From Paraflavisolibacter caeni (GTDB lineage: Bacteria; Bacteroidota; Bacteroidia; Chitinophagales; Chitinophagaceae): 64,000 nt of DNA. Under the pieces are notes generated by a model, which did not search any database, was not told the DNA's origin, and saw only the letters and a list, made by a program, of their open reading frames with translations. Positions 1-64,000 of the stretch are shown piece after piece. Both the position numbers and the translations under genes were made by a program. The stretch covers positions 62,001-126,000 of the forward strand of contig NZ_JAOTIF010000007.1 of NCBI RefSeq assembly GCF_025628885.1, in the 5' to 3' direction. Positions within the stretch are counted from its first letter, which is position 1. Each line of letters opens with the position of its first letter.

Positions 1-1982
1 TAGGACTCGATAACGGAGTCGATTTTATTGCCTTTAATAATTCAATTAAGCATATCTATCCCGAGGCCCAAAACATAGGTTCCGGATATTCTACAATTCT
101 TTTTAAAAACCAATTATACTTTGGAACTTCTAACGGGCTATACAAGGTGAAATTAGATGGTTCTCAAAACTTAAGCTTTATTAAAAGTAAGCTTGAGAAT
201 GTGGAAAACACAGAAGGCGAGGTTTGGAATCTTTCCACGGTGAATGGCCTGCTTTTAATGGGTCACCATAATGGAGCATTTATTATCAATAATAATACGG
301 CTGTTCCCCTGGATAATTCCAGTGGATTCTGGACGTTTTTACCCATGTTCAATGTGCTCCCGTCTTCTCTTATGGTAGCAGGAAATTATCTTGGGCTCAA
401 TTTTTATGACTTTAAAAATGGAAACTTCCTTAAATCTGGGATCAATGCACAATTTGAGTCGGCAAGATTTATCGTGGTAGAAAATGAACAAACGGTTTGG
501 GTGGCACACCCTTATAAAGGTATATACAAGATTATGATCAAACCTGATCAATCAACAAGTATAAAACTATATAACCAGCGTAATGGGCTTTTTTCTACTA
601 ATAACAATTACTTATTCAAAGTTAAAAACCGGATTGTTGCTGCTACTGAAAAGGGTTTATATGAATATAATGACCAAAAGGATATTTTTGAGGTTTCCAC
701 TTATTTCAAGAATGTTTTGAATGAAGGAAATATCAGGTATCTTAAAGAAGACCCGTCAGGAAATATTTGGTTTGTCTCTCAAAAGGAGTTAGGTGTTGTT
801 GACTTTACATCTGGTAAGCCTAAAATCATCCACTTCCCCGAATTAAATAACAAATTAGTGAGTGGCTTTGAAAATATTTATCCAATAGATGAACATAACA
901 TTTTCATAGGCGGGGAAAAAGGGTTTTATCATGTAGATTTTGATAATTACAAACAAAACCGGTCGCTGATAGAAACGCGGATAAGAGTAGCCAGGTCTTT
1001 TGGGAAAAGAGATAGTGTATTATTTGGAGGGTATTTATCTCCATCAAAAACGGAAATGCCCTATAGCATGAACTCCTTGCATTTTGAATATGCTGCTATT
1101 CTTTATGGGCAACAATCCAATATTGAATACAGTTATTTTTTAAAAGGGTTCGATAAAAGCTGGTCAAACTGGTCAGGAAAGCCAGAAAAAGAATATACAA
1201 ACCTTCCTTCAGGCAATTATGTTTTCCAGGTAAAGTCCAGGACCAACCTGGGAAATGAATCTATAAACAGTACCTATGCATTCACTATTCTTCCTCCATG
1301 GTATCAAACTACATTAGCCTATTGCATGTATGTGCTTTTTTTATTAGGATTGGTATATATTATCCATAGTAAACAGAAAAAAAAGTTTTTAAAGCAAAAA
1401 GCAGAATACGAAGAACGGCAAAAACAAATACAATACCTGCATCAATTGGAGTTAGAAAAAAATGAAAAAGAAATTGTCAAGCTAAAAAATGAAAAACTCG
1501 AAGTGGAAATTGAACATAAGAATTCTGAATTGGCTTCTTCAGCAATGCATTTGGTACAAAAGAGAGAAATGCTTGAAAAGATACGTGATGAATTAAATGG
1601 ATTATTGAAAAAAATAGATAATGAACAGGTGTCACATGAATTTAAAAAGCTGATCAGAATATTGGTTGAAGACAATAAAACAGATGATAAATGGGAAAAC
1701 TTTGCCCATCATTTCGATAAAGTGCATACTGATTTCCTGGTTGTATTGAAAAACCGGTATCCTTATTTGACGGCCAGTGAACTAAGGCTTTGTGCATACC
1801 TGCGTATGAACCTATCCAATAAGGAAATCGCTCAACTAATCAATATCTCGGTGCGCGGTGTTGAAATTGGCAGATACAGGTTGCGTAAAAAGTTAGGCCT
1901 GTCCACAGAAACCAACCTGTTTGAATTTTTATTGAAGGAACAAGTTTCGCTAGCAACGCATCAGCAAACAATTAATCTGTAA
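1..1982 (+). CDS. Propeller/triple-tyrosine sensor with LuxR-type HTH (5' partial)
   Basis: The reading frame is open from the first bases of the window, so the true start lies upstream and about 660 codons are visible. The visible part begins with beta-propeller repeats of the two-component-regulator type (GLDNG- and GTSNGLY-like turns). A Y_Y_Y (triple tyrosine) domain follows, then one membrane helix near the middle of the visible protein (TTLAYCMYVLFLLGLVYII). Next come a Lys/Glu-rich coiled coil and a C-terminal helix-turn-helix (LSNKEIAQLINISVRGVE) of the LuxR/GerE kind. No histidine kinase or receiver domain is seen. It is probably a one-component transmembrane regulator that senses a periplasmic ligand and binds DNA directly. 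It is followed after 215 bases by a TonB receptor/DUF4249 pair, which it may control. The ligand is unknown. Confidence 0.85.
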   Translation, partial: GLDNGVDFIAFNNSIKHIYPEAQNIGSGYSTILFKNQLYFGTSNGLYKVKLDGSQNLSFIKSKLENVENTEGEVWNLSTVNGLLLMGHHNGAFIINNNTAVPLDNSSGFWTFLPMFNVLPSSLMVAGNYLGLNFYDFKNGNFLKSGINAQFESARFIVVENEQTVWVAHPYKGIYKIMIKPDQSTSIKLYNQRNGLFSTNNNYLFKVKNRIVAATEKGLYEYNDQKDIFEVSTYFKNVLNEGNIRYLKEDPSGNIWFVSQKELGVVDFTSGKPKIIHFPELNNKLVSGFENIYPIDEHNIFIGGEKGFYHVDFDNYKQNRSLIETRIRVARSFGKRDSVLFGGYLSPSKTEMPYSMNSLHFEYAAILYGQQSNIEYSYFLKGFDKSWSNWSGKPEKEYTNLPSGNYVFQVKSRTNLGNESINSTYAFTILPPWYQTTLAYCMYVLFLLGLVYIIHSKQKKKFLKQKAEYEERQKQIQYLHQLELEKNEKEIVKLKNEKLEVEIEHKNSELASSAMHLVQKREMLEKIRDELNGLLKKIDNEQVSHEFKKLIRILVEDNKTDDKWENFAHHFDKVHTDFLVVLKNRYPYLTASELRLCAYLRMNLSNKEIAQLINISVRGVEIGRYRLRKKLGLSTETNLFEFLLKEQVSLATHQQTINL

Positions 1983-2001
1983 TCTGCTGTAAATAAATAA
2001 G

Positions 2002-2146
2002 TATATGTGACGGTTCTGTAAGCACATATAACGGTCTTGCCAGGTTGGCCTGGATTGATATTTTCTTTTTCAAGAGAAAATGCTTAAATTATATTAATTT
2101 TTTGTACAATACCTCATGTGTTTTCCTGACGTATTATATGAGGTAT
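2002..2146. promoter_or_regulatory. Intergenic dyads upstream of TonB receptor
   Basis: Two inverted repeats lie between the sensor and the receptor gene. The first is TATATGTG/CACATATA at 2002-2009 and 2023-2030; it has no following T-run, so it is a poor intrinsic terminator. The second is a perfect 9-bp repeat, ATACCTCAT/ATGAGGTAT, at 2109-2117 and 2138-2146, about 52 bases ahead of the receptor ATG. The second could be an operator or an mRNA hairpin. Nothing in the sequence decides between these. Confidence 0.3.
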
Positions 2147-2197
2147 ATATAAACATTGTTGCCGTACGCTGGAAGACACAAGAATAATTTCCCTATT

Positions 2198-4495
2198 ATG
2201 AAGAGGTTGTATGGTAGTTGTGTGGTCTTATTCGTGCGTTTGCTCTTGTTGAACCTTCTATTATTGCTAACTCATCAATTTTTGTATGCCCAGGTTAATA
2301 TACGTGGCTTTGTTTTCAATACAACAACAGTGTCAGCTATTGAAAATGCAACTATAGAATTAGATGGGAAAAAAACATATCGCACCATTTCTGATAGTTC
2401 CGGTGCATTTATTCTTCGTCCCGGCTCTATTGGCGTTTTCGATTTAAAGGTTTCGCATATTTCATATAAAGAAATCGAACAAAAATTGGTTATACAGGGT
2501 GATACTGTTTTGTATCTCTATTTGCAACCAGCCAATGATTCACTCGATGAAGTGTTGGTGACGGCTCGTAACAAAACACTTTCAGCCAATGTTTTGTTTT
2601 CCAGGGATGAGATTTTACAAAAGGGGAGCGTTTTAGGTGAAGCGAATGTTTATGAGGCATTACAAAGGCAGGCGGGAATTATTCATACCCATGAGTTTAA
2701 TTCGGGATTATATGTCAGGGGGTTAGGTTCGGGAAACACAGGTGTCTTTATCAATGGGATCAATACCTTTAGTGGCAATCACTTACTCGGCATATACCCG
2801 GTGATCAATGCAGATGCTTTTACAAATGTCAAGTTACTAAAAGAAGATATCCATCCCAAATACACCGGCTATTTATCCTCTTACCTGTTATTGGAAACCG
2901 AAAATAAAATAAGCGATAGTATTAAGGGTTATGCGGAACTTGGCATTTTGACTACAAAACTTGGTGTCAACATTCCCGTGCTGAAAAATAAAGTTGGTTT
3001 CATCAGCCATTTCAGGCGTTCCTATTTTGATGTTATATCCAATTCTTACAATAGTATTTATAACAACAAGGTAAATTATTCCCCTTTGCCTTCCTATGGT
3101 TTTTATGACTGGAATAATACCTTATTGATCAAACCAAACAAAAGAGCGTTATTGAGATTGAACACTTTTTATTCCAGCGATAAGTTACACATGAAGAATA
3201 GTGAGGCGTTAAATATTGATGCTGATTGGAAAAATCTGGCAATAGGTGCTAATTGGCAATATACTTTTAATAGAAACAAGAAATTAACCATAAACGTAGG
3301 ACATGCAGGGTATACTGCTAATATGGCTTATTCTGAACTAATGAAACAGATGAACAATAAGATTTCAGAAAGTTCTGTTCAAGCTAATTTGTATTGGCTG
3401 GTGTCTGATAAACTTTCTTTTGATTATGGATTATATACCAAGTACAGTACACTTAGTATGAATTCCGAATCACAATTTGCAATAGAAACTTCTAATGATC
3501 AAATCACAATGCACAAAAAGAATGCTCAAAATTATGGAGGCTATATTTTCAGCACTATATTACCTGAGAAATCCATGACCTTAAAGCTCGGTTCACAACT
3601 TGATTATTATCAATCAGATCAATCTTTTTTAACTTTCTCACCAACTGTGAATCTGCTTTATAAAGGCGGCAAACAAAGTATTTTATTGAATATCAGTCGC
3701 CGCGTACAATTCTCCCATATGTATGTGCCATTGGGTGTGCAGTTACCTATGAATATCTGGTATCCATCAACCAGTCAGGCGCCACCTGAAAATGCCTGGA
3801 ACTTTTCAGCTACTTATACCAAAATGTTCAATAAAAAGCTAAAATGGAGTTTATCAGCTTATTATATGCTCCTGAAGAATCAAATCGAATTTCTTGATAA
3901 AAATTATTTTTCTTCACTGGATTTTAATACTTCGATAGGGCAAGGCACTTCTAAAGGCATAGAGTTTAATTTGTATTATAATAATAAAAGATTCCAGATG
4001 GAAAGTCATTATACATTGGGCAAGTCAACTTGCCAGTTTCCTGGTATCAATAACGGGATAGCATATTCATTGCCTTATGATATCAGGCACAAATTAGATC
4101 TTTCCTTTTCTTGGCGGTGGCATCGAAACTGGCTGTTTTCTTTTTCTCAATTTGTTCAAAGTGGTTTTTTGATGACAATTCCTACGGGTTTGTATATACA
4201 CCAGGATGCAGATGGCAACCAGTTTGAAGTGCACGAAGTTCCGATTTATAATGACCGTAATAACTTTAGAATGCCTTTATCACACCGCATGGATATATCT
4301 ATAAGACATCAATTGATGATTAAAAAGCTGAGGTGTTCGTGGACAACCGGAATTTATAATACCTATGCCTATCAAAATCCCTATTTCATATACTTCTTAG
4401 TTGTAAAAAATGAGCAAAATCAAACTTATTTACAAGCCAGGAAAAAGTCTATACTTCCCTTAGTACCCTTTTTCAGCATTCGTACAGAATTTTAA
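2198..4495 (+). CDS. TonB-dependent receptor with carboxypeptidase-like regulatory domain
   Basis: This is an outer-membrane active-transport barrel of about 765 residues. I chose the ATG at 2198 because it opens directly onto a long hydrophobic signal peptide ending LYAQ; an in-frame TTG at 2156 only adds a non-signal-like extension. A CarboxypepD_reg-like beta-sandwich (about residues 33-115) is followed by the plug, with the motif VRGLGSGNTGVFINGI, and then the barrel, which ends in an aromatic-rich strand (FFSIRTEF). There is no SusD partner. Instead a DUF4249 lipoprotein begins 8 bases downstream, a pairing common in Bacteroidota. The imported substrate cannot be read from the sequence. 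Confidence 0.88.
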   Translation: MKRLYGSCVVLFVRLLLLNLLLLLTHQFLYAQVNIRGFVFNTTTVSAIENATIELDGKKTYRTISDSSGAFILRPGSIGVFDLKVSHISYKEIEQKLVIQGDTVLYLYLQPANDSLDEVLVTARNKTLSANVLFSRDEILQKGSVLGEANVYEALQRQAGIIHTHEFNSGLYVRGLGSGNTGVFINGINTFSGNHLLGIYPVINADAFTNVKLLKEDIHPKYTGYLSSYLLLETENKISDSIKGYAELGILTTKLGVNIPVLKNKVGFISHFRRSYFDVISNSYNSIYNNKVNYSPLPSYGFYDWNNTLLIKPNKRALLRLNTFYSSDKLHMKNSEALNIDADWKNLAIGANWQYTFNRNKKLTINVGHAGYTANMAYSELMKQMNNKISESSVQANLYWLVSDKLSFDYGLYTKYSTLSMNSESQFAIETSNDQITMHKKNAQNYGGYIFSTILPEKSMTLKLGSQLDYYQSDQSFLTFSPTVNLLYKGGKQSILLNISRRVQFSHMYVPLGVQLPMNIWYPSTSQAPPENAWNFSATYTKMFNKKLKWSLSAYYMLLKNQIEFLDKNYFSSLDFNTSIGQGTSKGIEFNLYYNNKRFQMESHYTLGKSTCQFPGINNGIAYSLPYDIRHKLDLSFSWRWHRNWLFSFSQFVQSGFLMTIPTGLYIHQDADGNQFEVHEVPIYNDRNNFRMPLSHRMDISIRHQLMIKKLRCSWTTGIYNTYAYQNPYFIYFLVVKNEQNQTYLQARKKSILPLVPFFSIRTEF

Positions 4496-4503
4496 ATTAC
4501 AGT

Positions 4504-5295
4504 ATGAAAAAGTTATTATGGATTGTGGCCGTTCTCTTTTCTTTAGCAGTAATACACAGCTGTATCTCGAAAAGCAACATAGACATTGAGATACCACCTC
4601 AGCAAAAAGAGATCATAGTTGAATGTTTTCTTACTCCCGGTTATCCAGCAGCGCTAACGCTTACTGAAAGTATTAACTTGGATGATGAGTTGGATTTATG
4701 GGGTTTGGATAACGCAAAGGCTTATATTATTACAGATTCTGGAGCTATTCAGTTGAATGGCATTTTCTCCTGGGATTCTGCCAGGCGGGTTTATGTCAAT
4801 TACAGTAGCAAGGATACGATTCACAACAACCATTCTTTTTTTACTTTGGATATTACAAACAGTCAAGGAATTCGATTGTATGCTTCAACCAATATCGTGT
4901 CGCAAGTTGAAATGCAAAATATCAATCTTGAACGCAATGCCATTACAGTCCACTACAAAACCAGTAATGCCGGAGAGCAGTACTTCAAACTTCTTGCTTC
5001 TATCTATAAAAGTGGTAAGCATAAGGAGACGAAATTCGGATTGTATGATCAAAATGACCCGGTAACAGATTCTTGTTCCTTGCCATGGAAAGAATATAAA
5101 GCGGACGCAGATTCCGTGGTAGTAACACTATACCATATTCAAAAGGATTACTATGAATACCTGCTTTCTGTACGTAACGCCAGTAGTGCCTATAAGGACC
5201 CCTTCCTGACTCCTGAAGCTATAAAATCAAATATCAATGGTGGCATTGGCATATTTACCTATTATACCTTTGATAAACGTGGTTTTGCTTTATAG
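4504..5295 (+). CDS. DUF4249-family outer-membrane lipoprotein
   Basis: The protein has 263 residues. A short signal peptide ends in a lipobox (VIHSC, lipidated Cys at residue 20). The next part (IDIEIPPQQKEIIVECFLTP, then ALTLTES) is typical of DUF4249 proteins, which sit beside TonB receptors. It is translationally close to the receptor gene upstream (8-base gap), so the two are presumably one operon. By position it could be a surface-exposed accessory to that receptor, but the biochemical role of the family is not established. The stop lies just before the convergent cbpM gene. Confidence 0.75.
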   Translation: MKKLLWIVAVLFSLAVIHSCISKSNIDIEIPPQQKEIIVECFLTPGYPAALTLTESINLDDELDLWGLDNAKAYIITDSGAIQLNGIFSWDSARRVYVNYSSKDTIHNNHSFFTLDITNSQGIRLYASTNIVSQVEMQNINLERNAITVHYKTSNAGEQYFKLLASIYKSGKHKETKFGLYDQNDPVTDSCSLPWKEYKADADSVVVTLYHIQKDYYEYLLSVRNASSAYKDPFLTPEAIKSNINGGIGIFTYYTFDKRGFAL

Positions 5296-5304
5296 TTCTG
5301 AATA

Positions 5305-5610
5305 TCAGCTATTTTCAAATGACTGAAAAAACTTTAATTGGTTGCGTAATTGATTGAGTTCTTGTTGCGTGGCTTCGATGCGCTTGAGGAGGTGGCAAAT
5401 GACGTCGATGCCTTCCATGTTGATGTTGAGTTCGTAATGCATGCGGATCAGTTTTTCCAGTTCGTTGAGTTGTTCTGTTGGGATGAAAATGGTTTCTTCC
5501 CTGTTTACCATTTCAAGCAGTCCAAATTCCTGTAAAGAATAGATAAAGCTCATTTCAATTTTGTGGTGCACACATAATTCACTTGCGGGTATCAAGCTTT
5601 CGTCTTGCAT
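5305..5610 (-). CDS. cbpM: Chaperone modulator CbpM (MerR-like)
   Basis: A 101-residue protein. Its N-terminal half is MerR-like (SELCVHHKIEMSFIYSLQEFGLL), followed by a helical C-terminal part (LLKRIEATQQELNQLRNQL) typical of CbpM. CbpM proteins bind the J domain of the co-chaperone CbpA and modulate it. The gene begins 5 bases after the cbpA stop on the minus strand, so the two form a transcription unit with cbpA first. Family and context agree, so the call is secure. Confidence 0.85.
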   Translation of the reverse strand: MQDESLIPASELCVHHKIEMSFIYSLQEFGLLEMVNREETIFIPTEQLNELEKLIRMHYELNINMEGIDVICHLLKRIEATQQELNQLRNQLKFFQSFENS

Positions 5611-5615
5611 ATAAT

Positions 5616-6512
5616 TTATCTCAGTTTGGAAAGTTCAGTAAATAATTCTTTTTCCTTTTCAGAAAGGTGTGTAGGAATCTTGACTTTATAGGTTACGTAT
5701 AGATCTCCAAATTGGTCTTCTTGTTTGTATACAGGAAAACCTTTTCCTTTCACCCTGACTTTTGCGTCATTCTGGGTTCCGGGTGGTACTTTTAATTTTA
5801 GTTTTCCGCTAAAAGTATGGATGGTTGTTTCTCCACCTAAAACAGCGGTGTATAGGTCGATTGTTGCCGTCGTATATAGATCGTTAGCAGATCTTTTGAA
5901 GTGCGGATCGTCTTCTATATGGAAAGTAATATAAAGGTCACCAGCCGGACCGCCCTTTATGCCAGGGGCTCCGTATCCTTTCAGCCGGATCTTTTGTCCG
6001 TCCTCTATTCCTGCCGGAATGGTGATCCGGATGTTCTTGCCATCGATCGTTAGTGTACGTTGGTGGGTGGTATAGGCATCTCTTAAGCCCAGGTGCAGTT
6101 CGGCTTGGTAATCCTGTCCTTTAAACCTCGTTTCTCTTTGACGTCCTCTCGAGCTTCTCCCTCCAAAGAGCGATTCAAAAAAATCAGAGAAGTCGCCACC
6201 TTCAAAATCTCCGCTGAATGTTTGGCCTCCAGCCCCGCTGCCTGCATATTGTCTTTGTTGCTGCCGCGCTTTTTCAAATTCTTCAGCATGCTTCCAGTCC
6301 TTGCCATATTGATCGTATTTCTTTCTCTTTTCAGGATCGCTGAGTACTTCATTGGCCTCATTGATCTGTTGAAATCTTTTATGGGCTTCCTTGTCGTTGG
6401 GATTAAGGTCGGGATGGTATTGACGCGCTAATTTGCGGTATGCCTTCTTGATGTCGTCTGAGCTGGCGTTCTTGTCCAATCCTAATATTTTGTAGTAGTC
6501 GATGAATTCCAT
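5616..6512 (-). CDS. cbpA: DnaJ-class co-chaperone CbpA
   Basis: A 298-residue J-domain protein. The N-terminus is a J domain with the HPD tripeptide ([12 protein letters not shown], about residues 27-38). A Gly/Phe/Ser-rich linker (about 85-125) follows, then the two-part DnaJ C-terminal substrate-binding domain ([20 protein letters not shown] and [19 protein letters not shown]). The cysteine-rich zinc finger of true DnaJ is absent, which together with the downstream cbpM defines CbpA. It stimulates DnaK ATPase and binds non-native protein in the cytoplasm. It is divergent from the GNAT gene across about 130 bases. Confidence 0.92.
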
Positions 6513-6599
6513 AGTTGGAATGGGTTTGGGAATTGCTTAATAAAGTTAGGCATTATGACGAATGGGAATGGGGTAATTGGCATGTAGCAGCAATAGAAA

Positions 6600-6630
6600 T
6601 TGGGAGTGAGAAATGAAGCAAATACATTTG
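6600..6630 (+). promoter_or_regulatory. Predicted Bacteroidetes promoter for GNAT gene
   Basis: A perfect -7 box, TACATTTG (6623-6630), stands 20 bases after a TTG (6600-6602) that can serve as the -33 element. The start codon at 6644 follows closely, implying a very short leader. The sequence GCAAATACATTTGC here is nearly palindromic and could also drive transcription towards cbpA. Confidence 0.5.
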
Positions 6631-6643
6631 CAGCAAAAATAGT

Positions 6644-7090
6644 ATGGAGATAAAATTAATTAAGACAGGCACAAAGGACTATGAGGAAATGGTTCACCTG
6701 CGGAAGAAAATGTTGTTGGATCCTTTTGGTATTTCCCACTCCTATATCAATCCGGAGCAGGAAAGACAGCATTTCCTTGTTGGTGCTTTTGAAGATGCAT
6801 TGATTGGCTGTTGTCTGCTCTCCAGGATAGGTGATAGTACTTTGCAGTTGCGTCAGATGGCGGTAAACATTGATTTCCAGGGAAGGGGTGTTGGTGCTGC
6901 AATTGTAGCGTTTGCAGAGGAATTGGCAAAAAAAAACGGTTTTACTAAATTAGTGCTGCATGCGAGAGATACTGCAAAAGGTTTTTACAGCAAGTGCGGG
7001 TACCAGGTTGTGGGCGATGAATTTTACGAGGTAGGGCTGAAGCATTTTTTAATGGAGAAAGAGGTTGTCGGAATGAAGGATTGGAAGTAG
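6644..7090 (+). CDS. GNAT-family N-acetyltransferase
   Basis: A 148-residue single-domain acyltransferase. The acetyl-CoA-binding signature is visible as RQMAVNIDFQGRGVGAAIVA (about residues 66-85), followed by the beta-5 part LVLHARDTAKGFYSKCGYQV typical of the ElaA/PhnO-like group. It transfers an acetyl group from acetyl-CoA to an unidentified amine. The gene is monocistronic or forms a short unit with the small gene 62 bases downstream. Confidence 0.85.
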   Translation: MEIKLIKTGTKDYEEMVHLRKKMLLDPFGISHSYINPEQERQHFLVGAFEDALIGCCLLSRIGDSTLQLRQMAVNIDFQGRGVGAAIVAFAEELAKKNGFTKLVLHARDTAKGFYSKCGYQVVGDEFYEVGLKHFLMEKEVVGMKDWK

Positions 7091-7152
7091 ATAATAGAAG
7101 AGGCATAGTTTTTTCGGGTATAAATTGTATTGATTCATTTAAATCAAAAATT

Positions 7153-7398
7153 ATGGCTCAAGATGTTCAAAAAGGGTCTGAATATCATAATATAGGAGAG
7201 ACCTGGGACCAGAATGAAAGAAAAAGAGCAGGAGGGGAGCCTCCCAGAAAGAAAGATGATAACAACACAGGAACAACAATCAGTACTGATTTAGACAGGG
7301 CAATTAAAGAGGAGGCAGCTCAATATGATCATGAAAACAAAGAGGACAGGGTAATGGGGGGAGAACGGGCTTCTGTTAATGATGAGCCCGAGCGCTAA
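7153..7398 (+). CDS. Small hydrophilic hypothetical protein
   Basis: This frame encodes 81 residues from the ATG at 7153; an upstream in-frame start would overlap the GNAT gene and is less likely. The product is highly charged, lacks cysteine and has no hydrophobic segment (QNERKRAGGEPPRKKDDNN). It is probably largely disordered. I do not recognise the family. The composition resembles small stress-associated proteins of Bacteroidota, but that is only a resemblance. Confidence 0.55.
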   Translation: MAQDVQKGSEYHNIGETWDQNERKRAGGEPPRKKDDNNTGTTISTDLDRAIKEEAAQYDHENKEDRVMGGERASVNDEPER

Positions 7399-7468
7399 AT
7401 ACGTTGTTATTTTTAATCAGCAGGTCCAATCTAATTATACGCCTTGCTATCAGGGACTGAGCAGTTTC

Positions 7469-7563
7469 CCCACTTTTATTTTAATATACGATCAAATAGC
7501 AGAGTTTACTGTGCAATGATGTCATTGAATTTGGAAAGGGCAACGTTACCCCTTAAAAGTGGG
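7469..7563. repeat. Inverted repeat CCCACTTTTA/TAAAAGTGGG
   Basis: A perfect 10-bp inverted repeat lies at 7469-7478 and 7554-7563, separated by 75 bases, in the 255-base gap between two small genes. A smaller hairpin (AAGGG/CCCTT) sits just inside the right arm. There is no transposase remnant. It may be a structured RNA end, a terminator or the scar of a lost element. Nothing else was recognised in this gap. Confidence 0.3.
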
Positions 7564-7653
7564 CCAAAATTCTTTTAGGATGAATAAGCCGAATGATGAT
7601 AGACTTTCCACCTATACTACGTTCTCGAATCAATAAATTCATGATTGCTGGTC

Positions 7654-8043
7654 ATGCATGCAACAATCAAATCCAGGTTTAATATAGGGTTCAACCCACT
7701 GAAAGATATGTTATTGACAATTGTTGCCATGTCTTTACTTATTTACATCTTAGGTAAAATAAAAACTGGCCAGCCTGATATCCTGCACCAGGCCTATTTA
7801 TTTTTTGACAGTTCGGATATCAAAGGAAAAGTGGACAGTATTCGATTTCAATTCAATGTGGAAGCCGTGAAACTGGATAACAGCAAGCAGGAATACTTAT
7901 TTGCTCCTGATATTACGCAAGAAGGTGCCTTTTTTCATGCATATACAGAAAAAGGAGACAGTTTCATAAAGCCGCCTTACAGTAAAATAGTTGTTGTGAA
8001 AGGGGCAAGAAAAACATATACATATACTTTTAAAAAGTTTTGA
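7654..8043 (+). CDS. Hypothetical single-pass membrane protein
   Basis: About 129 residues from the ATG at 7654. One membrane helix near the N-terminus (DMLLTIVAMSLLIYILG) is followed by a roughly 90-residue soluble domain rich in aromatic and beta-strand-like sequence (AYLFFDSSDIKGKVDSIRF, then YSKIVVVKGARKTYTYTFKKF). It is probably anchored in the inner membrane with the domain outside. I do not recognise a family. It has no obvious partner; the next gene, the GH1 enzyme, has its own promoter. Confidence 0.6.
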   Translation: MHATIKSRFNIGFNPLKDMLLTIVAMSLLIYILGKIKTGQPDILHQAYLFFDSSDIKGKVDSIRFQFNVEAVKLDNSKQEYLFAPDITQEGAFFHAYTEKGDSFIKPPYSKIVVVKGARKTYTYTFKKF

Positions 8044-8088
8044 TCCATTTAGTTGCTGTTGTGAATGCATGGGTTGAAGACCTGCAAA

Positions 8089-8156
8089 TGTCCTGATTTT
8101 GCATACTATTGTCCTGATTCTGCCAAAAAATCATTATTGAACCATACTATTTTTAC
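8089..8156 (+). promoter_or_regulatory. Shared operator-promoter module, copy 1 (GH1 gene)
   Basis: Two direct repeats TGTCCTGATTYTG begin at 8089 and 8110, exactly 21 bases apart, followed by a -7-like box TATTTTTAC at 8148. The same element precedes the receptor genes at 29136 and 38420, and a diverged version precedes the one at 54697. A 21-base spacing of direct repeats is what AraC-family activators use at the classic araI sites. Binding by the AraC proteins encoded in this window is inferred. Confidence 0.7.
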
Positions 8157-8231
8157 AATTGTTGATGATAGGAACATTCGTCTGATATCAACAGCTTACA
8201 ATCGAAATGATAACAACGAAATTGCATTGCC

Positions 8232-9698
8232 ATGACTATAACTCCTTTTAGGGGCATTCTTTTTTCATTATGTCTTTTATTTATATTGACCGGTATTCGA
8301 GGTTTCACTCAAAAAGCCACGGGTACTCATACTTCCAATAATTTTCTTTGGGGGGTCGCCACTGCCGCTTACCAGGTAGAAGGTGCGTACCAGGCAGATG
8401 GTAAAGGGGAATCTAAATGGGATTTTTTAACCAATAAAGTGGGCGTTACACAATTTGTCATAGGAGAGAAGCAAACCGGTAATGTAGCAGCTAATATGTA
8501 TGACAGAACCCAATACCTCAAAGACATTCAACTGCTAAAGCAACTGGGTGTGAATGCCTATCGTTTTTCACTGGATTGGAGCCGCATCATTCCAGATGGT
8601 ACAGGAGCAGTAAATGAAAAAGCATTAGCCCATTATGATCGGTTGATCGATGATGTGATTGCTGCAGGACTTGAACCTGTAGTGACCTTGTATCATTTTG
8701 ATTATCCTGTCGCCTTATTGCACAAAGGTGGTTGGGGTAATCCTGATATGATCAAATGGTATACAAATTATGCCTCTGTTGTTTTGAAGCGTTATGGAAA
8801 AAAAGTAAAGAAGTTCATCACGTTTAATGAACCTTACATAGAATTCTATTTAGTGGAGTACATGCTGAATTTGGACCAAAGCAAGGAACCTGCAAATGTT
8901 CGTTATGCAATAGGCATGCAGAAAGCACATCGCCAATTGCTGGCCAATGCTGCAGTTACAAAGATGTATCACAACCTGAACTTAGGTGGCTCCATAGGCA
9001 TAACCCTTAATCTTTCTCCTTGTGTGCCTATGGATGGAAATAATCCTGCTGATGTAAAGGCTACTGTTCTGCAGGATGCCCTGCTGAATAGATTATTTTT
9101 AGATCCCTTGTTCAAAGGAACTTATCCTAAACAGGCTATGGATTCTATCCGCAAGTATGATCCTCAATTTCAACCTTCGGAAGAAGAAATGAATTTGATT
9201 GCAGCGAATAAGCCTGATTTCTTAGGTATTAATTTCTATGCGCCGGCATTTGTAAAATATAATGAACAAGCACCTATGTCCACGAGTTGGATGGATAATA
9301 ACCCTGATTCTGTAAAGGCACATAGTGGTCCTGTACGTCCTGAGTATTTGTACCAGCTTTTGATGCAGTTAAAAAGTGAATATGGCAATCCGGTTACCAT
9401 GATCACAGAAAATGGAGCTGGCTTTGCAGGTGAAGATATCAAGGATGGTAATACAGTAAAAGATTCCTTGCGTGCCGATTACATTAAACGGCATATTGAT
9501 GCAGCTTTAAAGGCAAAAAGGGAAGGAGCCCAACTAAAAGGATATATGGTTTGGAGTGGTTGGGACAACTTTGAGTGGGTGTTTGGCTATTCCAAGCGTT
9601 TTGGAATTATTTATGTTGATTTTACAACCCAGCAACGCACACCAAAACAAAGCTTTTATACTTACCAAAGGATTATCCAACAGGCGCAAGTAAATTGA
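8232..9698 (+). CDS. Secreted GH1 beta-glucosidase
   Basis: A 488-residue family 1 glycoside hydrolase that removes terminal beta-linked glucose (or related sugars) with retention. A signal peptide covers about residues 1-26. The family start FLWGVATAAYQVEGA is at 38-52, the acid/base glutamate is E200 in TFNEP, and the nucleophile is E393 in ITENGAG. The usual YHWDLP motif reads YHFDYP. Export to the periplasm is unusual for many bacterial GH1 enzymes and suggests it acts on glycosides brought in by a TonB receptor. Its first codons (MTITPF) and the bases before the ATG match the receptor genes downstream, placing it in the same regulon. Aryl glucosides are a reasonable but unproven substrate. 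Confidence 0.92.
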   Translation: MTITPFRGILFSLCLLFILTGIRGFTQKATGTHTSNNFLWGVATAAYQVEGAYQADGKGESKWDFLTNKVGVTQFVIGEKQTGNVAANMYDRTQYLKDIQLLKQLGVNAYRFSLDWSRIIPDGTGAVNEKALAHYDRLIDDVIAAGLEPVVTLYHFDYPVALLHKGGWGNPDMIKWYTNYASVVLKRYGKKVKKFITFNEPYIEFYLVEYMLNLDQSKEPANVRYAIGMQKAHRQLLANAAVTKMYHNLNLGGSIGITLNLSPCVPMDGNNPADVKATVLQDALLNRLFLDPLFKGTYPKQAMDSIRKYDPQFQPSEEEMNLIAANKPDFLGINFYAPAFVKYNEQAPMSTSWMDNNPDSVKAHSGPVRPEYLYQLLMQLKSEYGNPVTMITENGAGFAGEDIKDGNTVKDSLRADYIKRHIDAALKAKREGAQLKGYMVWSGWDNFEWVFGYSKRFGIIYVDFTTQQRTPKQSFYTYQRIIQQAQVN

Positions 9699-9799
9699 AA
9701 GCTTTAGGATGGCTATTGCCTTTTAAGTCGATTTCAATGACATATCTAATCAATTGAAAATTTGGTTTTGTTTTCATATGGTCATACGAGCAGTCGTTC

Positions 9800-9829
9800 A
9801 GCCCACTGTTTTTACAGTGGGCTTTTTTT
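9800..9829 (+). terminator. Intrinsic terminator after GH1
   Basis: A perfect 10-bp stem AGCCCACTGT/ACAGTGGGCT (9800-9809, 9814-9823) with a TTTT loop is followed by seven Ts. About 28 bases of upstream flank (from 9771) are also shared with the terminator at 28914. Confidence 0.9.
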
Positions 9830-9891
9830 GTTTTGGTAATAACTGTTTAGATGAACTTAAATTCATAAACGAACATATTTAAGTGCTGCCC

Positions 9892-9899
9892 TACATTTG
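9892..9899 (+). promoter_or_regulatory. Predicted -7 box for ECF sigma gene
   Basis: TACATTTG matches the Bacteroidetes -7 consensus and stands 73 bases before the sigma gene ATG. No clear TTTG -33 element was found at the expected distance. Confidence 0.4.
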
Positions 9900-9972
9900 C
9901 ACTGGTTAAGGATCTATGATCAGATTGTTCTGTTTTCATTAGCTTTAACCCGTAACGATTGCTAAAAAGGCC

Positions 9973-10584
9973 ATGTTATCTTTTCCACCACTTACTGAAA
10001 ATGATGTGATGCTTCGATTTGCCGATGGCGACAGAAAAGCGTTTGAAACTATATATCATCAATATTACTTATCTGTGTTCCGGTTTGCGAAACGGCTGGT
10101 CATTGACAGGGCCGCAGCAGAAGACATTACTACCGAAACCTTTTTAAAGCTTTGGAAAAAACGTAGCGATTTTGCAGATCCCCAAAAGCTTAAGTCCTTT
10201 CTTTTTATTACGGCTAAAAATGCATGTCTCAACCACTTACGAAGCGAAAAGCGGCAGGGACAAAACCAATTAGAGCTTGAAAATGCTTTAGCTGACCAAA
10301 CCGAAACCAACTTCTTGCAACACGAAATTACCGAGTGTGTATATCAATTCCTGTATGAAGAAATTGACAGGTTGCCTCTAAAAATGAAAACCATTCTGAA
10401 ACTTCAACTGGTGGGAATGAAGAACGACGAAATATCTGTCCACATGAACATTGCCGAAAAAACAGTGCGGAATTTAAAGGTGGAGGCCATTAAGCAATTA
10501 CGGGTTGCATTTTTTAAAAAGAACATAGCTGTTTGGGTCTTGGTCTTATATTATTTCAGCAATCATGACCATTTGAAAATATGA
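9973..10584 (+). CDS. ECF RNA polymerase sigma factor
   Basis: A 203-residue sigma-70-family extracytoplasmic-function factor. Region 2 (about residues 25-95) includes AEDITTETFLKLWKKRSDF, and region 4 (about 130-185) contains LPLKMKTILKLQLVGMKNDEI and an HTH. The C-terminal tail is hydrophobic (WVLVLYYF). It lies 82 bases upstream of its FecR-type anti-sigma and ahead of a SusC with an STN domain, the standard trans-envelope arrangement. On substrate binding by SusC the sigma would be released and drive the locus. Bases 10606-10640 between sigma and anti-sigma contain a small hairpin (CACC/GGTG). Confidence 0.93.
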   Translation: MLSFPPLTENDVMLRFADGDRKAFETIYHQYYLSVFRFAKRLVIDRAAAEDITTETFLKLWKKRSDFADPQKLKSFLFITAKNACLNHLRSEKRQGQNQLELENALADQTETNFLQHEITECVYQFLYEEIDRLPLKMKTILKLQLVGMKNDEISVHMNIAEKTVRNLKVEAIKQLRVAFFKKNIAVWVLVLYYFSNHDHLKI

Positions 10585-10666
10585 CAGAATTGTCAGGCAA
10601 AAAAAAGTAAAATAAATCGGGACAAAATACCACCTGCGGTGTTATTAACATATTACAAGCATAGAA

Positions 10667-11833
10667 ATGACGAATGAAAGAATTACAGGGTTGATTATCA
10701 AACATCTTGAAGGGCAACTTACAGAGGCTGAAGAAAATGAGCTTGAGGGCTGGATGAACCAATCGGAGCATAACAGGCAGATTGCAGAAGAGTTTTTGGA
10801 TGATAATAAGTTGAAAGAAGGATTGCAGGATGTTTTGAGTAAAAAAACAGTCTGGGCCAGGCTGGAACAAGAAACGGGCGAAACAAAGGTAATACCGATG
10901 CAAGGCAAATGGAGCAGGTGGGTTGCCGCAGCAGCTATAGTGTTATTAATGGGTGCAGGTGTGTTTTATATGAAATTTCGGCAGACACAAAGCAATACAC
11001 CTATTGCTATTGAAAAACCAAAAAAGCAAAATGATGTAGCGCCGCCTCATTCGGTTGATGCCGTTATTATACTTTCCAATGGACAAAAAATTATTTTAGA
11101 CAGTGCAGGTAACGGTACTATGGCCATGCAGGAAAGTGTAAACGTAGTAAAATTAGCCGATGGGCAGATAGCCTATAATGGTACAAGTCATGAAATGGTG
11201 TATAATACCCTGGTTAATCCCAGGGGAAGCAAGGTAGTAAGTCTTACTTTATCGGATGGAACTAAGGTTTGGCTAAACAATGAAAGTTCTTTGCATTATC
11301 CTATAGCCTTTGCAGGTGGTGAACGTATGGTTGAAGTAAGCGGTGAAGCTTATTTTGAAGTGGCTCATGATGCGTCAAAACCTTTTCTTGTAAAGAAAGG
11401 TGATATGCAGGTACAGGTACTGGGTACACATTTTAATGTAAATGCCTTTGAGGATGAGTCACATATTAAAGTAACCTTGTTACAGGGATCTGTGAAAGTA
11501 AAAAATAAAAACAGCACACAACTGCTTATGCCGGGACAGCAGGCGCAATTAAATAAAAAGGGACAAATACAACTGGATAAAGATGCAGATGTAGAGCAGG
11601 TAATGGCCTGGAAAAATGGTTTGTTCAATTTCAGCAGCCTGCCTATACAAAGCATCATGCATCAAATTTCAAGATGGTATGATGTAGAAGTTGTTTACGA
11701 AGGCAAAATAAGTACAGAGCATTTTTCTGGTATTGTAAGCAGGAACGACAATATCTCAGAAGTGCTAAAGATGATGCAACTGGCAGGTATAAAATTTAAG
11801 ATTGAAGCAAAAAGGATTGTAGTAATGCAATAA
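10667..11833 (+). CDS. FecR-family anti-sigma factor (DUF4974)
   Basis: A 388-residue inner-membrane protein. The cytoplasmic N-terminus (1-80) would bind the ECF sigma, the membrane helix is at about 84-102 (WVAAAAIVLLMGAGVFYMKF), and the periplasmic FecR domain is at about 190-285, with the recognisable GEAYFEVAHDASKPFLVKKG. A C-terminal DUF4974 domain (about 315-388, SIMHQISRWYDVEVVYEGKI) normally contacts the STN domain of the partner SusC. It is the middle link in signalling from SusC to sigma. Confidence 0.93.
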   Translation: MTNERITGLIIKHLEGQLTEAEENELEGWMNQSEHNRQIAEEFLDDNKLKEGLQDVLSKKTVWARLEQETGETKVIPMQGKWSRWVAAAAIVLLMGAGVFYMKFRQTQSNTPIAIEKPKKQNDVAPPHSVDAVIILSNGQKIILDSAGNGTMAMQESVNVVKLADGQIAYNGTSHEMVYNTLVNPRGSKVVSLTLSDGTKVWLNNESSLHYPIAFAGGERMVEVSGEAYFEVAHDASKPFLVKKGDMQVQVLGTHFNVNAFEDESHIKVTLLQGSVKVKNKNSTQLLMPGQQAQLNKKGQIQLDKDADVEQVMAWKNGLFNFSSLPIQSIMHQISRWYDVEVVYEGKISTEHFSGIVSRNDNISEVLKMMQLAGIKFKIEAKRIVVMQ

Positions 11834-11905
11834 TAAAAAAACGGTTAACACAAAAGAAAACCGCCCCGTGTACCAGACGGGACGGCAAGTAGCTTGGGCT
11901 AACCC

Positions 11906-11924
11906 TTTCCGAATATTTCGGAAA
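11906..11924. promoter_or_regulatory. Palindrome upstream of susC
   Basis: TTTCCGAA-TAT-TTCGGAAA is a perfect 8-bp inverted repeat 54 bases before the SusC ATG. Two weaker dyads precede it (CCCGT/ACGGG near 11866-11882). No T-run follows, so an operator or a leader hairpin is more likely than a terminator. Confidence 0.35.
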
Positions 11925-11977
11925 ATAAACAAATCTGTATCGGACCGCTTATTGTTTAACCCAAACAAAACAAAGTT

Positions 11978-14900
11978 ATGCATTTAAAAGTGTATTATTT
12001 TCTCCATCGGAAAAGGAGAGTCATTCCCAAAACGCTGTTGATTTTGAAATTGACTACCATCTTTTTATTAGGTGCCTGCTTGCAGGTTAGTGCCAATGGT
12101 TTTGGCCAGAACGTAACGCTTTCTGAAAAGAATGCCTCTTTAAAAGAGATATTTAAAGAAATAAACCGGCAAACCGGGTATAGGTTTTTTTTCAGAGATG
12201 AGTTAATGGACCAGGCAGGTAAAGTAGATGTACATGTTTCAAATACTTCGTTTGAAGAAGTATTGAAAATCTGTTTTAAGAATCTTCCTTTTGGATATAC
12301 GATCACAAAAAATACAATTGTTGTAACACCAATAGAATTGAAAGCAACAGAGTTGCCTGCTACTCCTCCTCCAATTGAAGTAAAAGGTGTTATTACAGAT
12401 AATAACGGTAAGCTCCTGGCAGGTGCTTCTGTAAAACTAAAGGGCACCGGCAAAGGAACATCAACTGATGAAAATGGAAATTTTACGCTTCAAATTCCGG
12501 ATGAAGGCGGCAGGTTGGTAATTTCCTATATAGGGTATGAGGACTATGAAATTCCCGTTTTAAAATCCGGTTCATTAAAAATTGCCCTGAAGCTGTCAGA
12601 AAAAGTAGAAGAAGCTTTGGTTGTAGTGGCCTACGGCGCACAAAAAAAAGCAAGTCTTACCGGAGCAGTGTCTACTGTTAGTTCCAAAACATTCGAGGAT
12701 CGGCCAGTAACCAGTGTAACGAATGCCTTACAGGGAACTATGGCTGGTGTTACGGTAACCACTACCAACGGTCAACCTGGAAGAGATGCAGGTACTATTC
12801 GTATACGCGGTATTGGCACCTTAAGCAATAGTAGTCCAATGGTGGTTGTAGATGGAATTATAGCTTCCATGAGTGAAGTCAATCCAAATGATATTGGGAG
12901 TTTGTCTGTATTGAAGGACGCTGCCTCAGCAGCCATCTATGGTTCCCGGGCTGCTAACGGAGTGGTGTTGATCACTACCAAAAAAGGTAAAAAAGGGCAG
13001 GCGCAGGTGCATTACGAAACTTATTTAGGAAAACAGAGTGTGAACCGCCTGCCCGATTTTCTGCCTTCCTGGCAACAAGCCTTGTTGTATAATGAAGCCT
13101 TAAAGAATGAAGGCAAGACGCTGAAATGGACCGATGCTGATATTGAAAAATTTAAAAATGGTACTGATCCCACACGTCCCAATACCGATTGGCTGGATCT
13201 GCTCTATACCGAACCCGGCTTGCAGCAAAACCATTACGTTGGTGTGAGCGGCGGCGATGCCAATACCCAGTATATGGCTTCTTTGGGCTATTTCAACCAG
13301 GATGGGAATGTAAAAGGAACCAATTATAAAAAATATTCAACTCGTATTAATGTTAATTCCCAAATCAACAAGAAATTTAGTGTAAGCGCGAACCTGGCAT
13401 ATCAGCATACTCCCTTTAGTGAGCCAGTTAGCACTTATGCCACCAGTTTTTCTCAATTGATCAGGCAATTTAACAGGCTATCTAATACAGTACCTTACAA
13501 ATATCCAAATGGTGCTTATGGCTATGTAGCAGATGGTAGTCCAATGGCATGGTTAGAATCGGGGTCTTTCAATAAAAATAAGGGTGATATACTTACCTCC
13601 AATTTTGGTCTTGATTGGGAAATACTAGAAGATCTCCATCTCAGACCGGCGTTTGGATACCGTTTAAGCACAAATCAGCGCCAGCAATTTGTAAAAGACA
13701 TCCAATACTACAGCGGGACCAATGGTGCACCAACCAAGTATCAAGGCCCCAACAACCTGACTCAGTCCTCGGACAAATCAACCTATACCAATTTGCAGGC
13801 TGTTGCGGAGTATCAAAAAACTCTGGCAATGGATCACCATTTCAAATTGTTGCTGGGTGCTTCCCAAGAATATCAGCTTTATAACTATCTCTATGCCTAT
13901 CGCCAGGGATTTTTAAACAATGTTCTTACCGAGATCAATGTGGCACCAAAAGATGGCCAGCAAAATGAGGGCTATTCCAACGATTGGGCCCTGCAATCAT
14001 ATTTTGGCCGGTTCAATTATGATTTCAAAGGGCGTTATTTGCTGGAAGCTAATTTAAGAAGAGACGGATCTTCCAGATTTGCTAAGGATAATCAATGGGG
14101 ACTTTTCCCCTCTCTATCCGCCGGCTGGAATATTTCAAAAGAAAAGTTTTTTGAGCGTTATCTAAGTCGTGTCAACTCCCTGAAACTGCGCGGCTCATGG
14201 GGGAGATTGGGAAATCAAAGCGTTGTAGGCAACTATCCCGCCATTGCAACGATAAGCCCTGGACAGAATTATTCGTTTAATCAAACCCTGGCTTCCGGGA
14301 TTGCGCCAACTGCAGGGGCCAATGCCGACATTACCTGGGAGTCCACCACAACTGCAGGAGTAGGATTAGATGCCACTTTTTTGAGTAATAAATTAGATTT
14401 TACGGCTGATTATTTTTCCAGGAATACTTCTGATATTTTATTATTGTTACCCATAGGCGCTGTGTATGGTTTGTCAGCTCCTTATCAAAATGCCGGGTCA
14501 GTGTCCAATAAAGGCTGGGAGTTTTCTGCAAAATATAGGAATCAGGTGAAAGCCGTTTCCTACGATGTGGCTGCCAACGTTTCATTCATTACAAATAAAA
14601 TTACAGATCTGAAGGGGAGCGGCCCTTATATTTCCGGCGGCACTTTCCAGGATGTAGGATTCCCTATTAATTCTCTGTACGGTTATATCTGTGACGGTAT
14701 TTTTCAAACTCAGGCTGAAGTTGATGCACATGCGAAGCAAAGCGGAGGCAAGATTGGACCTGGAGACTTGAAATACCGGGATTTAAGCGGACCCGATGGT
14801 AAGCCGGATGGAATTATTGACGGCATGGACAGAACCTTTTTGGGAACTTATTTTCCTAAAACCACTTTCGGGTTAACCTTTGGTGCCCAATGGAAAGGAG

Positions 14901-15337
14901 TTGAGCTCTCCTTATTTCTTCAAGGTGCTGCTGGCGTAAAAGCAGCAGGAGGCAATTTGATAGGAGGCGTGGGGCCAGATGTTGATAAACCTACATCGGT
15001 TTTTTGGGACCGATGGACACCTGAGCATCCTTCTGCCACCTTCCCCCGGTTGTGGTACAGTTATAAACAGAACAACCCTACCGGTACACCTTCTTCTTTC
15101 TGGGTAAAGGATGCTTCCTATTTGCGTCTGAAGAATTTAATGGTAGCCTACAATTTGCCTGTTGCCATAATTAAAAAAGCAGGTCTTAAGAATGTAAAAG
15201 TGTACTATAGTGGCCAGAATCTTGTAACCCTCACCAAGTTTTACAAATGGATAGATCCTGAAATAGGCTCTACCGGCAGCGTTTACAATTATCCCCAGGT
15301 GATCGTAAATACGGTAGGTCTTAATATCAATTTCTAA
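11978..15337 (+). CDS. SusC/RagA TonB-linked outer-membrane glycan transporter with STN domain
   Basis: A 1119-residue outer-membrane importer. After the signal sequence there is an STN domain (about residues 45-118, LKEIFKEINRQTGYRFFFRD), a CarboxypepD_reg-like domain (about 134-215), the TonB box region and a plug beginning VVVAYGAQKKASLTGAV, which is a SusC signature, then the barrel ending in VGLNINF. The STN domain is the part that signals to FecR, matching the sigma/anti-sigma genes upstream. SusD follows after 38 bases. Together they form the bipartite transporter that takes oligosaccharides into the periplasm. Confidence 0.96.
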   Translation: MHLKVYYFLHRKRRVIPKTLLILKLTTIFLLGACLQVSANGFGQNVTLSEKNASLKEIFKEINRQTGYRFFFRDELMDQAGKVDVHVSNTSFEEVLKICFKNLPFGYTITKNTIVVTPIELKATELPATPPPIEVKGVITDNNGKLLAGASVKLKGTGKGTSTDENGNFTLQIPDEGGRLVISYIGYEDYEIPVLKSGSLKIALKLSEKVEEALVVVAYGAQKKASLTGAVSTVSSKTFEDRPVTSVTNALQGTMAGVTVTTTNGQPGRDAGTIRIRGIGTLSNSSPMVVVDGIIASMSEVNPNDIGSLSVLKDAASAAIYGSRAANGVVLITTKKGKKGQAQVHYETYLGKQSVNRLPDFLPSWQQALLYNEALKNEGKTLKWTDADIEKFKNGTDPTRPNTDWLDLLYTEPGLQQNHYVGVSGGDANTQYMASLGYFNQDGNVKGTNYKKYSTRINVNSQINKKFSVSANLAYQHTPFSEPVSTYATSFSQLIRQFNRLSNTVPYKYPNGAYGYVADGSPMAWLESGSFNKNKGDILTSNFGLDWEILEDLHLRPAFGYRLSTNQRQQFVKDIQYYSGTNGAPTKYQGPNNLTQSSDKSTYTNLQAVAEYQKTLAMDHHFKLLLGASQEYQLYNYLYAYRQGFLNNVLTEINVAPKDGQQNEGYSNDWALQSYFGRFNYDFKGRYLLEANLRRDGSSRFAKDNQWGLFPSLSAGWNISKEKFFERYLSRVNSLKLRGSWGRLGNQSVVGNYPAIATISPGQNYSFNQTLASGIAPTAGANADITWESTTTAGVGLDATFLSNKLDFTADYFSRNTSDILLLLPIGAVYGLSAPYQNAGSVSNKGWEFSAKYRNQVKAVSYDVAANVSFITNKITDLKGSGPYISGGTFQDVGFPINSLYGYICDGIFQTQAEVDAHAKQSGGKIGPGDLKYRDLSGPDGKPDGIIDGMDRTFLGTYFPKTTFGLTFGAQWKGVELSLFLQGAAGVKAAGGNLIGGVGPDVDKPTSVFWDRWTPEHPSATFPRLWYSYKQNNPTGTPSSFWVKDASYLRLKNLMVAYNLPVAIIKKAGLKNVKVYYSGQNLVTLTKFYKWIDPEIGSTGSVYNYPQVIVNTVGLNINF

Positions 15338-15375
15338 TCAGCATTTTAAATCAGGATTTAACTAAAAAGACAATC

Positions 15376-16971
15376 ATGAAATATCTATATATCATTACTT
15401 GTTTTGTAGCTATTTTTTTAAGCGGTTGCAAAAAAGATTTTCTTGAAAGAAGCCCAAGGGATGCTTATAGTAACAGTTCACTATGGACTTCAAAAAATGA
15501 CGTTACCGCAGCGTTGAATGCATGCTACAGCGGTTGGGAATACGGCGATAATGTTGTATACAACGATTGTATGACCGATATTGCTTATGACCAGTTTCCT
15601 TGGGAAGGATATGAAACTTTAGCCTCCGGATATGCTACACCCAATGATGTGGGAATCGGAAGATGGGACTTTAAAACGGTACAACGGTGCAACTGGTTTT
15701 TAGATAATGTTGATAAGACACCTTCAACTGCCGTGGCCGATCCACTGAAAGCAAGAATGAAAGGTGAAGCCCGTTTTTTGAGAGCCTATCAGTATTTTAT
15801 CATGAGCCAGAATTATGGAGATGTTCCATTGATTTTGCATGAACTGAAACCATCTGAGGCCAATACCGTGTCAAAGGCTTCTAAAGCATCGGTCATAAAA
15901 TTTATTTTGGATGAATTAACAGCCATTGCAGCAGACCTCCCCATCAGCTATTCCGGCACAGACGTTGGCCGGATTACAAGGGGCGCTGCCCTTGGACTAA
16001 AAGCAAGAGTGGAGCTTTATAATGAAAAATGGGCAGATTGTATTGCTACCTGCCAGCAGCTAATGGCGCCTCCTTTCACCTATAAATTATTCCCTAATTA
16101 TGCTGAGCTATTCCGTCCAGGTAATGCCAATAATGAGGAAGTAATTTTGGATGTACAATATTTAAAGGACGACAATTCTGCCTGGGTTTTGCAGGCGGTT
16201 GCGCCAAACTCGCAAGGAGGATGGAGCTCTATTGTTCCAACGCAAAAGCTTGTGGATGCTTACGAAACTATTAATGGTAAAACCATCCAGGAAGATCAAT
16301 CTTATGACCCAATGCAGCCATATAAAAATCGAGATCCGCGTCTCGATGCCTCTATTATCAGGCCGGGTACAATGTATGAAGGCTCCTATTTTGACCCCTA
16401 CGATGGAACCGATTATTACAAAAACAACAACTGTTCACCCACCGGATATAATGTGAGGAAATTTGTTTCGCAACTCGATGACTTCCGGAATACCGAGTTT
16501 GGAACTGATATTGATAACACTGGCCTAAACTTCATTGTAATGAGGTATGCTGAAATTTTATTATCGTATGCAGAAGCAAAAATCGAAGCTGGCCAGATAG
16601 ACGCATCAGTATACGATGCCATCAATAAGGTAAGAAAAAGAGCAGGTATGCCGGATGTGGATGAGACTGTTTATAATTCCTTGGCGAAACTTCGTACTTT
16701 GATCAGAAGGGAAAGGACAGTGGAATTGGCATTGGAAGGGCTTCGCTGGTTCGATATTCAGCGTTGGAAAATTGGAGAACAGGTAATGCCGGGAATAGTG
16801 CAGGGAGCCTTGCTGGGCAGTGTTAACTCTTCTAATGGAGCACTAACGCTAACATCCAACCGAATAAGCCCTGTAGCGGAACGTACATTCAGTTCCAAAA
16901 ATTATTTGTTTCCTATACCACAAAAGGAAATGGATTTAAATAAAAATCTTAAGCAAAACGATGGTTATTAG
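15376..16971 (+). CDS. SusD/RagB surface glycan-binding lipoprotein
   Basis: A 531-residue lipoprotein with lipobox FLSGC (Cys18). The SusD fold is visible as the TPR-rich N-terminal half (RFLRAYQYFIMSQNYGDVPLI), the segment MRYAEILLSYAEA and the closing block RRERTVELALEGLRWFDIQRW with the terminal YLFPIPQKEMDLNKNLKQN. It caps the SusC barrel and selects glycan at the cell surface. It is co-transcribed with susC, and an intrinsic terminator follows 63 bases later. Confidence 0.96.
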   Translation: MKYLYIITCFVAIFLSGCKKDFLERSPRDAYSNSSLWTSKNDVTAALNACYSGWEYGDNVVYNDCMTDIAYDQFPWEGYETLASGYATPNDVGIGRWDFKTVQRCNWFLDNVDKTPSTAVADPLKARMKGEARFLRAYQYFIMSQNYGDVPLILHELKPSEANTVSKASKASVIKFILDELTAIAADLPISYSGTDVGRITRGAALGLKARVELYNEKWADCIATCQQLMAPPFTYKLFPNYAELFRPGNANNEEVILDVQYLKDDNSAWVLQAVAPNSQGGWSSIVPTQKLVDAYETINGKTIQEDQSYDPMQPYKNRDPRLDASIIRPGTMYEGSYFDPYDGTDYYKNNNCSPTGYNVRKFVSQLDDFRNTEFGTDIDNTGLNFIVMRYAEILLSYAEAKIEAGQIDASVYDAINKVRKRAGMPDVDETVYNSLAKLRTLIRRERTVELALEGLRWFDIQRWKIGEQVMPGIVQGALLGSVNSSNGALTLTSNRISPVAERTFSSKNYLFPIPQKEMDLNKNLKQNDGY

Positions 16972-17033
16972 TTTCATTTAGACGGAGGCTGTTTACTCAT
17001 ATAAGCATAGAATAATGTGATAACAGTTCGTAC

Positions 17034-17076
17034 AGGGAGTAAGTTTTCTTACTCCCTCTTTCTTACTCTTTTTCAA
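17034..17076 (+). terminator. Intrinsic terminator after susD
   Basis: A perfect 10-bp stem AGGGAGTAAG/CTTACTCCCT (17034-17043, 17048-17057) with a TTTT loop is followed by a pyrimidine-rich T tract. It would reduce transcription into the enzyme genes relative to susCD. The rest of the 314-base gap 16972-17285 holds a possible 43-codon frame at 17107-17238 with no recognisable features, which I do not call as a gene. Confidence 0.8.
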
Positions 17077-17285
17077 ATTGTACCACGTATTTATTATCAG
17101 CTAGTAATGAAAATATTAAGTGGGCAAATCTCGACTGGAACTGGTATTAGTCAATTGAAATTGTTATGGATTGAAATTGCGCAAACGATTGAAATAATAA
17201 AGAAGGGCGTTGGTGATTATTTTTATGAAGATGAGTAAATTCTGGTCAATAAAATAATAGACTTTAATATTTTCAAACTATCAAA

Positions 17286-19616
17286 GTGAAGAAAAAAATC
17301 TCCTTTTTCATCATCTGCAATTTATTCCTGGCCATAGGTTTATTTGCGCAACAGCCTACACCGACATTTGCTATAGGCGATTCTAGTTTTTTATTAAACG
17401 GCAAGCCTTATGTTATCCGATGTGGGGAAATGCATTTTGCCCGTATACCAAAGGAATATTGGCGGCATCGGCTGCAGATGGCTAAAGCCATGGGGCTGAA
17501 TGCAGTTTGTGCTTATTTATTCTGGAACTTTCATGAAACCGAACTTGGAAAGTTTAACTGGGATGGAAATGCCGATGTTGCAGAGTTCTGCCGGATGGCA
17601 CAGCAGGAAGGTTTATATGTGATTCTCCGGCCAGGACCTTATGCCTGCGCTGAATGGGAATTTGGTGGATTCCCCTGGTGGTTGCTAAAGCAAAAGGACA
17701 TCAAACTGCGAACGCAGGATCCCTATTACCTGGAACGTAGCCGTATTTATCTAAAAGAAGTGGGTCGTGTGCTGGCACCTCTCCAGGTTTCTGATGGCGG
17801 GCCGATAATAATGACGCAGGTAGAAAATGAATATGGTTCTTATGGAAACGATAAAGAGTATATAGGTAAGGTCCGTGATTACCTGAAAGAGGCGGGATTT
17901 TCTATTCCACTATTTACTTGCGATGGACCTTCTCAGTTAAAAAATGATGTTAGAGACGATATATTCAGTGTAGTAAATTTTGGCGGTAACCCACAGGCCA
18001 ATTTTAAAGCCCTTCGTGAAATAAGAAGTAAAGGCCCACTGATGTGCGGCGAATATTATCCGGGCTGGTTCGACTCCTGGGGTACCAAACACCATACTGG
18101 TTCAGTGGGTAATGTGGTTAAGGAAATTGGTTACATGCTTGATCATAAAGCATCATTTAGTATCTATATGGTTCATGGCGGAACGACCTTTGGATTATGG
18201 TCAGGCGCTAATTGTCCTCCTTTCTTACCGCAAACATCCAGTTATGATTACGATGCTCCCATCAGTGAAGCTGGATGGGATACGGAAAAATATTATGCTT
18301 TACGCAAACTGTTTTCTGGCTATTTACAGGATGGTGAAACATTACCGGCTGTGCCTACCAGAAATCCGGTCATAAAAATTCCCGCATTTACAACCACTGA
18401 AGTAGCACCAATGTTTTCCAATCTGCCCGCATTTATTAGTGCTAAGCAGGTGCAAAATATGGAAGCGTATGACCAGGGCTACGGCAGCATATTGTATCGT
18501 ACACAATTGCCTGGAGGGCCTGCTTCCGTTTTGAATATTCAGGAAGTTCATGATTTTGCACAGGTATTTGTCAATGGGAGAAAAATTGCTACGCTTGACC
18601 GCAGAAGAAATGAGAACAGTTGTAAACTGCCTGCTACCCAAAAAGGAGATGTGCTGGATATACTGGTAGAAGCGATGGGGCGGGTAAACTATGGAGGATA
18701 TATACATGACAGAAAAGGGATAACAGACAAAGTGTTCATTACTGGATCAAATGGTGAAAGCAAAGAATTGCTGGATTGGAAAATATACCCAATAAAATTG
18801 AGCAATGATGGAATTCCTGCTTATGTAAAGTTTCGTCAGGGTAAAACATCCATGCCTGCATTTCATAAAGGAAAATTTGTATTGAATAAAACCGGCGATA
18901 CATTCCTGGATGTAAGCACATGGGGTAAAGGATTGGTTTGGGTAAACGGTCATTGCCTGGGCAGATTCTGGAATATCGGGCCCACGCAAACCATGTATGT
19001 GCCTGGGCCATGGCTGAAAAAAGGAAGCAATGAAGTGATTGTGCTGGATTATACCGGTCCGAAAAAGAATGTATTGGCCGGACTGGAATTACCGATTTTG
19101 GATAGTTTGACCGAAAAAGCAACAGTAAAAAAACACAGAAAGGATGGCCAGGCTTTGGTTTTAGCCGGTGTTAAACCTGCATATCAAGGTTCATTTGATA
19201 CAGGCATTGCATGGCAAACAGCAAAATTCAATACTGCACAAGGCCGTTATTTCTGTCTGGAAGCATTAAATGCTCATAGAGAAAATGATCCCTTCACAAC
19301 GATGGCCGAATTGTATCTCCTGGACGAAAACGGAAAAGAATTGCCCCGGAATAAATGGAAAGTGGTGTATGCAGACAGTGAAGAAATCCAGGGAGAGGAT
19401 GGAAAAGCAGATAACATATTTGACTTGCAAAATACAACTGTATGGCATACAAAATGGCAAGGCGATTCTCCTAAGCATCCACACCAGGTAGTGATTGATC
19501 TTGGTGCTTTACAGCACATAAGTGGCTTTAAGTATTTACCCCGGCAGGAATCTCCTAATGGAAGAATTAAAGATTTCAGAGTATACCTGAGCCAAACAAT
19601 GTTTAAAGGATTGTAA
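17286..19616 (+). CDS. Secreted GH35 beta-galactosidase
   Basis: A 776-residue family 35 enzyme that hydrolyses terminal beta-galactosides. A GTG start gives a clean signal peptide ending LFAQQ. The fold opens with FLLNGKPYVIRCGEMHFARIP, typical of GH35. Acid/base E182 is in QVENEYGSYG and the nucleophile is probably E256 in MCGEYYPGWF. Jelly-roll domains follow, and the C-terminus is a discoidin (F5/8 type C-like) module ending GRIKDFRVYLSQTMFKGL. That ending is usual for this subgroup, so the gene is not truncated. It is first in the enzyme run after susD, with 50 bases to the next gene. Confidence 0.92.
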   Translation: MKKKISFFIICNLFLAIGLFAQQPTPTFAIGDSSFLLNGKPYVIRCGEMHFARIPKEYWRHRLQMAKAMGLNAVCAYLFWNFHETELGKFNWDGNADVAEFCRMAQQEGLYVILRPGPYACAEWEFGGFPWWLLKQKDIKLRTQDPYYLERSRIYLKEVGRVLAPLQVSDGGPIIMTQVENEYGSYGNDKEYIGKVRDYLKEAGFSIPLFTCDGPSQLKNDVRDDIFSVVNFGGNPQANFKALREIRSKGPLMCGEYYPGWFDSWGTKHHTGSVGNVVKEIGYMLDHKASFSIYMVHGGTTFGLWSGANCPPFLPQTSSYDYDAPISEAGWDTEKYYALRKLFSGYLQDGETLPAVPTRNPVIKIPAFTTTEVAPMFSNLPAFISAKQVQNMEAYDQGYGSILYRTQLPGGPASVLNIQEVHDFAQVFVNGRKIATLDRRRNENSCKLPATQKGDVLDILVEAMGRVNYGGYIHDRKGITDKVFITGSNGESKELLDWKIYPIKLSNDGIPAYVKFRQGKTSMPAFHKGKFVLNKTGDTFLDVSTWGKGLVWVNGHCLGRFWNIGPTQTMYVPGPWLKKGSNEVIVLDYTGPKKNVLAGLELPILDSLTEKATVKKHRKDGQALVLAGVKPAYQGSFDTGIAWQTAKFNTAQGRYFCLEALNAHRENDPFTTMAELYLLDENGKELPRNKWKVVYADSEEIQGEDGKADNIFDLQNTTVWHTKWQGDSPKHPHQVVIDLGALQHISGFKYLPRQESPNGRIKDFRVYLSQTMFKGL

Positions 19617-19666
19617 GTGATTTTTATGTTGACCGGCATTGCTATTGAAAGTCAAACCAGATTTGT

Positions 19667-21553
19667 ATGATTAGAAGATATTTTACTAACAAATTGATCA
19701 GAAAGGAGATCCGGTTGTTGTTAATAACTGCCATAGCCTTTATCAGCTACATACAGACAGGGATTGCTCAAAAAAGAAAAGTTGTTTACAAAGAATTTCA
19801 TGTATCTGTTAAGGGCAATGATAATAATGACGGCAGTTTATCAAAACCATTTAAGACAATTTCAGCCGCAGCAAAGGTTGCCATGCCAGGAGATCTGATT
19901 ACTGTACATGCCGGTGTGTATCGTGAGCAAGTCTCACCACCACGTGGTGGAAATTCTGAAAAAGAACGGATTTGGTATCGGGCTGCGAAGGGTGAATCAG
20001 TTGAATTAAAAGGCTCTGAAATCATCAAAGCCTGGCAAAAACTAGACAGTTCAATCTGGATGGTTCAAATACCTAATAGTTTTTTTGGGAAATTCAATCC
20101 ATACAAGGACACATTATACGGCGATTGGCTTACAAAAGGAAACTGGTGCCATACAGGCGAAGTTTACTTGAACGGCAGGCCGTTAACTGAAGCAAAGGGC
20201 CTGAAAGATTTGAATTCGGCCAACACCAATCAACCATTGTGGTATTGTAAGGTAGATGAAAACAATACTTTTATCTGGGCAAATTTTAACGCAGTGAATC
20301 CGAACAAACAACTGGTTGAAATCAATGTTCGGCAAGCCGTATTTTATCCCTCCCAACCGGGCATCAACTATATTGGAGTAAAAGGGTTTCGTATGTGTCA
20401 CGCAGCTACGCCCTGGGCGCCGCCTACCGCAGAACAAATTGGATTAATTGGAACCCATTGGAGTAAGGGATGGATAATTGAAGAAAATACAATCAGTTAT
20501 TCGAAATGTGTAGGCATTACACTTGGAAAGTATGGTGATGAGTGGGATAACAAATCTGAATCAGTGGATGGATTTATTAAAACTACTGAACGGGCCCTTT
20601 CCAATTCCTGGAATAAAGATCATGTGGGGAGTCATCTGGTTAGGAAAAATCATATCAGCCATTGCGGTCAGGCAGGCATTGCTGGAAGTTTGGGAGCAGT
20701 GTTCAGCACAATTACCGGGAACACGATTAACGATATTGGCCACCAGCAATTATTTTGGGGTTATGAACTAGCAGGAATAAAATTGCATGCGGCCGTTGAT
20801 GTTGAAATCAGCAGGAATCATATTTACCGTACCGAAGGAGGAATTTGGCTCGACTGGATGGCGCAGGGAACCCGCGTGACAAAAAATTTACTGCATGATA
20901 ATACTGTGCAGGATTTCTCTTTGGAAGTAAATCATGGACCTATTTTGGTTGACCATAATCTTTTTCTTTCGCCACATCTTGCTCAGGTAAGACTTTCGCA
21001 AGGTGTTGCATTTGTTCATAATCTTATTGCATGGGATCTTTGGCCAACAGACAGTGTTGATGCACGCAAAACACCTTTTCTAAAACCGCATTCAACTGAG
21101 ATCGCCGGATTTTACAAAAATCCATCTGGTGATACCCGTTTCTACAATAATGTGTTTTTGGGTCAGACAGATTTGTCCCCTTACAACCACTCTGCATTAC
21201 CGGTGCAGATGAATGGAAATGTGTATTTGATGAATGCAAAGCCATCAAAACATGAACATCAACCAGTAGTGCTTCCCAATTATAATTCGGGAATTAAACT
21301 GGAGGAAAAGAATGGTAGATGGTACCTTGTAATCAACATGGAAAAACAGTGGTCGGAAGAAAGGAAACCAAAACTAATTACAAGTAAACTGCTTGGGAGT
21401 GCGGTAATTCCCCAACAACCATTTGAAGATCGAACAGGTAATGCCATCATATTCAATACTGATTTTGTGAGTATAACACGTAATCATGTTAATCCTTCAG
21501 CCGGTCCGTTTGAAATAAAAAAAGGAGGACAACAGAGAATTCAAGTTTGGTAA
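19667..21553 (+). CDS. Secreted right-handed parallel beta-helix protein, putative carbohydrate-active enzyme
   Basis: A 628-residue exported protein. After the signal peptide comes a DUF1565-like opening (FHVSVKGNDNNDGSLSKPFKTI, then AGVYREQVSPP) typical of parallel beta-helix enzymes, followed by many short repeats with Asn/His turns (about residues 230-480: ITGNTIND, ISRNHIYR, VTKNLLHDN). Such folds include polysaccharide lyases and glycosidases such as GH141. The catalytic family cannot be fixed by eye. Its position among four glycosidase genes argues for action on the same glycan. Confidence 0.7.
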   Translation: MIRRYFTNKLIRKEIRLLLITAIAFISYIQTGIAQKRKVVYKEFHVSVKGNDNNDGSLSKPFKTISAAAKVAMPGDLITVHAGVYREQVSPPRGGNSEKERIWYRAAKGESVELKGSEIIKAWQKLDSSIWMVQIPNSFFGKFNPYKDTLYGDWLTKGNWCHTGEVYLNGRPLTEAKGLKDLNSANTNQPLWYCKVDENNTFIWANFNAVNPNKQLVEINVRQAVFYPSQPGINYIGVKGFRMCHAATPWAPPTAEQIGLIGTHWSKGWIIEENTISYSKCVGITLGKYGDEWDNKSESVDGFIKTTERALSNSWNKDHVGSHLVRKNHISHCGQAGIAGSLGAVFSTITGNTINDIGHQQLFWGYELAGIKLHAAVDVEISRNHIYRTEGGIWLDWMAQGTRVTKNLLHDNTVQDFSLEVNHGPILVDHNLFLSPHLAQVRLSQGVAFVHNLIAWDLWPTDSVDARKTPFLKPHSTEIAGFYKNPSGDTRFYNNVFLGQTDLSPYNHSALPVQMNGNVYLMNAKPSKHEHQPVVLPNYNSGIKLEEKNGRWYLVINMEKQWSEERKPKLITSKLLGSAVIPQQPFEDRTGNAIIFNTDFVSITRNHVNPSAGPFEIKKGGQQRIQVW

Positions 21554-21675
21554 TGGCGCAAATTTCTAATACATCCAATTTTGGCGCTGCGCTGCTTGCT
21601 GTACATCCTATGATATGGAGTATGAAAATCTGAATGGATATAAACTGTATTTGATCATTTAAGGAATTCTGTATT

Positions 21676-24153
21676 ATGTTTTCAAAGTTGTTACCAGCAT
21701 TTGCCCTGCTTATCGTCCATTGTGGCAATTTGTTTTCACAACAATCCAATCCTTTTCCGCTTAAAAATCACATCTATAAGCAAGGCTGGATTGATTTCAA
21801 TAAGAATAATAAAAAGGATATTTACGAAGATCCCCTGCAACCGGTTGAAAAGCGGATTGACAATTTGCTTGCACAAATGACACTGGAAGAAAAATCCTGC
21901 CAGCTGGCAACTTACTATGGTCATGGAAAAGTGCTGAAAGACAGTCTTCCGACAATTGAATGGAATCAGTTGATCTTGAAAGATGGCATCGCCAATATTG
22001 ATGAACACATCAACAACACCCCACGTATAAAGGAAAACGAAACCCCTTTTAACAATGCCACAGCCATCAATGAAACGCAACGTTTTTTTGTTGAATATAC
22101 CCGCCTCGGTATCCCTGTGGATTTTTCTAATGAAGGCATCAGGGGATTGTGTGCCAGACATGCTACCAGTTTTCCTTCCATGAATGCGGTGGGTTGCACA
22201 TGGAATAAAGAGCTTGCCTTTCAGCAAGGAAAAGTGGAGGGGAAAGAAGCCCGTGTACTGGGCTACACCAATGTTTACGCTCCTATATTGGATGTAGTAA
22301 GAGACCAGCGCTGGGGGAGATGGGAAGGCACTTTTGGTGAGGATCCGTTCCTGGTGGCCCGTATGGGGGTGGCTATGGCAAGGGGAATCCAGTCTGAAAA
22401 AGTTGTTTCCACTCCGAAACATTATGTTGGCTATGGTGACTGTAAAGGTGCTCGCCAATGGGATGCCCGTACTGATCCACATATCACGCCATCCGAAATG
22501 TATTACATTCATGAGTACCCGTTTCGCAAAGTATTCAGGGAAGCTGGTGCTTTGGGTGTCATGAGTTCTTACAACGATTATAATGGAGTGCCCATAGCAA
22601 GCAACCATTTTTATCTTACAACAAAACTTCGCAATGAAATGGGGTTTAAAGGATATGTTGTTTCAGACAGTTATTCTATTGAGCGACTCTCTGACATTCA
22701 CAATGTATGCAGCGATCATAAAGAATCCTGCCTGCTGGCTCTGCAAGCCGGTTTGAATGTTAGAACCGATTTTAATACACCTGATGAATACATCAATAAT
22801 ATCAGGGCATTGGTAAAAGAAGGAAAAATTCCAATTAAGCGAATCAATGAATTAGTAAGGAATGTATTGTATGTAAAGTTCTGGTTGGGCTTATTTGACA
22901 ATCCCTATACGGGCAATCCTGAATTAGCGCAACAAATTGTTTCATCAAAAGAGCATCAGGCCATGGCACTTCGGGCTTCCCGTGAGTGTTTGGTATTGCT
23001 GAAAAATGAAAACAACATTCTTCCCCTAAAAAATAATTTCAAAAAGATTGCTGTTATTGGCCCCAATGCACACACCAATAATTATGTGCCCACACATTAT
23101 GGACCGATGGATTATACATTTACCAGTGTGTATGATGGATTAAAGAATGTTTATAAAAATGTAGATGTAGAAATTAAGTATGCAAAAGGAATTGACCTGA
23201 TTTCAAAGGGATGGCCTGAAAATGAATTGATACCGGACACTTTATCTGTCAATGAAAACAAATCAATCCAGGAAGCTGTGGACCTGGCCCTGCAAAGCGA
23301 TGTAGTTGTAGTGGTGCTGGGTGATGGCACCAGCACATCAGGCGAAAGCCGCACCCGCAGCAGTTTGGATTTGCCTGGGCACCAGGAGCAATTGTTGGAA
23401 GCCCTAGTGAAAACCAAAAAACCGGTTGTTTTAGTCTTGGTGTGGGGAAGACCTGCCACTATCAATTTTGCTCAGAAATATTGTAAAGCAATTTTGGGCG
23501 CACCTTACCCGGGTGCACAGGGCGGACAAGCTATTGCAGAAGCATTGAAAGGAGACTATAATCCAGGAGGTAAATTAAACGGCACCTGGGTAAAATCGGT
23601 CGGCCAGCTTCCCTTCAATATACCGGCAAAACCAAATGCCAACTGGGAACCCATGAAGAACTATTCAGTTGCCAATAAAGGTCTTTTGTATTGCTTTGGA
23701 TTTGGATTGTCCTATACTCAATTTGCATATGATAGTATTGCAGTAGATAGTATAGAAAGTAAAACGGGTAATATCACTGTCAGATGTAAAATAACGAATT
23801 CTGGCGATGTAGCTGGTGATGAAGTAGTGCAGTTATACATTAACGATGTGATCAGTTCCACTACAACTTACGAAAAGCAACTGCGAGGTTTTGAACGGAT
23901 CCATTTACAACCGGGCGAATCCAAATGGGTGCAGTTTCAAATTGTTCCTGAAGACCTGGAACTGATCAACACAGACAATAAAATTGTTGTGGAACCCGGC
24001 GAGTTCAGCATCATGATCGGAGCTTCTTATGATGACATCAGACTGAAAAAAAGTTTTTACGTTGTCGGTCAGCAAGCCAAAAATCAAATGAAGACAGTAA
24101 AAGCATCAGTAATCCCATCTAAAATGATGAGGGATAGTGATGCGGGAAAATAA
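21676..24153 (+). CDS. Secreted GH3 beta-glycosidase
   Basis: An 825-residue family 3 enzyme. The signal peptide covers about residues 1-22. An Asp/Asn-rich loop (DFNKNNKKDIYEDP) resembling a calcium-binding motif follows, then the (beta/alpha)8 domain with KHYVGYGD and the nucleophile D331 in GYVVSDSYSIERL. An alpha/beta sandwich domain and a fibronectin type III-like tail (DVAGDEVVQLYIND) complete the protein. Typical substrates are terminal beta-xylose, beta-glucose or alpha-arabinose, and the sequence does not decide between them. The gene starts 122 bases after the beta-helix gene and ends 41 bases before the next chosen start. Confidence 0.93.
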   Translation: MFSKLLPAFALLIVHCGNLFSQQSNPFPLKNHIYKQGWIDFNKNNKKDIYEDPLQPVEKRIDNLLAQMTLEEKSCQLATYYGHGKVLKDSLPTIEWNQLILKDGIANIDEHINNTPRIKENETPFNNATAINETQRFFVEYTRLGIPVDFSNEGIRGLCARHATSFPSMNAVGCTWNKELAFQQGKVEGKEARVLGYTNVYAPILDVVRDQRWGRWEGTFGEDPFLVARMGVAMARGIQSEKVVSTPKHYVGYGDCKGARQWDARTDPHITPSEMYYIHEYPFRKVFREAGALGVMSSYNDYNGVPIASNHFYLTTKLRNEMGFKGYVVSDSYSIERLSDIHNVCSDHKESCLLALQAGLNVRTDFNTPDEYINNIRALVKEGKIPIKRINELVRNVLYVKFWLGLFDNPYTGNPELAQQIVSSKEHQAMALRASRECLVLLKNENNILPLKNNFKKIAVIGPNAHTNNYVPTHYGPMDYTFTSVYDGLKNVYKNVDVEIKYAKGIDLISKGWPENELIPDTLSVNENKSIQEAVDLALQSDVVVVVLGDGTSTSGESRTRSSLDLPGHQEQLLEALVKTKKPVVLVLVWGRPATINFAQKYCKAILGAPYPGAQGGQAIAEALKGDYNPGGKLNGTWVKSVGQLPFNIPAKPNANWEPMKNYSVANKGLLYCFGFGLSYTQFAYDSIAVDSIESKTGNITVRCKITNSGDVAGDEVVQLYINDVISSTTTYEKQLRGFERIHLQPGESKWVQFQIVPEDLELINTDNKIVVEPGEFSIMIGASYDDIRLKKSFYVVGQQAKNQMKTVKASVIPSKMMRDSDAGK

Positions 24154-24194
24154 CTAATATTGATATGATGTACGAATTCAATAAAATAGACATT

Positions 24195-25823
24195 ATGCGA
24201 AAGTTGTTTGTCTTGTTTTTGGTAACAGTGAACTGGATGAAGCAGGGGGATATAAGCGCGCAAATGCATACAATATCGAAAGTATGGACTGCCGACAATG
24301 GAAATGGCACATTTAAAAATCCATTACTCTGGGGTGATTGGCCCGATCCGGATGTGATCCGGGTAGGAGATGAGTTTTATTTTGTTTCAACCAGTATGCA
24401 CTATGTGCCTGGTTGCCCGATTCTAAAATCAAAAGACCTGGTGAACTGGGAAATGGCTGGCTATGCAATAGACCAATATGATGAAGATCCACGTTATAAC
24501 CTGCAGGGAGGGGAGATGTACCTGAGAGGTTCATGGGCAGCAACGATCCGGCACCATAACGGTCTATTTTATGTAGGCTTTTGTACCCCTAATTGGGGGA
24601 AGGAAAAAGGCCAGTACTCCATCTGCACAGCCAAAGACATAAAAGGACCCTGGACCCGTACTATCTTTCCCGAATACTTGTATGATCCTGGTCTGTTTTT
24701 CGATGAGGATGGTAAATGTTATGTGGTGCACGGGCAAGGGAAATTGTATGTGACCGAACTGGCTGCGGATGCCCGTTCTGTGAAGGGAGAAAACAAATTG
24801 ATCTGGGATAAAGCAATTGATAAACCACAAGGTTCTTCTGCTCCATATACCAAATATGGCATGGAAGGCTCACACGTTTATAAGATCAACGGTTACTACT
24901 ATATTACCTGTCCGGCAGGAGGTACAGAGGGATGGCAGGTATGTTTACGCAGCAAAAACATTTATGGGCCTTATGAAAGCAAAATAATTGTGCAGGATGA
25001 ATCTTCATATCCAAATAATGGTTTGCACCAGGGTGGCATGCTTCAACTGAAAGATGGTAGTTGGTGGTTTGTAATTATGCAGGACAGGGGGGCGATTGGA
25101 CGAGTACCGCATCTAGTGCCAGTGGAATGGAAAGACGGCTGGCCTATGTTGGGCAAAGAAGGAAATGGAAAAGGTGTTGTGATCAATGAGAAACCCAAAG
25201 TGGGTAAGACTCATCCCATTACAGTTCCAGCAACATCCGATGAATTTAATGCATCTACGCTTGGCTTGCAATGGCAATGGAATCATAATCCTGATAACGA
25301 AAAGTGGTCATTGACGGAAAGAAAAGGATATCTGCGTTTACACTCTTCGTTTGCAAATGATCTGACTATGGCTCGCAATACCCTTACACAAAGAGTGCAG
25401 GGGCCTGCATCGGAAGGAACTGTTGAAATAGATGTATCTGGATTGAAGGATGGTAACATTGCAGGATTTGGAATTTTCGAAAAGCCTTATGCTTATATGG
25501 CCGTAAGAAAAGTGGGAAATAATAATTGTTTGTTGATGGTAAACAATGGCCAGGTGATTGACAGCATCAATCAATTTACGCCAAACAAATTCTGGATCAA
25601 AGCAAACGCAACGCATATAGGCTTTACAGCAACTTTTTCATACAGTGTTGATGGAAAGAAATTCATTCCATTTGGCAACCAGCTAAAAATGGATCTGGGT
25701 TATGCTTGGACTGCTAACCGGTTTGCCCTATTTAATTACAGCATCAAAAAAGAAGGTGTAGACGGTTACGCTGATTTCAATTGGTTCAGGTTTAAAGGTG
25801 AAAATGTTTTGTCCAATAACTAA
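24195..25823 (+). CDS. Secreted GH43 glycosidase (xylosidase/arabinofuranosidase-like)
   Basis: About 542 residues from the ATG at 24195, which opens a signal peptide (MRKLFVLFLVTVNW, ending ISAQ); the upstream start at 24165 adds a charged extension. The five-bladed propeller shows the catalytic base in WPDPDVIRVGDEFYF, the pKa-modulating Asp in YDPGLFFDEDGKCYVVHG and the acid Glu in GMEGSHVYKINGYYYI. The C-terminal third is a concanavalin A-like beta-sandwich (GH43_C2/DUF1349 type, about 350-530), common in beta-xylosidases and arabinofuranosidases. Exact specificity is not readable. Confidence 0.9.
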   Translation: MRKLFVLFLVTVNWMKQGDISAQMHTISKVWTADNGNGTFKNPLLWGDWPDPDVIRVGDEFYFVSTSMHYVPGCPILKSKDLVNWEMAGYAIDQYDEDPRYNLQGGEMYLRGSWAATIRHHNGLFYVGFCTPNWGKEKGQYSICTAKDIKGPWTRTIFPEYLYDPGLFFDEDGKCYVVHGQGKLYVTELAADARSVKGENKLIWDKAIDKPQGSSAPYTKYGMEGSHVYKINGYYYITCPAGGTEGWQVCLRSKNIYGPYESKIIVQDESSYPNNGLHQGGMLQLKDGSWWFVIMQDRGAIGRVPHLVPVEWKDGWPMLGKEGNGKGVVINEKPKVGKTHPITVPATSDEFNASTLGLQWQWNHNPDNEKWSLTERKGYLRLHSSFANDLTMARNTLTQRVQGPASEGTVEIDVSGLKDGNIAGFGIFEKPYAYMAVRKVGNNNCLLMVNNGQVIDSINQFTPNKFWIKANATHIGFTATFSYSVDGKKFIPFGNQLKMDLGYAWTANRFALFNYSIKKEGVDGYADFNWFRFKGENVLSNN

Positions 25824-25865
25824 GACTTATTTATAATAATTGTTTCAAGCAACCTGTATTCTAAA

Positions 25866-28829
25866 ATGAACATCTTCCGTGTAATAATATTCCTTGTCTT
25901 TTTTGTTCAAACAATTCAATGCAGCTTTGGTCAGAACCAACGCGATTTCCCCAGCAATAGCTCCAATGAATCTTTTCATGGCATATTCAACCTGAATACC
26001 AACTGGGCTTTTTTCAGAGGAGATGTTAAAGGCGCTGAAGCAATAGACTTTAATGATAAGGATTGGGGGGCGGTGAGTATCCCTCACACATTGCAGCTTG
26101 AAAAAAAGCATAATGGAGGTAATCATATTTACCAGGGCATAGGATGGTATCGCAGGTATTTCAGAATGGACAATTCATACCGGAACAAAAGGTTAACCCT
26201 GAAATTTGACGGTGTGCAGATGAACTGTGATGTTTTCCTCAATGGAGAAAAATTGACTGCTCATTACGGAGGATATCTTGGGTTTGTTGTTGATATAACG
26301 GGTAAAGTGAGATTTGATGGTAATAATGTTTTGGCTGTTCGTGTATCTAACATGGATGACCCGATGACCCCGCCTGGTAAAGCACAGTCAAGGTTGGACT
26401 TTAATTATTACGGTGGTATCTATAGGGATGTTTCACTCATGGCTACTAATAAACTGTATATATCAGACCCGCTTGATGCCAATAAAGTTGCCGGTGGAGG
26501 GGTATTTGTTACCTATCCAAAAGTTAGCAAAGAGAAAGCGGAAATAATTATTAAAACTCATATTGTAAATCAAACCAGGGATACAACTCCGGTAACATTG
26601 ATTACAAGCATCAGGGATAAAGAAGGGAATGAAGTAGCAAGGTCTGCAATTAAAGACCTATTGTCAGATGAAAAAGAATTTGTTCAGCAACTTGAAGTCT
26701 TAAAACCTCAATTGTGGCATCCTGACCATCCTTATTTATATCATGTTTTATCCAAGGTGTATAAGGGTGCGGAATCATCAGACAGTAAGGTGACACGTAT
26801 CGGCATCCGAACGATTTCTTTCAAATCACCAACTGGAAAGGCTGATGGTTTTTATATTAATGGAGAGAGGCTTTACCTGAGAGGTGCCAACCGCCATCAG
26901 AGTTTTCAGAATATTGGAGATGCAGCTGCGAACTCTATGCAGTTGCGGGATGCCTTGCAGATTAAGAAAGGCGGCTTTAATGCAGTGAGGGCGGCACATT
27001 ACCCGCAATCTCCGGCTTTTCTGGACGCCTGTGATGAAATTGGTTTGCTGGTGATAGAATGCCAGCCGGGTTGGCAATTTTTCAATAAGGATTCAGTATT
27101 TATAAAAAGAACCTATCAGCAAGTCCGGGAAATGATACGAAGAGACCGCAACCGGCCTTCTGTGTTTTTATGGGAGACATCGTTGAACGAATCACCCACT
27201 CCTGATTATTGGGCTAAAGAAGTTGTAAGGGTTGCTCATGAAGAAATGCCCAATGACCAGATGTTTACTTCGGATGATTTTTTTGCCAAAGGGAGAAAGT
27301 ATTATGATGTTAGTTATAAAGTGATTAATGAAGATGGCTCTGATCCTATGCCTGGAATGCCATCGCTGACACGGGAGTGGGGAGATACATGGATTGCTGA
27401 TCCTAAGCGGGAAAACAGTCTGCGCGCATCACGGATCTACACAGCGAAAGGGCTTTTAGCCCAATGCCTGCTGCGGCAAAATGCATTGAACGGAACTATG
27501 CTGGAAGCTGAGGGTGGCTATTGGGATCATGCAAAGCTGGATGCCAACGAAAGAATAGGCGGATATTTTTTGTGGAGCTTTAATGACTATACAAGAGGCT
27601 CTGATTCGATTACAGCTTTTAGCGGTGTAGTGGATATAGACCGTTATGAGAAATTCGGCTATTATCAATTACAGGCTATGCAGGACGCAAGAAATCCTGT
27701 TTATGGGCCAATGGTATTTATAGCCGGTTATAATAGCCGTCCTGACCTGGATTCAAACATTGTGGTTTTTTCCAATTGCGATAAAGTGAGACTATACCGG
27801 AACAATAGACTTTTAGGTGAAATGACAAGAGAAGAAAATGCCGGTACAGCTGCTTTTATTGCTGCCAAAGGTGGAAGTCCGTATTATAGTTTTAAAACCG
27901 GCAGGTACCTTGCTGGAGAGTTGAAAGCCGAGGGAATCATGGATGGTAAAGTGGTAAAAAGGCATGTTGTAAAAACACCGGGGAAAGCTGACCACCTTGA
28001 AATAGAGATTGCTGATTGGGGTATAAAGCCTGTAGCAGATGGTAGCGACATGGTGCCGGTATATATTAAAGTGTGTGATCAAAACGGAGCAGTTATTACC
28101 AATACAAAGCCGTTGCAATCATTTAAAATCGATTTAAATGTGTCTGGTAATGGAACCCTGATAGGGGGCAATGCACCAGGTATTCGTGTGGCAAGCCAAC
28201 AAACCGAAGGAGGCATTGGCTATGGGCTTATTCGTACTGCTAACCAACCTGGAAATATTGTGATCACTGCCACCAGCCCGGGCCTGAAAGCTGCTAAAGC
28301 AATGATCAAAACACTTCCATATAAAGGGAAATATTTACTGGATGGTGTGCATGTAAAATGGAAGAATGATAAAGAGAAAGTCTTTGTTGCATCAAAAGAC
28401 AATCAATCTGAAAAGTTGCTTCCTGTTATCAAACTTGCGCCGGACATGATAAAAGTGCGGAGTAATGTAAATAGCGATGAAGGCTTAGAGCGTTTAATAG
28501 ACAATAACTCTTCTACCGTATGGACTTCTGAACGGAATAATTTGCCGGCTTTGATAACGATTGATTTTGGAAAAAGTTATTCATTGATGGGCAGCCGGAT
28601 TATTTGGGGAAAAGACAGTGATTGGTATACCTATTCAACAGATGTTTCTTCTGATGGAATGAATTGGAAAAATGTAATAGGTGAGAAAAAAGTTTCCGGA
28701 CAAGAGTATGAGCCCGTGTTTTTTAACCATGAAAATGTAAGATATGTCAGGATCACTATTTCTGATGTACAACCTGAAAGAAGCAAAGCCGCCATAAAAG
28801 ATTTGGAGTTTTATGGGACAATGCAATGA
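25866..28829 (+). CDS. Secreted GH2 glycosidase with discoidin-like C-terminus
   Basis: A 987-residue family 2 enzyme. The signal peptide is about residues 1-23, followed by the sugar-binding jelly roll (WYRRYFR, then FDGVQMNCDVFLNGEKL), the immunoglobulin-like domain and the TIM barrel. Acid/base is E442 in LWETSLNES and the nucleophile E504 in LTREWG. A C-terminal F5/8 type C module (about 850-985, LIDNNSSTVWTSE) may bind carbohydrate. Beta-galactosidase is the commonest activity in the family, which would fit the GH35 in the same operon, but other activities exist. It is the last gene before the terminator at 28914. Confidence 0.9.
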   Translation: MNIFRVIIFLVFFVQTIQCSFGQNQRDFPSNSSNESFHGIFNLNTNWAFFRGDVKGAEAIDFNDKDWGAVSIPHTLQLEKKHNGGNHIYQGIGWYRRYFRMDNSYRNKRLTLKFDGVQMNCDVFLNGEKLTAHYGGYLGFVVDITGKVRFDGNNVLAVRVSNMDDPMTPPGKAQSRLDFNYYGGIYRDVSLMATNKLYISDPLDANKVAGGGVFVTYPKVSKEKAEIIIKTHIVNQTRDTTPVTLITSIRDKEGNEVARSAIKDLLSDEKEFVQQLEVLKPQLWHPDHPYLYHVLSKVYKGAESSDSKVTRIGIRTISFKSPTGKADGFYINGERLYLRGANRHQSFQNIGDAAANSMQLRDALQIKKGGFNAVRAAHYPQSPAFLDACDEIGLLVIECQPGWQFFNKDSVFIKRTYQQVREMIRRDRNRPSVFLWETSLNESPTPDYWAKEVVRVAHEEMPNDQMFTSDDFFAKGRKYYDVSYKVINEDGSDPMPGMPSLTREWGDTWIADPKRENSLRASRIYTAKGLLAQCLLRQNALNGTMLEAEGGYWDHAKLDANERIGGYFLWSFNDYTRGSDSITAFSGVVDIDRYEKFGYYQLQAMQDARNPVYGPMVFIAGYNSRPDLDSNIVVFSNCDKVRLYRNNRLLGEMTREENAGTAAFIAAKGGSPYYSFKTGRYLAGELKAEGIMDGKVVKRHVVKTPGKADHLEIEIADWGIKPVADGSDMVPVYIKVCDQNGAVITNTKPLQSFKIDLNVSGNGTLIGGNAPGIRVASQQTEGGIGYGLIRTANQPGNIVITATSPGLKAAKAMIKTLPYKGKYLLDGVHVKWKNDKEKVFVASKDNQSEKLLPVIKLAPDMIKVRSNVNSDEGLERLIDNNSSTVWTSERNNLPALITIDFGKSYSLMGSRIIWGKDSDWYTYSTDVSSDGMNWKNVIGEKKVSGQEYEPVFFNHENVRYVRITISDVQPERSKAAIKDLEFYGTMQ

Positions 28830-28913
28830 CTCGTTTTTTATTCTTTACCATAGTCCGTTTCTCGTAAATAGGTCGAAGTAAGTTTTTTCATATGGCAATT
28901 CGAGCAATCGTTC

Positions 28914-28941
28914 AGCCCACTGTTTTCACAGTGGGCTTTTC
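28914..28941 (+). terminator. Intrinsic terminator after GH2, near copy of the one after GH1
   Basis: The stem AGCCCACTGT/ACAGTGGGCT (28914-28923, 28928-28937) is identical to that at 9800, with loop TTTC and a following TTTT. The flank from 28888 is also nearly the same. The 306-base gap 28830-29135 holds this terminator and operator module copy 2. Confidence 0.88.
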
Positions 28942-28990
28942 TTTATCTGTAACAGTAAGAACTGTATTGTGCCTGTGTAAATCCATCAAA

Positions 28991-29059
28991 TGTCCTGATT
29001 TTGCATAGTATTGTCCTGATTCTGTCTAACAAAACCCTTTCCTTCCCATCTAATTTTAC
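28991..29059 (+). promoter_or_regulatory. Shared operator-promoter module, copy 2
   Basis: Direct repeats TGTCCTGATTYTG begin at 28991 and 29012 (21 bases apart). A conserved tract (TGTCTAACAAAACCCTTT) follows, then a -7-like box TAATTTTAC at 29051. An A-rich leader of about 85 bases precedes the ATG at 29136. It is nearly identical to copy 3 at 38276. Confidence 0.75.
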
Positions 29060-29135
29060 TGGAGTTGATTATGGCTAAAGAATATCTGTAATCAACCAAC
29101 GAAACGAAAACAAAAACGAAAAAAATTGCTTTGCC

Positions 29136-32024
29136 ATGACTTCAACTTCCATTAAGGCGGCCTTCTATTCAATTGGCTTCATTGTTCTTTTGCTCTTTTT
29201 CAGTCCCCAAAGTTTTGCTCAAACTGGTAACGTCAGTGGTACTATTTTGGATCAGGACGGTAAACCAATGGTAGGTGCAACAGTAAGAATTAAAGGCACC
29301 AATAAAGCTGCCATTACAAAAGAGGGCGGTGTTTTCTCGTTTAATAATGTATCTGTTAATGGAACACTTATTGTTTCCCATATTGGGTACACTACAATGG
29401 AAACATCATTTGCTTCAGACAAGGTGGTGAGCGTTTCTTTAAAGGAGTCCGTAGCGGCTGTCGATGAAGTCATTGTGACTGGGGTGTTTGATAAGCGTAC
29501 CAGGATGGAGGCTTCTGTAGCTATTTCTACTCTTTCGGCCAAACAGATCAACAGGCTCACGCCAACAAGTGCTGCAGATTTACTGAAAAATGTACCAGGG
29601 GTTTTTGTCAATTCTTCACTGGGCGAAATTCGCAATACGGTGTATTCCCGTGGAGTTTCTGTAGGATCTAATGATGGTGCTTCGGGATACTATTATGTAT
29701 CTATGCAGGAAGACGGTTTACCTGTCACCAATGCTACTTATGTGAACTACGGGCCGGATTATTTCAACCGCCCTGATGCAACCTTAGGTCGATTGGAAGC
29801 AGTCCGTGGAGGAACGGCTTCTATCACTTCTTCCAATGCACCGGGGGGTATTTTCAACTATGTTTCCAAAACAGGGGGTGAAAAATTTGAAGGTGAGGTT
29901 CGAGCTAAATATGGCCTGGAAGGAAATGGCCGTAATCCTTATTACAGGGGTGATGTAAATATTGGAGGACCATTGAGCAGAAAGCTCAATCTGTTCTATA
30001 ATCTTGGCGGATTCTATCGCTATGGTACAGGTGCCCGTGATCCGGGATATGCGCTAAACAGGGGTGGGCAGCTGAAAGCAAACATCTTGAAAAGATACAA
30101 GACAGGTTCCTTGAAGCTTTATGCCAAATACCTGAATGACCACAATGGCTGGTTCGAATTTACACCAACCGTTAGCTTTACCGATCCTAAACCGGCTTCA
30201 GGCTTTAGCCCCTATTCTTCTGTTTTGCTGCCATCTCTTACACAGAGCTTTCTGGTGAATTCCAATCCGAATGATATAGAGACTTATCATTCGGATAACT
30301 TGATCCATTCTATAGACCGTGCTATAGGATTAAACTGGGAGCAACGCTTCGGTACTGGCTGGACATTCCAAAACAATTTCCGTTATTCAAATAAAGAATC
30401 CAATTGGAACACCACTGCTGTTGTGTACCCAATGTCTATGGATAACCCGGTTACTTATGCTGTTCTTGGATTATTGGGACGTTTTGGTACATATTCTTTC
30501 CGTAATGCAACTACAGGGCAGGAATATGGTTCCGTAATGCAAAAACCGAACATCATCAACGGGCAATTTGCAGGTTTTAATTTCAATGTATTGAATAGCA
30601 ATTTCCCGGGTAAAGAAATTTCACCTAATTCCTTTTTCTTTCAGCCATTAGCTTTTTCCAGGAATCAGGTAAAAGAAGTGCTGGACCAGTTTTCCCTCAC
30701 GAAGAAGTTGAAGAATATGAGTTTTACTGCCGGTGGTTTTTATGGGCACTCGGATATCGATATCTTAGGTGGCTTTGGCGCGGCTCAGAGTTTAGGAACG
30801 ATTCAAAACAATCCGCAATCCGTAAATATAACCCTGACGGGATTGGACGGTAAAGTGTATGATGTAACCAACGGAAATGGCATGATGAATATAGGTGCTC
30901 CTCAATCTGCTCAAAAACCTGTACAAGACCAATTGGCTTTTTTCTTTGGACACAACTGGCAAATGAATGATAAATTGAATTTGGACTGGGGCATACGCTA
31001 TGAGCGTGTAAAGGTAAAGGGATCCAATGCCTTGGCTGTAGCCAACCCACTTAGAAGTGATCCCACTTATGGCGGGTTGGACAATAATCCTTTGACGATC
31101 TATGATAATGCGAATGGAACACTTGGTAACCAACCTGGAATTGATTTCTTCACATATGATCAATCCATGAATACATTGTCCTATTCAGCTGGTTTGAACT
31201 ATAAATTCAATAACAATTTCTCCTTGTATGGACGTTATTCGGATGGGAAAAAATCTCCGGACCTGGGATTTTTTAATGGATTGGATACAAAAGAGGAGTT
31301 GGACAATTTAGAACCCAGGAATCAAAGGGTTCAGCAAATGGAACTGGGTGTGAAGATGAAAAGAAGTAACCTGAATTTATTTGCTACTCCTTTCTACAGC
31401 ATCTTGAGTAATGTACCGGAACAGGTACTTGGAAATAATAATGATGGTACTGTATATGTGACGCCTGCATTGTTCAATAAGATCGTTACTAAAGGTATAG
31501 AACTGGAAGGCGATTATAGTTTTGCGAAATACTTTAATGTTCGTGCTGTAGCGACAGTGCAGACTTCTGAAGCTAAAGACTACCAGGTTTGGATCTTAAA
31601 TGGAAATGGAGCTGCCGATGATGAAATCAAAGACTTTTCTGGCAATGAGACCGATAATAATGCGAATCTGATTCTGAATGTAACGCCTTCCTATAACCGT
31701 GAAAAGTTTTATGCACAGCTGAACTGGTCTTATCTGGGTGCCCGCCAGGCCAATGTTGCCAACGCATTTGAATTGCCTGCTTTCAGCCAGTTTAATTTCG
31801 CTGCCGGTTATGATGTTACCAAACGTTTACAATTGAGCCTGAACATCAATAATCTGACAAATAAATATGGTGTGATGAGCTGGTCCCGTCCAGGTACTTT
31901 CCCTGGTAACTTAGACCGTCAAGGGTTTACGGAGGAAATGCTCAAGGCCAATCCAAACGCGCCTTATTCAACGGTTGCAATTCCCGCAAGAGCTTATTTT
32001 TTGACAGCTACATTTAAGTTCTGA
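29136..32024 (+). CDS. TonB-dependent receptor, siderophore-receptor-like, paralog A
   Basis: A 962-residue outer-membrane receptor. The signal peptide ends SFAQ. A CarboxypepD_reg-like domain (about 32-110, GKPMVGATVRIKG) precedes the plug (VDEVIVTGVFDKRT, then VRGGTASITSSNAPGGIFNYVSK), whose NAPGGIFNYVSK signature is typical of ferric-siderophore-type receptors rather than SusC. The barrel ends FLTATFKF. There is no SusD gene. Two paralogs (38420 and 54697) share its length, leader and N-terminus. A GH106 gene follows, suggesting that it imports a rhamnose-bearing compound. That link is inferred from position. Confidence 0.9.
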   Translation: MTSTSIKAAFYSIGFIVLLLFFSPQSFAQTGNVSGTILDQDGKPMVGATVRIKGTNKAAITKEGGVFSFNNVSVNGTLIVSHIGYTTMETSFASDKVVSVSLKESVAAVDEVIVTGVFDKRTRMEASVAISTLSAKQINRLTPTSAADLLKNVPGVFVNSSLGEIRNTVYSRGVSVGSNDGASGYYYVSMQEDGLPVTNATYVNYGPDYFNRPDATLGRLEAVRGGTASITSSNAPGGIFNYVSKTGGEKFEGEVRAKYGLEGNGRNPYYRGDVNIGGPLSRKLNLFYNLGGFYRYGTGARDPGYALNRGGQLKANILKRYKTGSLKLYAKYLNDHNGWFEFTPTVSFTDPKPASGFSPYSSVLLPSLTQSFLVNSNPNDIETYHSDNLIHSIDRAIGLNWEQRFGTGWTFQNNFRYSNKESNWNTTAVVYPMSMDNPVTYAVLGLLGRFGTYSFRNATTGQEYGSVMQKPNIINGQFAGFNFNVLNSNFPGKEISPNSFFFQPLAFSRNQVKEVLDQFSLTKKLKNMSFTAGGFYGHSDIDILGGFGAAQSLGTIQNNPQSVNITLTGLDGKVYDVTNGNGMMNIGAPQSAQKPVQDQLAFFFGHNWQMNDKLNLDWGIRYERVKVKGSNALAVANPLRSDPTYGGLDNNPLTIYDNANGTLGNQPGIDFFTYDQSMNTLSYSAGLNYKFNNNFSLYGRYSDGKKSPDLGFFNGLDTKEELDNLEPRNQRVQQMELGVKMKRSNLNLFATPFYSILSNVPEQVLGNNNDGTVYVTPALFNKIVTKGIELEGDYSFAKYFNVRAVATVQTSEAKDYQVWILNGNGAADDEIKDFSGNETDNNANLILNVTPSYNREKFYAQLNWSYLGARQANVANAFELPAFSQFNFAAGYDVTKRLQLSLNINNLTNKYGVMSWSRPGTFPGNLDRQGFTEEMLKANPNAPYSTVAIPARAYFLTATFKF

Positions 32025-32029
32025 TCATC

Positions 32030-32064
32030 ATGTCCTGCAAATTCATATTTGCGGGACATTTTTA
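32030..32064 (+). terminator. Hairpin with T-run between receptor and GH106
   Basis: A 13-bp stem ATGTCCTGCAAAT/ATTTGCGGGACAT (32030-32042, 32047-32059; one G-T wobble), a 4-base loop and a T-run. It lies 5 bases after the receptor stop and 26 bases before the next ATG, so it should act as a terminator or attenuator. Confidence 0.75.
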
Positions 32065-32090
32065 CAAACCTACTTTAAGTACAAAAGACT

Positions 32091-35000
32091 ATGTATACTT
32101 TCCATAGATTTCTATTGTTCATCATTTCATTATCAATAGCAACTTCCTCTGTCAATGCTCAGCAGACTAAAACAGATACATTGCTGAAGGGTTTTATGAA
32201 TCCATCCAATGTGGCCAAACCGAGGGTATGGTGGCATTGGATGAATGGCAATATCAGCAAGGATGGCATCCGCAAAGACCTGGAGTGGATGTATCGCAGT
32301 GGTATCGGCGGCTTCCAGAATTTTGATGCGGCATTGATGACTCCACAGATTGTGGAGAAACGTTTAACCTATATGACGCCTGAGTGGAAGGAAGTATTCA
32401 GGTATACCACAAAGCTTGCCGATTCGCTGAAACTGGAAATGGCCATTGCCGGTTCTCCGGGTTGGAGTGAAAGTGGTGGTCCATGGGTCACTCCCGAAGA
32501 TGGCATGAAGAAACTGGTGTGGACAGAAACCCGTATAAAGGGAGGATCCTCCAACATCAAATTAGCCAAACCTGCAGGTACAACAGGACCTTTTCAAAAT
32601 TTACTCAAACAGCCGGAATTTGGCATGTCACAGGCAGAACCCAAAACACCACCAACTTTTTATAAGGATATAGCTGTTCTTGCTTATAAACTGCCAGGGA
32701 CGGACAAGTCATTAAGCGAATTGAATGTGGTGGTTACCTCAAGTGGCGGCCAGTTTAACTTATCCCAACTCACTGATGGTGATATCGGTGTTTCCAATTT
32801 ATTGCCGTCAGATACAGCAAAAGGTTTTGCCTGGATACAGTTTGCCTTTCCTCAGCCACAGACCATTAAAGCCATCACCATGATGGGAGGCGGCGATAAA
32901 GGACCTTTTGGCCTGCTGGGTGAGTTCAAAGATAACCGCAGCCTGGAAGTGAGCGATGATGGGGTGAATTTTAAAAGGGTGTGTTATATCCCTGCTGGTA
33001 ATGTACTGCAGCAAACCATCGCTATACCGCCTACGACTGCCAAATACTTCAGGGTCACAGTTAAAAATCCGCCACCGACACCCAATCTGGGCGCCATGAT
33101 GGGAGTGGGCGGTGAAGCACCTAAAGCGCCGGCAGGTACTCAGATCACAGAACTGGTGTTGTATACTTCCTCCCGCATCAATTGGGCAGAAGAAAAGGCC
33201 GCATTTGCTCCGGCCATGGATCTGGACGCCAAGGCAACGCCTGCCGCTCAGGATGTCATTGTAATGGAGGATATTATGGATATAACCGACAAGCTGAATG
33301 CTGACGGTACTTTGAACTGGACGGCCCCTGCCGGCAACTGGAAGGTAGTACGCTTTGGTTATTCGCTTATCGGAAAGGAAAACCATCCGGCCTCACCCGA
33401 AGCCACGGGTTTGGAAGTAGATAAGCTGGACCCTGTAGCCATTAAAAAGTATTTCACCAATTACCTGGAACAATACAAAGAGGCAACAGGTGGACTAATG
33501 GGCAGTAAAGGTGGCTTGCAATATGTGATCACCGATAGCTGGGAAGCTGGTGCACAGAACTGGACTGCAAACTTGCCACAGGAGTTTCAAAAAAGGCGTG
33601 GCTATAGTATGCTGCCCTGGATGCCGGTACTGACAGGTCAGGTGCTTAAGAGCACTCAGGCCAGTGAGCAGTTCTTGTTTGATTTTCGAAAGACACTAAG
33701 TGATATGGTCGCAGAATATCATTATGATGGACTGACCAATATATTAAATCAGTATGGCATGAAGCGCTATTCTGAATCGCATGAAAATGGTCGTGCACTC
33801 ATTGCAGATGGGATGGAGGTAAAGCGTACCGCTGCGGTGCCTATGTCTGCAATGTGGACGCCTGATGGTATTGGTGGAGGAGAAAATATGCACCAGGCAG
33901 ATATACGTGAATCAGCTTCTGTAGCACACATCTATGGTCAGAACCTGGTGGCTGCAGAATCATTGACAGCTTTTGGTTTGATGGGCAATGCCTGGTCCTA
34001 CGATCCGCAAAAGTTGAAACCTACAGCTGATTTAGAGCTCGCTAGTGGACTGAATCGTTTTGTGATTCATACCTCAGTCCATCAGCCCTCAGATGAAAAG
34101 GTGCCTGGTTTGGGCCTGGGGCCTTTTGGTCAATGGTTCAATCGCCATGAGACTTGGGCTGGTCAAGCAAAAGCATGGACTTCTTATTTGGCCCGTAGCT
34201 CTTACATGCTCCAACAGGGCAAGTTTGTAGCCGATGTGGTGTACTACTATGGAGAGGATAACAACATTACTGCCTTGTTTGGTAAGAAATTACCTGCTGT
34301 GTCTGAAGGCTACAACTTTGATTTCATCAATGCTGATGCCTTGATTCATCTACTGTCTGTAAAAGATGGCAAATTGGTTACACCCAGTGGAATGAGTTAC
34401 CGCCTGCTGGTACTAGATAGCAATGCCAGGAAAATGTCTCTGCCTGTACTCCGAAAGATCGCTCAACTGGTAAAAGATGGAGCAACGATTAGTGGTGTAA
34501 AACCGGAAAGTACACCCAGTTTACAAGATGATCCGCAGGAGTTTCAACGCCTGGTAAATGAGGTATGGGGCAAAGCCCAACACTCATCTAAAGCTTCTGT
34601 AATAGGGAAGGTGTATACTGGGATGTCTATCCAGGAAGTATTGACTGACTTGAACATCCAGCCTGACTTTACCTACACCAAATCACAAAACGATACAAAG
34701 CTGTTGTATGTTCACCGCAAGCTCAAAGATGGAGATATTTACTGGGTCAACAACCGCAATGACCGCAGCGAACTTGTAGAAGCTACATTCAGGGTAAGCG
34801 TGAAAGTTCCGCAGATCTGGCATCCGGAAACAGGCAGGACAGATGCTGTCTCCTATAGCATTGCTAATGGTCGTACAACAGTTTCCTTGAACTTGACGCC
34901 CAATGATGCTGTATTTGTAGTATTCCAGGCCACTGCAACTAAAACTGTTGTTACCCTTCCCAAGGTAATAGAAAAAGAGGTGGCCACTATTGATGGTTCG

Positions 35001-35468
35001 TGGAAATTAGCTTTTCAACCCAACCGTGGGGCTCCTGCCCGTGCAACGTTTGACAAGTTGACTTCATGGACAGAAAGCAGTGATACGGGTATCAGGTATT
35101 TTTCCGGAACAGCAGCTTATACAAAGAACATTAATGTACAAGCTAATGTCATCAGCAAGGGTGCACAGCTATGGTTAGACTTGGGTGATGTGAAGAACCT
35201 GGCAGAAGTAACAGTGAATGGAAAAACAATGGGTGTGGTATGGAAAAAGCCCTTCCATGTGGACATTACTAATGCAGTAAAAGCAGGAGAGAATACAATC
35301 GAGATTAAGGTCACCAACCTGTGGGTGAACCGCTTGATTGGCGATGCACAGCCTGGTGTTACCAACAAGATCACTTACACAACCATGCCTTTCTATAAAG
35401 CAGAAGACAAACTACTGCCTTCAGGCTTATTAGGGCCGGTGAAGATCATCTCTTTCAGTCAACAGTAA
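32091..35468 (+). CDS. Secreted GH106 alpha-L-rhamnosidase
   Basis: An 1125-residue exported enzyme. The signal peptide is about residues 1-24. The family opening PRVWWHWMNGNIS with DLEWMYRSGIGGFQNFD (about 44-80) and SPGWSESGGPWVTPEDGMKKLVW is characteristic of GH106. The TIM-barrel core continues through SDSWEAGAQNWT-like and SESHENGRALIADGMEVKR segments, and the C-terminus is a GH2-like beta-sandwich (AQLWLDLGDVKNLAEVTVNG, about 1020-1110). GH106 enzymes remove alpha-L-rhamnose with inversion from pectins and from plant glycosides. Together with the GH1 enzyme under the shared promoter module it could strip rutinoside-type chains. An in-frame N-terminal discoidin-like insert (about 215-360) is also visible. 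Confidence 0.88.
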   Translation: MYTFHRFLLFIISLSIATSSVNAQQTKTDTLLKGFMNPSNVAKPRVWWHWMNGNISKDGIRKDLEWMYRSGIGGFQNFDAALMTPQIVEKRLTYMTPEWKEVFRYTTKLADSLKLEMAIAGSPGWSESGGPWVTPEDGMKKLVWTETRIKGGSSNIKLAKPAGTTGPFQNLLKQPEFGMSQAEPKTPPTFYKDIAVLAYKLPGTDKSLSELNVVVTSSGGQFNLSQLTDGDIGVSNLLPSDTAKGFAWIQFAFPQPQTIKAITMMGGGDKGPFGLLGEFKDNRSLEVSDDGVNFKRVCYIPAGNVLQQTIAIPPTTAKYFRVTVKNPPPTPNLGAMMGVGGEAPKAPAGTQITELVLYTSSRINWAEEKAAFAPAMDLDAKATPAAQDVIVMEDIMDITDKLNADGTLNWTAPAGNWKVVRFGYSLIGKENHPASPEATGLEVDKLDPVAIKKYFTNYLEQYKEATGGLMGSKGGLQYVITDSWEAGAQNWTANLPQEFQKRRGYSMLPWMPVLTGQVLKSTQASEQFLFDFRKTLSDMVAEYHYDGLTNILNQYGMKRYSESHENGRALIADGMEVKRTAAVPMSAMWTPDGIGGGENMHQADIRESASVAHIYGQNLVAAESLTAFGLMGNAWSYDPQKLKPTADLELASGLNRFVIHTSVHQPSDEKVPGLGLGPFGQWFNRHETWAGQAKAWTSYLARSSYMLQQGKFVADVVYYYGEDNNITALFGKKLPAVSEGYNFDFINADALIHLLSVKDGKLVTPSGMSYRLLVLDSNARKMSLPVLRKIAQLVKDGATISGVKPESTPSLQDDPQEFQRLVNEVWGKAQHSSKASVIGKVYTGMSIQEVLTDLNIQPDFTYTKSQNDTKLLYVHRKLKDGDIYWVNNRNDRSELVEATFRVSVKVPQIWHPETGRTDAVSYSIANGRTTVSLNLTPNDAVFVVFQATATKTVVTLPKVIEKEVATIDGSWKLAFQPNRGAPARATFDKLTSWTESSDTGIRYFSGTAAYTKNINVQANVISKGAQLWLDLGDVKNLAEVTVNGKTMGVVWKKPFHVDITNAVKAGENTIEIKVTNLWVNRLIGDAQPGVTNKITYTTMPFYKAEDKLLPSGLLGPVKIISFSQQ

Positions 35469-35564
35469 AATTTAATACAAGTAAATAAAATAGGTAATTG
35501 GCCAAACAAAAAATTAAGACTGATTACCTGTTTTCCTCTTTTTATGTAAAATAATCCCAGGTTT

Positions 35565-36500
35565 ATGAATAGGAAAAATAGCTTAATGCTTTTATTTGTT
35601 TTTTGTGCTTCTATAGTTAATGCACAAAAAGTTATTCAGCTCTATCCGGGCAAAGCACCTGGCTCAGAAAACTGGAATTGGCAGGAAAGAGAGAATAACA
35701 ACAATATGTTCAAATCTCCCGTGGTGTACAATGTTGTGCAGCCCACACTCACAGCCTTCTTACCACCACGAACATCTGCAAATGGTACGGCTGTAATCAT
35801 TGCTCCTGGTGGAGCTTTTCATACATTATCCATCAACAGCGAAGGCATTGATGTTGCTAAATGGCTGAATTCGAAAGGCGTGGCGGCTTTTGTTTTAAAA
35901 TATCGTTTGGTACATATGGATACCGATGACCCTGTTGGTACCATAATGAAAAAAATGGGCGAATTGGAGCAATCGGGCAACTTTAAAAAGCTCGACGAAG
36001 AAAACGACAGTGTCGTTAACATGGCCATTGCAGATGGCTTGAAAGCCATTGAGTATGTGCGAACGCACGCTGCAGAATATAACATCAACCCAAAACGCAT
36101 TGGCTTTATGGGGTTTTCTGCAGGTGGTACCGTAACCATGGGCACTGTGTTCAATTGTAATGCCGCAAGCCATCCTGATTTTGCAGCACCAATTTACCCC
36201 TACATGAATGCACTGAAAAACCAAACGGTCCCAGCTGATGCTCCTCCACTTTTTATTTGCGCTGCTTCGGATGATCAGTTGGGACTTGCATCGCACAGCA
36301 CCAATTTATACAATGCATGGATCGCTGCAAAGAAGGTGGCAGAGTTGCACATGTATGAAAAAGGGGGTCATGGCTTTGGCATGCGCAAACAAAACCTTCC
36401 TGTTGACAAGTGGATCGAGCGCTTTGGTGATTGGCTGGGAATGAGAGGATTATTAATGCCTGCAGATTCTAAAGAGAAAAAAGTTGTTAGTAACCACTAA
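35565..36500 (+). CDS. Secreted alpha/beta-hydrolase, acetylesterase-like
   Basis: A 311-residue exported alpha/beta-hydrolase of the BD-FAE/Aes-like group. The signal peptide ends VNAQ. The oxyanion-hole region is PGGAFHTLS, the nucleophile is S185 in GFSAGG, and the likely acid and base are D236 or D237 (CAASDDQLG) and H269 (GGHGFG). Such enzymes remove acetyl or other acyl groups from sugars. It lies 96 bases after the GH106 gene and may deacylate acylated glycosides for that enzyme. A weak hairpin (AGGTAAT/ATTACCT, 35492-35547) sits between the two genes. Confidence 0.82.
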   Translation: MNRKNSLMLLFVFCASIVNAQKVIQLYPGKAPGSENWNWQERENNNNMFKSPVVYNVVQPTLTAFLPPRTSANGTAVIIAPGGAFHTLSINSEGIDVAKWLNSKGVAAFVLKYRLVHMDTDDPVGTIMKKMGELEQSGNFKKLDEENDSVVNMAIADGLKAIEYVRTHAAEYNINPKRIGFMGFSAGGTVTMGTVFNCNAASHPDFAAPIYPYMNALKNQTVPADAPPLFICAASDDQLGLASHSTNLYNAWIAAKKVAELHMYEKGGHGFGMRKQNLPVDKWIERFGDWLGMRGLLMPADSKEKKVVSNH

Positions 36501-36554
36501 TCGGGATCCATTTGAAAGTAAACTGATCGCATCATCAACTACAAAATAACTTAA

Positions 36555-36653
36555 ATGTATAATCGAAGAAAATTTATACAAGACGCTGGTCTCCTGATGT
36601 TAGGCGGTATATATTATCGGGTTCAAACATTGGAGCCAGTTATATGGCTTTAA
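36555..36653 (+). pseudogene. Remnant of a Tat-exported protein gene
   Basis: A 32-codon frame encodes MYNRRKFIQDAGLLMLGG, a twin-arginine signal start, then runs out of sense and stops at 36651. The sequence resembles the N-termini of exported Gfo/Idh/MocA oxidoreductases and TIM-barrel sugar isomerases of Bacteroidota. No continuation of such a protein follows in any frame before the AraC gene, so most of the gene has been deleted. Confidence 0.65.
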
Positions 36654-36689
36654 AATTATTGTTCAGCTTAAAATATTTCCGTTAATTGC

Positions 36690-37655
36690 ATGCGACAGCC
36701 ATTTGACTTTATTGATTCGTATCTTCAATCATTAAGAACCCAGAGCTTGCCTTCAAAGAGCGAACAAATACCCATACTAAGCGGCCCAGAAATGGACTGG
36801 TTCCATTTCGAAGCATCTATTGTCCAATTGTTTCAAACGAGGCATGTCAATCTATTTCACATCAATAGAATTGAAGACACCAAGGATCATATAAAGTTTC
36901 CCTTGGCTCCCCACCGTAAAACCGTTTCAGATTTTGTTTTTTTGACCCAGGGGACCAGCATTCGTAGTAAAGGCCTGGACCGGTATGAGTTTTCAGCCAA
37001 CACATTCTTTTTCCTGCCAGCTTATCAAATTACCACGCACGAAGGTTATAGCCAGGATGCAAAAGGATATTACTGTCATTTCGATACTGAAATACTGACC
37101 AGGAATTTTGTGCAACCTGGCTTCCTAAACCAGTTTTCTTTTTTGCAATTCATTGGTAATCCACTTGTTAATGTGGATCAACAATTAGTGGACACGATTA
37201 CTCCTGTGCTGCTACGTCTCGAGCGGGAACATGCTTCGACCCAACCCAACTATACAATGGTAAGTGCTTACCTGTTGACTTTGTTTTTGGAGTTGCTGCC
37301 TTTTACCAGACCTTTGGAAAAAGTAAAGGAAAATGCTGCGGCCCGTATCACCCAGCAATATAAAAATGCATTGGTGCAACATATTTACGATAAGCAATTA
37401 CTGACCGAATATGCCCAATTGCTGTCAGTTACTCCTGATTACCTGAATAAATGTGTAAAAGCAACCACCGGGAAGTCCGCTCATGACCTCCTAAGCGATA
37501 TGGTACTCCTGGAAGCCAAGGCCTTGTTGAAGCAAACTACCTTAAGCATCAGTGAAATTGCTTTTAAGATCGGCAAAGAGGATCCCAGCGATTTTACTAG
37601 GTTTTTCAAAAGCAAAACAAGTCTCACACCCTCTCAATACCGGCAAACGGAGTAA
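36690..37655 (+). CDS. AraC-family transcriptional regulator A
   Basis: A 321-residue regulator. The N-terminal two thirds form a cupin-like sensing domain (TSIRSKGLDRYEFSANTFFFLPAYQITTHE, about residues 88-118). The C-terminal AraC domain carries two HTHs (YAQLLSVTPDYLNKCVKATTGKSAHDLL and LSISEIAFKIGKEDPSDFTRFFKSKTSLTPSQYR). It is clearly paralogous to the regulator at 53372. It stands 765 bases ahead of the receptor at 38420 and is the best local candidate to bind the 21-base-spaced repeats. Confidence 0.92.
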   Translation: MRQPFDFIDSYLQSLRTQSLPSKSEQIPILSGPEMDWFHFEASIVQLFQTRHVNLFHINRIEDTKDHIKFPLAPHRKTVSDFVFLTQGTSIRSKGLDRYEFSANTFFFLPAYQITTHEGYSQDAKGYYCHFDTEILTRNFVQPGFLNQFSFLQFIGNPLVNVDQQLVDTITPVLLRLEREHASTQPNYTMVSAYLLTLFLELLPFTRPLEKVKENAAARITQQYKNALVQHIYDKQLLTEYAQLLSVTPDYLNKCVKATTGKSAHDLLSDMVLLEAKALLKQTTLSISEIAFKIGKEDPSDFTRFFKSKTSLTPSQYRQTE

Positions 37656-37810
37656 TTTTGCCCAAAGCCTCTATTTCCTCCGGATCCTTCCAAACTCCTC
37701 AAATCCAGGTTTAGAAAATTCATCCTCGTTGCTTCAGTATACATTCAGTATACCTAAAGCTAGGCAAGTGTATGCCGGCAGTATCCCTTCCTTCCCATTC
37801 GTCAATGGCA

Positions 37811-37866
37811 CTTATAGTAATCTTATAGGAAACTTACAGTAAACTTATAGTAAAGTTATAGTAAAC
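37811..37866. repeat. Degenerate tandem repeat, about 12-bp unit (CTTATAGTAAA)
   Basis: About five consecutive variants of CTTATAGTAAA occur: CTTATAGTAAT, CTTATAGGAAA, CTTACAGTAAA, CTTATAGTAAA and GTTATAGTAAA. The units are close to 12 bp and in direct orientation, inside the 764-base gap after the AraC gene. Confidence 0.75.
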
Positions 37867-38156
37867 ATACTCCGTATATGCTCCCTAGATACTTCATATA
37901 TACTTCGTATCTACTCCGTACCTAAGCCATATCTACCCCGTATTGAAGCCCTACTTATCCCTCCCTACTCCCTACCTGAGCCGTACTTTAGCCGTACCTG
38001 AGCCTAGAAACCATTTTTCACTCAACCAATACCCTGATATCCTCATCTCATTCACTCCATTCGTCATTCCTCATTCAAACTTGTCTGCCTCTGGCGGATT
38101 CGAATCATTCGTCATGCCCACCCACTCCCAGGATACTCCCTAGATACTCCCTACCA
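37867..38156. repeat. Degenerate short repeats related to TACTCCGTA/TACTCCCTA
   Basis: Directly following the previous array, variants of (C)TACTCCGTAT/TACTCCCTAGA recur about every 10-12 bases to about 38000, mixed with GAGCCGTAC units. Two further copies appear at 38134-38156. A small hairpin TCTGCC-TCT-GGCGGA is at 38085-38099, flanked by two ATTCGTCAT copies. There are no conserved spacers, so this is not a CRISPR array. No coding sequence was recognised from 37656 to 38275. Confidence 0.65.
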
Positions 38157-38275
38157 AAGCCCACCCAAAGCCCAGGATAAAGCGTGAAAATGGTAAAAAG
38201 TATACATAACGGGGTTGCTCTAGATACCTGTATCAAAAGAGTAAAGACGGCAAATTCCTGCTCAAAAACGGCAAG

Positions 38276-38344
38276 TTTCCTGATTTTGCATAGTATTGTC
38301 CTGATTCTGTCTAACAAAACCCCTTCCTTCCCATCTAATTTTAC
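38276..38344 (+). promoter_or_regulatory. Shared operator-promoter module, copy 3
   Basis: The direct repeats begin at 38276 (TTTCCTGATTTTG) and 38297 (TGTCCTGATTCTG), 21 bases apart, and the -7-like box TAATTTTAC is at 38336. The repeat-to-box distance (39) equals that of copy 2. The leader to the ATG at 38420 is 84 bases. Confidence 0.75.
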
Positions 38345-38419
38345 AGGAGTTGATTAAAGACATTTAATTCTGAAATCAACCAACAAAACGAAATCCATAA
38401 CGATAAAATTTGCTTTGCC

Positions 38420-41284
38420 ATGACTATAACTTCCTTTAAGTCTGCCCTGCATTCTATTGGCTTTATTGTACTTCTTTTTTTCAGTATTCAAAGCTTCGCT
38501 CAAACAGAGAGTATCAACGGAACTGTAACCGACGGGGAAGGCAAACCCATTGCTGGTGCTACAGTTAAAATTAAAGGCGCGAATAAAGCAACGACAACAA
38601 AAGAACAGGGAACTTTTTCATTCAGTAATGTCCCAGGTAGCGGTACACTTATTATTTCTCATATTGCTTATACAACAATGGAGGCACCATATACTTCCGG
38701 TAAAGAAGTAATTGTGGCTCTGAAAGAATCTGTGGCACAGGTTGATGAAGTGGTGGTCACCGGTGTATTTGATAAACGTACCAGAATGTCTTCCTCCGTG
38801 GCAATTTCTACCATTAGCAGCAAACAGATTGACCGGCTCGCACCCAGCAGTGCTGCCGATCTGCTGCGCCAGGTTCCAGGCGTTTATGTGAACAATGCCC
38901 GTGGCGAAGTTGCCAATACGGTTTATTCAAGAGGCATCTCTGCTGGTTCCATTGATAATGCTAACGGATATTTTTATACATCCCTGCAGGAAGATGGATT
39001 ACCTGTTACAAATGTCAACATTTCAACCGACTATTTCTTGAGAGCTGATGCCACAATTAAGACCGTGGAGGCTGTTAGAGGCGGTACTGCTTCTATTCTA
39101 GGTGCGAATGCACCCGGTGGGTTGTTCAATTATATATCAAAAACAGGTGGAACAAAATTCGGCGGTGAAGTTAGGGGGCGTTTTGGTTTGGAAGGGGATG
39201 GCAAGAACCCATTCTATAGAGCAGATGTAAATCTTGGTGGGCCATTAAGTAAGGATAAAACATGGACCTATAATTTAGGAGGATTTTACCGTCGTTCCAA
39301 CGGTCCTAGGTACCCGGGTTATCCTATGAATAATGGTGGCCAGGTGAAAGCCAATGTTGTGAAAACTTACCAATCAGGCTCTTTCAAGTTCTATGCAAAG
39401 ATGTTGAACGACCGCAATGCAACTATGGAATTCATCCCAACTATTGGATGGGACAATCCTAAAGTTGTTCCTGGTTTATCTACAACAGATTCTTACTACC
39501 TGCCGGACATGTTTATGCAGATACCCATTAACAATACCGGTACCAGGATATTTGACACAAGGGATAAAACACATTCTACTGATAAAGCTATTGGATTCAA
39601 CTGGACACAAAACTTTGGAACTGGATGGACTTTTAAAAATGATGCTCGCTATTCAGCCAAACGTACAACCAATAATACACCAGCTGTGGTAACCCCTTTC
39701 AGCACAACCAGTATTGTTTTTTATGCGATTCCACACTTATTGGGCAGGTTTGGTACATATACATTTAAAGACCATGTGACAGGACAGGTATTGGGCACCG
39801 TAACTCAGGCTCCAAATATTGTGAATGGCCAGTTTGCAGGATTTAATTTTATTCCTGGTGCTAACAACAACTTCCCTGGAAACAATGTGCAGCCGAATTC
39901 TCTATTCTTCCTGCCCCTTTTCTATTCAGATTTCAAGATCAATGAATTCATGGATCAGTTTACTTTCTCTAAGAAACTAAAGAACATGAATTTCACTTTC
40001 GGCGGGTTTTATGCTCATTCTAATGTAGACCGTATAGGAGGACAAGAAGATCTTGGTTTAGGCTTTGGTACTATACAAGATAAACCACACCTGACCGATA
40101 TCACACTTCAAGGTTTTGATGGCCAAACTTACCAGGTAACTGATCCAAATGGCATTGTTGATGTAGGCAGAAATGGGTCTTCTTTAAGTGATGCTACTCA
40201 AACACAAATGGCTTTATTTTTCGGGCATAACTGGCAGTTGACAGATCGCTTAAATCTTGACTGGGGTGTGCGTTTTGAAAATACCGGTGTAAAAGGAAAC
40301 AATACACCCAATGTGCCTAATTCAAAAGTAAACGACCCAACCTATGGTGGAAGAGATGGAAACCCACTTACTTTATATGATAATGGTGGAGGAACTGCCG
40401 GAACTCCTTTAGACTATGACAAATCAGTAAGCACCTTTTCGTATTCAGCTGGTTTGAATTATAAGATAAACGATCAGTTTGCCATATACGGCCGTTACTC
40501 CAATGGGAATAAAGCACCTGAAATAAAAAACTATTTCTCAGCGCTGACACCTTTTGCTATTCAGACGCTCAATACAGATGCTCAGAAAACAGAACAGCTA
40601 GAATTTGGATTTAAAGCTAAAACAGGAAAACTCAACTTATTTGTAACGCCTTTTTATAGTAAGTTAAGTAACGTTCCGAATTTGCAAACGTTTACTGATA
40701 CAAATGGTGCTAACTATCAACCAGCGGTTCAATATGCAAAATATAAAACTTATGGTCTGGAGGTAGAAGCCAACTATGCCTTCACCGATCATTTTAGCGT
40801 AAGGGGTATAGCGACACTTCAACATTCTGAAGCAACAGAGTTCACTACGTGGATTGCCAACGCTCCTGGCAAACAGGATGATGTGCTGGCTGATTATTCA
40901 GGTAATGAAACTGATAACAATGCACGTGTGATCTTAGGATTGACGCCTACCTATAGTGCCAATAATTTCTATGCTTCTTTAAATTGGAATTATCTGGGAG
41001 CTCGCCAGGCAAACGTTTTAAATGCATTCAGAATGCCTGCTTTTAGCCAGTTTGATTTAAGTATTGGATATGATGTATCCAAAAGAGTAGGACTCCAGGC
41101 GAATGTCAACAACTTGTTCAATACTTATGGCGTATATGGATGGTCTGGTCCCGGTGGTTTTCCAATGGCATTGGATCGCCAGGGTTTCACTCCTGAATAT
41201 ATAAAGGCCAACCCGGATGCTGTATATGCAACACAAGGATCTATGCCTCGTGCTTATTTCCTGACTGTTTCTTATAAGTTTTAA
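38420..41284 (+). CDS. TonB-dependent receptor, siderophore-receptor-like, paralog B
   Basis: A 954-residue paralog of the receptor at 29136. The N-terminus MTITSFKSALHSIGFIV and signal peptide ending SFAQ are followed by a CarboxypepD_reg-like domain (GKPIAGATVKIKG), plug motifs VDEVVVTGVFDKRT and VRGGTASILGANAPGGLFNYISK, and a barrel ending FLTVSYKF. It is the first gene of the ring-cleavage run, with the VOC dioxygenase starting 54 bases after its stop. It therefore probably imports the aromatic or glycosylated aromatic substrate, an inference from operon position. Confidence 0.9.
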   Translation: MTITSFKSALHSIGFIVLLFFSIQSFAQTESINGTVTDGEGKPIAGATVKIKGANKATTTKEQGTFSFSNVPGSGTLIISHIAYTTMEAPYTSGKEVIVALKESVAQVDEVVVTGVFDKRTRMSSSVAISTISSKQIDRLAPSSAADLLRQVPGVYVNNARGEVANTVYSRGISAGSIDNANGYFYTSLQEDGLPVTNVNISTDYFLRADATIKTVEAVRGGTASILGANAPGGLFNYISKTGGTKFGGEVRGRFGLEGDGKNPFYRADVNLGGPLSKDKTWTYNLGGFYRRSNGPRYPGYPMNNGGQVKANVVKTYQSGSFKFYAKMLNDRNATMEFIPTIGWDNPKVVPGLSTTDSYYLPDMFMQIPINNTGTRIFDTRDKTHSTDKAIGFNWTQNFGTGWTFKNDARYSAKRTTNNTPAVVTPFSTTSIVFYAIPHLLGRFGTYTFKDHVTGQVLGTVTQAPNIVNGQFAGFNFIPGANNNFPGNNVQPNSLFFLPLFYSDFKINEFMDQFTFSKKLKNMNFTFGGFYAHSNVDRIGGQEDLGLGFGTIQDKPHLTDITLQGFDGQTYQVTDPNGIVDVGRNGSSLSDATQTQMALFFGHNWQLTDRLNLDWGVRFENTGVKGNNTPNVPNSKVNDPTYGGRDGNPLTLYDNGGGTAGTPLDYDKSVSTFSYSAGLNYKINDQFAIYGRYSNGNKAPEIKNYFSALTPFAIQTLNTDAQKTEQLEFGFKAKTGKLNLFVTPFYSKLSNVPNLQTFTDTNGANYQPAVQYAKYKTYGLEVEANYAFTDHFSVRGIATLQHSEATEFTTWIANAPGKQDDVLADYSGNETDNNARVILGLTPTYSANNFYASLNWNYLGARQANVLNAFRMPAFSQFDLSIGYDVSKRVGLQANVNNLFNTYGVYGWSGPGGFPMALDRQGFTPEYIKANPDAVYATQGSMPRAYFLTVSYKF

Positions 41285-41338
41285 ACCAAACCTTTCATTT
41301 TCTGCTAACTAAATTTTCAACTTTTTCAAATAAAGACA

Positions 41339-42331
41339 ATGGCTAGAAATCCGCATTATTTCTCACAATTGGCACATATTGAAGTGTACAGCCCAAAGCT
41401 GGAGGAAACCGTAAAATTCTTCACTGATATCGTGGGAATGGATGAAACGGGACGTGAAGAGAACTCTGTTTATTTAAGAGCCTGGGGTGATTATTTTCAT
41501 CACTCACTGAAGATCACCTTCAATGAAAAACCTGGTATGGGGCATTTGGGTTGGCGTGCAGATAGTCCTGAAGCCTTGGATGATGTCGTTAACTACCTGG
41601 AAAGTATAGGTGCAGGAATTGGTTGGGTAGATGGCGACCAGGGGCATGGTAAAGCCTATCGCTTCCAGTCTCCAGATGGCCATATACATGAAGTATTCTG
41701 GGATGTGGTATGGCTCAGGGAAGAGGGTAAACGAGGCAGTGTATTTGCAGACCGTTATGCTAGCAACCGGAGAATTGGCATTAATCCCAGGAGGTTTGAT
41801 CACGTTACCTACAATACGTCCAACTACGCTGCAGAAAAAGAGTTCTGGAAAGGCTTGGGATTAAGAAATCCTGACGAAGTAAGAATAGCTGATCATATTC
41901 CACCTGTTGGTGGCTTGTGGACAACCGGAAATTTATCACATGATATAGCCATTTTTACAGATCCTCAATTAAAACCTGGTGAAGGCGCCTTAAATCATGT
42001 TGCTTATAATTTTGATAGTCGTGAAGAAGTGTTGCTTGCATGCGACTGGGCAATTGAAAACGGTTATAAGCTGGCTATGGGGGCTCCAACCCGTCACAAA
42101 GCAGACGAAGGATTCTTCATTTACATAGATGAACCAGGTGGGAATCGTTTTGAATTCTATGCTGGTGCTCGTTTGATTTTTGCTCCGGACCATGGACCTG
42201 ATATTCATTACTTAAAAGACAATCCAAATGATGCCTGGGGCAATACCAATCCCTGGAAGGGCGAAGACGGCTCATTTAAGGAGGAGCATGCTTCTCATAA
42301 GCCAAACTTGGAAGCAGCATCCGTTAAGTAA
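41339..42331 (+). CDS. Type I extradiol dioxygenase (VOC family, catechol 2,3-dioxygenase-like)
   Basis: A 330-residue two-domain vicinal-oxygen-chelate protein. Such enzymes open ortho-diphenol rings next to the hydroxyls using Fe(II) or Mn(II). The expected ligands of the C-terminal domain are present: H155 (RRFDHVTYNT), H220 (GALNHVAYNF) and E272 (GGNRFEFYAG). The N-terminal domain (LAHIEVYSPKLEETVKFFTD) is the usual degenerate half. The last 45 residues are a polar tail. The neighbouring C-C hydrolase, FAH hydrolase and FAD hydroxylase make a meta-cleavage pathway likely. The ring substrate is not determined. Confidence 0.88.
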   Translation: MARNPHYFSQLAHIEVYSPKLEETVKFFTDIVGMDETGREENSVYLRAWGDYFHHSLKITFNEKPGMGHLGWRADSPEALDDVVNYLESIGAGIGWVDGDQGHGKAYRFQSPDGHIHEVFWDVVWLREEGKRGSVFADRYASNRRIGINPRRFDHVTYNTSNYAAEKEFWKGLGLRNPDEVRIADHIPPVGGLWTTGNLSHDIAIFTDPQLKPGEGALNHVAYNFDSREEVLLACDWAIENGYKLAMGAPTRHKADEGFFIYIDEPGGNRFEFYAGARLIFAPDHGPDIHYLKDNPNDAWGNTNPWKGEDGSFKEEHASHKPNLEAASVK

Positions 42332-42366
42332 GATCGTAAATCCTAAATCTAAAATCCTAAATTATT

Positions 42367-43536
42367 ATGTGGCATTTTTTTCCAGGACAGTATATGCCTT
42401 CCTACCAGGTAAACCGTGCATTGACTCAAGCGCATTATGGAGGCGGCGAATTTGCTGAAATATTGGAAGTGGCTTCCGAAATCACACCGGGAGACAATGA
42501 AAGTTTCCACCAGGCATGGGCAAAGATGGGTAACAAAGTTTTTGATCTGGCTGAAAATTATTTGTCTGATCATAAGAATGTTTCTGCTCGCAGAACCTAT
42601 CTCAGGGCCTTCAACTACCTGCGTACTTCTGAATTCTTTTTGAAACCATCAGATAACAGGAAACAGCCTTCTTATATGAAAGCAAAAGATGCTTTCCAAA
42701 AAGCTATTTCCTTGTTCGACAACAAACCAAAACAAGTACGGGTTCCATTTGAAGGTTCATTCTTACCCGGTTACCTTTTTCTGCCTGAAGGTGTAAAAAA
42801 TCCCCCACTCATGATCATGTTTGGCGGATTGGATAGCCTGGCAGAAGAACTTTATTTCGGACCCTGTCAGCATTTGAACGAACGTGGAATAGCGTTGCTC
42901 GCAATGGATGGCCCGGGGCAAGGTGCTTCGCTTCGCTTTAACCACATTTACACACGATATGACTTTAATGTAGCGGGTAGTGCGGTGCTGGACTGGGCAT
43001 TGGCTAATCTGCAGGATGAAGTGGATACATTAAGCATTGGCATCATGGCTGTTTCTATGGGTGGTTATATGGCCGCAAGGTGTGCAGCCTTTGAACCCCG
43101 TTTTAAGATTTGTGTGGTATGGGGTGCTGTCTGGAGCTATTATGATATCTGGAAGAACAGGCTTGATAATCATCCTCTTGCAGAGATTGTTATGCACATA
43201 GTTGGAGCTCAAAATATGGCGGATGCAAGAGAACGATTGAAAATGTTTACCCTTGATGGTGTGGCAGAAAAGATTTCCATGCCCACTTATGTATTGCACG
43301 GCGAAGATGACCGTCAAAACTTTGTGGAGAATGCATATAAGTTAAGAGATGCGCTTACCTGTGAAAAGGTAGTGGAGATCGTACCCAAAGAAAGTAGTGG
43401 TTCTGCGCATTGCCAGATAGATGATTTTACCAAGACATTCAACATGTATGATTGGATACAGAAGAAAATGTATGGAGTTGGTAATGCTGCTTCTTCTGAA
43501 CAAAAAGAACTGAAAGCAGAAACTTTTAACGCTTAA
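42367..43536 (+). CDS. Alpha/beta-hydrolase, 2,6-dihydroxypseudooxynicotine hydrolase-like
   Basis: A 389-residue hydrolase with a helical N-terminal region (about 1-120) preceding the alpha/beta core, the layout of the FrsA/2,6-dihydroxypseudooxynicotine hydrolase group. The candidate triad is S230 (AVSMGGY), D314 or D315 (HGEDD) and H348 (SAHCQ). MFGGLDS supplies the oxyanion region. The named relative cleaves a C-C bond next to a carbonyl on an aromatic ring, which suits a gene that follows an extradiol dioxygenase by 35 bases. An ordinary ester or acylphenol substrate remains possible. Confidence 0.8.
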   Translation: MWHFFPGQYMPSYQVNRALTQAHYGGGEFAEILEVASEITPGDNESFHQAWAKMGNKVFDLAENYLSDHKNVSARRTYLRAFNYLRTSEFFLKPSDNRKQPSYMKAKDAFQKAISLFDNKPKQVRVPFEGSFLPGYLFLPEGVKNPPLMIMFGGLDSLAEELYFGPCQHLNERGIALLAMDGPGQGASLRFNHIYTRYDFNVAGSAVLDWALANLQDEVDTLSIGIMAVSMGGYMAARCAAFEPRFKICVVWGAVWSYYDIWKNRLDNHPLAEIVMHIVGAQNMADARERLKMFTLDGVAEKISMPTYVLHGEDDRQNFVENAYKLRDALTCEKVVEIVPKESSGSAHCQIDDFTKTFNMYDWIQKKMYGVGNAASSEQKELKAETFNA

Positions 43537-43553
43537 ATCTTTAAAATATTCTA

Positions 43554-44852
43554 ATGATAAGAATCATAAAAAAAGGCATCACATATGCCGAATCTAAAGA
43601 AGCTGATTTGAAAGTAAGGGCAACTGTGGAGGCCATGCTTTACGATGTTGGTGAAAGGGGAGATGATGCTGTTCGTGAGCTTTCCGCAAAACTAGATAAA
43701 TGGTCACCTGAAAAGTTCCAATTATCACCGGGACAAATTAAAAACATTATTGCGGGGTTACCCCAACAAGTAATTGAAGACATCAAATTTGCACAAACAC
43801 AGATCCGCAACTTTGCCCAGAAGCAACGTGAAGCGATTAAAGATATCGAAGTGGAAACACTACCCGGAGTGATCCTCGGGCATAAGAATATACCGGTAAA
43901 CAGTGTAGGGTGCTATATACCTGGTGGACGTTATCCAATGGTGGCTTCTGCGCACATGAGTGTGCTTACTGCTAAAGTTGCCGGTGTACATAGAGTGATT
44001 GCCTGTACACCACCCATTGGTGGTGAAATACCTGCAGCTACAGTAGCGGCTATGCATATGGCAGGTGCGGATGAGATCTACATACTGGGTGGTGTACAGG
44101 CTATTGCCATGATGGCATTAGGTACTCAGACAGTTCAACCTGTTGATATGCTGGTAGGTCCTGGCAACGCCTATGTTGCAGAAGCCAAACGTCAGCTTTA
44201 CGGAAAGGTAGGTATTGATTTATTTGCAGGCCCTACAGAGGTTCTAGTGGTGGCTGATCACACAGCTGATGCAGAAGTGTGTGCTACTGACTTATTAGGT
44301 CAGGCAGAACATGGACCTACCACGCCCGCTATTCTACTGACAACTAGCGAAGAGTTAGCGCATGCGACTTTAAAGGAAATTGATAGACAACTTCAAACCC
44401 TGCCAACAGCAGATGTGGCTTCAGTTTCCTGGAGAGACTATGGTCAGGTGATTGTAGTGGATACTGTTGATGAATTGGTCTCAGAAGCTGATCGTATTGC
44501 CAGTGAACATGTGGAAGTGCTTACAGAAAATCCACGCTATTTCCTGGAAAAGATGACCAATTATGGTGCGCTCTTTTTAGGTGATAAGACCAATGTGGCT
44601 TATGGTGATAAGGTCATTGGCACCAATCATACTCTGCCTACTAAAGAAGCGGCCCGCTATACTGGTGGTTTGTGGGTAGGGAAGTTTTTAAAGACCTGCA
44701 CTTACCAGGAAGTCCGTACTGCTGAAGCCAGTGCTTTAATAGGTGAATACTGCTCTCGTTTATGTGCAATTGAGAATTTCTCAGCACATAAGGCACAGGC
44801 TGACTTACGCGTGAAACGGTATGGTAAGAAGAAAGAAGAATTAGTGTCTTGA
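43554..44852 (+). CDS. Histidinol-dehydrogenase-family NAD-dependent alcohol dehydrogenase (catabolic)
   Basis: A 432-residue HisD-fold protein. [48 protein letters not shown] and the catalytic [11 protein letters not shown] block are all conserved. HisD-type enzymes oxidise an alcohol to a carboxylate in two NAD-linked steps. No other histidine gene is nearby, and the gene lies between a C-C hydrolase and an SDR, so a catabolic substrate is more likely, as in sulfopropanediol 3-dehydrogenase (HpsN). The substrate here is unknown. The gene nearly abuts the SDR gene (3-base gap). Confidence 0.85.
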
Positions 44853-44854
44853 AC

Positions 44855-45607
44855 ATGAATAGCCTGAAAGGAAAAATAGCATTAGTAACTGGTGGTGCCG
44901 GTGGCATTGGTTCAGCCATTTGCAAAAAGCTGGCATGTGAAGGAGCGTCTGTAGTTGTCACTTACAACAGCAAGCCAGAAAAAGCGAAACAGTTGCTTAA
45001 TGAGCTGCCTGGAGATAACCACAATGCCTTTCATGCACCTGTTCATGATAGTGATGCGCTCAAAAAACTATCAACTGCTGTTGCTGAGCAATATGGCTCT
45101 TTAGATATCCTGATCAACAATGCAGGTATTACTACACCTGTGGCCCATGATGATTTGGAGGGACTCACAGATGAATGGATCGATAGAATTTTCACTACTA
45201 ACTTTCGAGGATCTTTTGCCATGATCCGTGCCTGTAAGGATCTGTTGATGAAGAGTGGAAATGGGTTGGTTGTGAATATCTCCTCTGTTGCCGGGGTAAC
45301 TGGAATAGGCAGTAGTGTTGCCTATTGTGCTTCCAAAGCAGCCATAGACAGTATGACACGTTCCCTGGCCCGTGCTTTGGCACCACAGATCCGTGTCGTG
45401 TCTGTTTCGCCTGGTTGGGTATTGGGTGAATATACCAGCAGTATTGATCCTGCTTATTTGCAGAAGCAGTTGGATGCCACGCCACTAAACCGCTTGGCCA
45501 CACCAGAGGATGTAGCAGACGCTGTATATGCTGTTGCAACAGTACTCACTTTCAGTACCGGGTGTATCATTCCTGTAGATGGAGGACGACCATTAATGAA
45601 GATGTGA
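44855..45607 (+). CDS. Short-chain dehydrogenase/reductase
   Basis: A 250-residue classical SDR. The start at 44855 is 3 bases after the preceding stop; an alternative TTG at 44849 overlaps that stop. The cofactor loop is TGGAGGIGSAIC, the structural motif NNAG, the catalytic Ser is in NISSVAG, and YxxxK is YCASK. The end, STGCIIPVDGGR, is typical of FabG-like SDRs. It would oxidise or reduce a hydroxyl/keto intermediate of the same pathway. Confidence 0.9.
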   Translation: MNSLKGKIALVTGGAGGIGSAICKKLACEGASVVVTYNSKPEKAKQLLNELPGDNHNAFHAPVHDSDALKKLSTAVAEQYGSLDILINNAGITTPVAHDDLEGLTDEWIDRIFTTNFRGSFAMIRACKDLLMKSGNGLVVNISSVAGVTGIGSSVAYCASKAAIDSMTRSLARALAPQIRVVSVSPGWVLGEYTSSIDPAYLQKQLDATPLNRLATPEDVADAVYAVATVLTFSTGCIIPVDGGRPLMKM

Positions 45608-45680
45608 CGACTATTCAATTTCAGGCATTCAGGAGTAAAGAAATTTTTATTTATCAACTCAATCACTTATTCTCTACATA

Positions 45681-46595
45681 ATGAAACTGGTAACATTTAA
45701 GAACCCTGAAGGTCAATCAAGAGCAGGATGGCTCACTGAGGATGGCGTTGTGGATATGCAAATGATCAGCAAAGGCGCACTGCCTGATGACATGCTCTCT
45801 TTTATTGATGATCATGAAAGGTATTTTTCCATTATTCAGGATCAAAGCTTACATGAGGCAAAACCCACCTATTCATTATCTGAAGTAAAACTATTAGCGC
45901 CCCTGCCTAATCCGCGCAGCTTCAGGGACTACATTGGTTTTGAGCAACACATGCTCAATGCTTCTGCCAAGTTCGGACACAAGATCGGAGATGCCTGGTA
46001 TGAAATGCCTATCTTTTATTTTACCAATCACCATGCTATTTATGGACCAGATGATGAGATCAAACGTCCTTCCAAAGAAACCAAACTGGATATTGAACTG
46101 GAAATTGCAGTGATCATTGGCAAAAAAGGCAAAGACATCAAAGCTGAAGAAGCCGATGAATACATTTTTGGCTTTACTGTTTTCAATGACTGGACAGCCC
46201 GCGCCATACAGAAAAAGGAAATGGAAGTGCCTTTGGGTCCTCACAAAGGAAAAGACTTTGCCAATGCAATTGGTCCCTGCATTGTTACCAGAGATGAGAT
46301 GAATCAGTATCTCAGGGAAGATGGAAAGTTCAACCTTCGCATGACAGCAAAGATCAACCAGTCTACTATATGTGACGGAAACTACAATACTGTTTATCAC
46401 ACATTTGCCAAAATGATCGAAAGGGCTTCAGAGAATAATGTAACCCTCTATCCGGGAGATATCCTTGGCTCTGGTACAGTAGGTTGGGGAAGCCTGATTG
46501 AGAACAATTTCGAGGTGCATCGACCATTGGAGCCGGGTGATGTGGTGGAATTGGAAATTGAAGGTATTGGCGTGTTGAGAAATAAAGTTGTTTAA
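45681..46595 (+). CDS. Fumarylacetoacetate hydrolase family protein
   Basis: A 304-residue FAH-fold protein. The metal-binding acids E139, E141 (DIELEIAVIIG) and D170 (FTVFNDWTARA) are present, with GPHKGKDFANAIGP and PGDILGSGTVGWGS further on. Members hydrolyse, decarboxylate or hydrate the keto acids produced by extradiol ring opening. It follows the SDR after 73 bases and is one base from the next gene's ATG, so it belongs to the ring-cleavage operon. Confidence 0.88.
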   Translation: MKLVTFKNPEGQSRAGWLTEDGVVDMQMISKGALPDDMLSFIDDHERYFSIIQDQSLHEAKPTYSLSEVKLLAPLPNPRSFRDYIGFEQHMLNASAKFGHKIGDAWYEMPIFYFTNHHAIYGPDDEIKRPSKETKLDIELEIAVIIGKKGKDIKAEEADEYIFGFTVFNDWTARAIQKKEMEVPLGPHKGKDFANAIGPCIVTRDEMNQYLREDGKFNLRMTAKINQSTICDGNYNTVYHTFAKMIERASENNVTLYPGDILGSGTVGWGSLIENNFEVHRPLEPGDVVELEIEGIGVLRNKVV

Positions 46596-46596
46596 G

Positions 46597-47643
46597 ATGC
46601 TGATTCAAAAAAAGACCATAAATCCACTAAAAGGCTGGCAAGTTGATCCTGCTGTTATCAACTATTTGGGAAAAGACTTACAGCGGCCTGAATGCATTCT
46701 TACAGAAGAGGATGGAACTGTTTGGAGTGCAGACGCAAGGGGTGGATTGGTAAAAATGAACCATCAGGGAGAGCAGGTGATCATTAATCCGTTTAAAGAC
46801 ACCGGATCAAATTTAGATACATTTGATCAAAAGGCCGATCATGCAAGATATATAACGGCATCAGGCTCTTTGCCTAATGGTGTCTGTTTCGATGTTAATG
46901 GAGATTTTATTATTGCCAATTGGGGTACCAATCACATTGAACGAATGACCCGTGAAGGGAAGTTAACCACCCTTGTTTCTGAAATTGATGGACGCCCTTT
47001 AGGAAAGACCAACTTTCCGTTAAGAGATTCAAAAGGCAGGATCTGGTTTTCAGTGACCACACAAACAGAACCCTGGTCTGATCAAATCAATACCAGAGCT
47101 ACTGATGGATACATTGCCCTGATGGATGAAAAAGGAGCGCGCATTGTGGCTGATGGTTTTTGCGGGACCAATGAAATTCGTTTTGATGAAATGGAAGAAT
47201 GGTTGTATGTAGTGGAAAGCACTGGTTGGAAAATCTCCAGGCTGCGTGTACAAGAAGATGGAAGGTTAACGAACCGTGAAGTATATGGGCCTTCACAGTT
47301 AGATGGTTTTCCCGATGGATTTGCCTTTGATGCTTTTGGTAATTTATGGATCACCCTGATTTTTACTGATGTACTGATTGCCATTACTCCTGATGGTGAA
47401 GTACTTAACATTCTGGATGACAGCAATCCTGATACTAAGAAGCAATTATTCGAGGCCTATCACAATGGTAGTGTTACGCCAGAAATTTTAGGAGTCACTA
47501 AAGGAACTATTGCGCCTTGGATGGCTAGTCTCTCCTTTGGTGGTCCAGATTTGAAGACCGTTTATCTGGGTAGCTTGAGAGGGACTAATGTACCTTATTT
47601 CAAATGTCCGGTATCTGGACAAAAAATGATTCATTGGAAATGA
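46597..47643 (+). CDS. SMP-30/gluconolactonase-family lactonase
   Basis: About 348 residues from the ATG at 46597, one base after the FAH stop. The six-bladed propeller signature is visible as PECILTEEDGTVWSADARGG near the N-terminus, LPNGVCFDVNGDFIIANWG, and FPDGFAFDAFGNLWITLIF. These proteins hydrolyse lactones using a divalent metal. In this operon it could open a lactone formed from the oxidised sugar or from a ring-cleavage product. There is no signal peptide, so it is probably cytoplasmic. Confidence 0.82.
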   Translation: MLIQKKTINPLKGWQVDPAVINYLGKDLQRPECILTEEDGTVWSADARGGLVKMNHQGEQVIINPFKDTGSNLDTFDQKADHARYITASGSLPNGVCFDVNGDFIIANWGTNHIERMTREGKLTTLVSEIDGRPLGKTNFPLRDSKGRIWFSVTTQTEPWSDQINTRATDGYIALMDEKGARIVADGFCGTNEIRFDEMEEWLYVVESTGWKISRLRVQEDGRLTNREVYGPSQLDGFPDGFAFDAFGNLWITLIFTDVLIAITPDGEVLNILDDSNPDTKKQLFEAYHNGSVTPEILGVTKGTIAPWMASLSFGGPDLKTVYLGSLRGTNVPYFKCPVSGQKMIHWK

Positions 47644-47708
47644 TGATAGTTATAATTTCAATAAAAAGGTTTTATTTGTAGGAATAACTAAAATAAATAA
47701 TAGTTGAT

Positions 47709-48005
47709 ATGATTTTAGAATTAGTAACATTAGACATCAAGCAAGGCACAAATGCAGCCTTCGAGGAAGCATTAGAAAAGGCACAATCAGTGATCAGTCA
47801 ATCCATGGGTTATGTAGGACATCAATTCCACAAGTGCATTGAGCAAGAAAACCGTTATGTATTTCTGATACGCTGGCAAACATTAGAAGATCATACCAAA
47901 GGCTTTCGTGAATCTGACTTGTTTCAACAATGGCGAGCATTGATCGGGCCTTATTTTGAAAATCCACCTTTTGTTCAGCACTATGAACTGAAGTTCGAAA
48001 AATAA
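47709..48005 (+). CDS. Antibiotic biosynthesis monooxygenase (ABM) domain protein
   Basis: A 98-residue ferredoxin-like dimeric alpha/beta barrel protein. It begins MILELVTLDIKQG and contains the ABM pattern YVGHQFHKCIEQENRYVFLIRW followed by DHTKGFRESDLFQQW. Relatives are cofactor-free quinol monooxygenases or haem-degrading proteins. In this setting oxidation of a hydroxylated aromatic is plausible. The gene starts 65 bases after the lactonase. Confidence 0.8.
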   Translation: MILELVTLDIKQGTNAAFEEALEKAQSVISQSMGYVGHQFHKCIEQENRYVFLIRWQTLEDHTKGFRESDLFQQWRALIGPYFENPPFVQHYELKFEK

Positions 48006-48041
48006 GTGGTGACGATTTCTACATTATTTAAAAAATCAACG

Positions 48042-48800
48042 ATGAAAATCATAGATCTTTCTGTAACCATTTCTCCTGAAATAAAAGAACCCTTGCCTAC
48101 TTCGATTGTGTATGAAGATCACAAGGAAGGTGCAAAAAAAATGGGAGCCAAGTTGTTTAATGGTATTCCTGGTGATGCATTTATTGATGGTAATGGTCCT
48201 GCGGGTGAATTTTTAAGCGTGACCAGTCATGCGGGCACACATGTAGATGCCCCCTGGCATTATTTTCCGACTTGCGATGGCAAACCTGCACGGACCATTG
48301 AGCAATTGCCTTTGGAGTGGTTCTTTAACGATGGCGTGGTACTGGATTTTACTGACAAACCTGAAGGTTACAGTATAACGGTGGATGATCTAAAAGAAAA
48401 GTTAGCTGCCATCAATTACACCTTAAAGCCTTTTGATATTGTACTGATCCGTTGCGATGCCGATAAAAGAATTTACGATGATGATTTTGTAAAAATTCAT
48501 GTGGGAGTTTCTGCAGAGGCTACACATTGGTTGATCGACCAGGGAATAAAAGTCATGGGTACCGATGGGTGGGGATGGGATATTCCACTACATTTGCAGG
48601 TTCAGGATTACCTGAAGAATCCCCGCCCTGGTGTTATCTGGGAGGCTCATTACGTTGGCCGTGAAAAAGAATATTGCCAGATTGAAAAGATGGCAAATCT
48701 TAGCCAATTACCTCCTTACGGATTTAAAGTTGCTTGTTTTCCCGCTAAAATAAAAGGAGGAAGCGCCGGTTGGACGAGGGCTGTGGCCATTTTGGAATAA
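48042..48800 (+). CDS. Cyclase/kynurenine-formamidase-family metal-dependent hydrolase
   Basis: A 252-residue protein from the ATG at 48042; an upstream GTG at 48006 would abut the preceding stop and adds an unrelated extension. The family metal motif is complete: SHAGTHVDAPWHYF (HxGTHxDxPxH), with KVMGTDGWGWD further on. Relatives hydrolyse N-formylkynurenine, isatin or cyclic intermediates. The substrate here is likely a ring-cleavage intermediate, by operon position. Confidence 0.82.
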   Translation: MKIIDLSVTISPEIKEPLPTSIVYEDHKEGAKKMGAKLFNGIPGDAFIDGNGPAGEFLSVTSHAGTHVDAPWHYFPTCDGKPARTIEQLPLEWFFNDGVVLDFTDKPEGYSITVDDLKEKLAAINYTLKPFDIVLIRCDADKRIYDDDFVKIHVGVSAEATHWLIDQGIKVMGTDGWGWDIPLHLQVQDYLKNPRPGVIWEAHYVGREKEYCQIEKMANLSQLPPYGFKVACFPAKIKGGSAGWTRAVAILE

Positions 48801-48830
48801 TCAACCAATTACTCATTTAAAAACTGTACA

Positions 48831-50021
48831 ATGAATTTTTTTGAACGATCTCTGGAACTGCATAAAGAACTCAAAGGCAAAATTGGCATTCAAAATAAAA
48901 TGGATCTTCAAACAAGTGATGATCTATCGTTGGCTTACTCTCCTGGTGTGGCTCAGCCCTGCCTTGCAATTGCAGATAATCCGGAAGATGTTTATACCTA
49001 TACGCTTAAAGGCAATACCGTTGCCGTGGTGAGCGACGGTTCTGCTGTTTTGGGTTTAGGTAACATTGGACCAAATGCTGCCATTCCGGTGATGGAAGGC
49101 AAGGCTCTGCTGTTTAAAAAGTTTGCAGGTATCGATGCTTTTCCTATTTGTCTGGATACCCAGGATACGGAAGAAATTATTAAGACCATCAAAAATATTG
49201 CTCCGGTATTTGGAGGCATTAATCTGGAAGATATAGCCGCACCCCGTTGTTTTGAAATAGAGCAACGTTTGCAGGACCTGGGCATTCCTGTTTTTCATGA
49301 TGACCAACATGGAACTGCAATAGTTGTTCTGGCAGGTTTGATCAATGCTGCTAAACTGAAGGGGAAAAGCATTTCCGAGCTCAAGGTTGTGATCAACGGG
49401 GCCGGCGCTGCAGGTATTGCCATTGCACGATTACTGAAAGGTATTGGAGCGGAAGAAGGTGACTATTACACTGCAGTAAAAGATGTGATTGTATGTGACA
49501 GTAAAGAGATCATTCATAGCGAAAGACAGCATCTGAATGGAGAGAAAATAGAGTTGTTACAATATACCAATAAGGATGACCTCAAAGGTTCATTGAAAGA
49601 TGCATTGGTGGGAGCAGATGTTTTCATTGGTGTCAGCAAAGCAAACCTGCTCACTGCCACAGATATCAGTACGATGGCTGGAGAGCCGATCATTTTTGCT
49701 CTTGCCAACCCCGTTCCGGAAATCATGCCCGAAGAAGCCTATAAGGGAGGAGCGGCTGTAGTAGGAACAGGACGCAGTGATTTGCCCAACCAAATCAATA
49801 ATGTACTTTGTTTCCCTGGTATTTTCAGAGGGGCTTTAGATGCAGGAGCTCCCCGCATTACTATGGCGATGAAGCTGGCTGCTGCATATGCCATTGCAGA
49901 TAGTGTTGCTCATCCAACACCTGAAGCCGTTATTCCATCGGTTCTTGATCTTTCCGTGTCTAAAAAAGTAGCTCAGGCTGTAAAAAATGCAGCAGTTAAA
50001 AAAGTATTGAACGAAGTGTAG
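48831..50021 (+). CDS. NAD(P)-dependent malic enzyme
   Basis: A 396-residue malic enzyme without the C-terminal phosphotransacetylase-like domain found in the longer form. Diagnostic stretches are [58 protein letters not shown] and the nucleotide-binding [15 protein letters not shown]. It decarboxylates malate to pyruvate. Being inside the aromatic operon (30 bases to each neighbour) it may process the C4 acid that leaves the pathway, or act on a related hydroxy acid. Confidence 0.88.
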
Positions 50022-50051
50022 ACTGTTTTACTAACGATAAAAACGATTGCT

Positions 50052-51188
50052 ATGTCAACAGTAAGGAATGTGTTGATTGTAGGAGGTGGTATTGGAGGGT
50101 TATCTTCAGGTATCGCTCTAGCCAGAAATGGCTGTTCTGTTACTATTGCTGAACTCCACCAGGAGTTCAATGTCTATGGAGTGGGCATTATCCAGCCTGC
50201 TAATGCCCTGAGAGCTTTAGATGCGCTGGGACTGGCCGATGAAGCCATGCGAAGGGGTTCTCCTTATGGCCTGGTGAAAATGTGCACTGCTGCAGGGCAT
50301 GTCTTTACTCAAGTTGGTGTGCCGCCTATAGGCCGTCTTCCCAGTCACAATGGTATTTCCAGAAGAATCCTGCATGAGATTCTCTACGAAGAAGCGGTAA
50401 AGCAAGGTGTTGTCTTTAAAATGGGAATGTCTGTTGCTGTAATTGAAAATAAAGCAGATGAAGTAGGTGTACAATTTACAGATGGCACAACTGGTACTTT
50501 TGATCTCTTGATTGGCGCCGATGGTGTGTACTCCAAAGTCCGCAGCCTGATGTTTGGTCAATACAAGCCTCGATACACCAATGAATCGGTTTGGCGTTAT
50601 CCTTTCAAGCGTTTACCAGAATTGGAGACTGGTTATATGTTTATGGGCAAGCGTTCTAAAGTGGGGTTGATTCCCATGACTGCTGATACTATGTATATGT
50701 TCCTTGTTACCTCAGAAGGAGAGGACAATCCCTTTATTCCGGAAGAGGAACTTGTGCCTAGAATGAAAGCCTGGTTAGAGGAATATTCGGCTCCAATGGT
50801 GCAAAAAGTAATCAACGAAATCACAGATCCTAAAAAAGTGGTGTATCGGCCATTGGAAGTACTCTTTGTTCCTGCACCCTGGTACAAGAACAGAGTTGTG
50901 TTGATTGGAGATTCGGTACACGCTACTATTCCGCAGTTGGGGCAGGGGGCAGGTCTGGCATTGGAAGACTCCATTGTGTTGGCAGAATTGCTGCAAAAGG
51001 AAAATGATGTAACAGTTGCCTTGCAGCAGTTTACCGACAGACGGATTGCTCGCTGCAAAATGGTAGTGGATGTATCAGTACAGGTAGGCGAGCTGGAACA
51101 GTTGGACTGGAAGGGTCAACTGCCCGAAGGCATCAACATTGGTGCGATCATGGGGAAAGCACTGGGTGAAATGATGCAACCTATTTAA
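50052..51188 (+). CDS. FAD-dependent aromatic hydroxylase (PHBH fold)
   Basis: A 378-residue single-component flavoprotein monooxygenase. The dinucleotide motif is GGGIGG (residues 11-16), the DG motif is in LLIGADGVYSKVRS, and the second FAD motif is RVVLIGDSVHATIPQLGQGA. Such enzymes insert a hydroxyl into an already phenolic ring, creating the diol that an extradiol dioxygenase needs. In naringenin degradation by Herbaspirillum a hydroxylase of this kind (FdeE) precedes an extradiol enzyme (FdeC), an arrangement comparable to the pair here. Confidence 0.88.
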   Translation: MSTVRNVLIVGGGIGGLSSGIALARNGCSVTIAELHQEFNVYGVGIIQPANALRALDALGLADEAMRRGSPYGLVKMCTAAGHVFTQVGVPPIGRLPSHNGISRRILHEILYEEAVKQGVVFKMGMSVAVIENKADEVGVQFTDGTTGTFDLLIGADGVYSKVRSLMFGQYKPRYTNESVWRYPFKRLPELETGYMFMGKRSKVGLIPMTADTMYMFLVTSEGEDNPFIPEEELVPRMKAWLEEYSAPMVQKVINEITDPKKVVYRPLEVLFVPAPWYKNRVVLIGDSVHATIPQLGQGAGLALEDSIVLAELLQKENDVTVALQQFTDRRIARCKMVVDVSVQVGELEQLDWKGQLPEGINIGAIMGKALGEMMQPI

Positions 51189-51263
51189 ACAGAGTTATAA
51201 ATTAGATACTTACACCCAAATCATTTCGTTCTTTTATACATTGCATCTTAACAAGCATTTGTT

Positions 51264-51692
51264 ATGCTCAAGATTGCTTTGCCTGTTTTATTCATTTTGT
51301 TTACATGTTTTATTTCCTGTAAAGATTCTATTTCTTTAAAGTCCCTGAAGAAGAAATACAGTGGCTGGAGTACTTATGCTGGTTCCAAGGAAGGGATCCG
51401 CTATTCTTCTAATGAACAGATTACCGTTCAAAATGTGTCCCAGCTTCAAGTAGCCTGGGTCTATAGTTAAAAGGATAAGATTGCCGCTACAAAGGATGCC
51501 AAGATCAGGGCTTTTGATAAAAAGAGCGGTAAAGTATTGTGGGAGGCACAGTTGCCTGTACCGGGTTATGCCACTCCGTCTACATATTCTATTGATGGAA
51601 GGCAATATGTGGTGATTGCCTGTGGTGGTGGTAAGATCGGTAGCAAATCCGGTGATCAGTACATTGCTTTTGCCCTTCCGGCCAGGAAGTGA
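51264..51692 (+). pseudogene. Internally deleted PQQ-dependent (quinoprotein) dehydrogenase
   Basis: A 68-codon frame starts with a lipoprotein signal (FISC) and the N-terminus of a quinoprotein dehydrogenase (YSGWSTYAGSKEGIRYSSNE, ending LQVAWVYS), then stops at 51468-51470. The same frame continues with a matching quinoprotein C-terminus ([20 protein letters not shown], then [20 protein letters not shown] and DQYIAFALP) to a stop at 51690. The several hundred residues of propeller between them are missing. A single internal deletion explains both halves. Confidence 0.85.
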
Positions 51693-51759
51693 CGCCTTAT
51701 AAATATAGACAACTGGTAAAGAGCAATTAAATAATGAATTAAAATTGTATTGAGTAATC

Positions 51760-52527
51760 ATGAATAGATTTCATCATAAAGTTTGTTTGGTTACTGGTGC
51801 TGCTAGTGGTATAGGAAATGCTACAGCAGTTGCTTTTGCTGCTGAAGGTGCAAAATTAATATTGGCAGATGTGAATGAAGCTGCCGGTAAGGGCATTGAA
51901 CAACAAATATTGGAAATGGGTAATGAAGTGATTTTTGTTACCTGTAATATAGCTCGAAAAGAGGATGTAGAAAATTTAATCAATACTGCTATTCAAACAT
52001 TTGGAAGCCTTGATTGTGCTGTCAACTGTGCGGGGATCGCAGGGAAACATTCAGCGCTTTTGCACGAGTATCCTGAAGAAGATTGGATGCATATGATGCA
52101 AGTGAATCTTTTTGGAACGTATTTCTGCCTGAAGGCAGAAATTACACAAATGCTGAACAATGGTGGGGGTTCTATTGTGAACGTGGCATCAGCAGCTGGC
52201 TTGGTAGCACAACCTGGTAATTCACCCTATGCAACTTCCAAATTTGGTGTAGTAGGTTTAACCAGGACAGCGGCAAAGGAATATGCCACTCATAACATTC
52301 GTATCAATGCTATTTGTCCCACGGCTATTGAAACGCCCATGATCATGGATGGAAGAAGAAAGCTGGCTTACGACTCAGAAGCCTTGGAAGCTGCGAAAAA
52401 TTTTCAGGCTATGAAACGTATGGGTCAACCGGAAGAAGTCGCTGATGTGATTTTGTGGTTATGTTCTGAACAATCTTCATTTATTACAGGACATGCCATG
52501 CCTGTTGATGGTGGGGCGTTTGCTTAA
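51760..52527 (+). CDS. Short-chain dehydrogenase/reductase, second in cluster
   Basis: A 255-residue classical SDR. TGAASGIG is at the cofactor site, CAGIAG is the structural motif, the catalytic Ser is in NVASAAG and YxxxK is YATSK. The end, FITGHAMPVDGGAFA, is typical. It is the last gene of the long + strand run from 38420 and faces the minus-strand gene at 52630. It could reduce or oxidise a sugar or aromatic intermediate; the substrate is not readable. Confidence 0.9.
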   Translation: MNRFHHKVCLVTGAASGIGNATAVAFAAEGAKLILADVNEAAGKGIEQQILEMGNEVIFVTCNIARKEDVENLINTAIQTFGSLDCAVNCAGIAGKHSALLHEYPEEDWMHMMQVNLFGTYFCLKAEITQMLNNGGGSIVNVASAAGLVAQPGNSPYATSKFGVVGLTRTAAKEYATHNIRINAICPTAIETPMIMDGRRKLAYDSEALEAAKNFQAMKRMGQPEEVADVILWLCSEQSSFITGHAMPVDGGAFA

Positions 52528-52604
52528 AGTTACAAGCAGAGTATCTAGGTCAGGAGTTCAATGGCTTTGTTATGAACACTGACATCAACGCTCTACTTGT
52601 AACT
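52528..52604. terminator. Long inverted repeat between convergent genes
   Basis: AGTTACAAGCAGAG (52528-52541) pairs with CTCTACTTGTAACT (52591-52604) with one mismatch across a 49-base loop, starting immediately after the SDR stop and ending 26 bases before the end of the opposing gene. TCTTTATTTT follows on the + strand. It is a likely bidirectional transcription end. Confidence 0.5.
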
Positions 52605-52629
52605 TCTTTATTTTAATTCCTGCGCAGGA

Positions 52630-53121
52630 TTAGCTGGCTTTTTGGTAGCTGGATACTTCTTCTATCTGTTCATTCTCAACAAAGATGGATACCAGCTTGC
52701 TGTTGTCTTCCAGTTTGATTTCCCACACATTACGGTTGTTGTCCTGAATATTGGTAGCACCTACAATGTTGTAATCATAATAATTTTTGGCCACTACTTT
52801 CTTCACTTGTGCAGGCAGGCATTTTTCACAGCCAAAGGTAATATTGTAGACCAGGCTGCCATTTTTGCTATACAGGACATTGTGAGGACGATCTTCCTGG
52901 GTAAATTTCACTAGGTATTTGCCATCTACTTTATACCAAATGGGGTTGACAGCATCTTGAAACGTGCTTTCAAAGGCTTTAACCACCTTCGCATTTATAT
53001 TGGAAGAGACTACTGTAATGGGGGATAATTCCTGAGATGCATTTTGTTGGGCAAAAGAATGGTTGGCTAAGATTATAAAAGTCAGTCCGATACAAAGTCT
53101 GGACAATGATTGAAGTTTCAT
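52630..53121 (-). CDS. Secreted PepSY-like small protein
   Basis: A 163-residue exported protein. The signal peptide ends NHSFAQQ, and a single alpha/beta domain (KAFESTFQDAVNPIWYKVDGKYLVKFTQ, then VWEIKLEDNSKLVSIFVENE) resembles the PepSY-like periplasmic domains common in Bacteroidota. It has two cysteines (FGCEKC) that could pair. It is the only minus-strand gene after 6.5 kb and seems unrelated to the catabolic run. Function is unknown. Confidence 0.65.
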   Translation of the reverse strand: MKLQSLSRLCIGLTFIILANHSFAQQNASQELSPITVVSSNINAKVVKAFESTFQDAVNPIWYKVDGKYLVKFTQEDRPHNVLYSKNGSLVYNITFGCEKCLPAQVKKVVAKNYYDYNIVGATNIQDNNRNVWEIKLEDNSKLVSIFVENEQIEEVSSYQKAS

Positions 53122-53335
53122 GATTTAGTGTTTAATAGTAAGTACAAAGTAAGAGCTAAGCTGCTATTGCATTCTATGATAAGCGTCAGAGGATCGCTTT
53201 GATATGTATCAACAAATTTCTTTGACTTTAGTCATGGTTTCTATATATATCAAGGATAAATTGTTTGGATCTTTGATTGAAAATGAATATCTGAAACAAT
53301 ACAGGGTTAGATTCAAATGAGATATTCAGAACCTT

Positions 53336-53343
53336 TAATTTTG
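53336..53343 (+). promoter_or_regulatory. Predicted -7 box for AraC gene B
   Basis: TAATTTTG matches TAnnTTTG and stands 28 bases before the GTG start at 53372. No clear -33 box was found. The rest of the 250-base gap 53122-53371 shows no operator repeat like those ahead of the receptors. Confidence 0.4.
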
Positions 53344-53371
53344 CTTTAGAGGTATTCAGCAAACAAAATCT

Positions 53372-54307
53372 GTGACTAAAGAAGATTTTATATCGACCTT
53401 CAATCCCTCTGAATTAGCTTCAGAGTTAAGCCGTGGAGGGTTTCAATTGCCTTCTTTTATTACCCCTGCCCATCATGTTTTTCATATCAACCGGATTGAA
53501 GATTATATCCATGCCGTCAATTTTCCTCTACCTTCAGATTTACACCCACGCCGAATAACATTGTATAACTTCTTTTTTCTCACAAAAGGATCAAGTATTC
53601 GAAGTAAAGGTTTAGATAAATACCAGTTTGGAGCAAACACTTTTTTCTTTTTACCGGCATATGAGATCATGACACATGAATTTATCAGTGAGGATGCAGA
53701 AGGATATTATTGCCATTTTAGTTTAGACTTGTTGGTATCAGACTATAAACTAAAAGACCTGCTCAACGATTTTCCTTTTTTAAATTTCAATTGTTATCCA
53801 TTAGTGACCATCAACGATGAATCGAAAGAATGCATCTTGCCACTTTTGAATAGACTTGAAAAGGAATATAAAGCAGGGGAGCAATGCCGGTATGAAATAT
53901 TAAGAGCTTATCTGATCGCCTTATTTACTGAAATCAAGCCCTTTGCGACCATTTCTTCGTCGCTTTCACATAATTCTGCATACCAGATCACTGAACAATT
54001 TAAAAAGGCTTTATCGCAACACATTTACCAAAAACAAAAGATCACGGATTATGCTGAAATGCTTGCTGTAACTCCTAATCATTTAAACAAATGTGTCAAA
54101 ACGGTTACCGGTAAATCTGCACATGAGCTATTGAGTGATATGGTATTGTTGGAAGCTAAGGTGTTGTTGAAACAAACCAGCCTTAGTGTTTCTGAAATTG
54201 CTTACCAAATTGGGCGGAGTGAGGTCAGTGATTTTGCCCGCTTTTTTAAATCAAAGACAGGAATGAAACCCGGAGAGTACAGAAAAATGGTAAATCCTGA
54301 AATATAA
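53372..54307 (+). CDS. AraC-family transcriptional regulator B
   Basis: A 311-residue paralog of the regulator at 36690, starting with GTG. The sensing domain shares GSSIRSKGLDKYQFGANTFF and the segment after it. The HTH domain (YAEMLAVTPNHLNKCVKTVTGKSAHELLSDMVLLEAKVLLKQ, seen in parts) is even closer. It lies 389 bases ahead of receptor C and is the natural candidate to control the diverged operator there. The two paralogs probably read related phenolic or glycoside signals. Confidence 0.92.
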   Translation: MTKEDFISTFNPSELASELSRGGFQLPSFITPAHHVFHINRIEDYIHAVNFPLPSDLHPRRITLYNFFFLTKGSSIRSKGLDKYQFGANTFFFLPAYEIMTHEFISEDAEGYYCHFSLDLLVSDYKLKDLLNDFPFLNFNCYPLVTINDESKECILPLLNRLEKEYKAGEQCRYEILRAYLIALFTEIKPFATISSSLSHNSAYQITEQFKKALSQHIYQKQKITDYAEMLAVTPNHLNKCVKTVTGKSAHELLSDMVLLEAKVLLKQTSLSVSEIAYQIGRSEVSDFARFFKSKTGMKPGEYRKMVNPEI

Positions 54308-54566
54308 TTAATATACCCGCTATTGAAAGGGATGCATAGTGCATGTTGCTTACCTGTTAACTCAGCATTATGAGCAGAACGTGATGTCTTACCAAAACTG
54401 TTCAATCATTGATTTTGCTTGAAAATAGTTCTCCATAAAGAGACTGCCAACCAAGATAGATTATCAGTTTATTGGTTATGAACTTTTTCTTATGAGGATG
54501 TGGAGCTTGAATCTGGAATTTTTAATGATATTAATCAGTAGTTGTACTAATTTTTATCAAATTGAT
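54308..54566. other. Intergenic stretch upstream of receptor C
   Basis: No gene was seen. A TGATTTTGC at 54410 resembles the start of the shared operator core but has no 21-base partner. A short dyad (ATGCAT/ATGCAT) is near 54331-54341. Confidence 0.4.
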
Positions 54567-54630
54567 TGATTTTGTCAAATAGTTGCCGCTTAATGTCAAA
54601 CATCAGCCCTTTGTTTTAATCTAATTTCAC
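54567..54630 (+). promoter_or_regulatory. Shared operator-promoter module, diverged copy 4
   Basis: TGATTTTG at 54567 is 55 bases from the box TAATTTCAC at 54622, exactly as in copy 2 (28996 to 29051), and the intervening CCCTTT and TCTAATTT tracts align without gaps. The repeat is different: TGTCAAA at 54573 and 54594, again 21 bases apart. The leader to the ATG is 75 bases. Confidence 0.6.
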
Positions 54631-54696
54631 TATCACAGAATTGCATCAAAAGTAGTTCTTGGAATTTAAAGTATTAACTCACAAAATTGCTTAGCC

Positions 54697-57564
54697 ATGA
54701 CTTCGACTTCCTTAAAGAAGGCCTTGCATTCAATTGGGCTGATTATTTTTCTCATCTTATTTAGTGTACAAAGCTTTGCTCAAGCCGGCAGCGTAAGCGG
54801 GACAGTAACAGACGCCGAAGGTAAACCCATTGTAGGCGCCACAGTTAAAATCAAAGGTGCCAATAAAGCAACTGTAACAAAGGAAGGCGGAACTTTTTCA
54901 TTTAGCAATGTTCCCGGTAGTGGTACGCTGATCATTTCTCATATTGCTTATACAACAATGGAAACTCCCTTTTCTTCCGACAAGGCAATAATAATATCCC
55001 TTAAGGAATCAACTAAAATGGTTGATGAAGTGGTGGTAACCGGCGTATTTGATAAGCGGACCGCTTTACAATCATCAATAGCCATCAGCACATTGAAAAG
55101 CGATGCCATTTCCAAGCTGGCTCCCAATAGTGCTGCAGATCTGCTGAGTTACACACCGGGTGTTTATGTGAACTCTTCTGTTGGGGAGATCAACAATACC
55201 GTGTTTTCCAGAGGGGTGAATGCCAATCAGTTTTCTGTGGCGGGTGGTAATGGCTATTATTACGTATCGCTTATGGAAGATGGATTACCTGTATCTAATC
55301 TTTCCTCCGGCAATATTGTGGCCGATTATTTTTACAGGGCTGATGCTACTTTATCACGCCTGGAATCCGTTAGGGGTGGTTCTGCTTCTATTACAGGCGC
55401 CAATGCTCCGGGCGGTATCTTTAACTATGTTTCCAAGACAGGCCAGAACGCTTCCAATGAACTTACTTATAAGTTTGGGTTAGAAGGTGATGGTAGAAAC
55501 GCTTACAATCGCCTGGATGGAAATTTCGGAGGTAAGTTAGGCACTAAAGGTTGGTTCTATAATGTAGGTGGTTTCTACAGAATCTCTCAAGGAGCCCGTT
55601 CTCCAGGCTATGCTCAAAATAAAGGAGGACAATTCAAAGCCAATTTGGTAAAGACCTTTTCCAATGGTTCTGTGAAAATATTTGCCAAATATTTGAATGA
55701 TAAAAACGGTCTGCCACAAAATCTGCCTGCCAGGAATTATGATAAGCCCCAGTTGGTAGAAGGTTTTGGTGAAGCAGATACTTATATGTTGCCAGATATT
55801 TCGGTAAAATCTCCTTTATGGGGGACTGACAAGACCTACACTTTTGATCCTTCAAACCTTTCGCATTCAAAAGATTATTCGCTGGGTTCTGAATTGAATC
55901 TGAGACTTGGCAATGGCTGGTCATTAACCAATAACTTCAAGGTGGATCATAAGAATGTAGAGCAAAGTTTAACCATCATGGCCAATCCAACCCCATTGAA
56001 TGGATTCTTTACTTATGCCTTAATGGGGATGGTTGGCCCTGGTACTTTTTCCTTTAAGGATAGAAACACTAAGACTGAACTGGCATCAGTTTCCGCTGCC
56101 TTTGACCCTACCGTACAAGGTCCGCCGTTCCGTTATACTATCCTGAAGAATAATTTACCAGCAAATAGTGTGATGCAAGACGGTGTGTTGTTCAATTTTA
56201 CCAATTACAGCAATAGCAAGTTGAATGAAGTGATGGATCAACTTACGTTTAATAAAAAGGCAGGCAAGCATTCTATTTCTTTTGGTTCATTTATTGCCTC
56301 TTCTCATGTAGAAACAGATCCGAACGGAACTGCCAATACGGTGATAAGGCCAATAGAAAATAAACCTCAACCATTGGATATTACCTGGACACAACTGAAT
56401 GGCAAAACTTACCAGGTAACCAGTCCTGAAGGCTATGCTCAATTATCGGGTGGCAGGTTTTCGTTTAATAAATATGAAGTGACACAAACACAATTATCCG
56501 GATTCCTTGCCGACGGTATTCAGTTATCTCCAAATTTAAACCTGGACTTGGGCGTTCGTTTTGATCACATTATAGTTGATGGAAGCAATAATATTGGCGT
56601 TGAAAATCCAAAGTCTGAGGAGGGTGGAATAGACAAAGATCCTTTAACATTATATGACAACTTCTATTTTGTAAAAGGCGAGGACATTCCTTATAAAACG
56701 AATTTAAATACAGTTTCCTATTCAGCAGGTATTAACTATCAGATTAATCAATCCAATTCGATTTATGGCCGGTATTCCAGTGGTCGGAAGTCGCCTGATA
56801 TGCAATTCTATTTTGATAATTACAACACACCAGGCGTCAGCCCTGAAGCCCGTGCACAAAAAGTGAATCAAATAGAAATAGGCTATAAGTTCAAAAGCAA
56901 AAAGATTACAGGTTCTATTATACCCTTCTATAGTGAGTTGAGCGACATTCCAGTGTCTTCTATAGGTCAGGATACAACCGGTCTAAGTTATTTCACACCA
57001 GTAGTCTTCAATGCCATCCGCACTTTTGGGGTAGAGGGAGAAGCGAATGTATTTCTTACCAAACACTTTGATGTTCGGGTTGGTTTAACGGTTCAGTCGG
57101 CAAAAGCTACCACATGGCAAAGTTGGGTGATGGGAGCAAACGGCAAACAAGATGATAAACTGACTGACAACAATGGGAACACAGCGGAGAATATTCCAAA
57201 TCTGATGTACACTGTGGTGCCTACTTATTCTTTCAAAAGCGGCTATGTATTTGCCGGTTGGAAATATATGGGCAAAAGAGCTGCCAATATGTCCAATGCA
57301 TTTGACTTACCCGGTTTTCATGAATTCAACCTGGGGGCAGGCTATAACCTGACTAAAAGGATAGGTGTTGCTGCCAACATCAACAATCTATTCAACACTT
57401 TTGGTGTCATGAACTGGTCGGCTACCACTGAGGATAATATTATTGATGGTTTTAGCCATAATAGTTTTACTCCTGAAAAAAGGAAAGCCAATCCTAATTC
57501 TGTTTATTCAGTGCTTCCCATTCAACCAAGAGCTTACTTCGTATCGGTAACTTATAAATTTTGA
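54697..57564 (+). CDS. TonB-dependent receptor, siderophore-receptor-like, paralog C
   Basis: A 955-residue third paralog. The N-terminus is MTSTSLKKALHSIGLIIFLI with a signal peptide ending SFAQ, then GKPIVGATVKIKG in the CarboxypepD_reg-like domain, plug motifs VDEVVVTGVFDKRT and VRGGSASITGANAPGGIFNYVSK, and a barrel ending FVSVTYKF. No SusD is nearby. An MFS transporter gene starts 32 bases after its stop, followed by C-glycoside-cleavage-type genes. It is therefore probably the outer-membrane gate for a C-glycoside, with MFS as the inner-membrane step (inference). Confidence 0.9.
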   Translation: MTSTSLKKALHSIGLIIFLILFSVQSFAQAGSVSGTVTDAEGKPIVGATVKIKGANKATVTKEGGTFSFSNVPGSGTLIISHIAYTTMETPFSSDKAIIISLKESTKMVDEVVVTGVFDKRTALQSSIAISTLKSDAISKLAPNSAADLLSYTPGVYVNSSVGEINNTVFSRGVNANQFSVAGGNGYYYVSLMEDGLPVSNLSSGNIVADYFYRADATLSRLESVRGGSASITGANAPGGIFNYVSKTGQNASNELTYKFGLEGDGRNAYNRLDGNFGGKLGTKGWFYNVGGFYRISQGARSPGYAQNKGGQFKANLVKTFSNGSVKIFAKYLNDKNGLPQNLPARNYDKPQLVEGFGEADTYMLPDISVKSPLWGTDKTYTFDPSNLSHSKDYSLGSELNLRLGNGWSLTNNFKVDHKNVEQSLTIMANPTPLNGFFTYALMGMVGPGTFSFKDRNTKTELASVSAAFDPTVQGPPFRYTILKNNLPANSVMQDGVLFNFTNYSNSKLNEVMDQLTFNKKAGKHSISFGSFIASSHVETDPNGTANTVIRPIENKPQPLDITWTQLNGKTYQVTSPEGYAQLSGGRFSFNKYEVTQTQLSGFLADGIQLSPNLNLDLGVRFDHIIVDGSNNIGVENPKSEEGGIDKDPLTLYDNFYFVKGEDIPYKTNLNTVSYSAGINYQINQSNSIYGRYSSGRKSPDMQFYFDNYNTPGVSPEARAQKVNQIEIGYKFKSKKITGSIIPFYSELSDIPVSSIGQDTTGLSYFTPVVFNAIRTFGVEGEANVFLTKHFDVRVGLTVQSAKATTWQSWVMGANGKQDDKLTDNNGNTAENIPNLMYTVVPTYSFKSGYVFAGWKYMGKRAANMSNAFDLPGFHEFNLGAGYNLTKRIGVAANINNLFNTFGVMNWSATTEDNIIDGFSHNSFTPEKRKANPNSVYSVLPIQPRAYFVSVTYKF

Positions 57565-57596
57565 AATTTTTAAGCTACGATTAAACATACCTAACC

Positions 57597-58838
57597 ATGA
57601 AAGGAACAGCAGTCATCAACATGAATCAAACAGCATACATCAATCGGCCTGTATCGGTTCAGCGTAAAGCTGGTGCAGGACAGGCCTGGACATTGATCTT
57701 CGCGATGTTTTTGCCCATTATGGCCATTATTGGTTTGGCTCCTGCATTACCCACTTTGATGGTGCATTTTAATTACATCCCTAATCACCAAGTGTTGGTG
57801 CCAATGTTATTGACTGCTCCAGGATTGTGTATTGCGATACTCTCTCCGTTTGCAGGAAGACTGAGTGATTTGTTTGGCCGTCGTCGCTTGATACTTATTG
57901 CAATGTTCATTTATGGGATTGGTGGTGTTATTCCTTTTTTCCTGGAAAACTTTTGGGCGGTTATGGTTGGCAGAGTACTACTTGGAATAGCAGAAGCCTT
58001 TGTGTTGACAATTGGTAATGCATTGCTTGCTGATTATTTTGCAGAGCATGAAAGGCCTAAATGGCTTTCAGTTCAAGGTGTTGTTGGTCCTGTGTTGGCA
58101 ACTGTTATTATTTACGGGAGTGGCTTTTTAGCTGGAAAGGGATGGCAGTGGCCATTCATCGTATACGCACTTGCTTTTCCCATCTTTATTGCCGGGTGGT
58201 TTTATTTGTGGGAACCTGAACAGAATAAAGAAAAAGAACAAGCACCTGTCAATATGGAGGCCTTTCCATGGCGGACAATATCCTGGATATGTTTGGTAAC
58301 GCTTGTTTCTTCTGTTATCTATTATGTTTACATCATTCACTTCTCTCTTGTATTAACTGCCAATGGTATTACCAATGAAAGTAAAATTGGAATGATCACC
58401 GCTATTGCCAGTATTGCGGTTCCTTTAGGTGCGTATCTGTTTAAACAAATTTCCGGGCGTTCTATATTTTTTCTTCTGCTGCTTATTTATGCTTTGATGG
58501 GTATTGGATACATCGGTATGAGTATAGTTCATCATGAAAAATGGATTGTTGCTACAGCATGGATACAACAAGTAGCTGTTGGTTTAACTGTACCTACATT
58601 GGTAGCATGGGCGCTCAAAAGCCTGCCATCTGAACACAGAGGCCTGGGCATGGGATTTTGGGCAGCGAGTTTCTTTATTGGCCAATTTGTAAACCCATTG
58701 GTTGTTGGCTATATCAATTACCTGACTGGCGGCATACTCACAACAGTTATGGTTGTAGGTATTATTTGCCTGTTGCTTGCGGTTTTAGTGTGGCTTCCAA
58801 AGTTCTATTGGCAAAATAAGGGAGCAAAATCATTGTAA
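57597..58838 (+). CDS. MFS transporter
   Basis: A 413-residue, about 12-helix major facilitator. The signature loop between helices 2 and 3 is GRLSDLFGRRRL (about residues 84-95), and the central loop (EPEQNKEKEQAP) separates the two halves. It would move a small solute across the inner membrane by proton symport. In this operon it follows the receptor and precedes cytoplasmic sugar-cleaving enzymes that lack signal peptides, so it should import the intact glycoside. The exact substrate is unknown. Confidence 0.9.
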   Translation: MKGTAVINMNQTAYINRPVSVQRKAGAGQAWTLIFAMFLPIMAIIGLAPALPTLMVHFNYIPNHQVLVPMLLTAPGLCIAILSPFAGRLSDLFGRRRLILIAMFIYGIGGVIPFFLENFWAVMVGRVLLGIAEAFVLTIGNALLADYFAEHERPKWLSVQGVVGPVLATVIIYGSGFLAGKGWQWPFIVYALAFPIFIAGWFYLWEPEQNKEKEQAPVNMEAFPWRTISWICLVTLVSSVIYYVYIIHFSLVLTANGITNESKIGMITAIASIAVPLGAYLFKQISGRSIFFLLLLIYALMGIGYIGMSIVHHEKWIVATAWIQQVAVGLTVPTLVAWALKSLPSEHRGLGMGFWAASFFIGQFVNPLVVGYINYLTGGILTTVMVVGIICLLLAVLVWLPKFYWQNKGAKSL

Positions 58839-58880
58839 AATTTATTACAAAAAATCAATTCTTATCTACAATATTAAATT

Positions 58881-59909
58881 ATGAACATGTCTAATCATCA
58901 AATTAAACGAGGTGTAAGTCTATACAGTTATCAGGAAGAATTTTTTCTTCAAAAAATGTCATTGGAAGATTGCATTGCGGCTGTAGCTAAAACTGGTGCA
59001 ACTGGTATAGAGATCTTAGGCGAACAGAGTATCTGGGGGTTTCCCAAATTAACAGATGCGTTTGTAGACCAGTGGTTCGGATGGATGGATAAATACGGCG
59101 TAACACCGGTCTGCCACGACTTTATGCTTGATTATACCATGACCAAAGGAAAATATTATTCAGATGATGAGGCTCTGCAATCTATCATCAGGGATTTAAA
59201 ATTTGCCAAGCGTCTTGGGTTCAAAATCATGAGAGCCATTGTGAACATCACTCCTGAACTCATGGAGAAAGCGGCTCCTTATGCCGAAGAATACGATATC
59301 AAAATCGGAATTGAAGTGCATTCGCCCTGGCACATCAACAGTGCCTGGATGGCAAGGCATTGGGAGGTGATGGAAAAAACCGGGTCCAAATACCTGGGCT
59401 TTGTTCCGGATATGGGTGCCTTTACCAAACGCCTGGCCAGAGTGCAAACAGATAGAATGATCAGGGAAGGTGCTGATCCAAAAATTGTGGAATTCGTATG
59501 CGAGCAGCACGAGAAAGGTATAATGGCTGAATATATCATTGCCCAGGTATCACAAATGTCTAAACGGCGGATCGATATAGCCGTGGCAGAACTCACCAGG
59601 CACAATACCTATTACAATCCCATTGCATTACTTCAGCACATACCGCGCATCTTCCATATTCATGCTAAGTTTTATGAAATGTTAGATGATGGTACAGAAT
59701 ACAGCATTCCATATGAGGACATTATCCAGATATTAATCAAAGGCGGTTACAATGGTTATTTATCCAGCGAGTATGAAGGTAACCGTCATATTCAGGATGT
59801 TTATGAAGTGGATAGTGTTGAACAGGTGCGGCGTCAACAAGAAATGTTTAAACGTTTGTTGGGAGAAGAAGTTGCACCTAATAAAAAATCAATTGTTGTT
59901 CAAGCTTGA
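58881..59909 (+). CDS. TIM-barrel protein, C-glycoside deglycosidase alpha-subunit-like
   Basis: A 342-residue xylose-isomerase-like TIM barrel without a signal peptide. Probable metal ligands are E145 (IGIEVHSPWH), D177 (GFVPDMGAF), H261 (FHIHAKFYE) and E297 (LSSEYEG). The opening RGVSLYSYQEEFF and the SSEYEGN end are shared with alpha subunits of the bacterial enzymes (DgpC/CarC/DfgA type) that break the sugar-aryl C-C bond of 3-oxo-C-glycosides. The decisive support is the DUF6379 gene 67 bases downstream, the usual beta subunit. As an isolated sequence it could be called a sugar phosphate isomerase/epimerase. Confidence 0.82.
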   Translation: MNMSNHQIKRGVSLYSYQEEFFLQKMSLEDCIAAVAKTGATGIEILGEQSIWGFPKLTDAFVDQWFGWMDKYGVTPVCHDFMLDYTMTKGKYYSDDEALQSIIRDLKFAKRLGFKIMRAIVNITPELMEKAAPYAEEYDIKIGIEVHSPWHINSAWMARHWEVMEKTGSKYLGFVPDMGAFTKRLARVQTDRMIREGADPKIVEFVCEQHEKGIMAEYIIAQVSQMSKRRIDIAVAELTRHNTYYNPIALLQHIPRIFHIHAKFYEMLDDGTEYSIPYEDIIQILIKGGYNGYLSSEYEGNRHIQDVYEVDSVEQVRRQQEMFKRLLGEEVAPNKKSIVVQA

Positions 59910-59976
59910 ACCAACTAAAGAAATAGCCGTCTGAAGTTTAATTACAAATTCTATTACAATTTTCAAAAAAAGTAAG

Positions 59977-60375
59977 ATGATACAGATGTTTGAAAAATAT
60001 ATGATTGTTGAAAAAGATGTGGAGAACATCGTTGAAAATGGAAAAATTACTGGCTTCAAATTCGGAGCGAGGCTCCCTTATTATCGTGGTATTGCCCTTT
60101 CGTTGTTGGAAGACATTGGCGTAAACATTGACGGAGCAGAAGTTCCAAAAGAAGACATAAAGTTTAATGTACATGGCAACACCTATACGCTTGAACAAAT
60201 GGAATCAGCAGTAGATGACCGCTGGAATATGGGTGAAGTGGCTTACATTATTATTGATAAGGAAGGTGGATTATTAAAAGGCGACCACCAGGTTCGTTTA
60301 ATGCTCAACATGCGCATCGCTTATCTTCCATTTCCATCTATTAGGAATAGTGAGAAAACGATCTCTATTGCTTAG
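59977..60375 (+). CDS. DUF6379 protein, C-glycoside deglycosidase beta-subunit-like
   Basis: A 132-residue beta-rich protein. The family core is clear: FEKYMIVEKDVENIVENGKI, then RLPYYRGIALSLLEDIGVNI, VHGNTYTLEQME and VDDRWNMGE, ending with RIAYLPFP. In characterised C-glycoside deglycosidases this small subunit packs on the TIM barrel and shapes the active site. There is no signal peptide, so the complex is cytoplasmic. Adjacent to its partner gene, it is the strongest single marker of C-glycoside metabolism in the window. Confidence 0.85.
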   Translation: MIQMFEKYMIVEKDVENIVENGKITGFKFGARLPYYRGIALSLLEDIGVNIDGAEVPKEDIKFNVHGNTYTLEQMESAVDDRWNMGEVAYIIIDKEGGLLKGDHQVRLMLNMRIAYLPFPSIRNSEKTISIA

Positions 60376-60445
60376 GCTAATCAATTCTGAATTGGATTTC
60401 GTGTCAAGAATATGAAGTCCAGAACCATCAATCCAAATTCAAACA

Positions 60446-60847
60446 ATGGGACCATTAGATAATTTCATTCTTGCGGATGATGCTTTGCAAGCAACTCCTA
60501 CCGGATTTACGCTTCAATTCCATTCACATTGGTATCGATCATTGCCGCTTTCGTGTATGAGCTGCAAAGCCATCATTAATGGACAAGCTATTGATGAAAG
60601 TGAAGTTTTTATTGAAGCCAATGGAAATAAATATCCTTTCAGTGAAATGCCTAATTTATACAAAGAGTGGCTTTTCATTACCGATGGTGCCAGGTTGCAC
60701 GTAAACGGTGTTGAACCTTTACAGAAGGGAAAACAATATAACATCGAGTTTAAGCTGGATCTATTCATTCCCTATATACTGGTTGGCAGAGAAGGCAACC
60801 CCTTGTTAGCATCAAGTACTGTAACAAAACAATTAACCTGTAATTAG
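60446..60847 (+). CDS. Second DUF6379-type beta-subunit-like protein
   Basis: A 133-residue protein distantly related to the previous one. FTLQFHSHWYRSLPLSCMSCKAIINGQAIDE matches the RLPYYRGIALS segment in position, followed by VFIEANGNKYPFSEMP and LYKEWLFITDGARL. It ends immediately before the start of the second TIM barrel (stop codon next to ATG), so translational coupling is likely. It presumably forms a second alpha/beta complex with that barrel. Confidence 0.75.
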   Translation: MGPLDNFILADDALQATPTGFTLQFHSHWYRSLPLSCMSCKAIINGQAIDESEVFIEANGNKYPFSEMPNLYKEWLFITDGARLHVNGVEPLQKGKQYNIEFKLDLFIPYILVGREGNPLLASSTVTKQLTCN

Positions 60848-61870
60848 ATGAAACACCCCAATATAAAACTCTGTACTTCCCTATTTTCTTTTGCACTCGA
60901 GTGGAATTCAGGTAAGTATTCATTGGAACAACTAATGTCAAAAGTGCGGGAACTGAACTTAGGACCTGGAATTGAGATCATTGGTTTTCAAAGTCTGAAA
61001 GGTTTTCCATATCTCTCCGACAATACAATTGTAGATGTCAGAAGATTGATTGAGCAATTTGGCTTTGAGCCAGCTTGCCTGGATGCAAATGTTGATGTGG
61101 CCATAAGAAGGGACAGGCTTCTTACTATTGAAGAAACAGTTGAATACATTATTCCACAAATATGGGCTGCAAACAAGCTAGGTTTTCCTGTGCTTCGTGT
61201 TCAAATGACAGCCAAGCCTGAAGTCATCAAAAAGCTCGTACCGGTTGCAGAAAAGGCAAATGTCAAACTAGGTATGGAATTACATACGCCTTATCTGATT
61301 GACCACCCTGCCGTTGTTGCTCTGCGTGAGTTATATGAAGAAATGGATTCGCCATTCCTTGGATTCATTCCCGATTTTGGTACCTCCATGCGCCAAATTC
61401 CGGATGCGCTGCTACACAGTTTTCGCGAGGTAGGTGTCACTGATGAACTCATTGCCATCACCAAAGAAATCTGGCAAAAAGATATACCCACACCAGCCAA
61501 ATTTGGTGAATTGCAGGAGCGAGCATCAGCATTGGGAGCCACTCCACCTCAAATTGGAAGACTGAACATGGCATTCAGTATGAATGGCCGGCAGGATGTC
61601 AATGCCTGGAAGGAAATCATTCCGCAGACAGTTCACCTACATGGCAAGTTTTATGGTTTTGACGAGCATGGTGATGAGCCTTCGATTGACTATGCGGCTA
61701 TTTTGAAAGTGTTTTATGAAGGAGGATACAGAGGATATGTTTCAAGCGAATATGAAGGCACAGCGTTTACCGATGAATTTACAGGGTTTGAAATGGTGCA
61801 AAAACACCACGCACTTTGTAAAAAGATTTTAGAAAATATTCAAGAAAAAGAATATGCACGCACTGTGTAA
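60848..61870 (+). CDS. Second TIM-barrel, C-glycoside deglycosidase alpha-subunit-like
   Basis: A 340-residue TIM barrel related to the one at 58881 but clearly diverged. The metal set is conserved: E144 (LGMELHTPY), D176 (GFIPDFGTS), H265 (VHLHGKFYG) and E301 (VSSEYEGTAF). The start codon directly follows the stop of the second DUF6379 gene, which supports a dedicated complex. It might act on another aglycone class or on the sugar released by the first complex. Confidence 0.8.
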   Translation: MKHPNIKLCTSLFSFALEWNSGKYSLEQLMSKVRELNLGPGIEIIGFQSLKGFPYLSDNTIVDVRRLIEQFGFEPACLDANVDVAIRRDRLLTIEETVEYIIPQIWAANKLGFPVLRVQMTAKPEVIKKLVPVAEKANVKLGMELHTPYLIDHPAVVALRELYEEMDSPFLGFIPDFGTSMRQIPDALLHSFREVGVTDELIAITKEIWQKDIPTPAKFGELQERASALGATPPQIGRLNMAFSMNGRQDVNAWKEIIPQTVHLHGKFYGFDEHGDEPSIDYAAILKVFYEGGYRGYVSSEYEGTAFTDEFTGFEMVQKHHALCKKILENIQEKEYARTV

Positions 61871-61991
61871 ACAAGTTTTATCAATCAAACTACTTCTATG
61901 ATTGCATAAAGGCCATGCATTTCGTACTACTGAAACAGATGTGTGGATTGTTTGCAAACCTATTTGGAAGTATAAAAACCCAATTTGATCA

Positions 61992-62912
61992 ATGGCTACA
62001 ACTAAATATTCATTCAATCTTAATTATGCGCCTCATTTCGGCATGTTTGAAAACCTGGCCGGAAAAGATCTATTCGACCAATTAAGGTTTATGGCCGATA
62101 CTGGATTCCGGTCTTTTGAGGATAGTGGCAGAGTTGGTGAAAACTTTCCCCGGGCATTTGGAATTGGCATGGTCGGGCAGCCGCCGGAACTGCTGGATAA
62201 AATTGGAGAGACATTAGCTAATTTGGGTATGGAAATGGGAACATTCCTTCTGCCGCCCACATTTTGGCCACCCAAAGCAACACTGGCATCAGGCAATGTT
62301 GAATGGCGTGCCCTTTTCCTGGAGCAATGCCATAAAGTAGTAGAAACAGCCAAACGGCTTAATGGACGTTATGTTACTGTGGTTGCAGACACTTTTGATT
62401 ATTCGCTTCCTTTAGATATTCAAACAGCTAATGTTATTGAAGGACTGCGTTATGCATGCGATATTTTTGAACCTCATGGAATTACAATGGTGCTGGAACC
62501 ATTAAGTGATCACCCGAGTTTATTTCTACGCACTTCCACCCAAGCATACCTGTTATGTAAAGCGGTGAACAGAAAGTGTTGTAAAATACTTTTCGACATG
62601 TATCATTTGCAGAAAAATGAAGGGCGCCTGATCTATCACATGGATCAATGTTGGGATGAAATAGGTTATTTTCAAGTAGGAGATGAGCCGGGACGTAATG
62701 AGCCCATGACTGGTGAAATCAATTATAAGAACATCTTTAAGCATATTGCTGAAAAGTCAAAAGCTACGAACAAGGAATTCATATTAGGGATGGAACATCA
62801 TAATTCTCTGTCCGGAGAAGAAGGTGAAATGACAGTTATCAATACCTATAGATGGTGTGATGATTTTAATGAAAAAGAAATTGCTATAACCAGCGAAAAA
62901 TTATTAAGCTGA
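61992..62912 (+). CDS. TIM-barrel isomerase/epimerase (hydroxypyruvate isomerase-like)
   Basis: A 306-residue xylose-isomerase-like barrel of the Hyi group. FNLNYAPHFGMFENLAGKD opens it, and MVLEPLSDHPSLFL, ILFDMYHLQKNEG, FQVGDEPGRNEP and LGMEHHNS carry the metal-binding acids and histidines. No DUF6379 partner accompanies it. Its stop overlaps the next ATG by one base (TGATG), so it is coupled to the GMC oxidoreductase. A role in isomerising the dehydrated keto-sugar product is plausible. Confidence 0.82.
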   Translation: MATTKYSFNLNYAPHFGMFENLAGKDLFDQLRFMADTGFRSFEDSGRVGENFPRAFGIGMVGQPPELLDKIGETLANLGMEMGTFLLPPTFWPPKATLASGNVEWRALFLEQCHKVVETAKRLNGRYVTVVADTFDYSLPLDIQTANVIEGLRYACDIFEPHGITMVLEPLSDHPSLFLRTSTQAYLLCKAVNRKCCKILFDMYHLQKNEGRLIYHMDQCWDEIGYFQVGDEPGRNEPMTGEINYKNIFKHIAEKSKATNKEFILGMEHHNSLSGEEGEMTVINTYRWCDDFNEKEIAITSEKLLS

Positions 62913-64000
62913 TGAAACAAATTCAAACAGATGTTTTAATAGTTGGCAGTGGCCCTATTGGCGCAACGTATGCACGCTTGATCAAAGATGCTCTTCCGGA
63001 TACAAAAATCCTAATGATTGAGAAGGGGCCTAGGCTTACTGGTAAAGCGGGAATGCATGTGAAGAATATCGAAGACGATCAGGAACGGGAAAGGGCACAA
63101 ATACTTTCGCAGGGACCGCATCAAAAGCCGTATCCATTGATTACGGTTACAGAGCGAGCTAACGCAGTCAATATGGGTGAATTGAGCATTGACCTATTAG
63201 GAAGGCCGGGTACTCACCTTGTATCAGAAAATGCAGAAGACCTGAAGGCCAATGAAATGCCTGCAGCTTCCTGCTCAACCAATGTAGGTGGCATGGCAGC
63301 GCACTGGACATGTGCCTGTCCAAGGCCAGGGAATGCAGAGCGGATTCCGTTTATACCTGATGTTGAAATGGACCAGGCACTTACAAAGGCAGAAAAGCTG
63401 CTATGTGTTACCCAATCAGCTTTTCCGGAAAGTGCAGAAGGTTTGGCTATTCAAAAAGTTTTGGGCGATATTTTTAATGAGCAGCTTACCAGTGGCAGGA
63501 AGGTGCAACCAATGCCACTGGCTTGTATCACAAATGAAAAAGGAGAGCGGTATTGGGTTGGTCCTGACGTTATTCTGGGCGACCTAGCAGAGCCCGGATA
63601 TGCCGGTAATTTTGAATTGCGAGATCAAACTATCTGTCGACAACTTTATAAGGAAGACGGTCATGTTACTGGCGCACTGATCGAACATCTTCCTTCCGGA
63701 ACAAGAGAAGAAGTGAAAGCAAAGCTGGTAATTGTGGCCTGCGATGCCTTACGTACGCCGCAATTGCTGTGGGCATCGGGTATTCGACCAAAAGCTTTGG
63801 GACATTACCTGAATGAGCATCCTTTCATCTTCTGCTTTGTTGAATTAAAAGATGACCTGGTTGATACCACGCTTGGCAAACGGTACGATCAGTCTAGCCG
63901 AACAGAGCCAACCATAGGTGTCTTCTTGGTACCTTTTGATGATCCGGGCCATCCGTTTCATGCCCAAATTATGCACATGGATGTGTCGCCGTTGAAAATT
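62912..64000 (+). CDS. GMC/pyranose-oxidase-like FAD oxidoreductase (3' partial)
   Basis: The frame is open for 363 codons to the end of the window. The N-terminal FAD motif is VGSGPIGATYARL (G12-x-G14-x-x-G17). NVGGMAAHWT (residues 124-133) matches the GGMxTHWT segment of pyranose oxidases, in which the histidine (here H131) carries the flavin covalently. LGHYLNEHPF-like sequence follows. Relatives among bacterial C-glycoside 3-oxidases oxidise O3 of the sugar, the step needed before C-C cleavage. The gene starts on the overlap TGATG with the preceding isomerase. The C-terminal catalytic His lies beyond the window. Confidence 0.85.
   Translation, partial: MKQIQTDVLIVGSGPIGATYARLIKDALPDTKILMIEKGPRLTGKAGMHVKNIEDDQERERAQILSQGPHQKPYPLITVTERANAVNMGELSIDLLGRPGTHLVSENAEDLKANEMPAASCSTNVGGMAAHWTCACPRPGNAERIPFIPDVEMDQALTKAEKLLCVTQSAFPESAEGLAIQKVLGDIFNEQLTSGRKVQPMPLACITNEKGERYWVGPDVILGDLAEPGYAGNFELRDQTICRQLYKEDGHVTGALIEHLPSGTREEVKAKLVIVACDALRTPQLLWASGIRPKALGHYLNEHPFIFCFVELKDDLVDTTLGKRYDQSSRTEPTIGVFLVPFDDPGHPFHAQIMHMDVSPLKI

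Follow-up and report, generated by a model that had tools for sequence, protein, structure and literature searches.

C-glycosides resist ordinary glycosidases and, to our knowledge, work on their degradation under aerobic conditions has mostly concerned the two initial steps, namely oxidation and C–C cleavage. The locus described here raises the question of whether a Gram-negative member of the Bacteroidota encodes these steps together with import of the glycoside and breakdown of the freed aglycone. It was analysed in a window, i.e., the whole stretch of 64,000 nucleotides, and in the DNA beyond its end. Judging by sequence, the operon found there very likely serves the import, oxidation, and C–C cleavage of aromatic C-glucosides.

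Organization of the operon

The operon encodes, on one strand, a regulator, a receptor, a transporter, two complete alpha/beta pairs of C-glycoside deglycosidase (CGD, a heteromeric enzyme), an isomerase-like TIM barrel, and a GMC enzyme. All of these genes are open reading frames, in the following order:

53372..54307, + strand: AraC-family regulator (Pfam HTH_18, E 1e-19), 389 bp upstream of the receptor
54697..57564, + strand: TonB-dependent outer-membrane receptor, carboxypeptidase-regulatory domain and plug (Pfam TonB_dep_Rec_b-barrel 9e-30, Plug 1e-12)
57597..58838, + strand: MFS inner-membrane transporter (Pfam MFS_1, E 5.5e-44)
58881..59909, + strand: CGD alpha A, TIM barrel, DaCGD-like (8qvc_A, E 1e-120; 53% identity to DaCGD alpha)
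59977..60375, + strand: CGD beta1, CGDB/DUF6379, presumed partner of alpha A (Pfam PF19906, E 1e-41; 8qvc_B, E 3.5e-22)
60446..60847, + strand: CGD beta2, CGDB/DUF6379, presumed partner of alpha B (PF19906, E 3.6e-11; best solved chain 7dnm_B, AgCarC2, E 2e-6)
60848..61870, + strand: CGD alpha B, TIM barrel, AgCGD2-like (7dnm_A, E 2.8e-67; 35% identity to AgCGD2 alpha)
61992..62912, + strand: hydroxypyruvate-isomerase-like TIM barrel (Pfam AP_endonuc_2, 7e-24; best solved match 3ngf_A, E 8.5e-15)
62912..64000, continuing to window-equivalent 64516, + strand: GMC oxidoreductase, C-glycoside 3-oxidase/pyranose oxidase family (8qve_A, E 5e-158)

By profile, these comprise a TonB receptor, an MFS_1 protein, three AP_endonuc_2 TIM barrels, and two CGDB proteins. 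Gaps between the receptor and the GMC gene range from -1 to 121 bp: 32 bp (receptor–MFS), 42 bp (MFS–alpha A), 67 bp (alpha A–beta1), 70 bp (beta1–beta2), 0 bp (beta2–alpha B, which starts at the base directly after the beta2 stop codon), 121 bp (alpha B–isomerase-like gene), and -1 bp (isomerase-like gene–GMC). Thus, the description of consecutive genes with tight or overlapping junctions given in an earlier sequence-only reading holds for order, strand, and junctions of -1 to 70 bp, with one looser gap of 121 bp. Its span has to be extended, since the receptor and the AraC gene precede position 57597, where that reading began.

The receptor is 47% identical to the one at window position 38420 and 44% to that at L005:1553. 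A canonical SusC/SusD polysaccharide utilization locus was rejected as an interpretation, since the receptor scores 88 bits against a cut-off of 368 for OMP_RagA_SusC and is followed by the MFS gene, with no adjacent SusD. Elsewhere in the window, a SusD gene does sit beside a receptor. The G+C content is 0.41 in the window and 0.40–0.44 in the operon and its flanks, values so close that base composition gives no signal of an imported island either way. The earlier reading named a TonB-fed version of the pathway as what a Gram-negative Bacteroidota would need. TonB receptors also accompany CGD genes outside this phylum: on a Sphingobium and a Novosphingobium plasmid, they are annotated at distances of about 0.6 kb and 9 kb, respectively. 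No literature linking C-glycosides or C-glycosyl compounds to TonB was found among openly licensed PMC papers, which is weak evidence of absence.

Deglycosidase pairs of different clades

The two small proteins exceed the Pfam CGDB cut-off in a profile test set beforehand, and the solved chains closest to them are beta subunits of CGDs. The TIM barrels match solved CGD structures far better than expected by chance (E 1e-120 for alpha A and 3e-67 for alpha B) and keep all seven key residues. In alpha A, residues E145, H147, D177, H261, K263, E297, and E299 align with E147, H149, D179, H269, K271, E305, and E307 of AgCGD2, which form its metal site and catalytic residues (PMC8563793). A third CGD pair, nearest PuCGD, lies about 23 kb beyond the operon (L005:5761-7211), and the same seven residues are kept in alpha B and alpha C. 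Moreover, of the 88 related alpha sequences compared (aligned over more than 280 residues; L001-L005, L007, L008, and L010 omitted as duplicates), 85 share all seven, the exceptions being one protein of the alpha A type and two of the alpha B type. Profiles, nearest structures, and residues together support the initial reading of a C-glycoside cleavage operon, which was essentially right. The protein at 61992-62912 was considered as an additional CGD alpha encoded in the operon and rejected, as it matches none of three CGD alpha subunits significantly and lacks the seven residues in its alignment row.

Structure modelling of alpha/beta pairs covered beta2-alpha B, as a read-through model (pLDDT 91.9, pTM 0.76). 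Taken singly, its domains reach TM scores by target of 0.92 to 7dnm_A and 0.87 to 7dnm_B in Foldseek. Against 8qrz, the one solved natural beta-alpha fusion, Foldseek aligned 484 columns at an rmsd of 18.7, the relative placement of the domains being different.

Pairs A and B fall into separate CGD clades, the former with DaCGD of Deinococcus aerius, its nearest relative, and the latter with the 8-C-specific AgCGD2. DaCGD reportedly prefers 6-C-glycosides. Arthrobacter globiformis likewise possesses two CGDs, AgCGD1 and AgCGD2, with 6-C and 8-C preference (PMC8563793). A tentative assignment would have pair A act on 6-C-glycosides and pair B on 8-C-glycosides. AgCGD2 (AgCarB2-C2; 7dnm/7dnn) is the closest solved pair to alpha B and beta2, yet identity is only 35%, and alpha B differs from its pocket at six of seven positions (Y17, R123, S124, P241, F242, and N248), M249 being kept.

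The GMC oxidase

The last gene, complete at L004:912-2516, encodes a protein of 534 aa, the first 362 of which match the pyranose oxidase model TIGR02462 at E 4e-39, below the curated cut-off of that model. The whole protein matches 8qve_A (E 5e-158), 7dve_A (1e-120), and 7qf8_A (1e-114), and is thus closer to bacterial CarA, PsG3Ox, and 8qve than to fungal pyranose 2-oxidase (3bg7, 1e-33). Its catalytic His and Asn, H451 and N495, align with H440 and N484 of PsG3Ox. We take 8qve to be the oxidase of the D. aerius cluster.

Relation to known systems and distribution

Alpha A, beta1, and the GMC enzyme are all nearest to the D. aerius cluster (PDB 8qvc, 8qvd, 8umc, 8qve; Furlanetto et al. 2024). 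A related Deinococcus aetherius plasmid shows the order alpha-beta-GMC; the stretch of it that was read contains a single CGD pair, along with genes for ABC transporters, whereas the present operon has two pairs and TonB/MFS import. The CarABC/PurABC systems of soil Actinomycetota likewise combine an FAD-dependent GMC oxidase with a CGD; here, the CGD is doubled, a TonB receptor and an isomerase-like gene lie within the operon, and aglycone modules are linked to it. The Dgp/Dfg systems of gut Bacillota have a homologous alpha/beta CGD, to which the PuCGD-like third pair of this genome relates, but DgpA is a Gfo/Idh/MocA oxidoreductase (PMC8563793), whereas its counterpart here is a GMC flavoenzyme. 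The view that such systems are characterised mainly in Firmicutes and Actinobacteria no longer holds: PMC12724307 already reports PurABC homologues in Bacteroidota from a 2025 database search, and the present analysis met with relatives in Pseudomonadota, Acidobacteriota, Chloroflexota, and Deinococcota.

Within the phylum, CGDB matches are rare: they were found in 4 of 395 sampled genomes, this one included, and in 3 of 395 once G364 was dropped, its match being an HMG-CoA reductase at 28.6 bits against the Pfam CGDB cut-off of 27.6. Among 38 relatives, the genome itself was the only one matched, with none in the 17 other genomes of its genus. Nine Bacteroidota loci with enough flank were compared (L011, L015-L020, L027, and L068); L013, which shares its genome with L068, and L069, which is too short (3 kb), were left out. 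The run alpha A-beta1-beta2-alpha B occurs in seven of them (not L020 or L068), with a 2.7-kb insertion in L016, and a GMC gene 54-72% identical to the present one in seven (not L019 or L020). L019 has the CGD pairs with a GMC match of only 22%. An upstream TonB receptor accompanies six loci and was not found in L018, L020, or L027.

Aromatic modules flanking the operon

The operon is flanked by two copies of an aromatic module encoding an FAD monooxygenase, an extradiol dioxygenase, a C–C hydrolase, and a fumarylacetoacetate-hydrolase-family protein (FAH), with a cyclase gene in one copy. The upstream copy comprises:

36690..37655, + strand: AraC-family regulator ahead of the module (Pfam HTH_18, 1.4e-18)
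38420..41284, + strand: TonB receptor heading the module (Pfam TonB_dep_Rec_b-barrel, 5e-33)
41339..42331, + strand: extradiol (catechol-2,3-dioxygenase-like) dioxygenase (TIGR03211, E 2e-67, below its cut-off; PDB 9wgj_A, 1.4e-57)
42367..43536, + strand: alpha/beta hydrolase, 2,6-dihydroxypseudooxynicotine-hydrolase-like, putative C–C hydrolase (2jbw_A, E 1.3e-26)
43554..44852, + strand: histidinol-dehydrogenase-like protein (Pfam Histidinol_dh, 2e-138; same position on Hymenobacter and Emticicia plasmids)
44849..45607, + strand: SDR dehydrogenase (Pfam adh_short_C2, 3e-52)
45681..46595, + strand: FAH-family protein (Pfam FAA_hydrolase, 2e-54)
46588..47643, + strand: SMP-30/gluconolactonase-like protein (Pfam SGL, 1e-21)
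48006..48800, + strand: PF04199 cyclase-family protein (Pfam Cyclase, 7e-36)
50052..51188, + strand: FAD monooxygenase, putative aglycone A-ring hydroxylase (Pfam FAD_binding_3, 3e-27; PRK06847 above cut-off)

The second FAD monooxygenase (L004:7717-8862) is 86% identical to the first, and homologues of PobA, PcaDC, PcaH, PcaG, and PcaIJ start about 32 kb beyond the operon. Each module copy unites in one cluster, at family level only, the FAD monooxygenase, dioxygenase (glyoxalase-type in the known systems), and 2,6-dihydroxypseudooxynicotine-hydrolase-like alpha/beta hydrolase of the fde (Herbaspirillum) and ifc (Variovorax) pathways (PMC11069340), the products of fde feeding protocatechuate and pca genes (PMC11303751). 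Unlike fde and ifc, the module here adjoins C-deglycosylation genes and carries HisD-like, FAH, and cyclase genes.

Such an arrangement recurs. All 64 CGD loci were counted, including 15 that span less than 18 kb. Of these, 11 are flanked by at least three of the five classes of aglycone-module genes (2 loci in Bacteroidota, 3 in Bacillota, and 6 in Pseudomonadota), 8 by one or two, and 45 by none. In Pseudomonadota, the identity of the module genes is low, at 25-43%. The D. aetherius plasmid carries all five classes after its CGD alpha-beta-GMC genes on one strand. Control stretches (L006, two 20-kb window pieces, L014, and L012) contained no module genes, although controls were few and two came from the same window. 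A dioxygenase with at least 75% identity to the present one occurs in 5 of 395 genomes of the phylum, among them all three with a true CGDB, a co-occurrence expected by chance at about 1e-6 (8e-5 without this genome).

It is therefore fairly probable that the operon is coupled to A-ring cleavage by the flanking modules, and the ring of the released aglycone is probably broken down by these neighbouring genes. That the modules are independent of the operon and merely share a catabolic hot spot is unlikely: each unit does have its own AraC gene and two of three neighbours their own TonB receptor, and the module exists without CGD genes on two Bacteroidota plasmids, the dioxygenase without a CGDB match in genomes G407 and G423, and the two on separate contigs in Runella; however, the recurrence in three phyla is seen even though genomes hold 0-2 such monooxygenases (24 genomes, chosen partly for a flank monooxygenase), and the Deinococcota plasmid has module genes in line with those of the CGD.

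Proposed pathway and substrates

From genes, families, catalytic residues, and neighbourhoods, we infer the substrates, transport, step order, specificities, and regulation as follows. The AraC protein (53372..54307), presumably the sensor of the operon, would respond to substrate or product, and the operon is probably inducible. The TonB receptor and the MFS transporter would carry the intact glycoside to the cytoplasm, where the GMC flavoenzyme would oxidize C3 of the sugar using O2. The metal-dependent CGD would then remove the C2 proton, leading to beta-elimination of the aglycone and formation of 2-hydroxy-3-keto-glucal, with the two pairs of different clades serving two bond positions. 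The isomerase-like protein may act on this product and, together with reductases encoded elsewhere, channel the sugar into glucose metabolism. Finally, the flanking modules would hydroxylate and then open the A ring, the acid derived from the B ring being converted to protocatechuate.

The most likely substrates are C-glycosyl flavones, and the locus likely allows C-glycosyl flavonoids to be catabolized completely. It is rather improbable that the aglycone comes from another aromatic C-glycoside, for example a xanthone like mangiferin or an anthraquinone like carminic acid. PsG3Ox oxidizes mangiferin (PMC10646112), several CGDs act on 3'-oxo-mangiferin while MiCGD prefers 3'-oxo-carminic acid (PMC8563793), and the closest cluster, that of D. 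aerius, is titled for C-glucosyl flavonoids and xanthonoids, which keeps mangiferin a candidate; against this, the module families match naringenin and isoflavone A-ring cleavage and protocatechuate genes lie beyond (PMC11069340, PMC11303751), a resemblance at family level only.

It is more doubtful still that the operon mainly serves O-linked glucosides, through 3-oxidation and beta-elimination, and that its action on C-glycosides is incidental. In favour of this reading, a gut CGD eliminates 3-keto O- and C-glucosides alike (PMC10628242), PurA oxidizes daidzin, genistin, and apigetrin (PMC12724307), and the contig also carries O-glycoside hydrolase genes (GH1, GH3, GH43, and two GH106). Against it, the 3-oxo products that PurA forms from O-glycosides fall apart spontaneously (PMC12724307) and so would need no CGD, and the CGD complex is reported as required for C–C cleavage (PMC8563793). 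In addition, a Hymenobacter plasmid joins the same aglycone module to hydrolases and is absent from the 20 plasmids in which a CGD alpha was matched at E 1e-30.

Concluding remarks

Whether C-glycosyl flavonoid catabolism extends over the whole region is evenly balanced: a single genomic island, which would span some 64 kb from window position 38 kb to the window-equivalent of ~102 kb, may mineralize these compounds from the outer membrane to central metabolism, with three CGD classes (DaCGD-, AgCGD2-, and PuCGD-like) for different bond positions, and "C-deglycosylation plus A-ring cleavage" may form a supermodule that recurs in four phyla (Bacteroidota, Bacillota, Pseudomonadota, and Deinococcota) and serves generally in the aerobic degradation of plant C-glycosides. 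Since genes for import, oxidation, two or three putatively position-specific deglycosidases, and opening of the aglycone ring come together at this locus, a complete pathway can be predicted from it, and each gene can be tested in turn in a Gram-negative member of the Bacteroidota. Moreover, the adjacent new CGDs, which belong to two clades, provide material for understanding 6-C versus 8-C selectivity. If the link to ring cleavage holds, CGD genes would be markers of full flavonoid mineralization, beyond the scavenging of sugar.

Operon Layout and Predicted Glycoside Oxidase

The genome of Paraflavisolibacter caeni comprises 7.01 Mb, of which the window covers positions 62001-126000 of contig C67 (NZ_JAOTIF010000007.1). 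The genes of the proposed C-glycoside cleavage operon share the forward strand, and the junctions from the TonB receptor to the GMC oxidoreductase measure, in gene order, 32, 42, 67, 70, 0, 121, and -1 bp.

Features of the operon and its surroundings (window coordinates unless stated; L004 and L005 are stretches of the same genome beyond the window)
36690-51188, upstream aromatic module: AraC, TonB receptor, extradiol dioxygenase, hydrolase, HisD-like, SDR, FAH, SMP-30, cyclase, FAD monooxygenase
from 53372, +, AraC gene
from 54697, +, TonB receptor
from 57597, +, MFS transporter
from 58881, +, TIM barrel, alpha A
from 59977, +, CGDB protein beta1
from 60446, +, CGDB protein beta2
from 60848, +, second TIM barrel, alpha B
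from 61992, +, isomerase-like TIM barrel
62912 to window-equivalent 64516, +, GMC oxidoreductase
L004:17953-18591, gluconate-2-dehydrogenase subunit 3-like gene, adjoining the second GMC
L004:18684 to L005:366, second GMC oxidoreductase
L005:5761-7211 (C67:149761-151211), third pair, CGDB (E 3e-31) and TIM barrel, about 23 kb beyond the operon

Taken at full length, the GMC protein matches bacterial glycoside oxidases (8qve, E 5e-158; 7dve, 1e-120; 7qf8, 1e-114) much more strongly than it does the pyranose 2-oxidase of fungi (1e-33). Its residues H451 and N495 align with the catalytic H440 and N484 of the glycoside 3-oxidase PsG3Ox (PMC10646112). At the sequence level, the predicted first step of the pathway is of the Car/Pur (GMC) type, unlike that of Dgp, which is NAD-dependent, a type to which the operon's oxidase does not belong.

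Deglycosidase Subunits

C-glycoside deglycosidases (CGDs) combine a TIM barrel alpha subunit with a CGDB (DUF6379) beta subunit. The sequence-only reading had assigned the two small proteins to DUF6379, and the profile search bore this out, since PF19906 (CGDB, C-glycoside deglycosidase beta subunit) matched beta1 (E 1e-41) and beta2 (E 4e-11), both above the curated cut-off. Among solved chains, beta1 is closest to 8qvc_B and 8umc_B, and alpha A to 8qvc_A (E 1e-120), with 53% identity to the Deinococcus aerius enzyme (DaCGD); for beta2 the closest chain is 7dnm_B, and for alpha B it is 7dnm_A (E 3e-67), with 35% identity to AgCGD2 of Arthrobacter globiformis.

In AgCGD2, the metal is liganded by E147, D179, H269, K271, and E305, and the enzyme employs H149 together with E307 (Mori et al. 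2021, PMC8563793). When these positions were located in aligned CGD alpha sequences (94, plus one outgroup), both alphas of the operon and the genome's third alpha proved identical to AgCGD2 at all seven (7/7), as did 85 of the 88 further alpha sequences. In a maximum-likelihood tree (94 rows), in which several long branches were flagged, DaCGD and alpha A share a large clade, AgCGD2 and alpha B lie in another, and the genome's third alpha groups with the gut enzyme PuCGD. In a Bacteroidetes MAG (L018:11816-12661), alpha B stops early and its similarity is lost near the C-terminus, reflecting either a pseudogene or an assembly error.

Beta2 and alpha B share one frame and are kept apart by a single stop codon, unlike the natural single-chain CGD of Microbacterium testaceum (PDB 8qrz/8un2), which has the same beta-alpha order. 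With the stop codon read as a residue, the two form a 474-aa chain, which was modelled together with 27 additional rows; mean pLDDT was 91.9 and pTM 0.76. Foldseek returned 7dnm_A as the top match (TM by target 0.92), and the beta portion fits 7dnm_B (0.87). Superposed on 8qrz, the only solved natural beta-alpha fusion, the model aligned over 484 columns with an rmsd of 18.7 and, thus, does not confirm the relative placement of the subunits.

Proposed Mechanism and Bond Position

Mori et al. proposed a mechanism of metal-hydroxide and His-assisted dearomatisation, deprotonation at C2, and beta-elimination, by which 1,5-anhydro-D-erythro-hex-1-en-3-ulose is set free (PMC8563793). In an Agrobacterium O-glycoside operon, preliminary evidence suggested that a TIM-barrel 'isomerase' hydrates 2-hydroxy-3-keto-glucal (PMC10628242). 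By analogy, the isomerase-like protein encoded at 61992 may hydrate this compound too.

DaCGD reportedly prefers 6-C glycosides, as described by Furlanetto et al. in 2024. AgCGD2 took only the 8-C substrate orientin (PMC8563793). On the basis of these two preferences, pair A (alpha A/beta1) would serve 6-C glycosides and pair B (alpha B/beta2) 8-C glycosides. The 8-C assignment of pair B is weak, since six of the seven compared pocket residues of alpha B differ from AgCGD2.

Genomic Surroundings

Upstream, the hydrolase of the aromatic module is nearest to 2,6-dihydroxypseudooxynicotine hydrolase, and a putative malic-enzyme-like gene is also present. Downstream of the operon, an AraC gene precedes second copies of the dioxygenase (76% identical), hydrolase (66%), FAH (75%), and monooxygenase (86%), and a cyclase copy is absent from this module. 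These are followed by GH106 rhamnosidase, GH43, thiolase, CoA-transferase, and MFS genes, by the subunit 3-like gene with the second GMC, and by the third CGD pair, which is nearest to PuCGD (32% identity) and preceded by an AraC gene and a TonB receptor of its own, along with a distinct FAD monooxygenase. Farther downstream lie PEPCK and homologues of PobA, PcaDC, PcaH, PcaG, and PcaIJ.

Pairs of gluconate-2-dehydrogenase subunit 3-like and GMC proteins can be periplasmic glycoside 3-dehydrogenases and, therefore, the pair found here may be an O2-independent alternative oxidant. Two GH106 alpha-L-rhamnosidase genes (window 29136-35468, behind a TonB receptor, and L004:8896-12303) fit a flavonoid-glycoside island, since rhamnose is a common flavonoid sugar. 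A glycan locus (window 8232-28829) encodes GH1, FecR, a plug-domain receptor, SusD, GH35, a GH120-insertion protein, GH3, GH43, and GH2. A 146-aa frame (L005:7327-7767), whose end matches an Fn3-like domain frequent in GH3 enzymes and whose start resembles a GH3 N-terminus by eye, is probably an internally deleted glycosidase.

Distribution of CGD Loci

Scanning named genomes with alpha A yielded 64 loci in Bacteroidota, Pseudomonadota, Bacillota, Actinomycetota, Acidobacteriota, and Chloroflexota. Among the nine other Bacteroidota loci with enough flank, the run alpha A-beta1-beta2-alpha B recurs in seven, a GMC gene (54-72% identical) in seven, and an upstream TonB receptor in six. The CGDB family is patchy, being found in 3/395 genomes of the phylum and in none of 17 other genomes of the genus. 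One false positive was removed from the phylum count (genome G364), where L014:9009-10580 (-) encodes an HMG-CoA reductase scoring 28.6 bits against the Pfam CGDB cut-off of 27.6.

C-glycoside cleavage genes in Bacteroidota are not new, since PurABC homologues had been found there by database search (PMC12724307). In the accessible portions of the openly licensed literature, no prior account was found of a doubled CGD with a TonB receptor or of a recurrent CGD link to an A-ring cleavage module.

Probable Association of the Aromatic Modules with C-Glycoside Cleavage

The modules resemble the isoflavone (ifc) cluster of Variovorax, which likewise uses an FAD monooxygenase, a dioxygenase of the glyoxalase type, and an alpha/beta hydrolase of the same kind; related enzymes occur in the naringenin (fde) operon (PMC11069340), the products of which lead to protocatechuate and pca genes (PMC11303751). 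When five module classes (dioxygenase, hydrolase, FAH, cyclase, and monooxygenase) were counted in the flanks of the 64 CGD loci, at least three were present at 11, namely Bacteroidota L015 and L019, Bacillota L043, L053, and L070, and Pseudomonadota L033, L038, L040, L045, L046, and L054; one or two occurred at eight loci and none at 45. On a Deinococcus aetherius plasmid, CGD alpha-beta-GMC is followed by all five classes on a single strand. Moreover, the dioxygenase (at least 75% identity) occurs in 5/395 genomes, including all three with true CGDB, an overlap with a chance probability of about 1e-6, or 8e-5 without the P. caeni genome, both uncorrected for kinship and shared habitat.

Counter-evidence comes from Hymenobacter and Emticicia plasmids, where the module lies beside glycosidase genes without CGD, from two further genomes carrying it without CGD, and from Runella, where CGD and dioxygenase are on separate contigs. 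The plasmid modules of Hymenobacter monticola (L107), accompanied by GH1/GH3/GH43 and a full pca set, and of Emticicia oligotrophica (L108) are 57-84% identical to the present one and are probably a mobile flavonoid O-glycoside version. Considering the family likeness to ifc and fde, the recurrence in CGD flanks, the D. aetherius plasmid, and the co-occurrence among 395 genomes, the aromatic modules of P. caeni probably belong with the C-glycoside operon.
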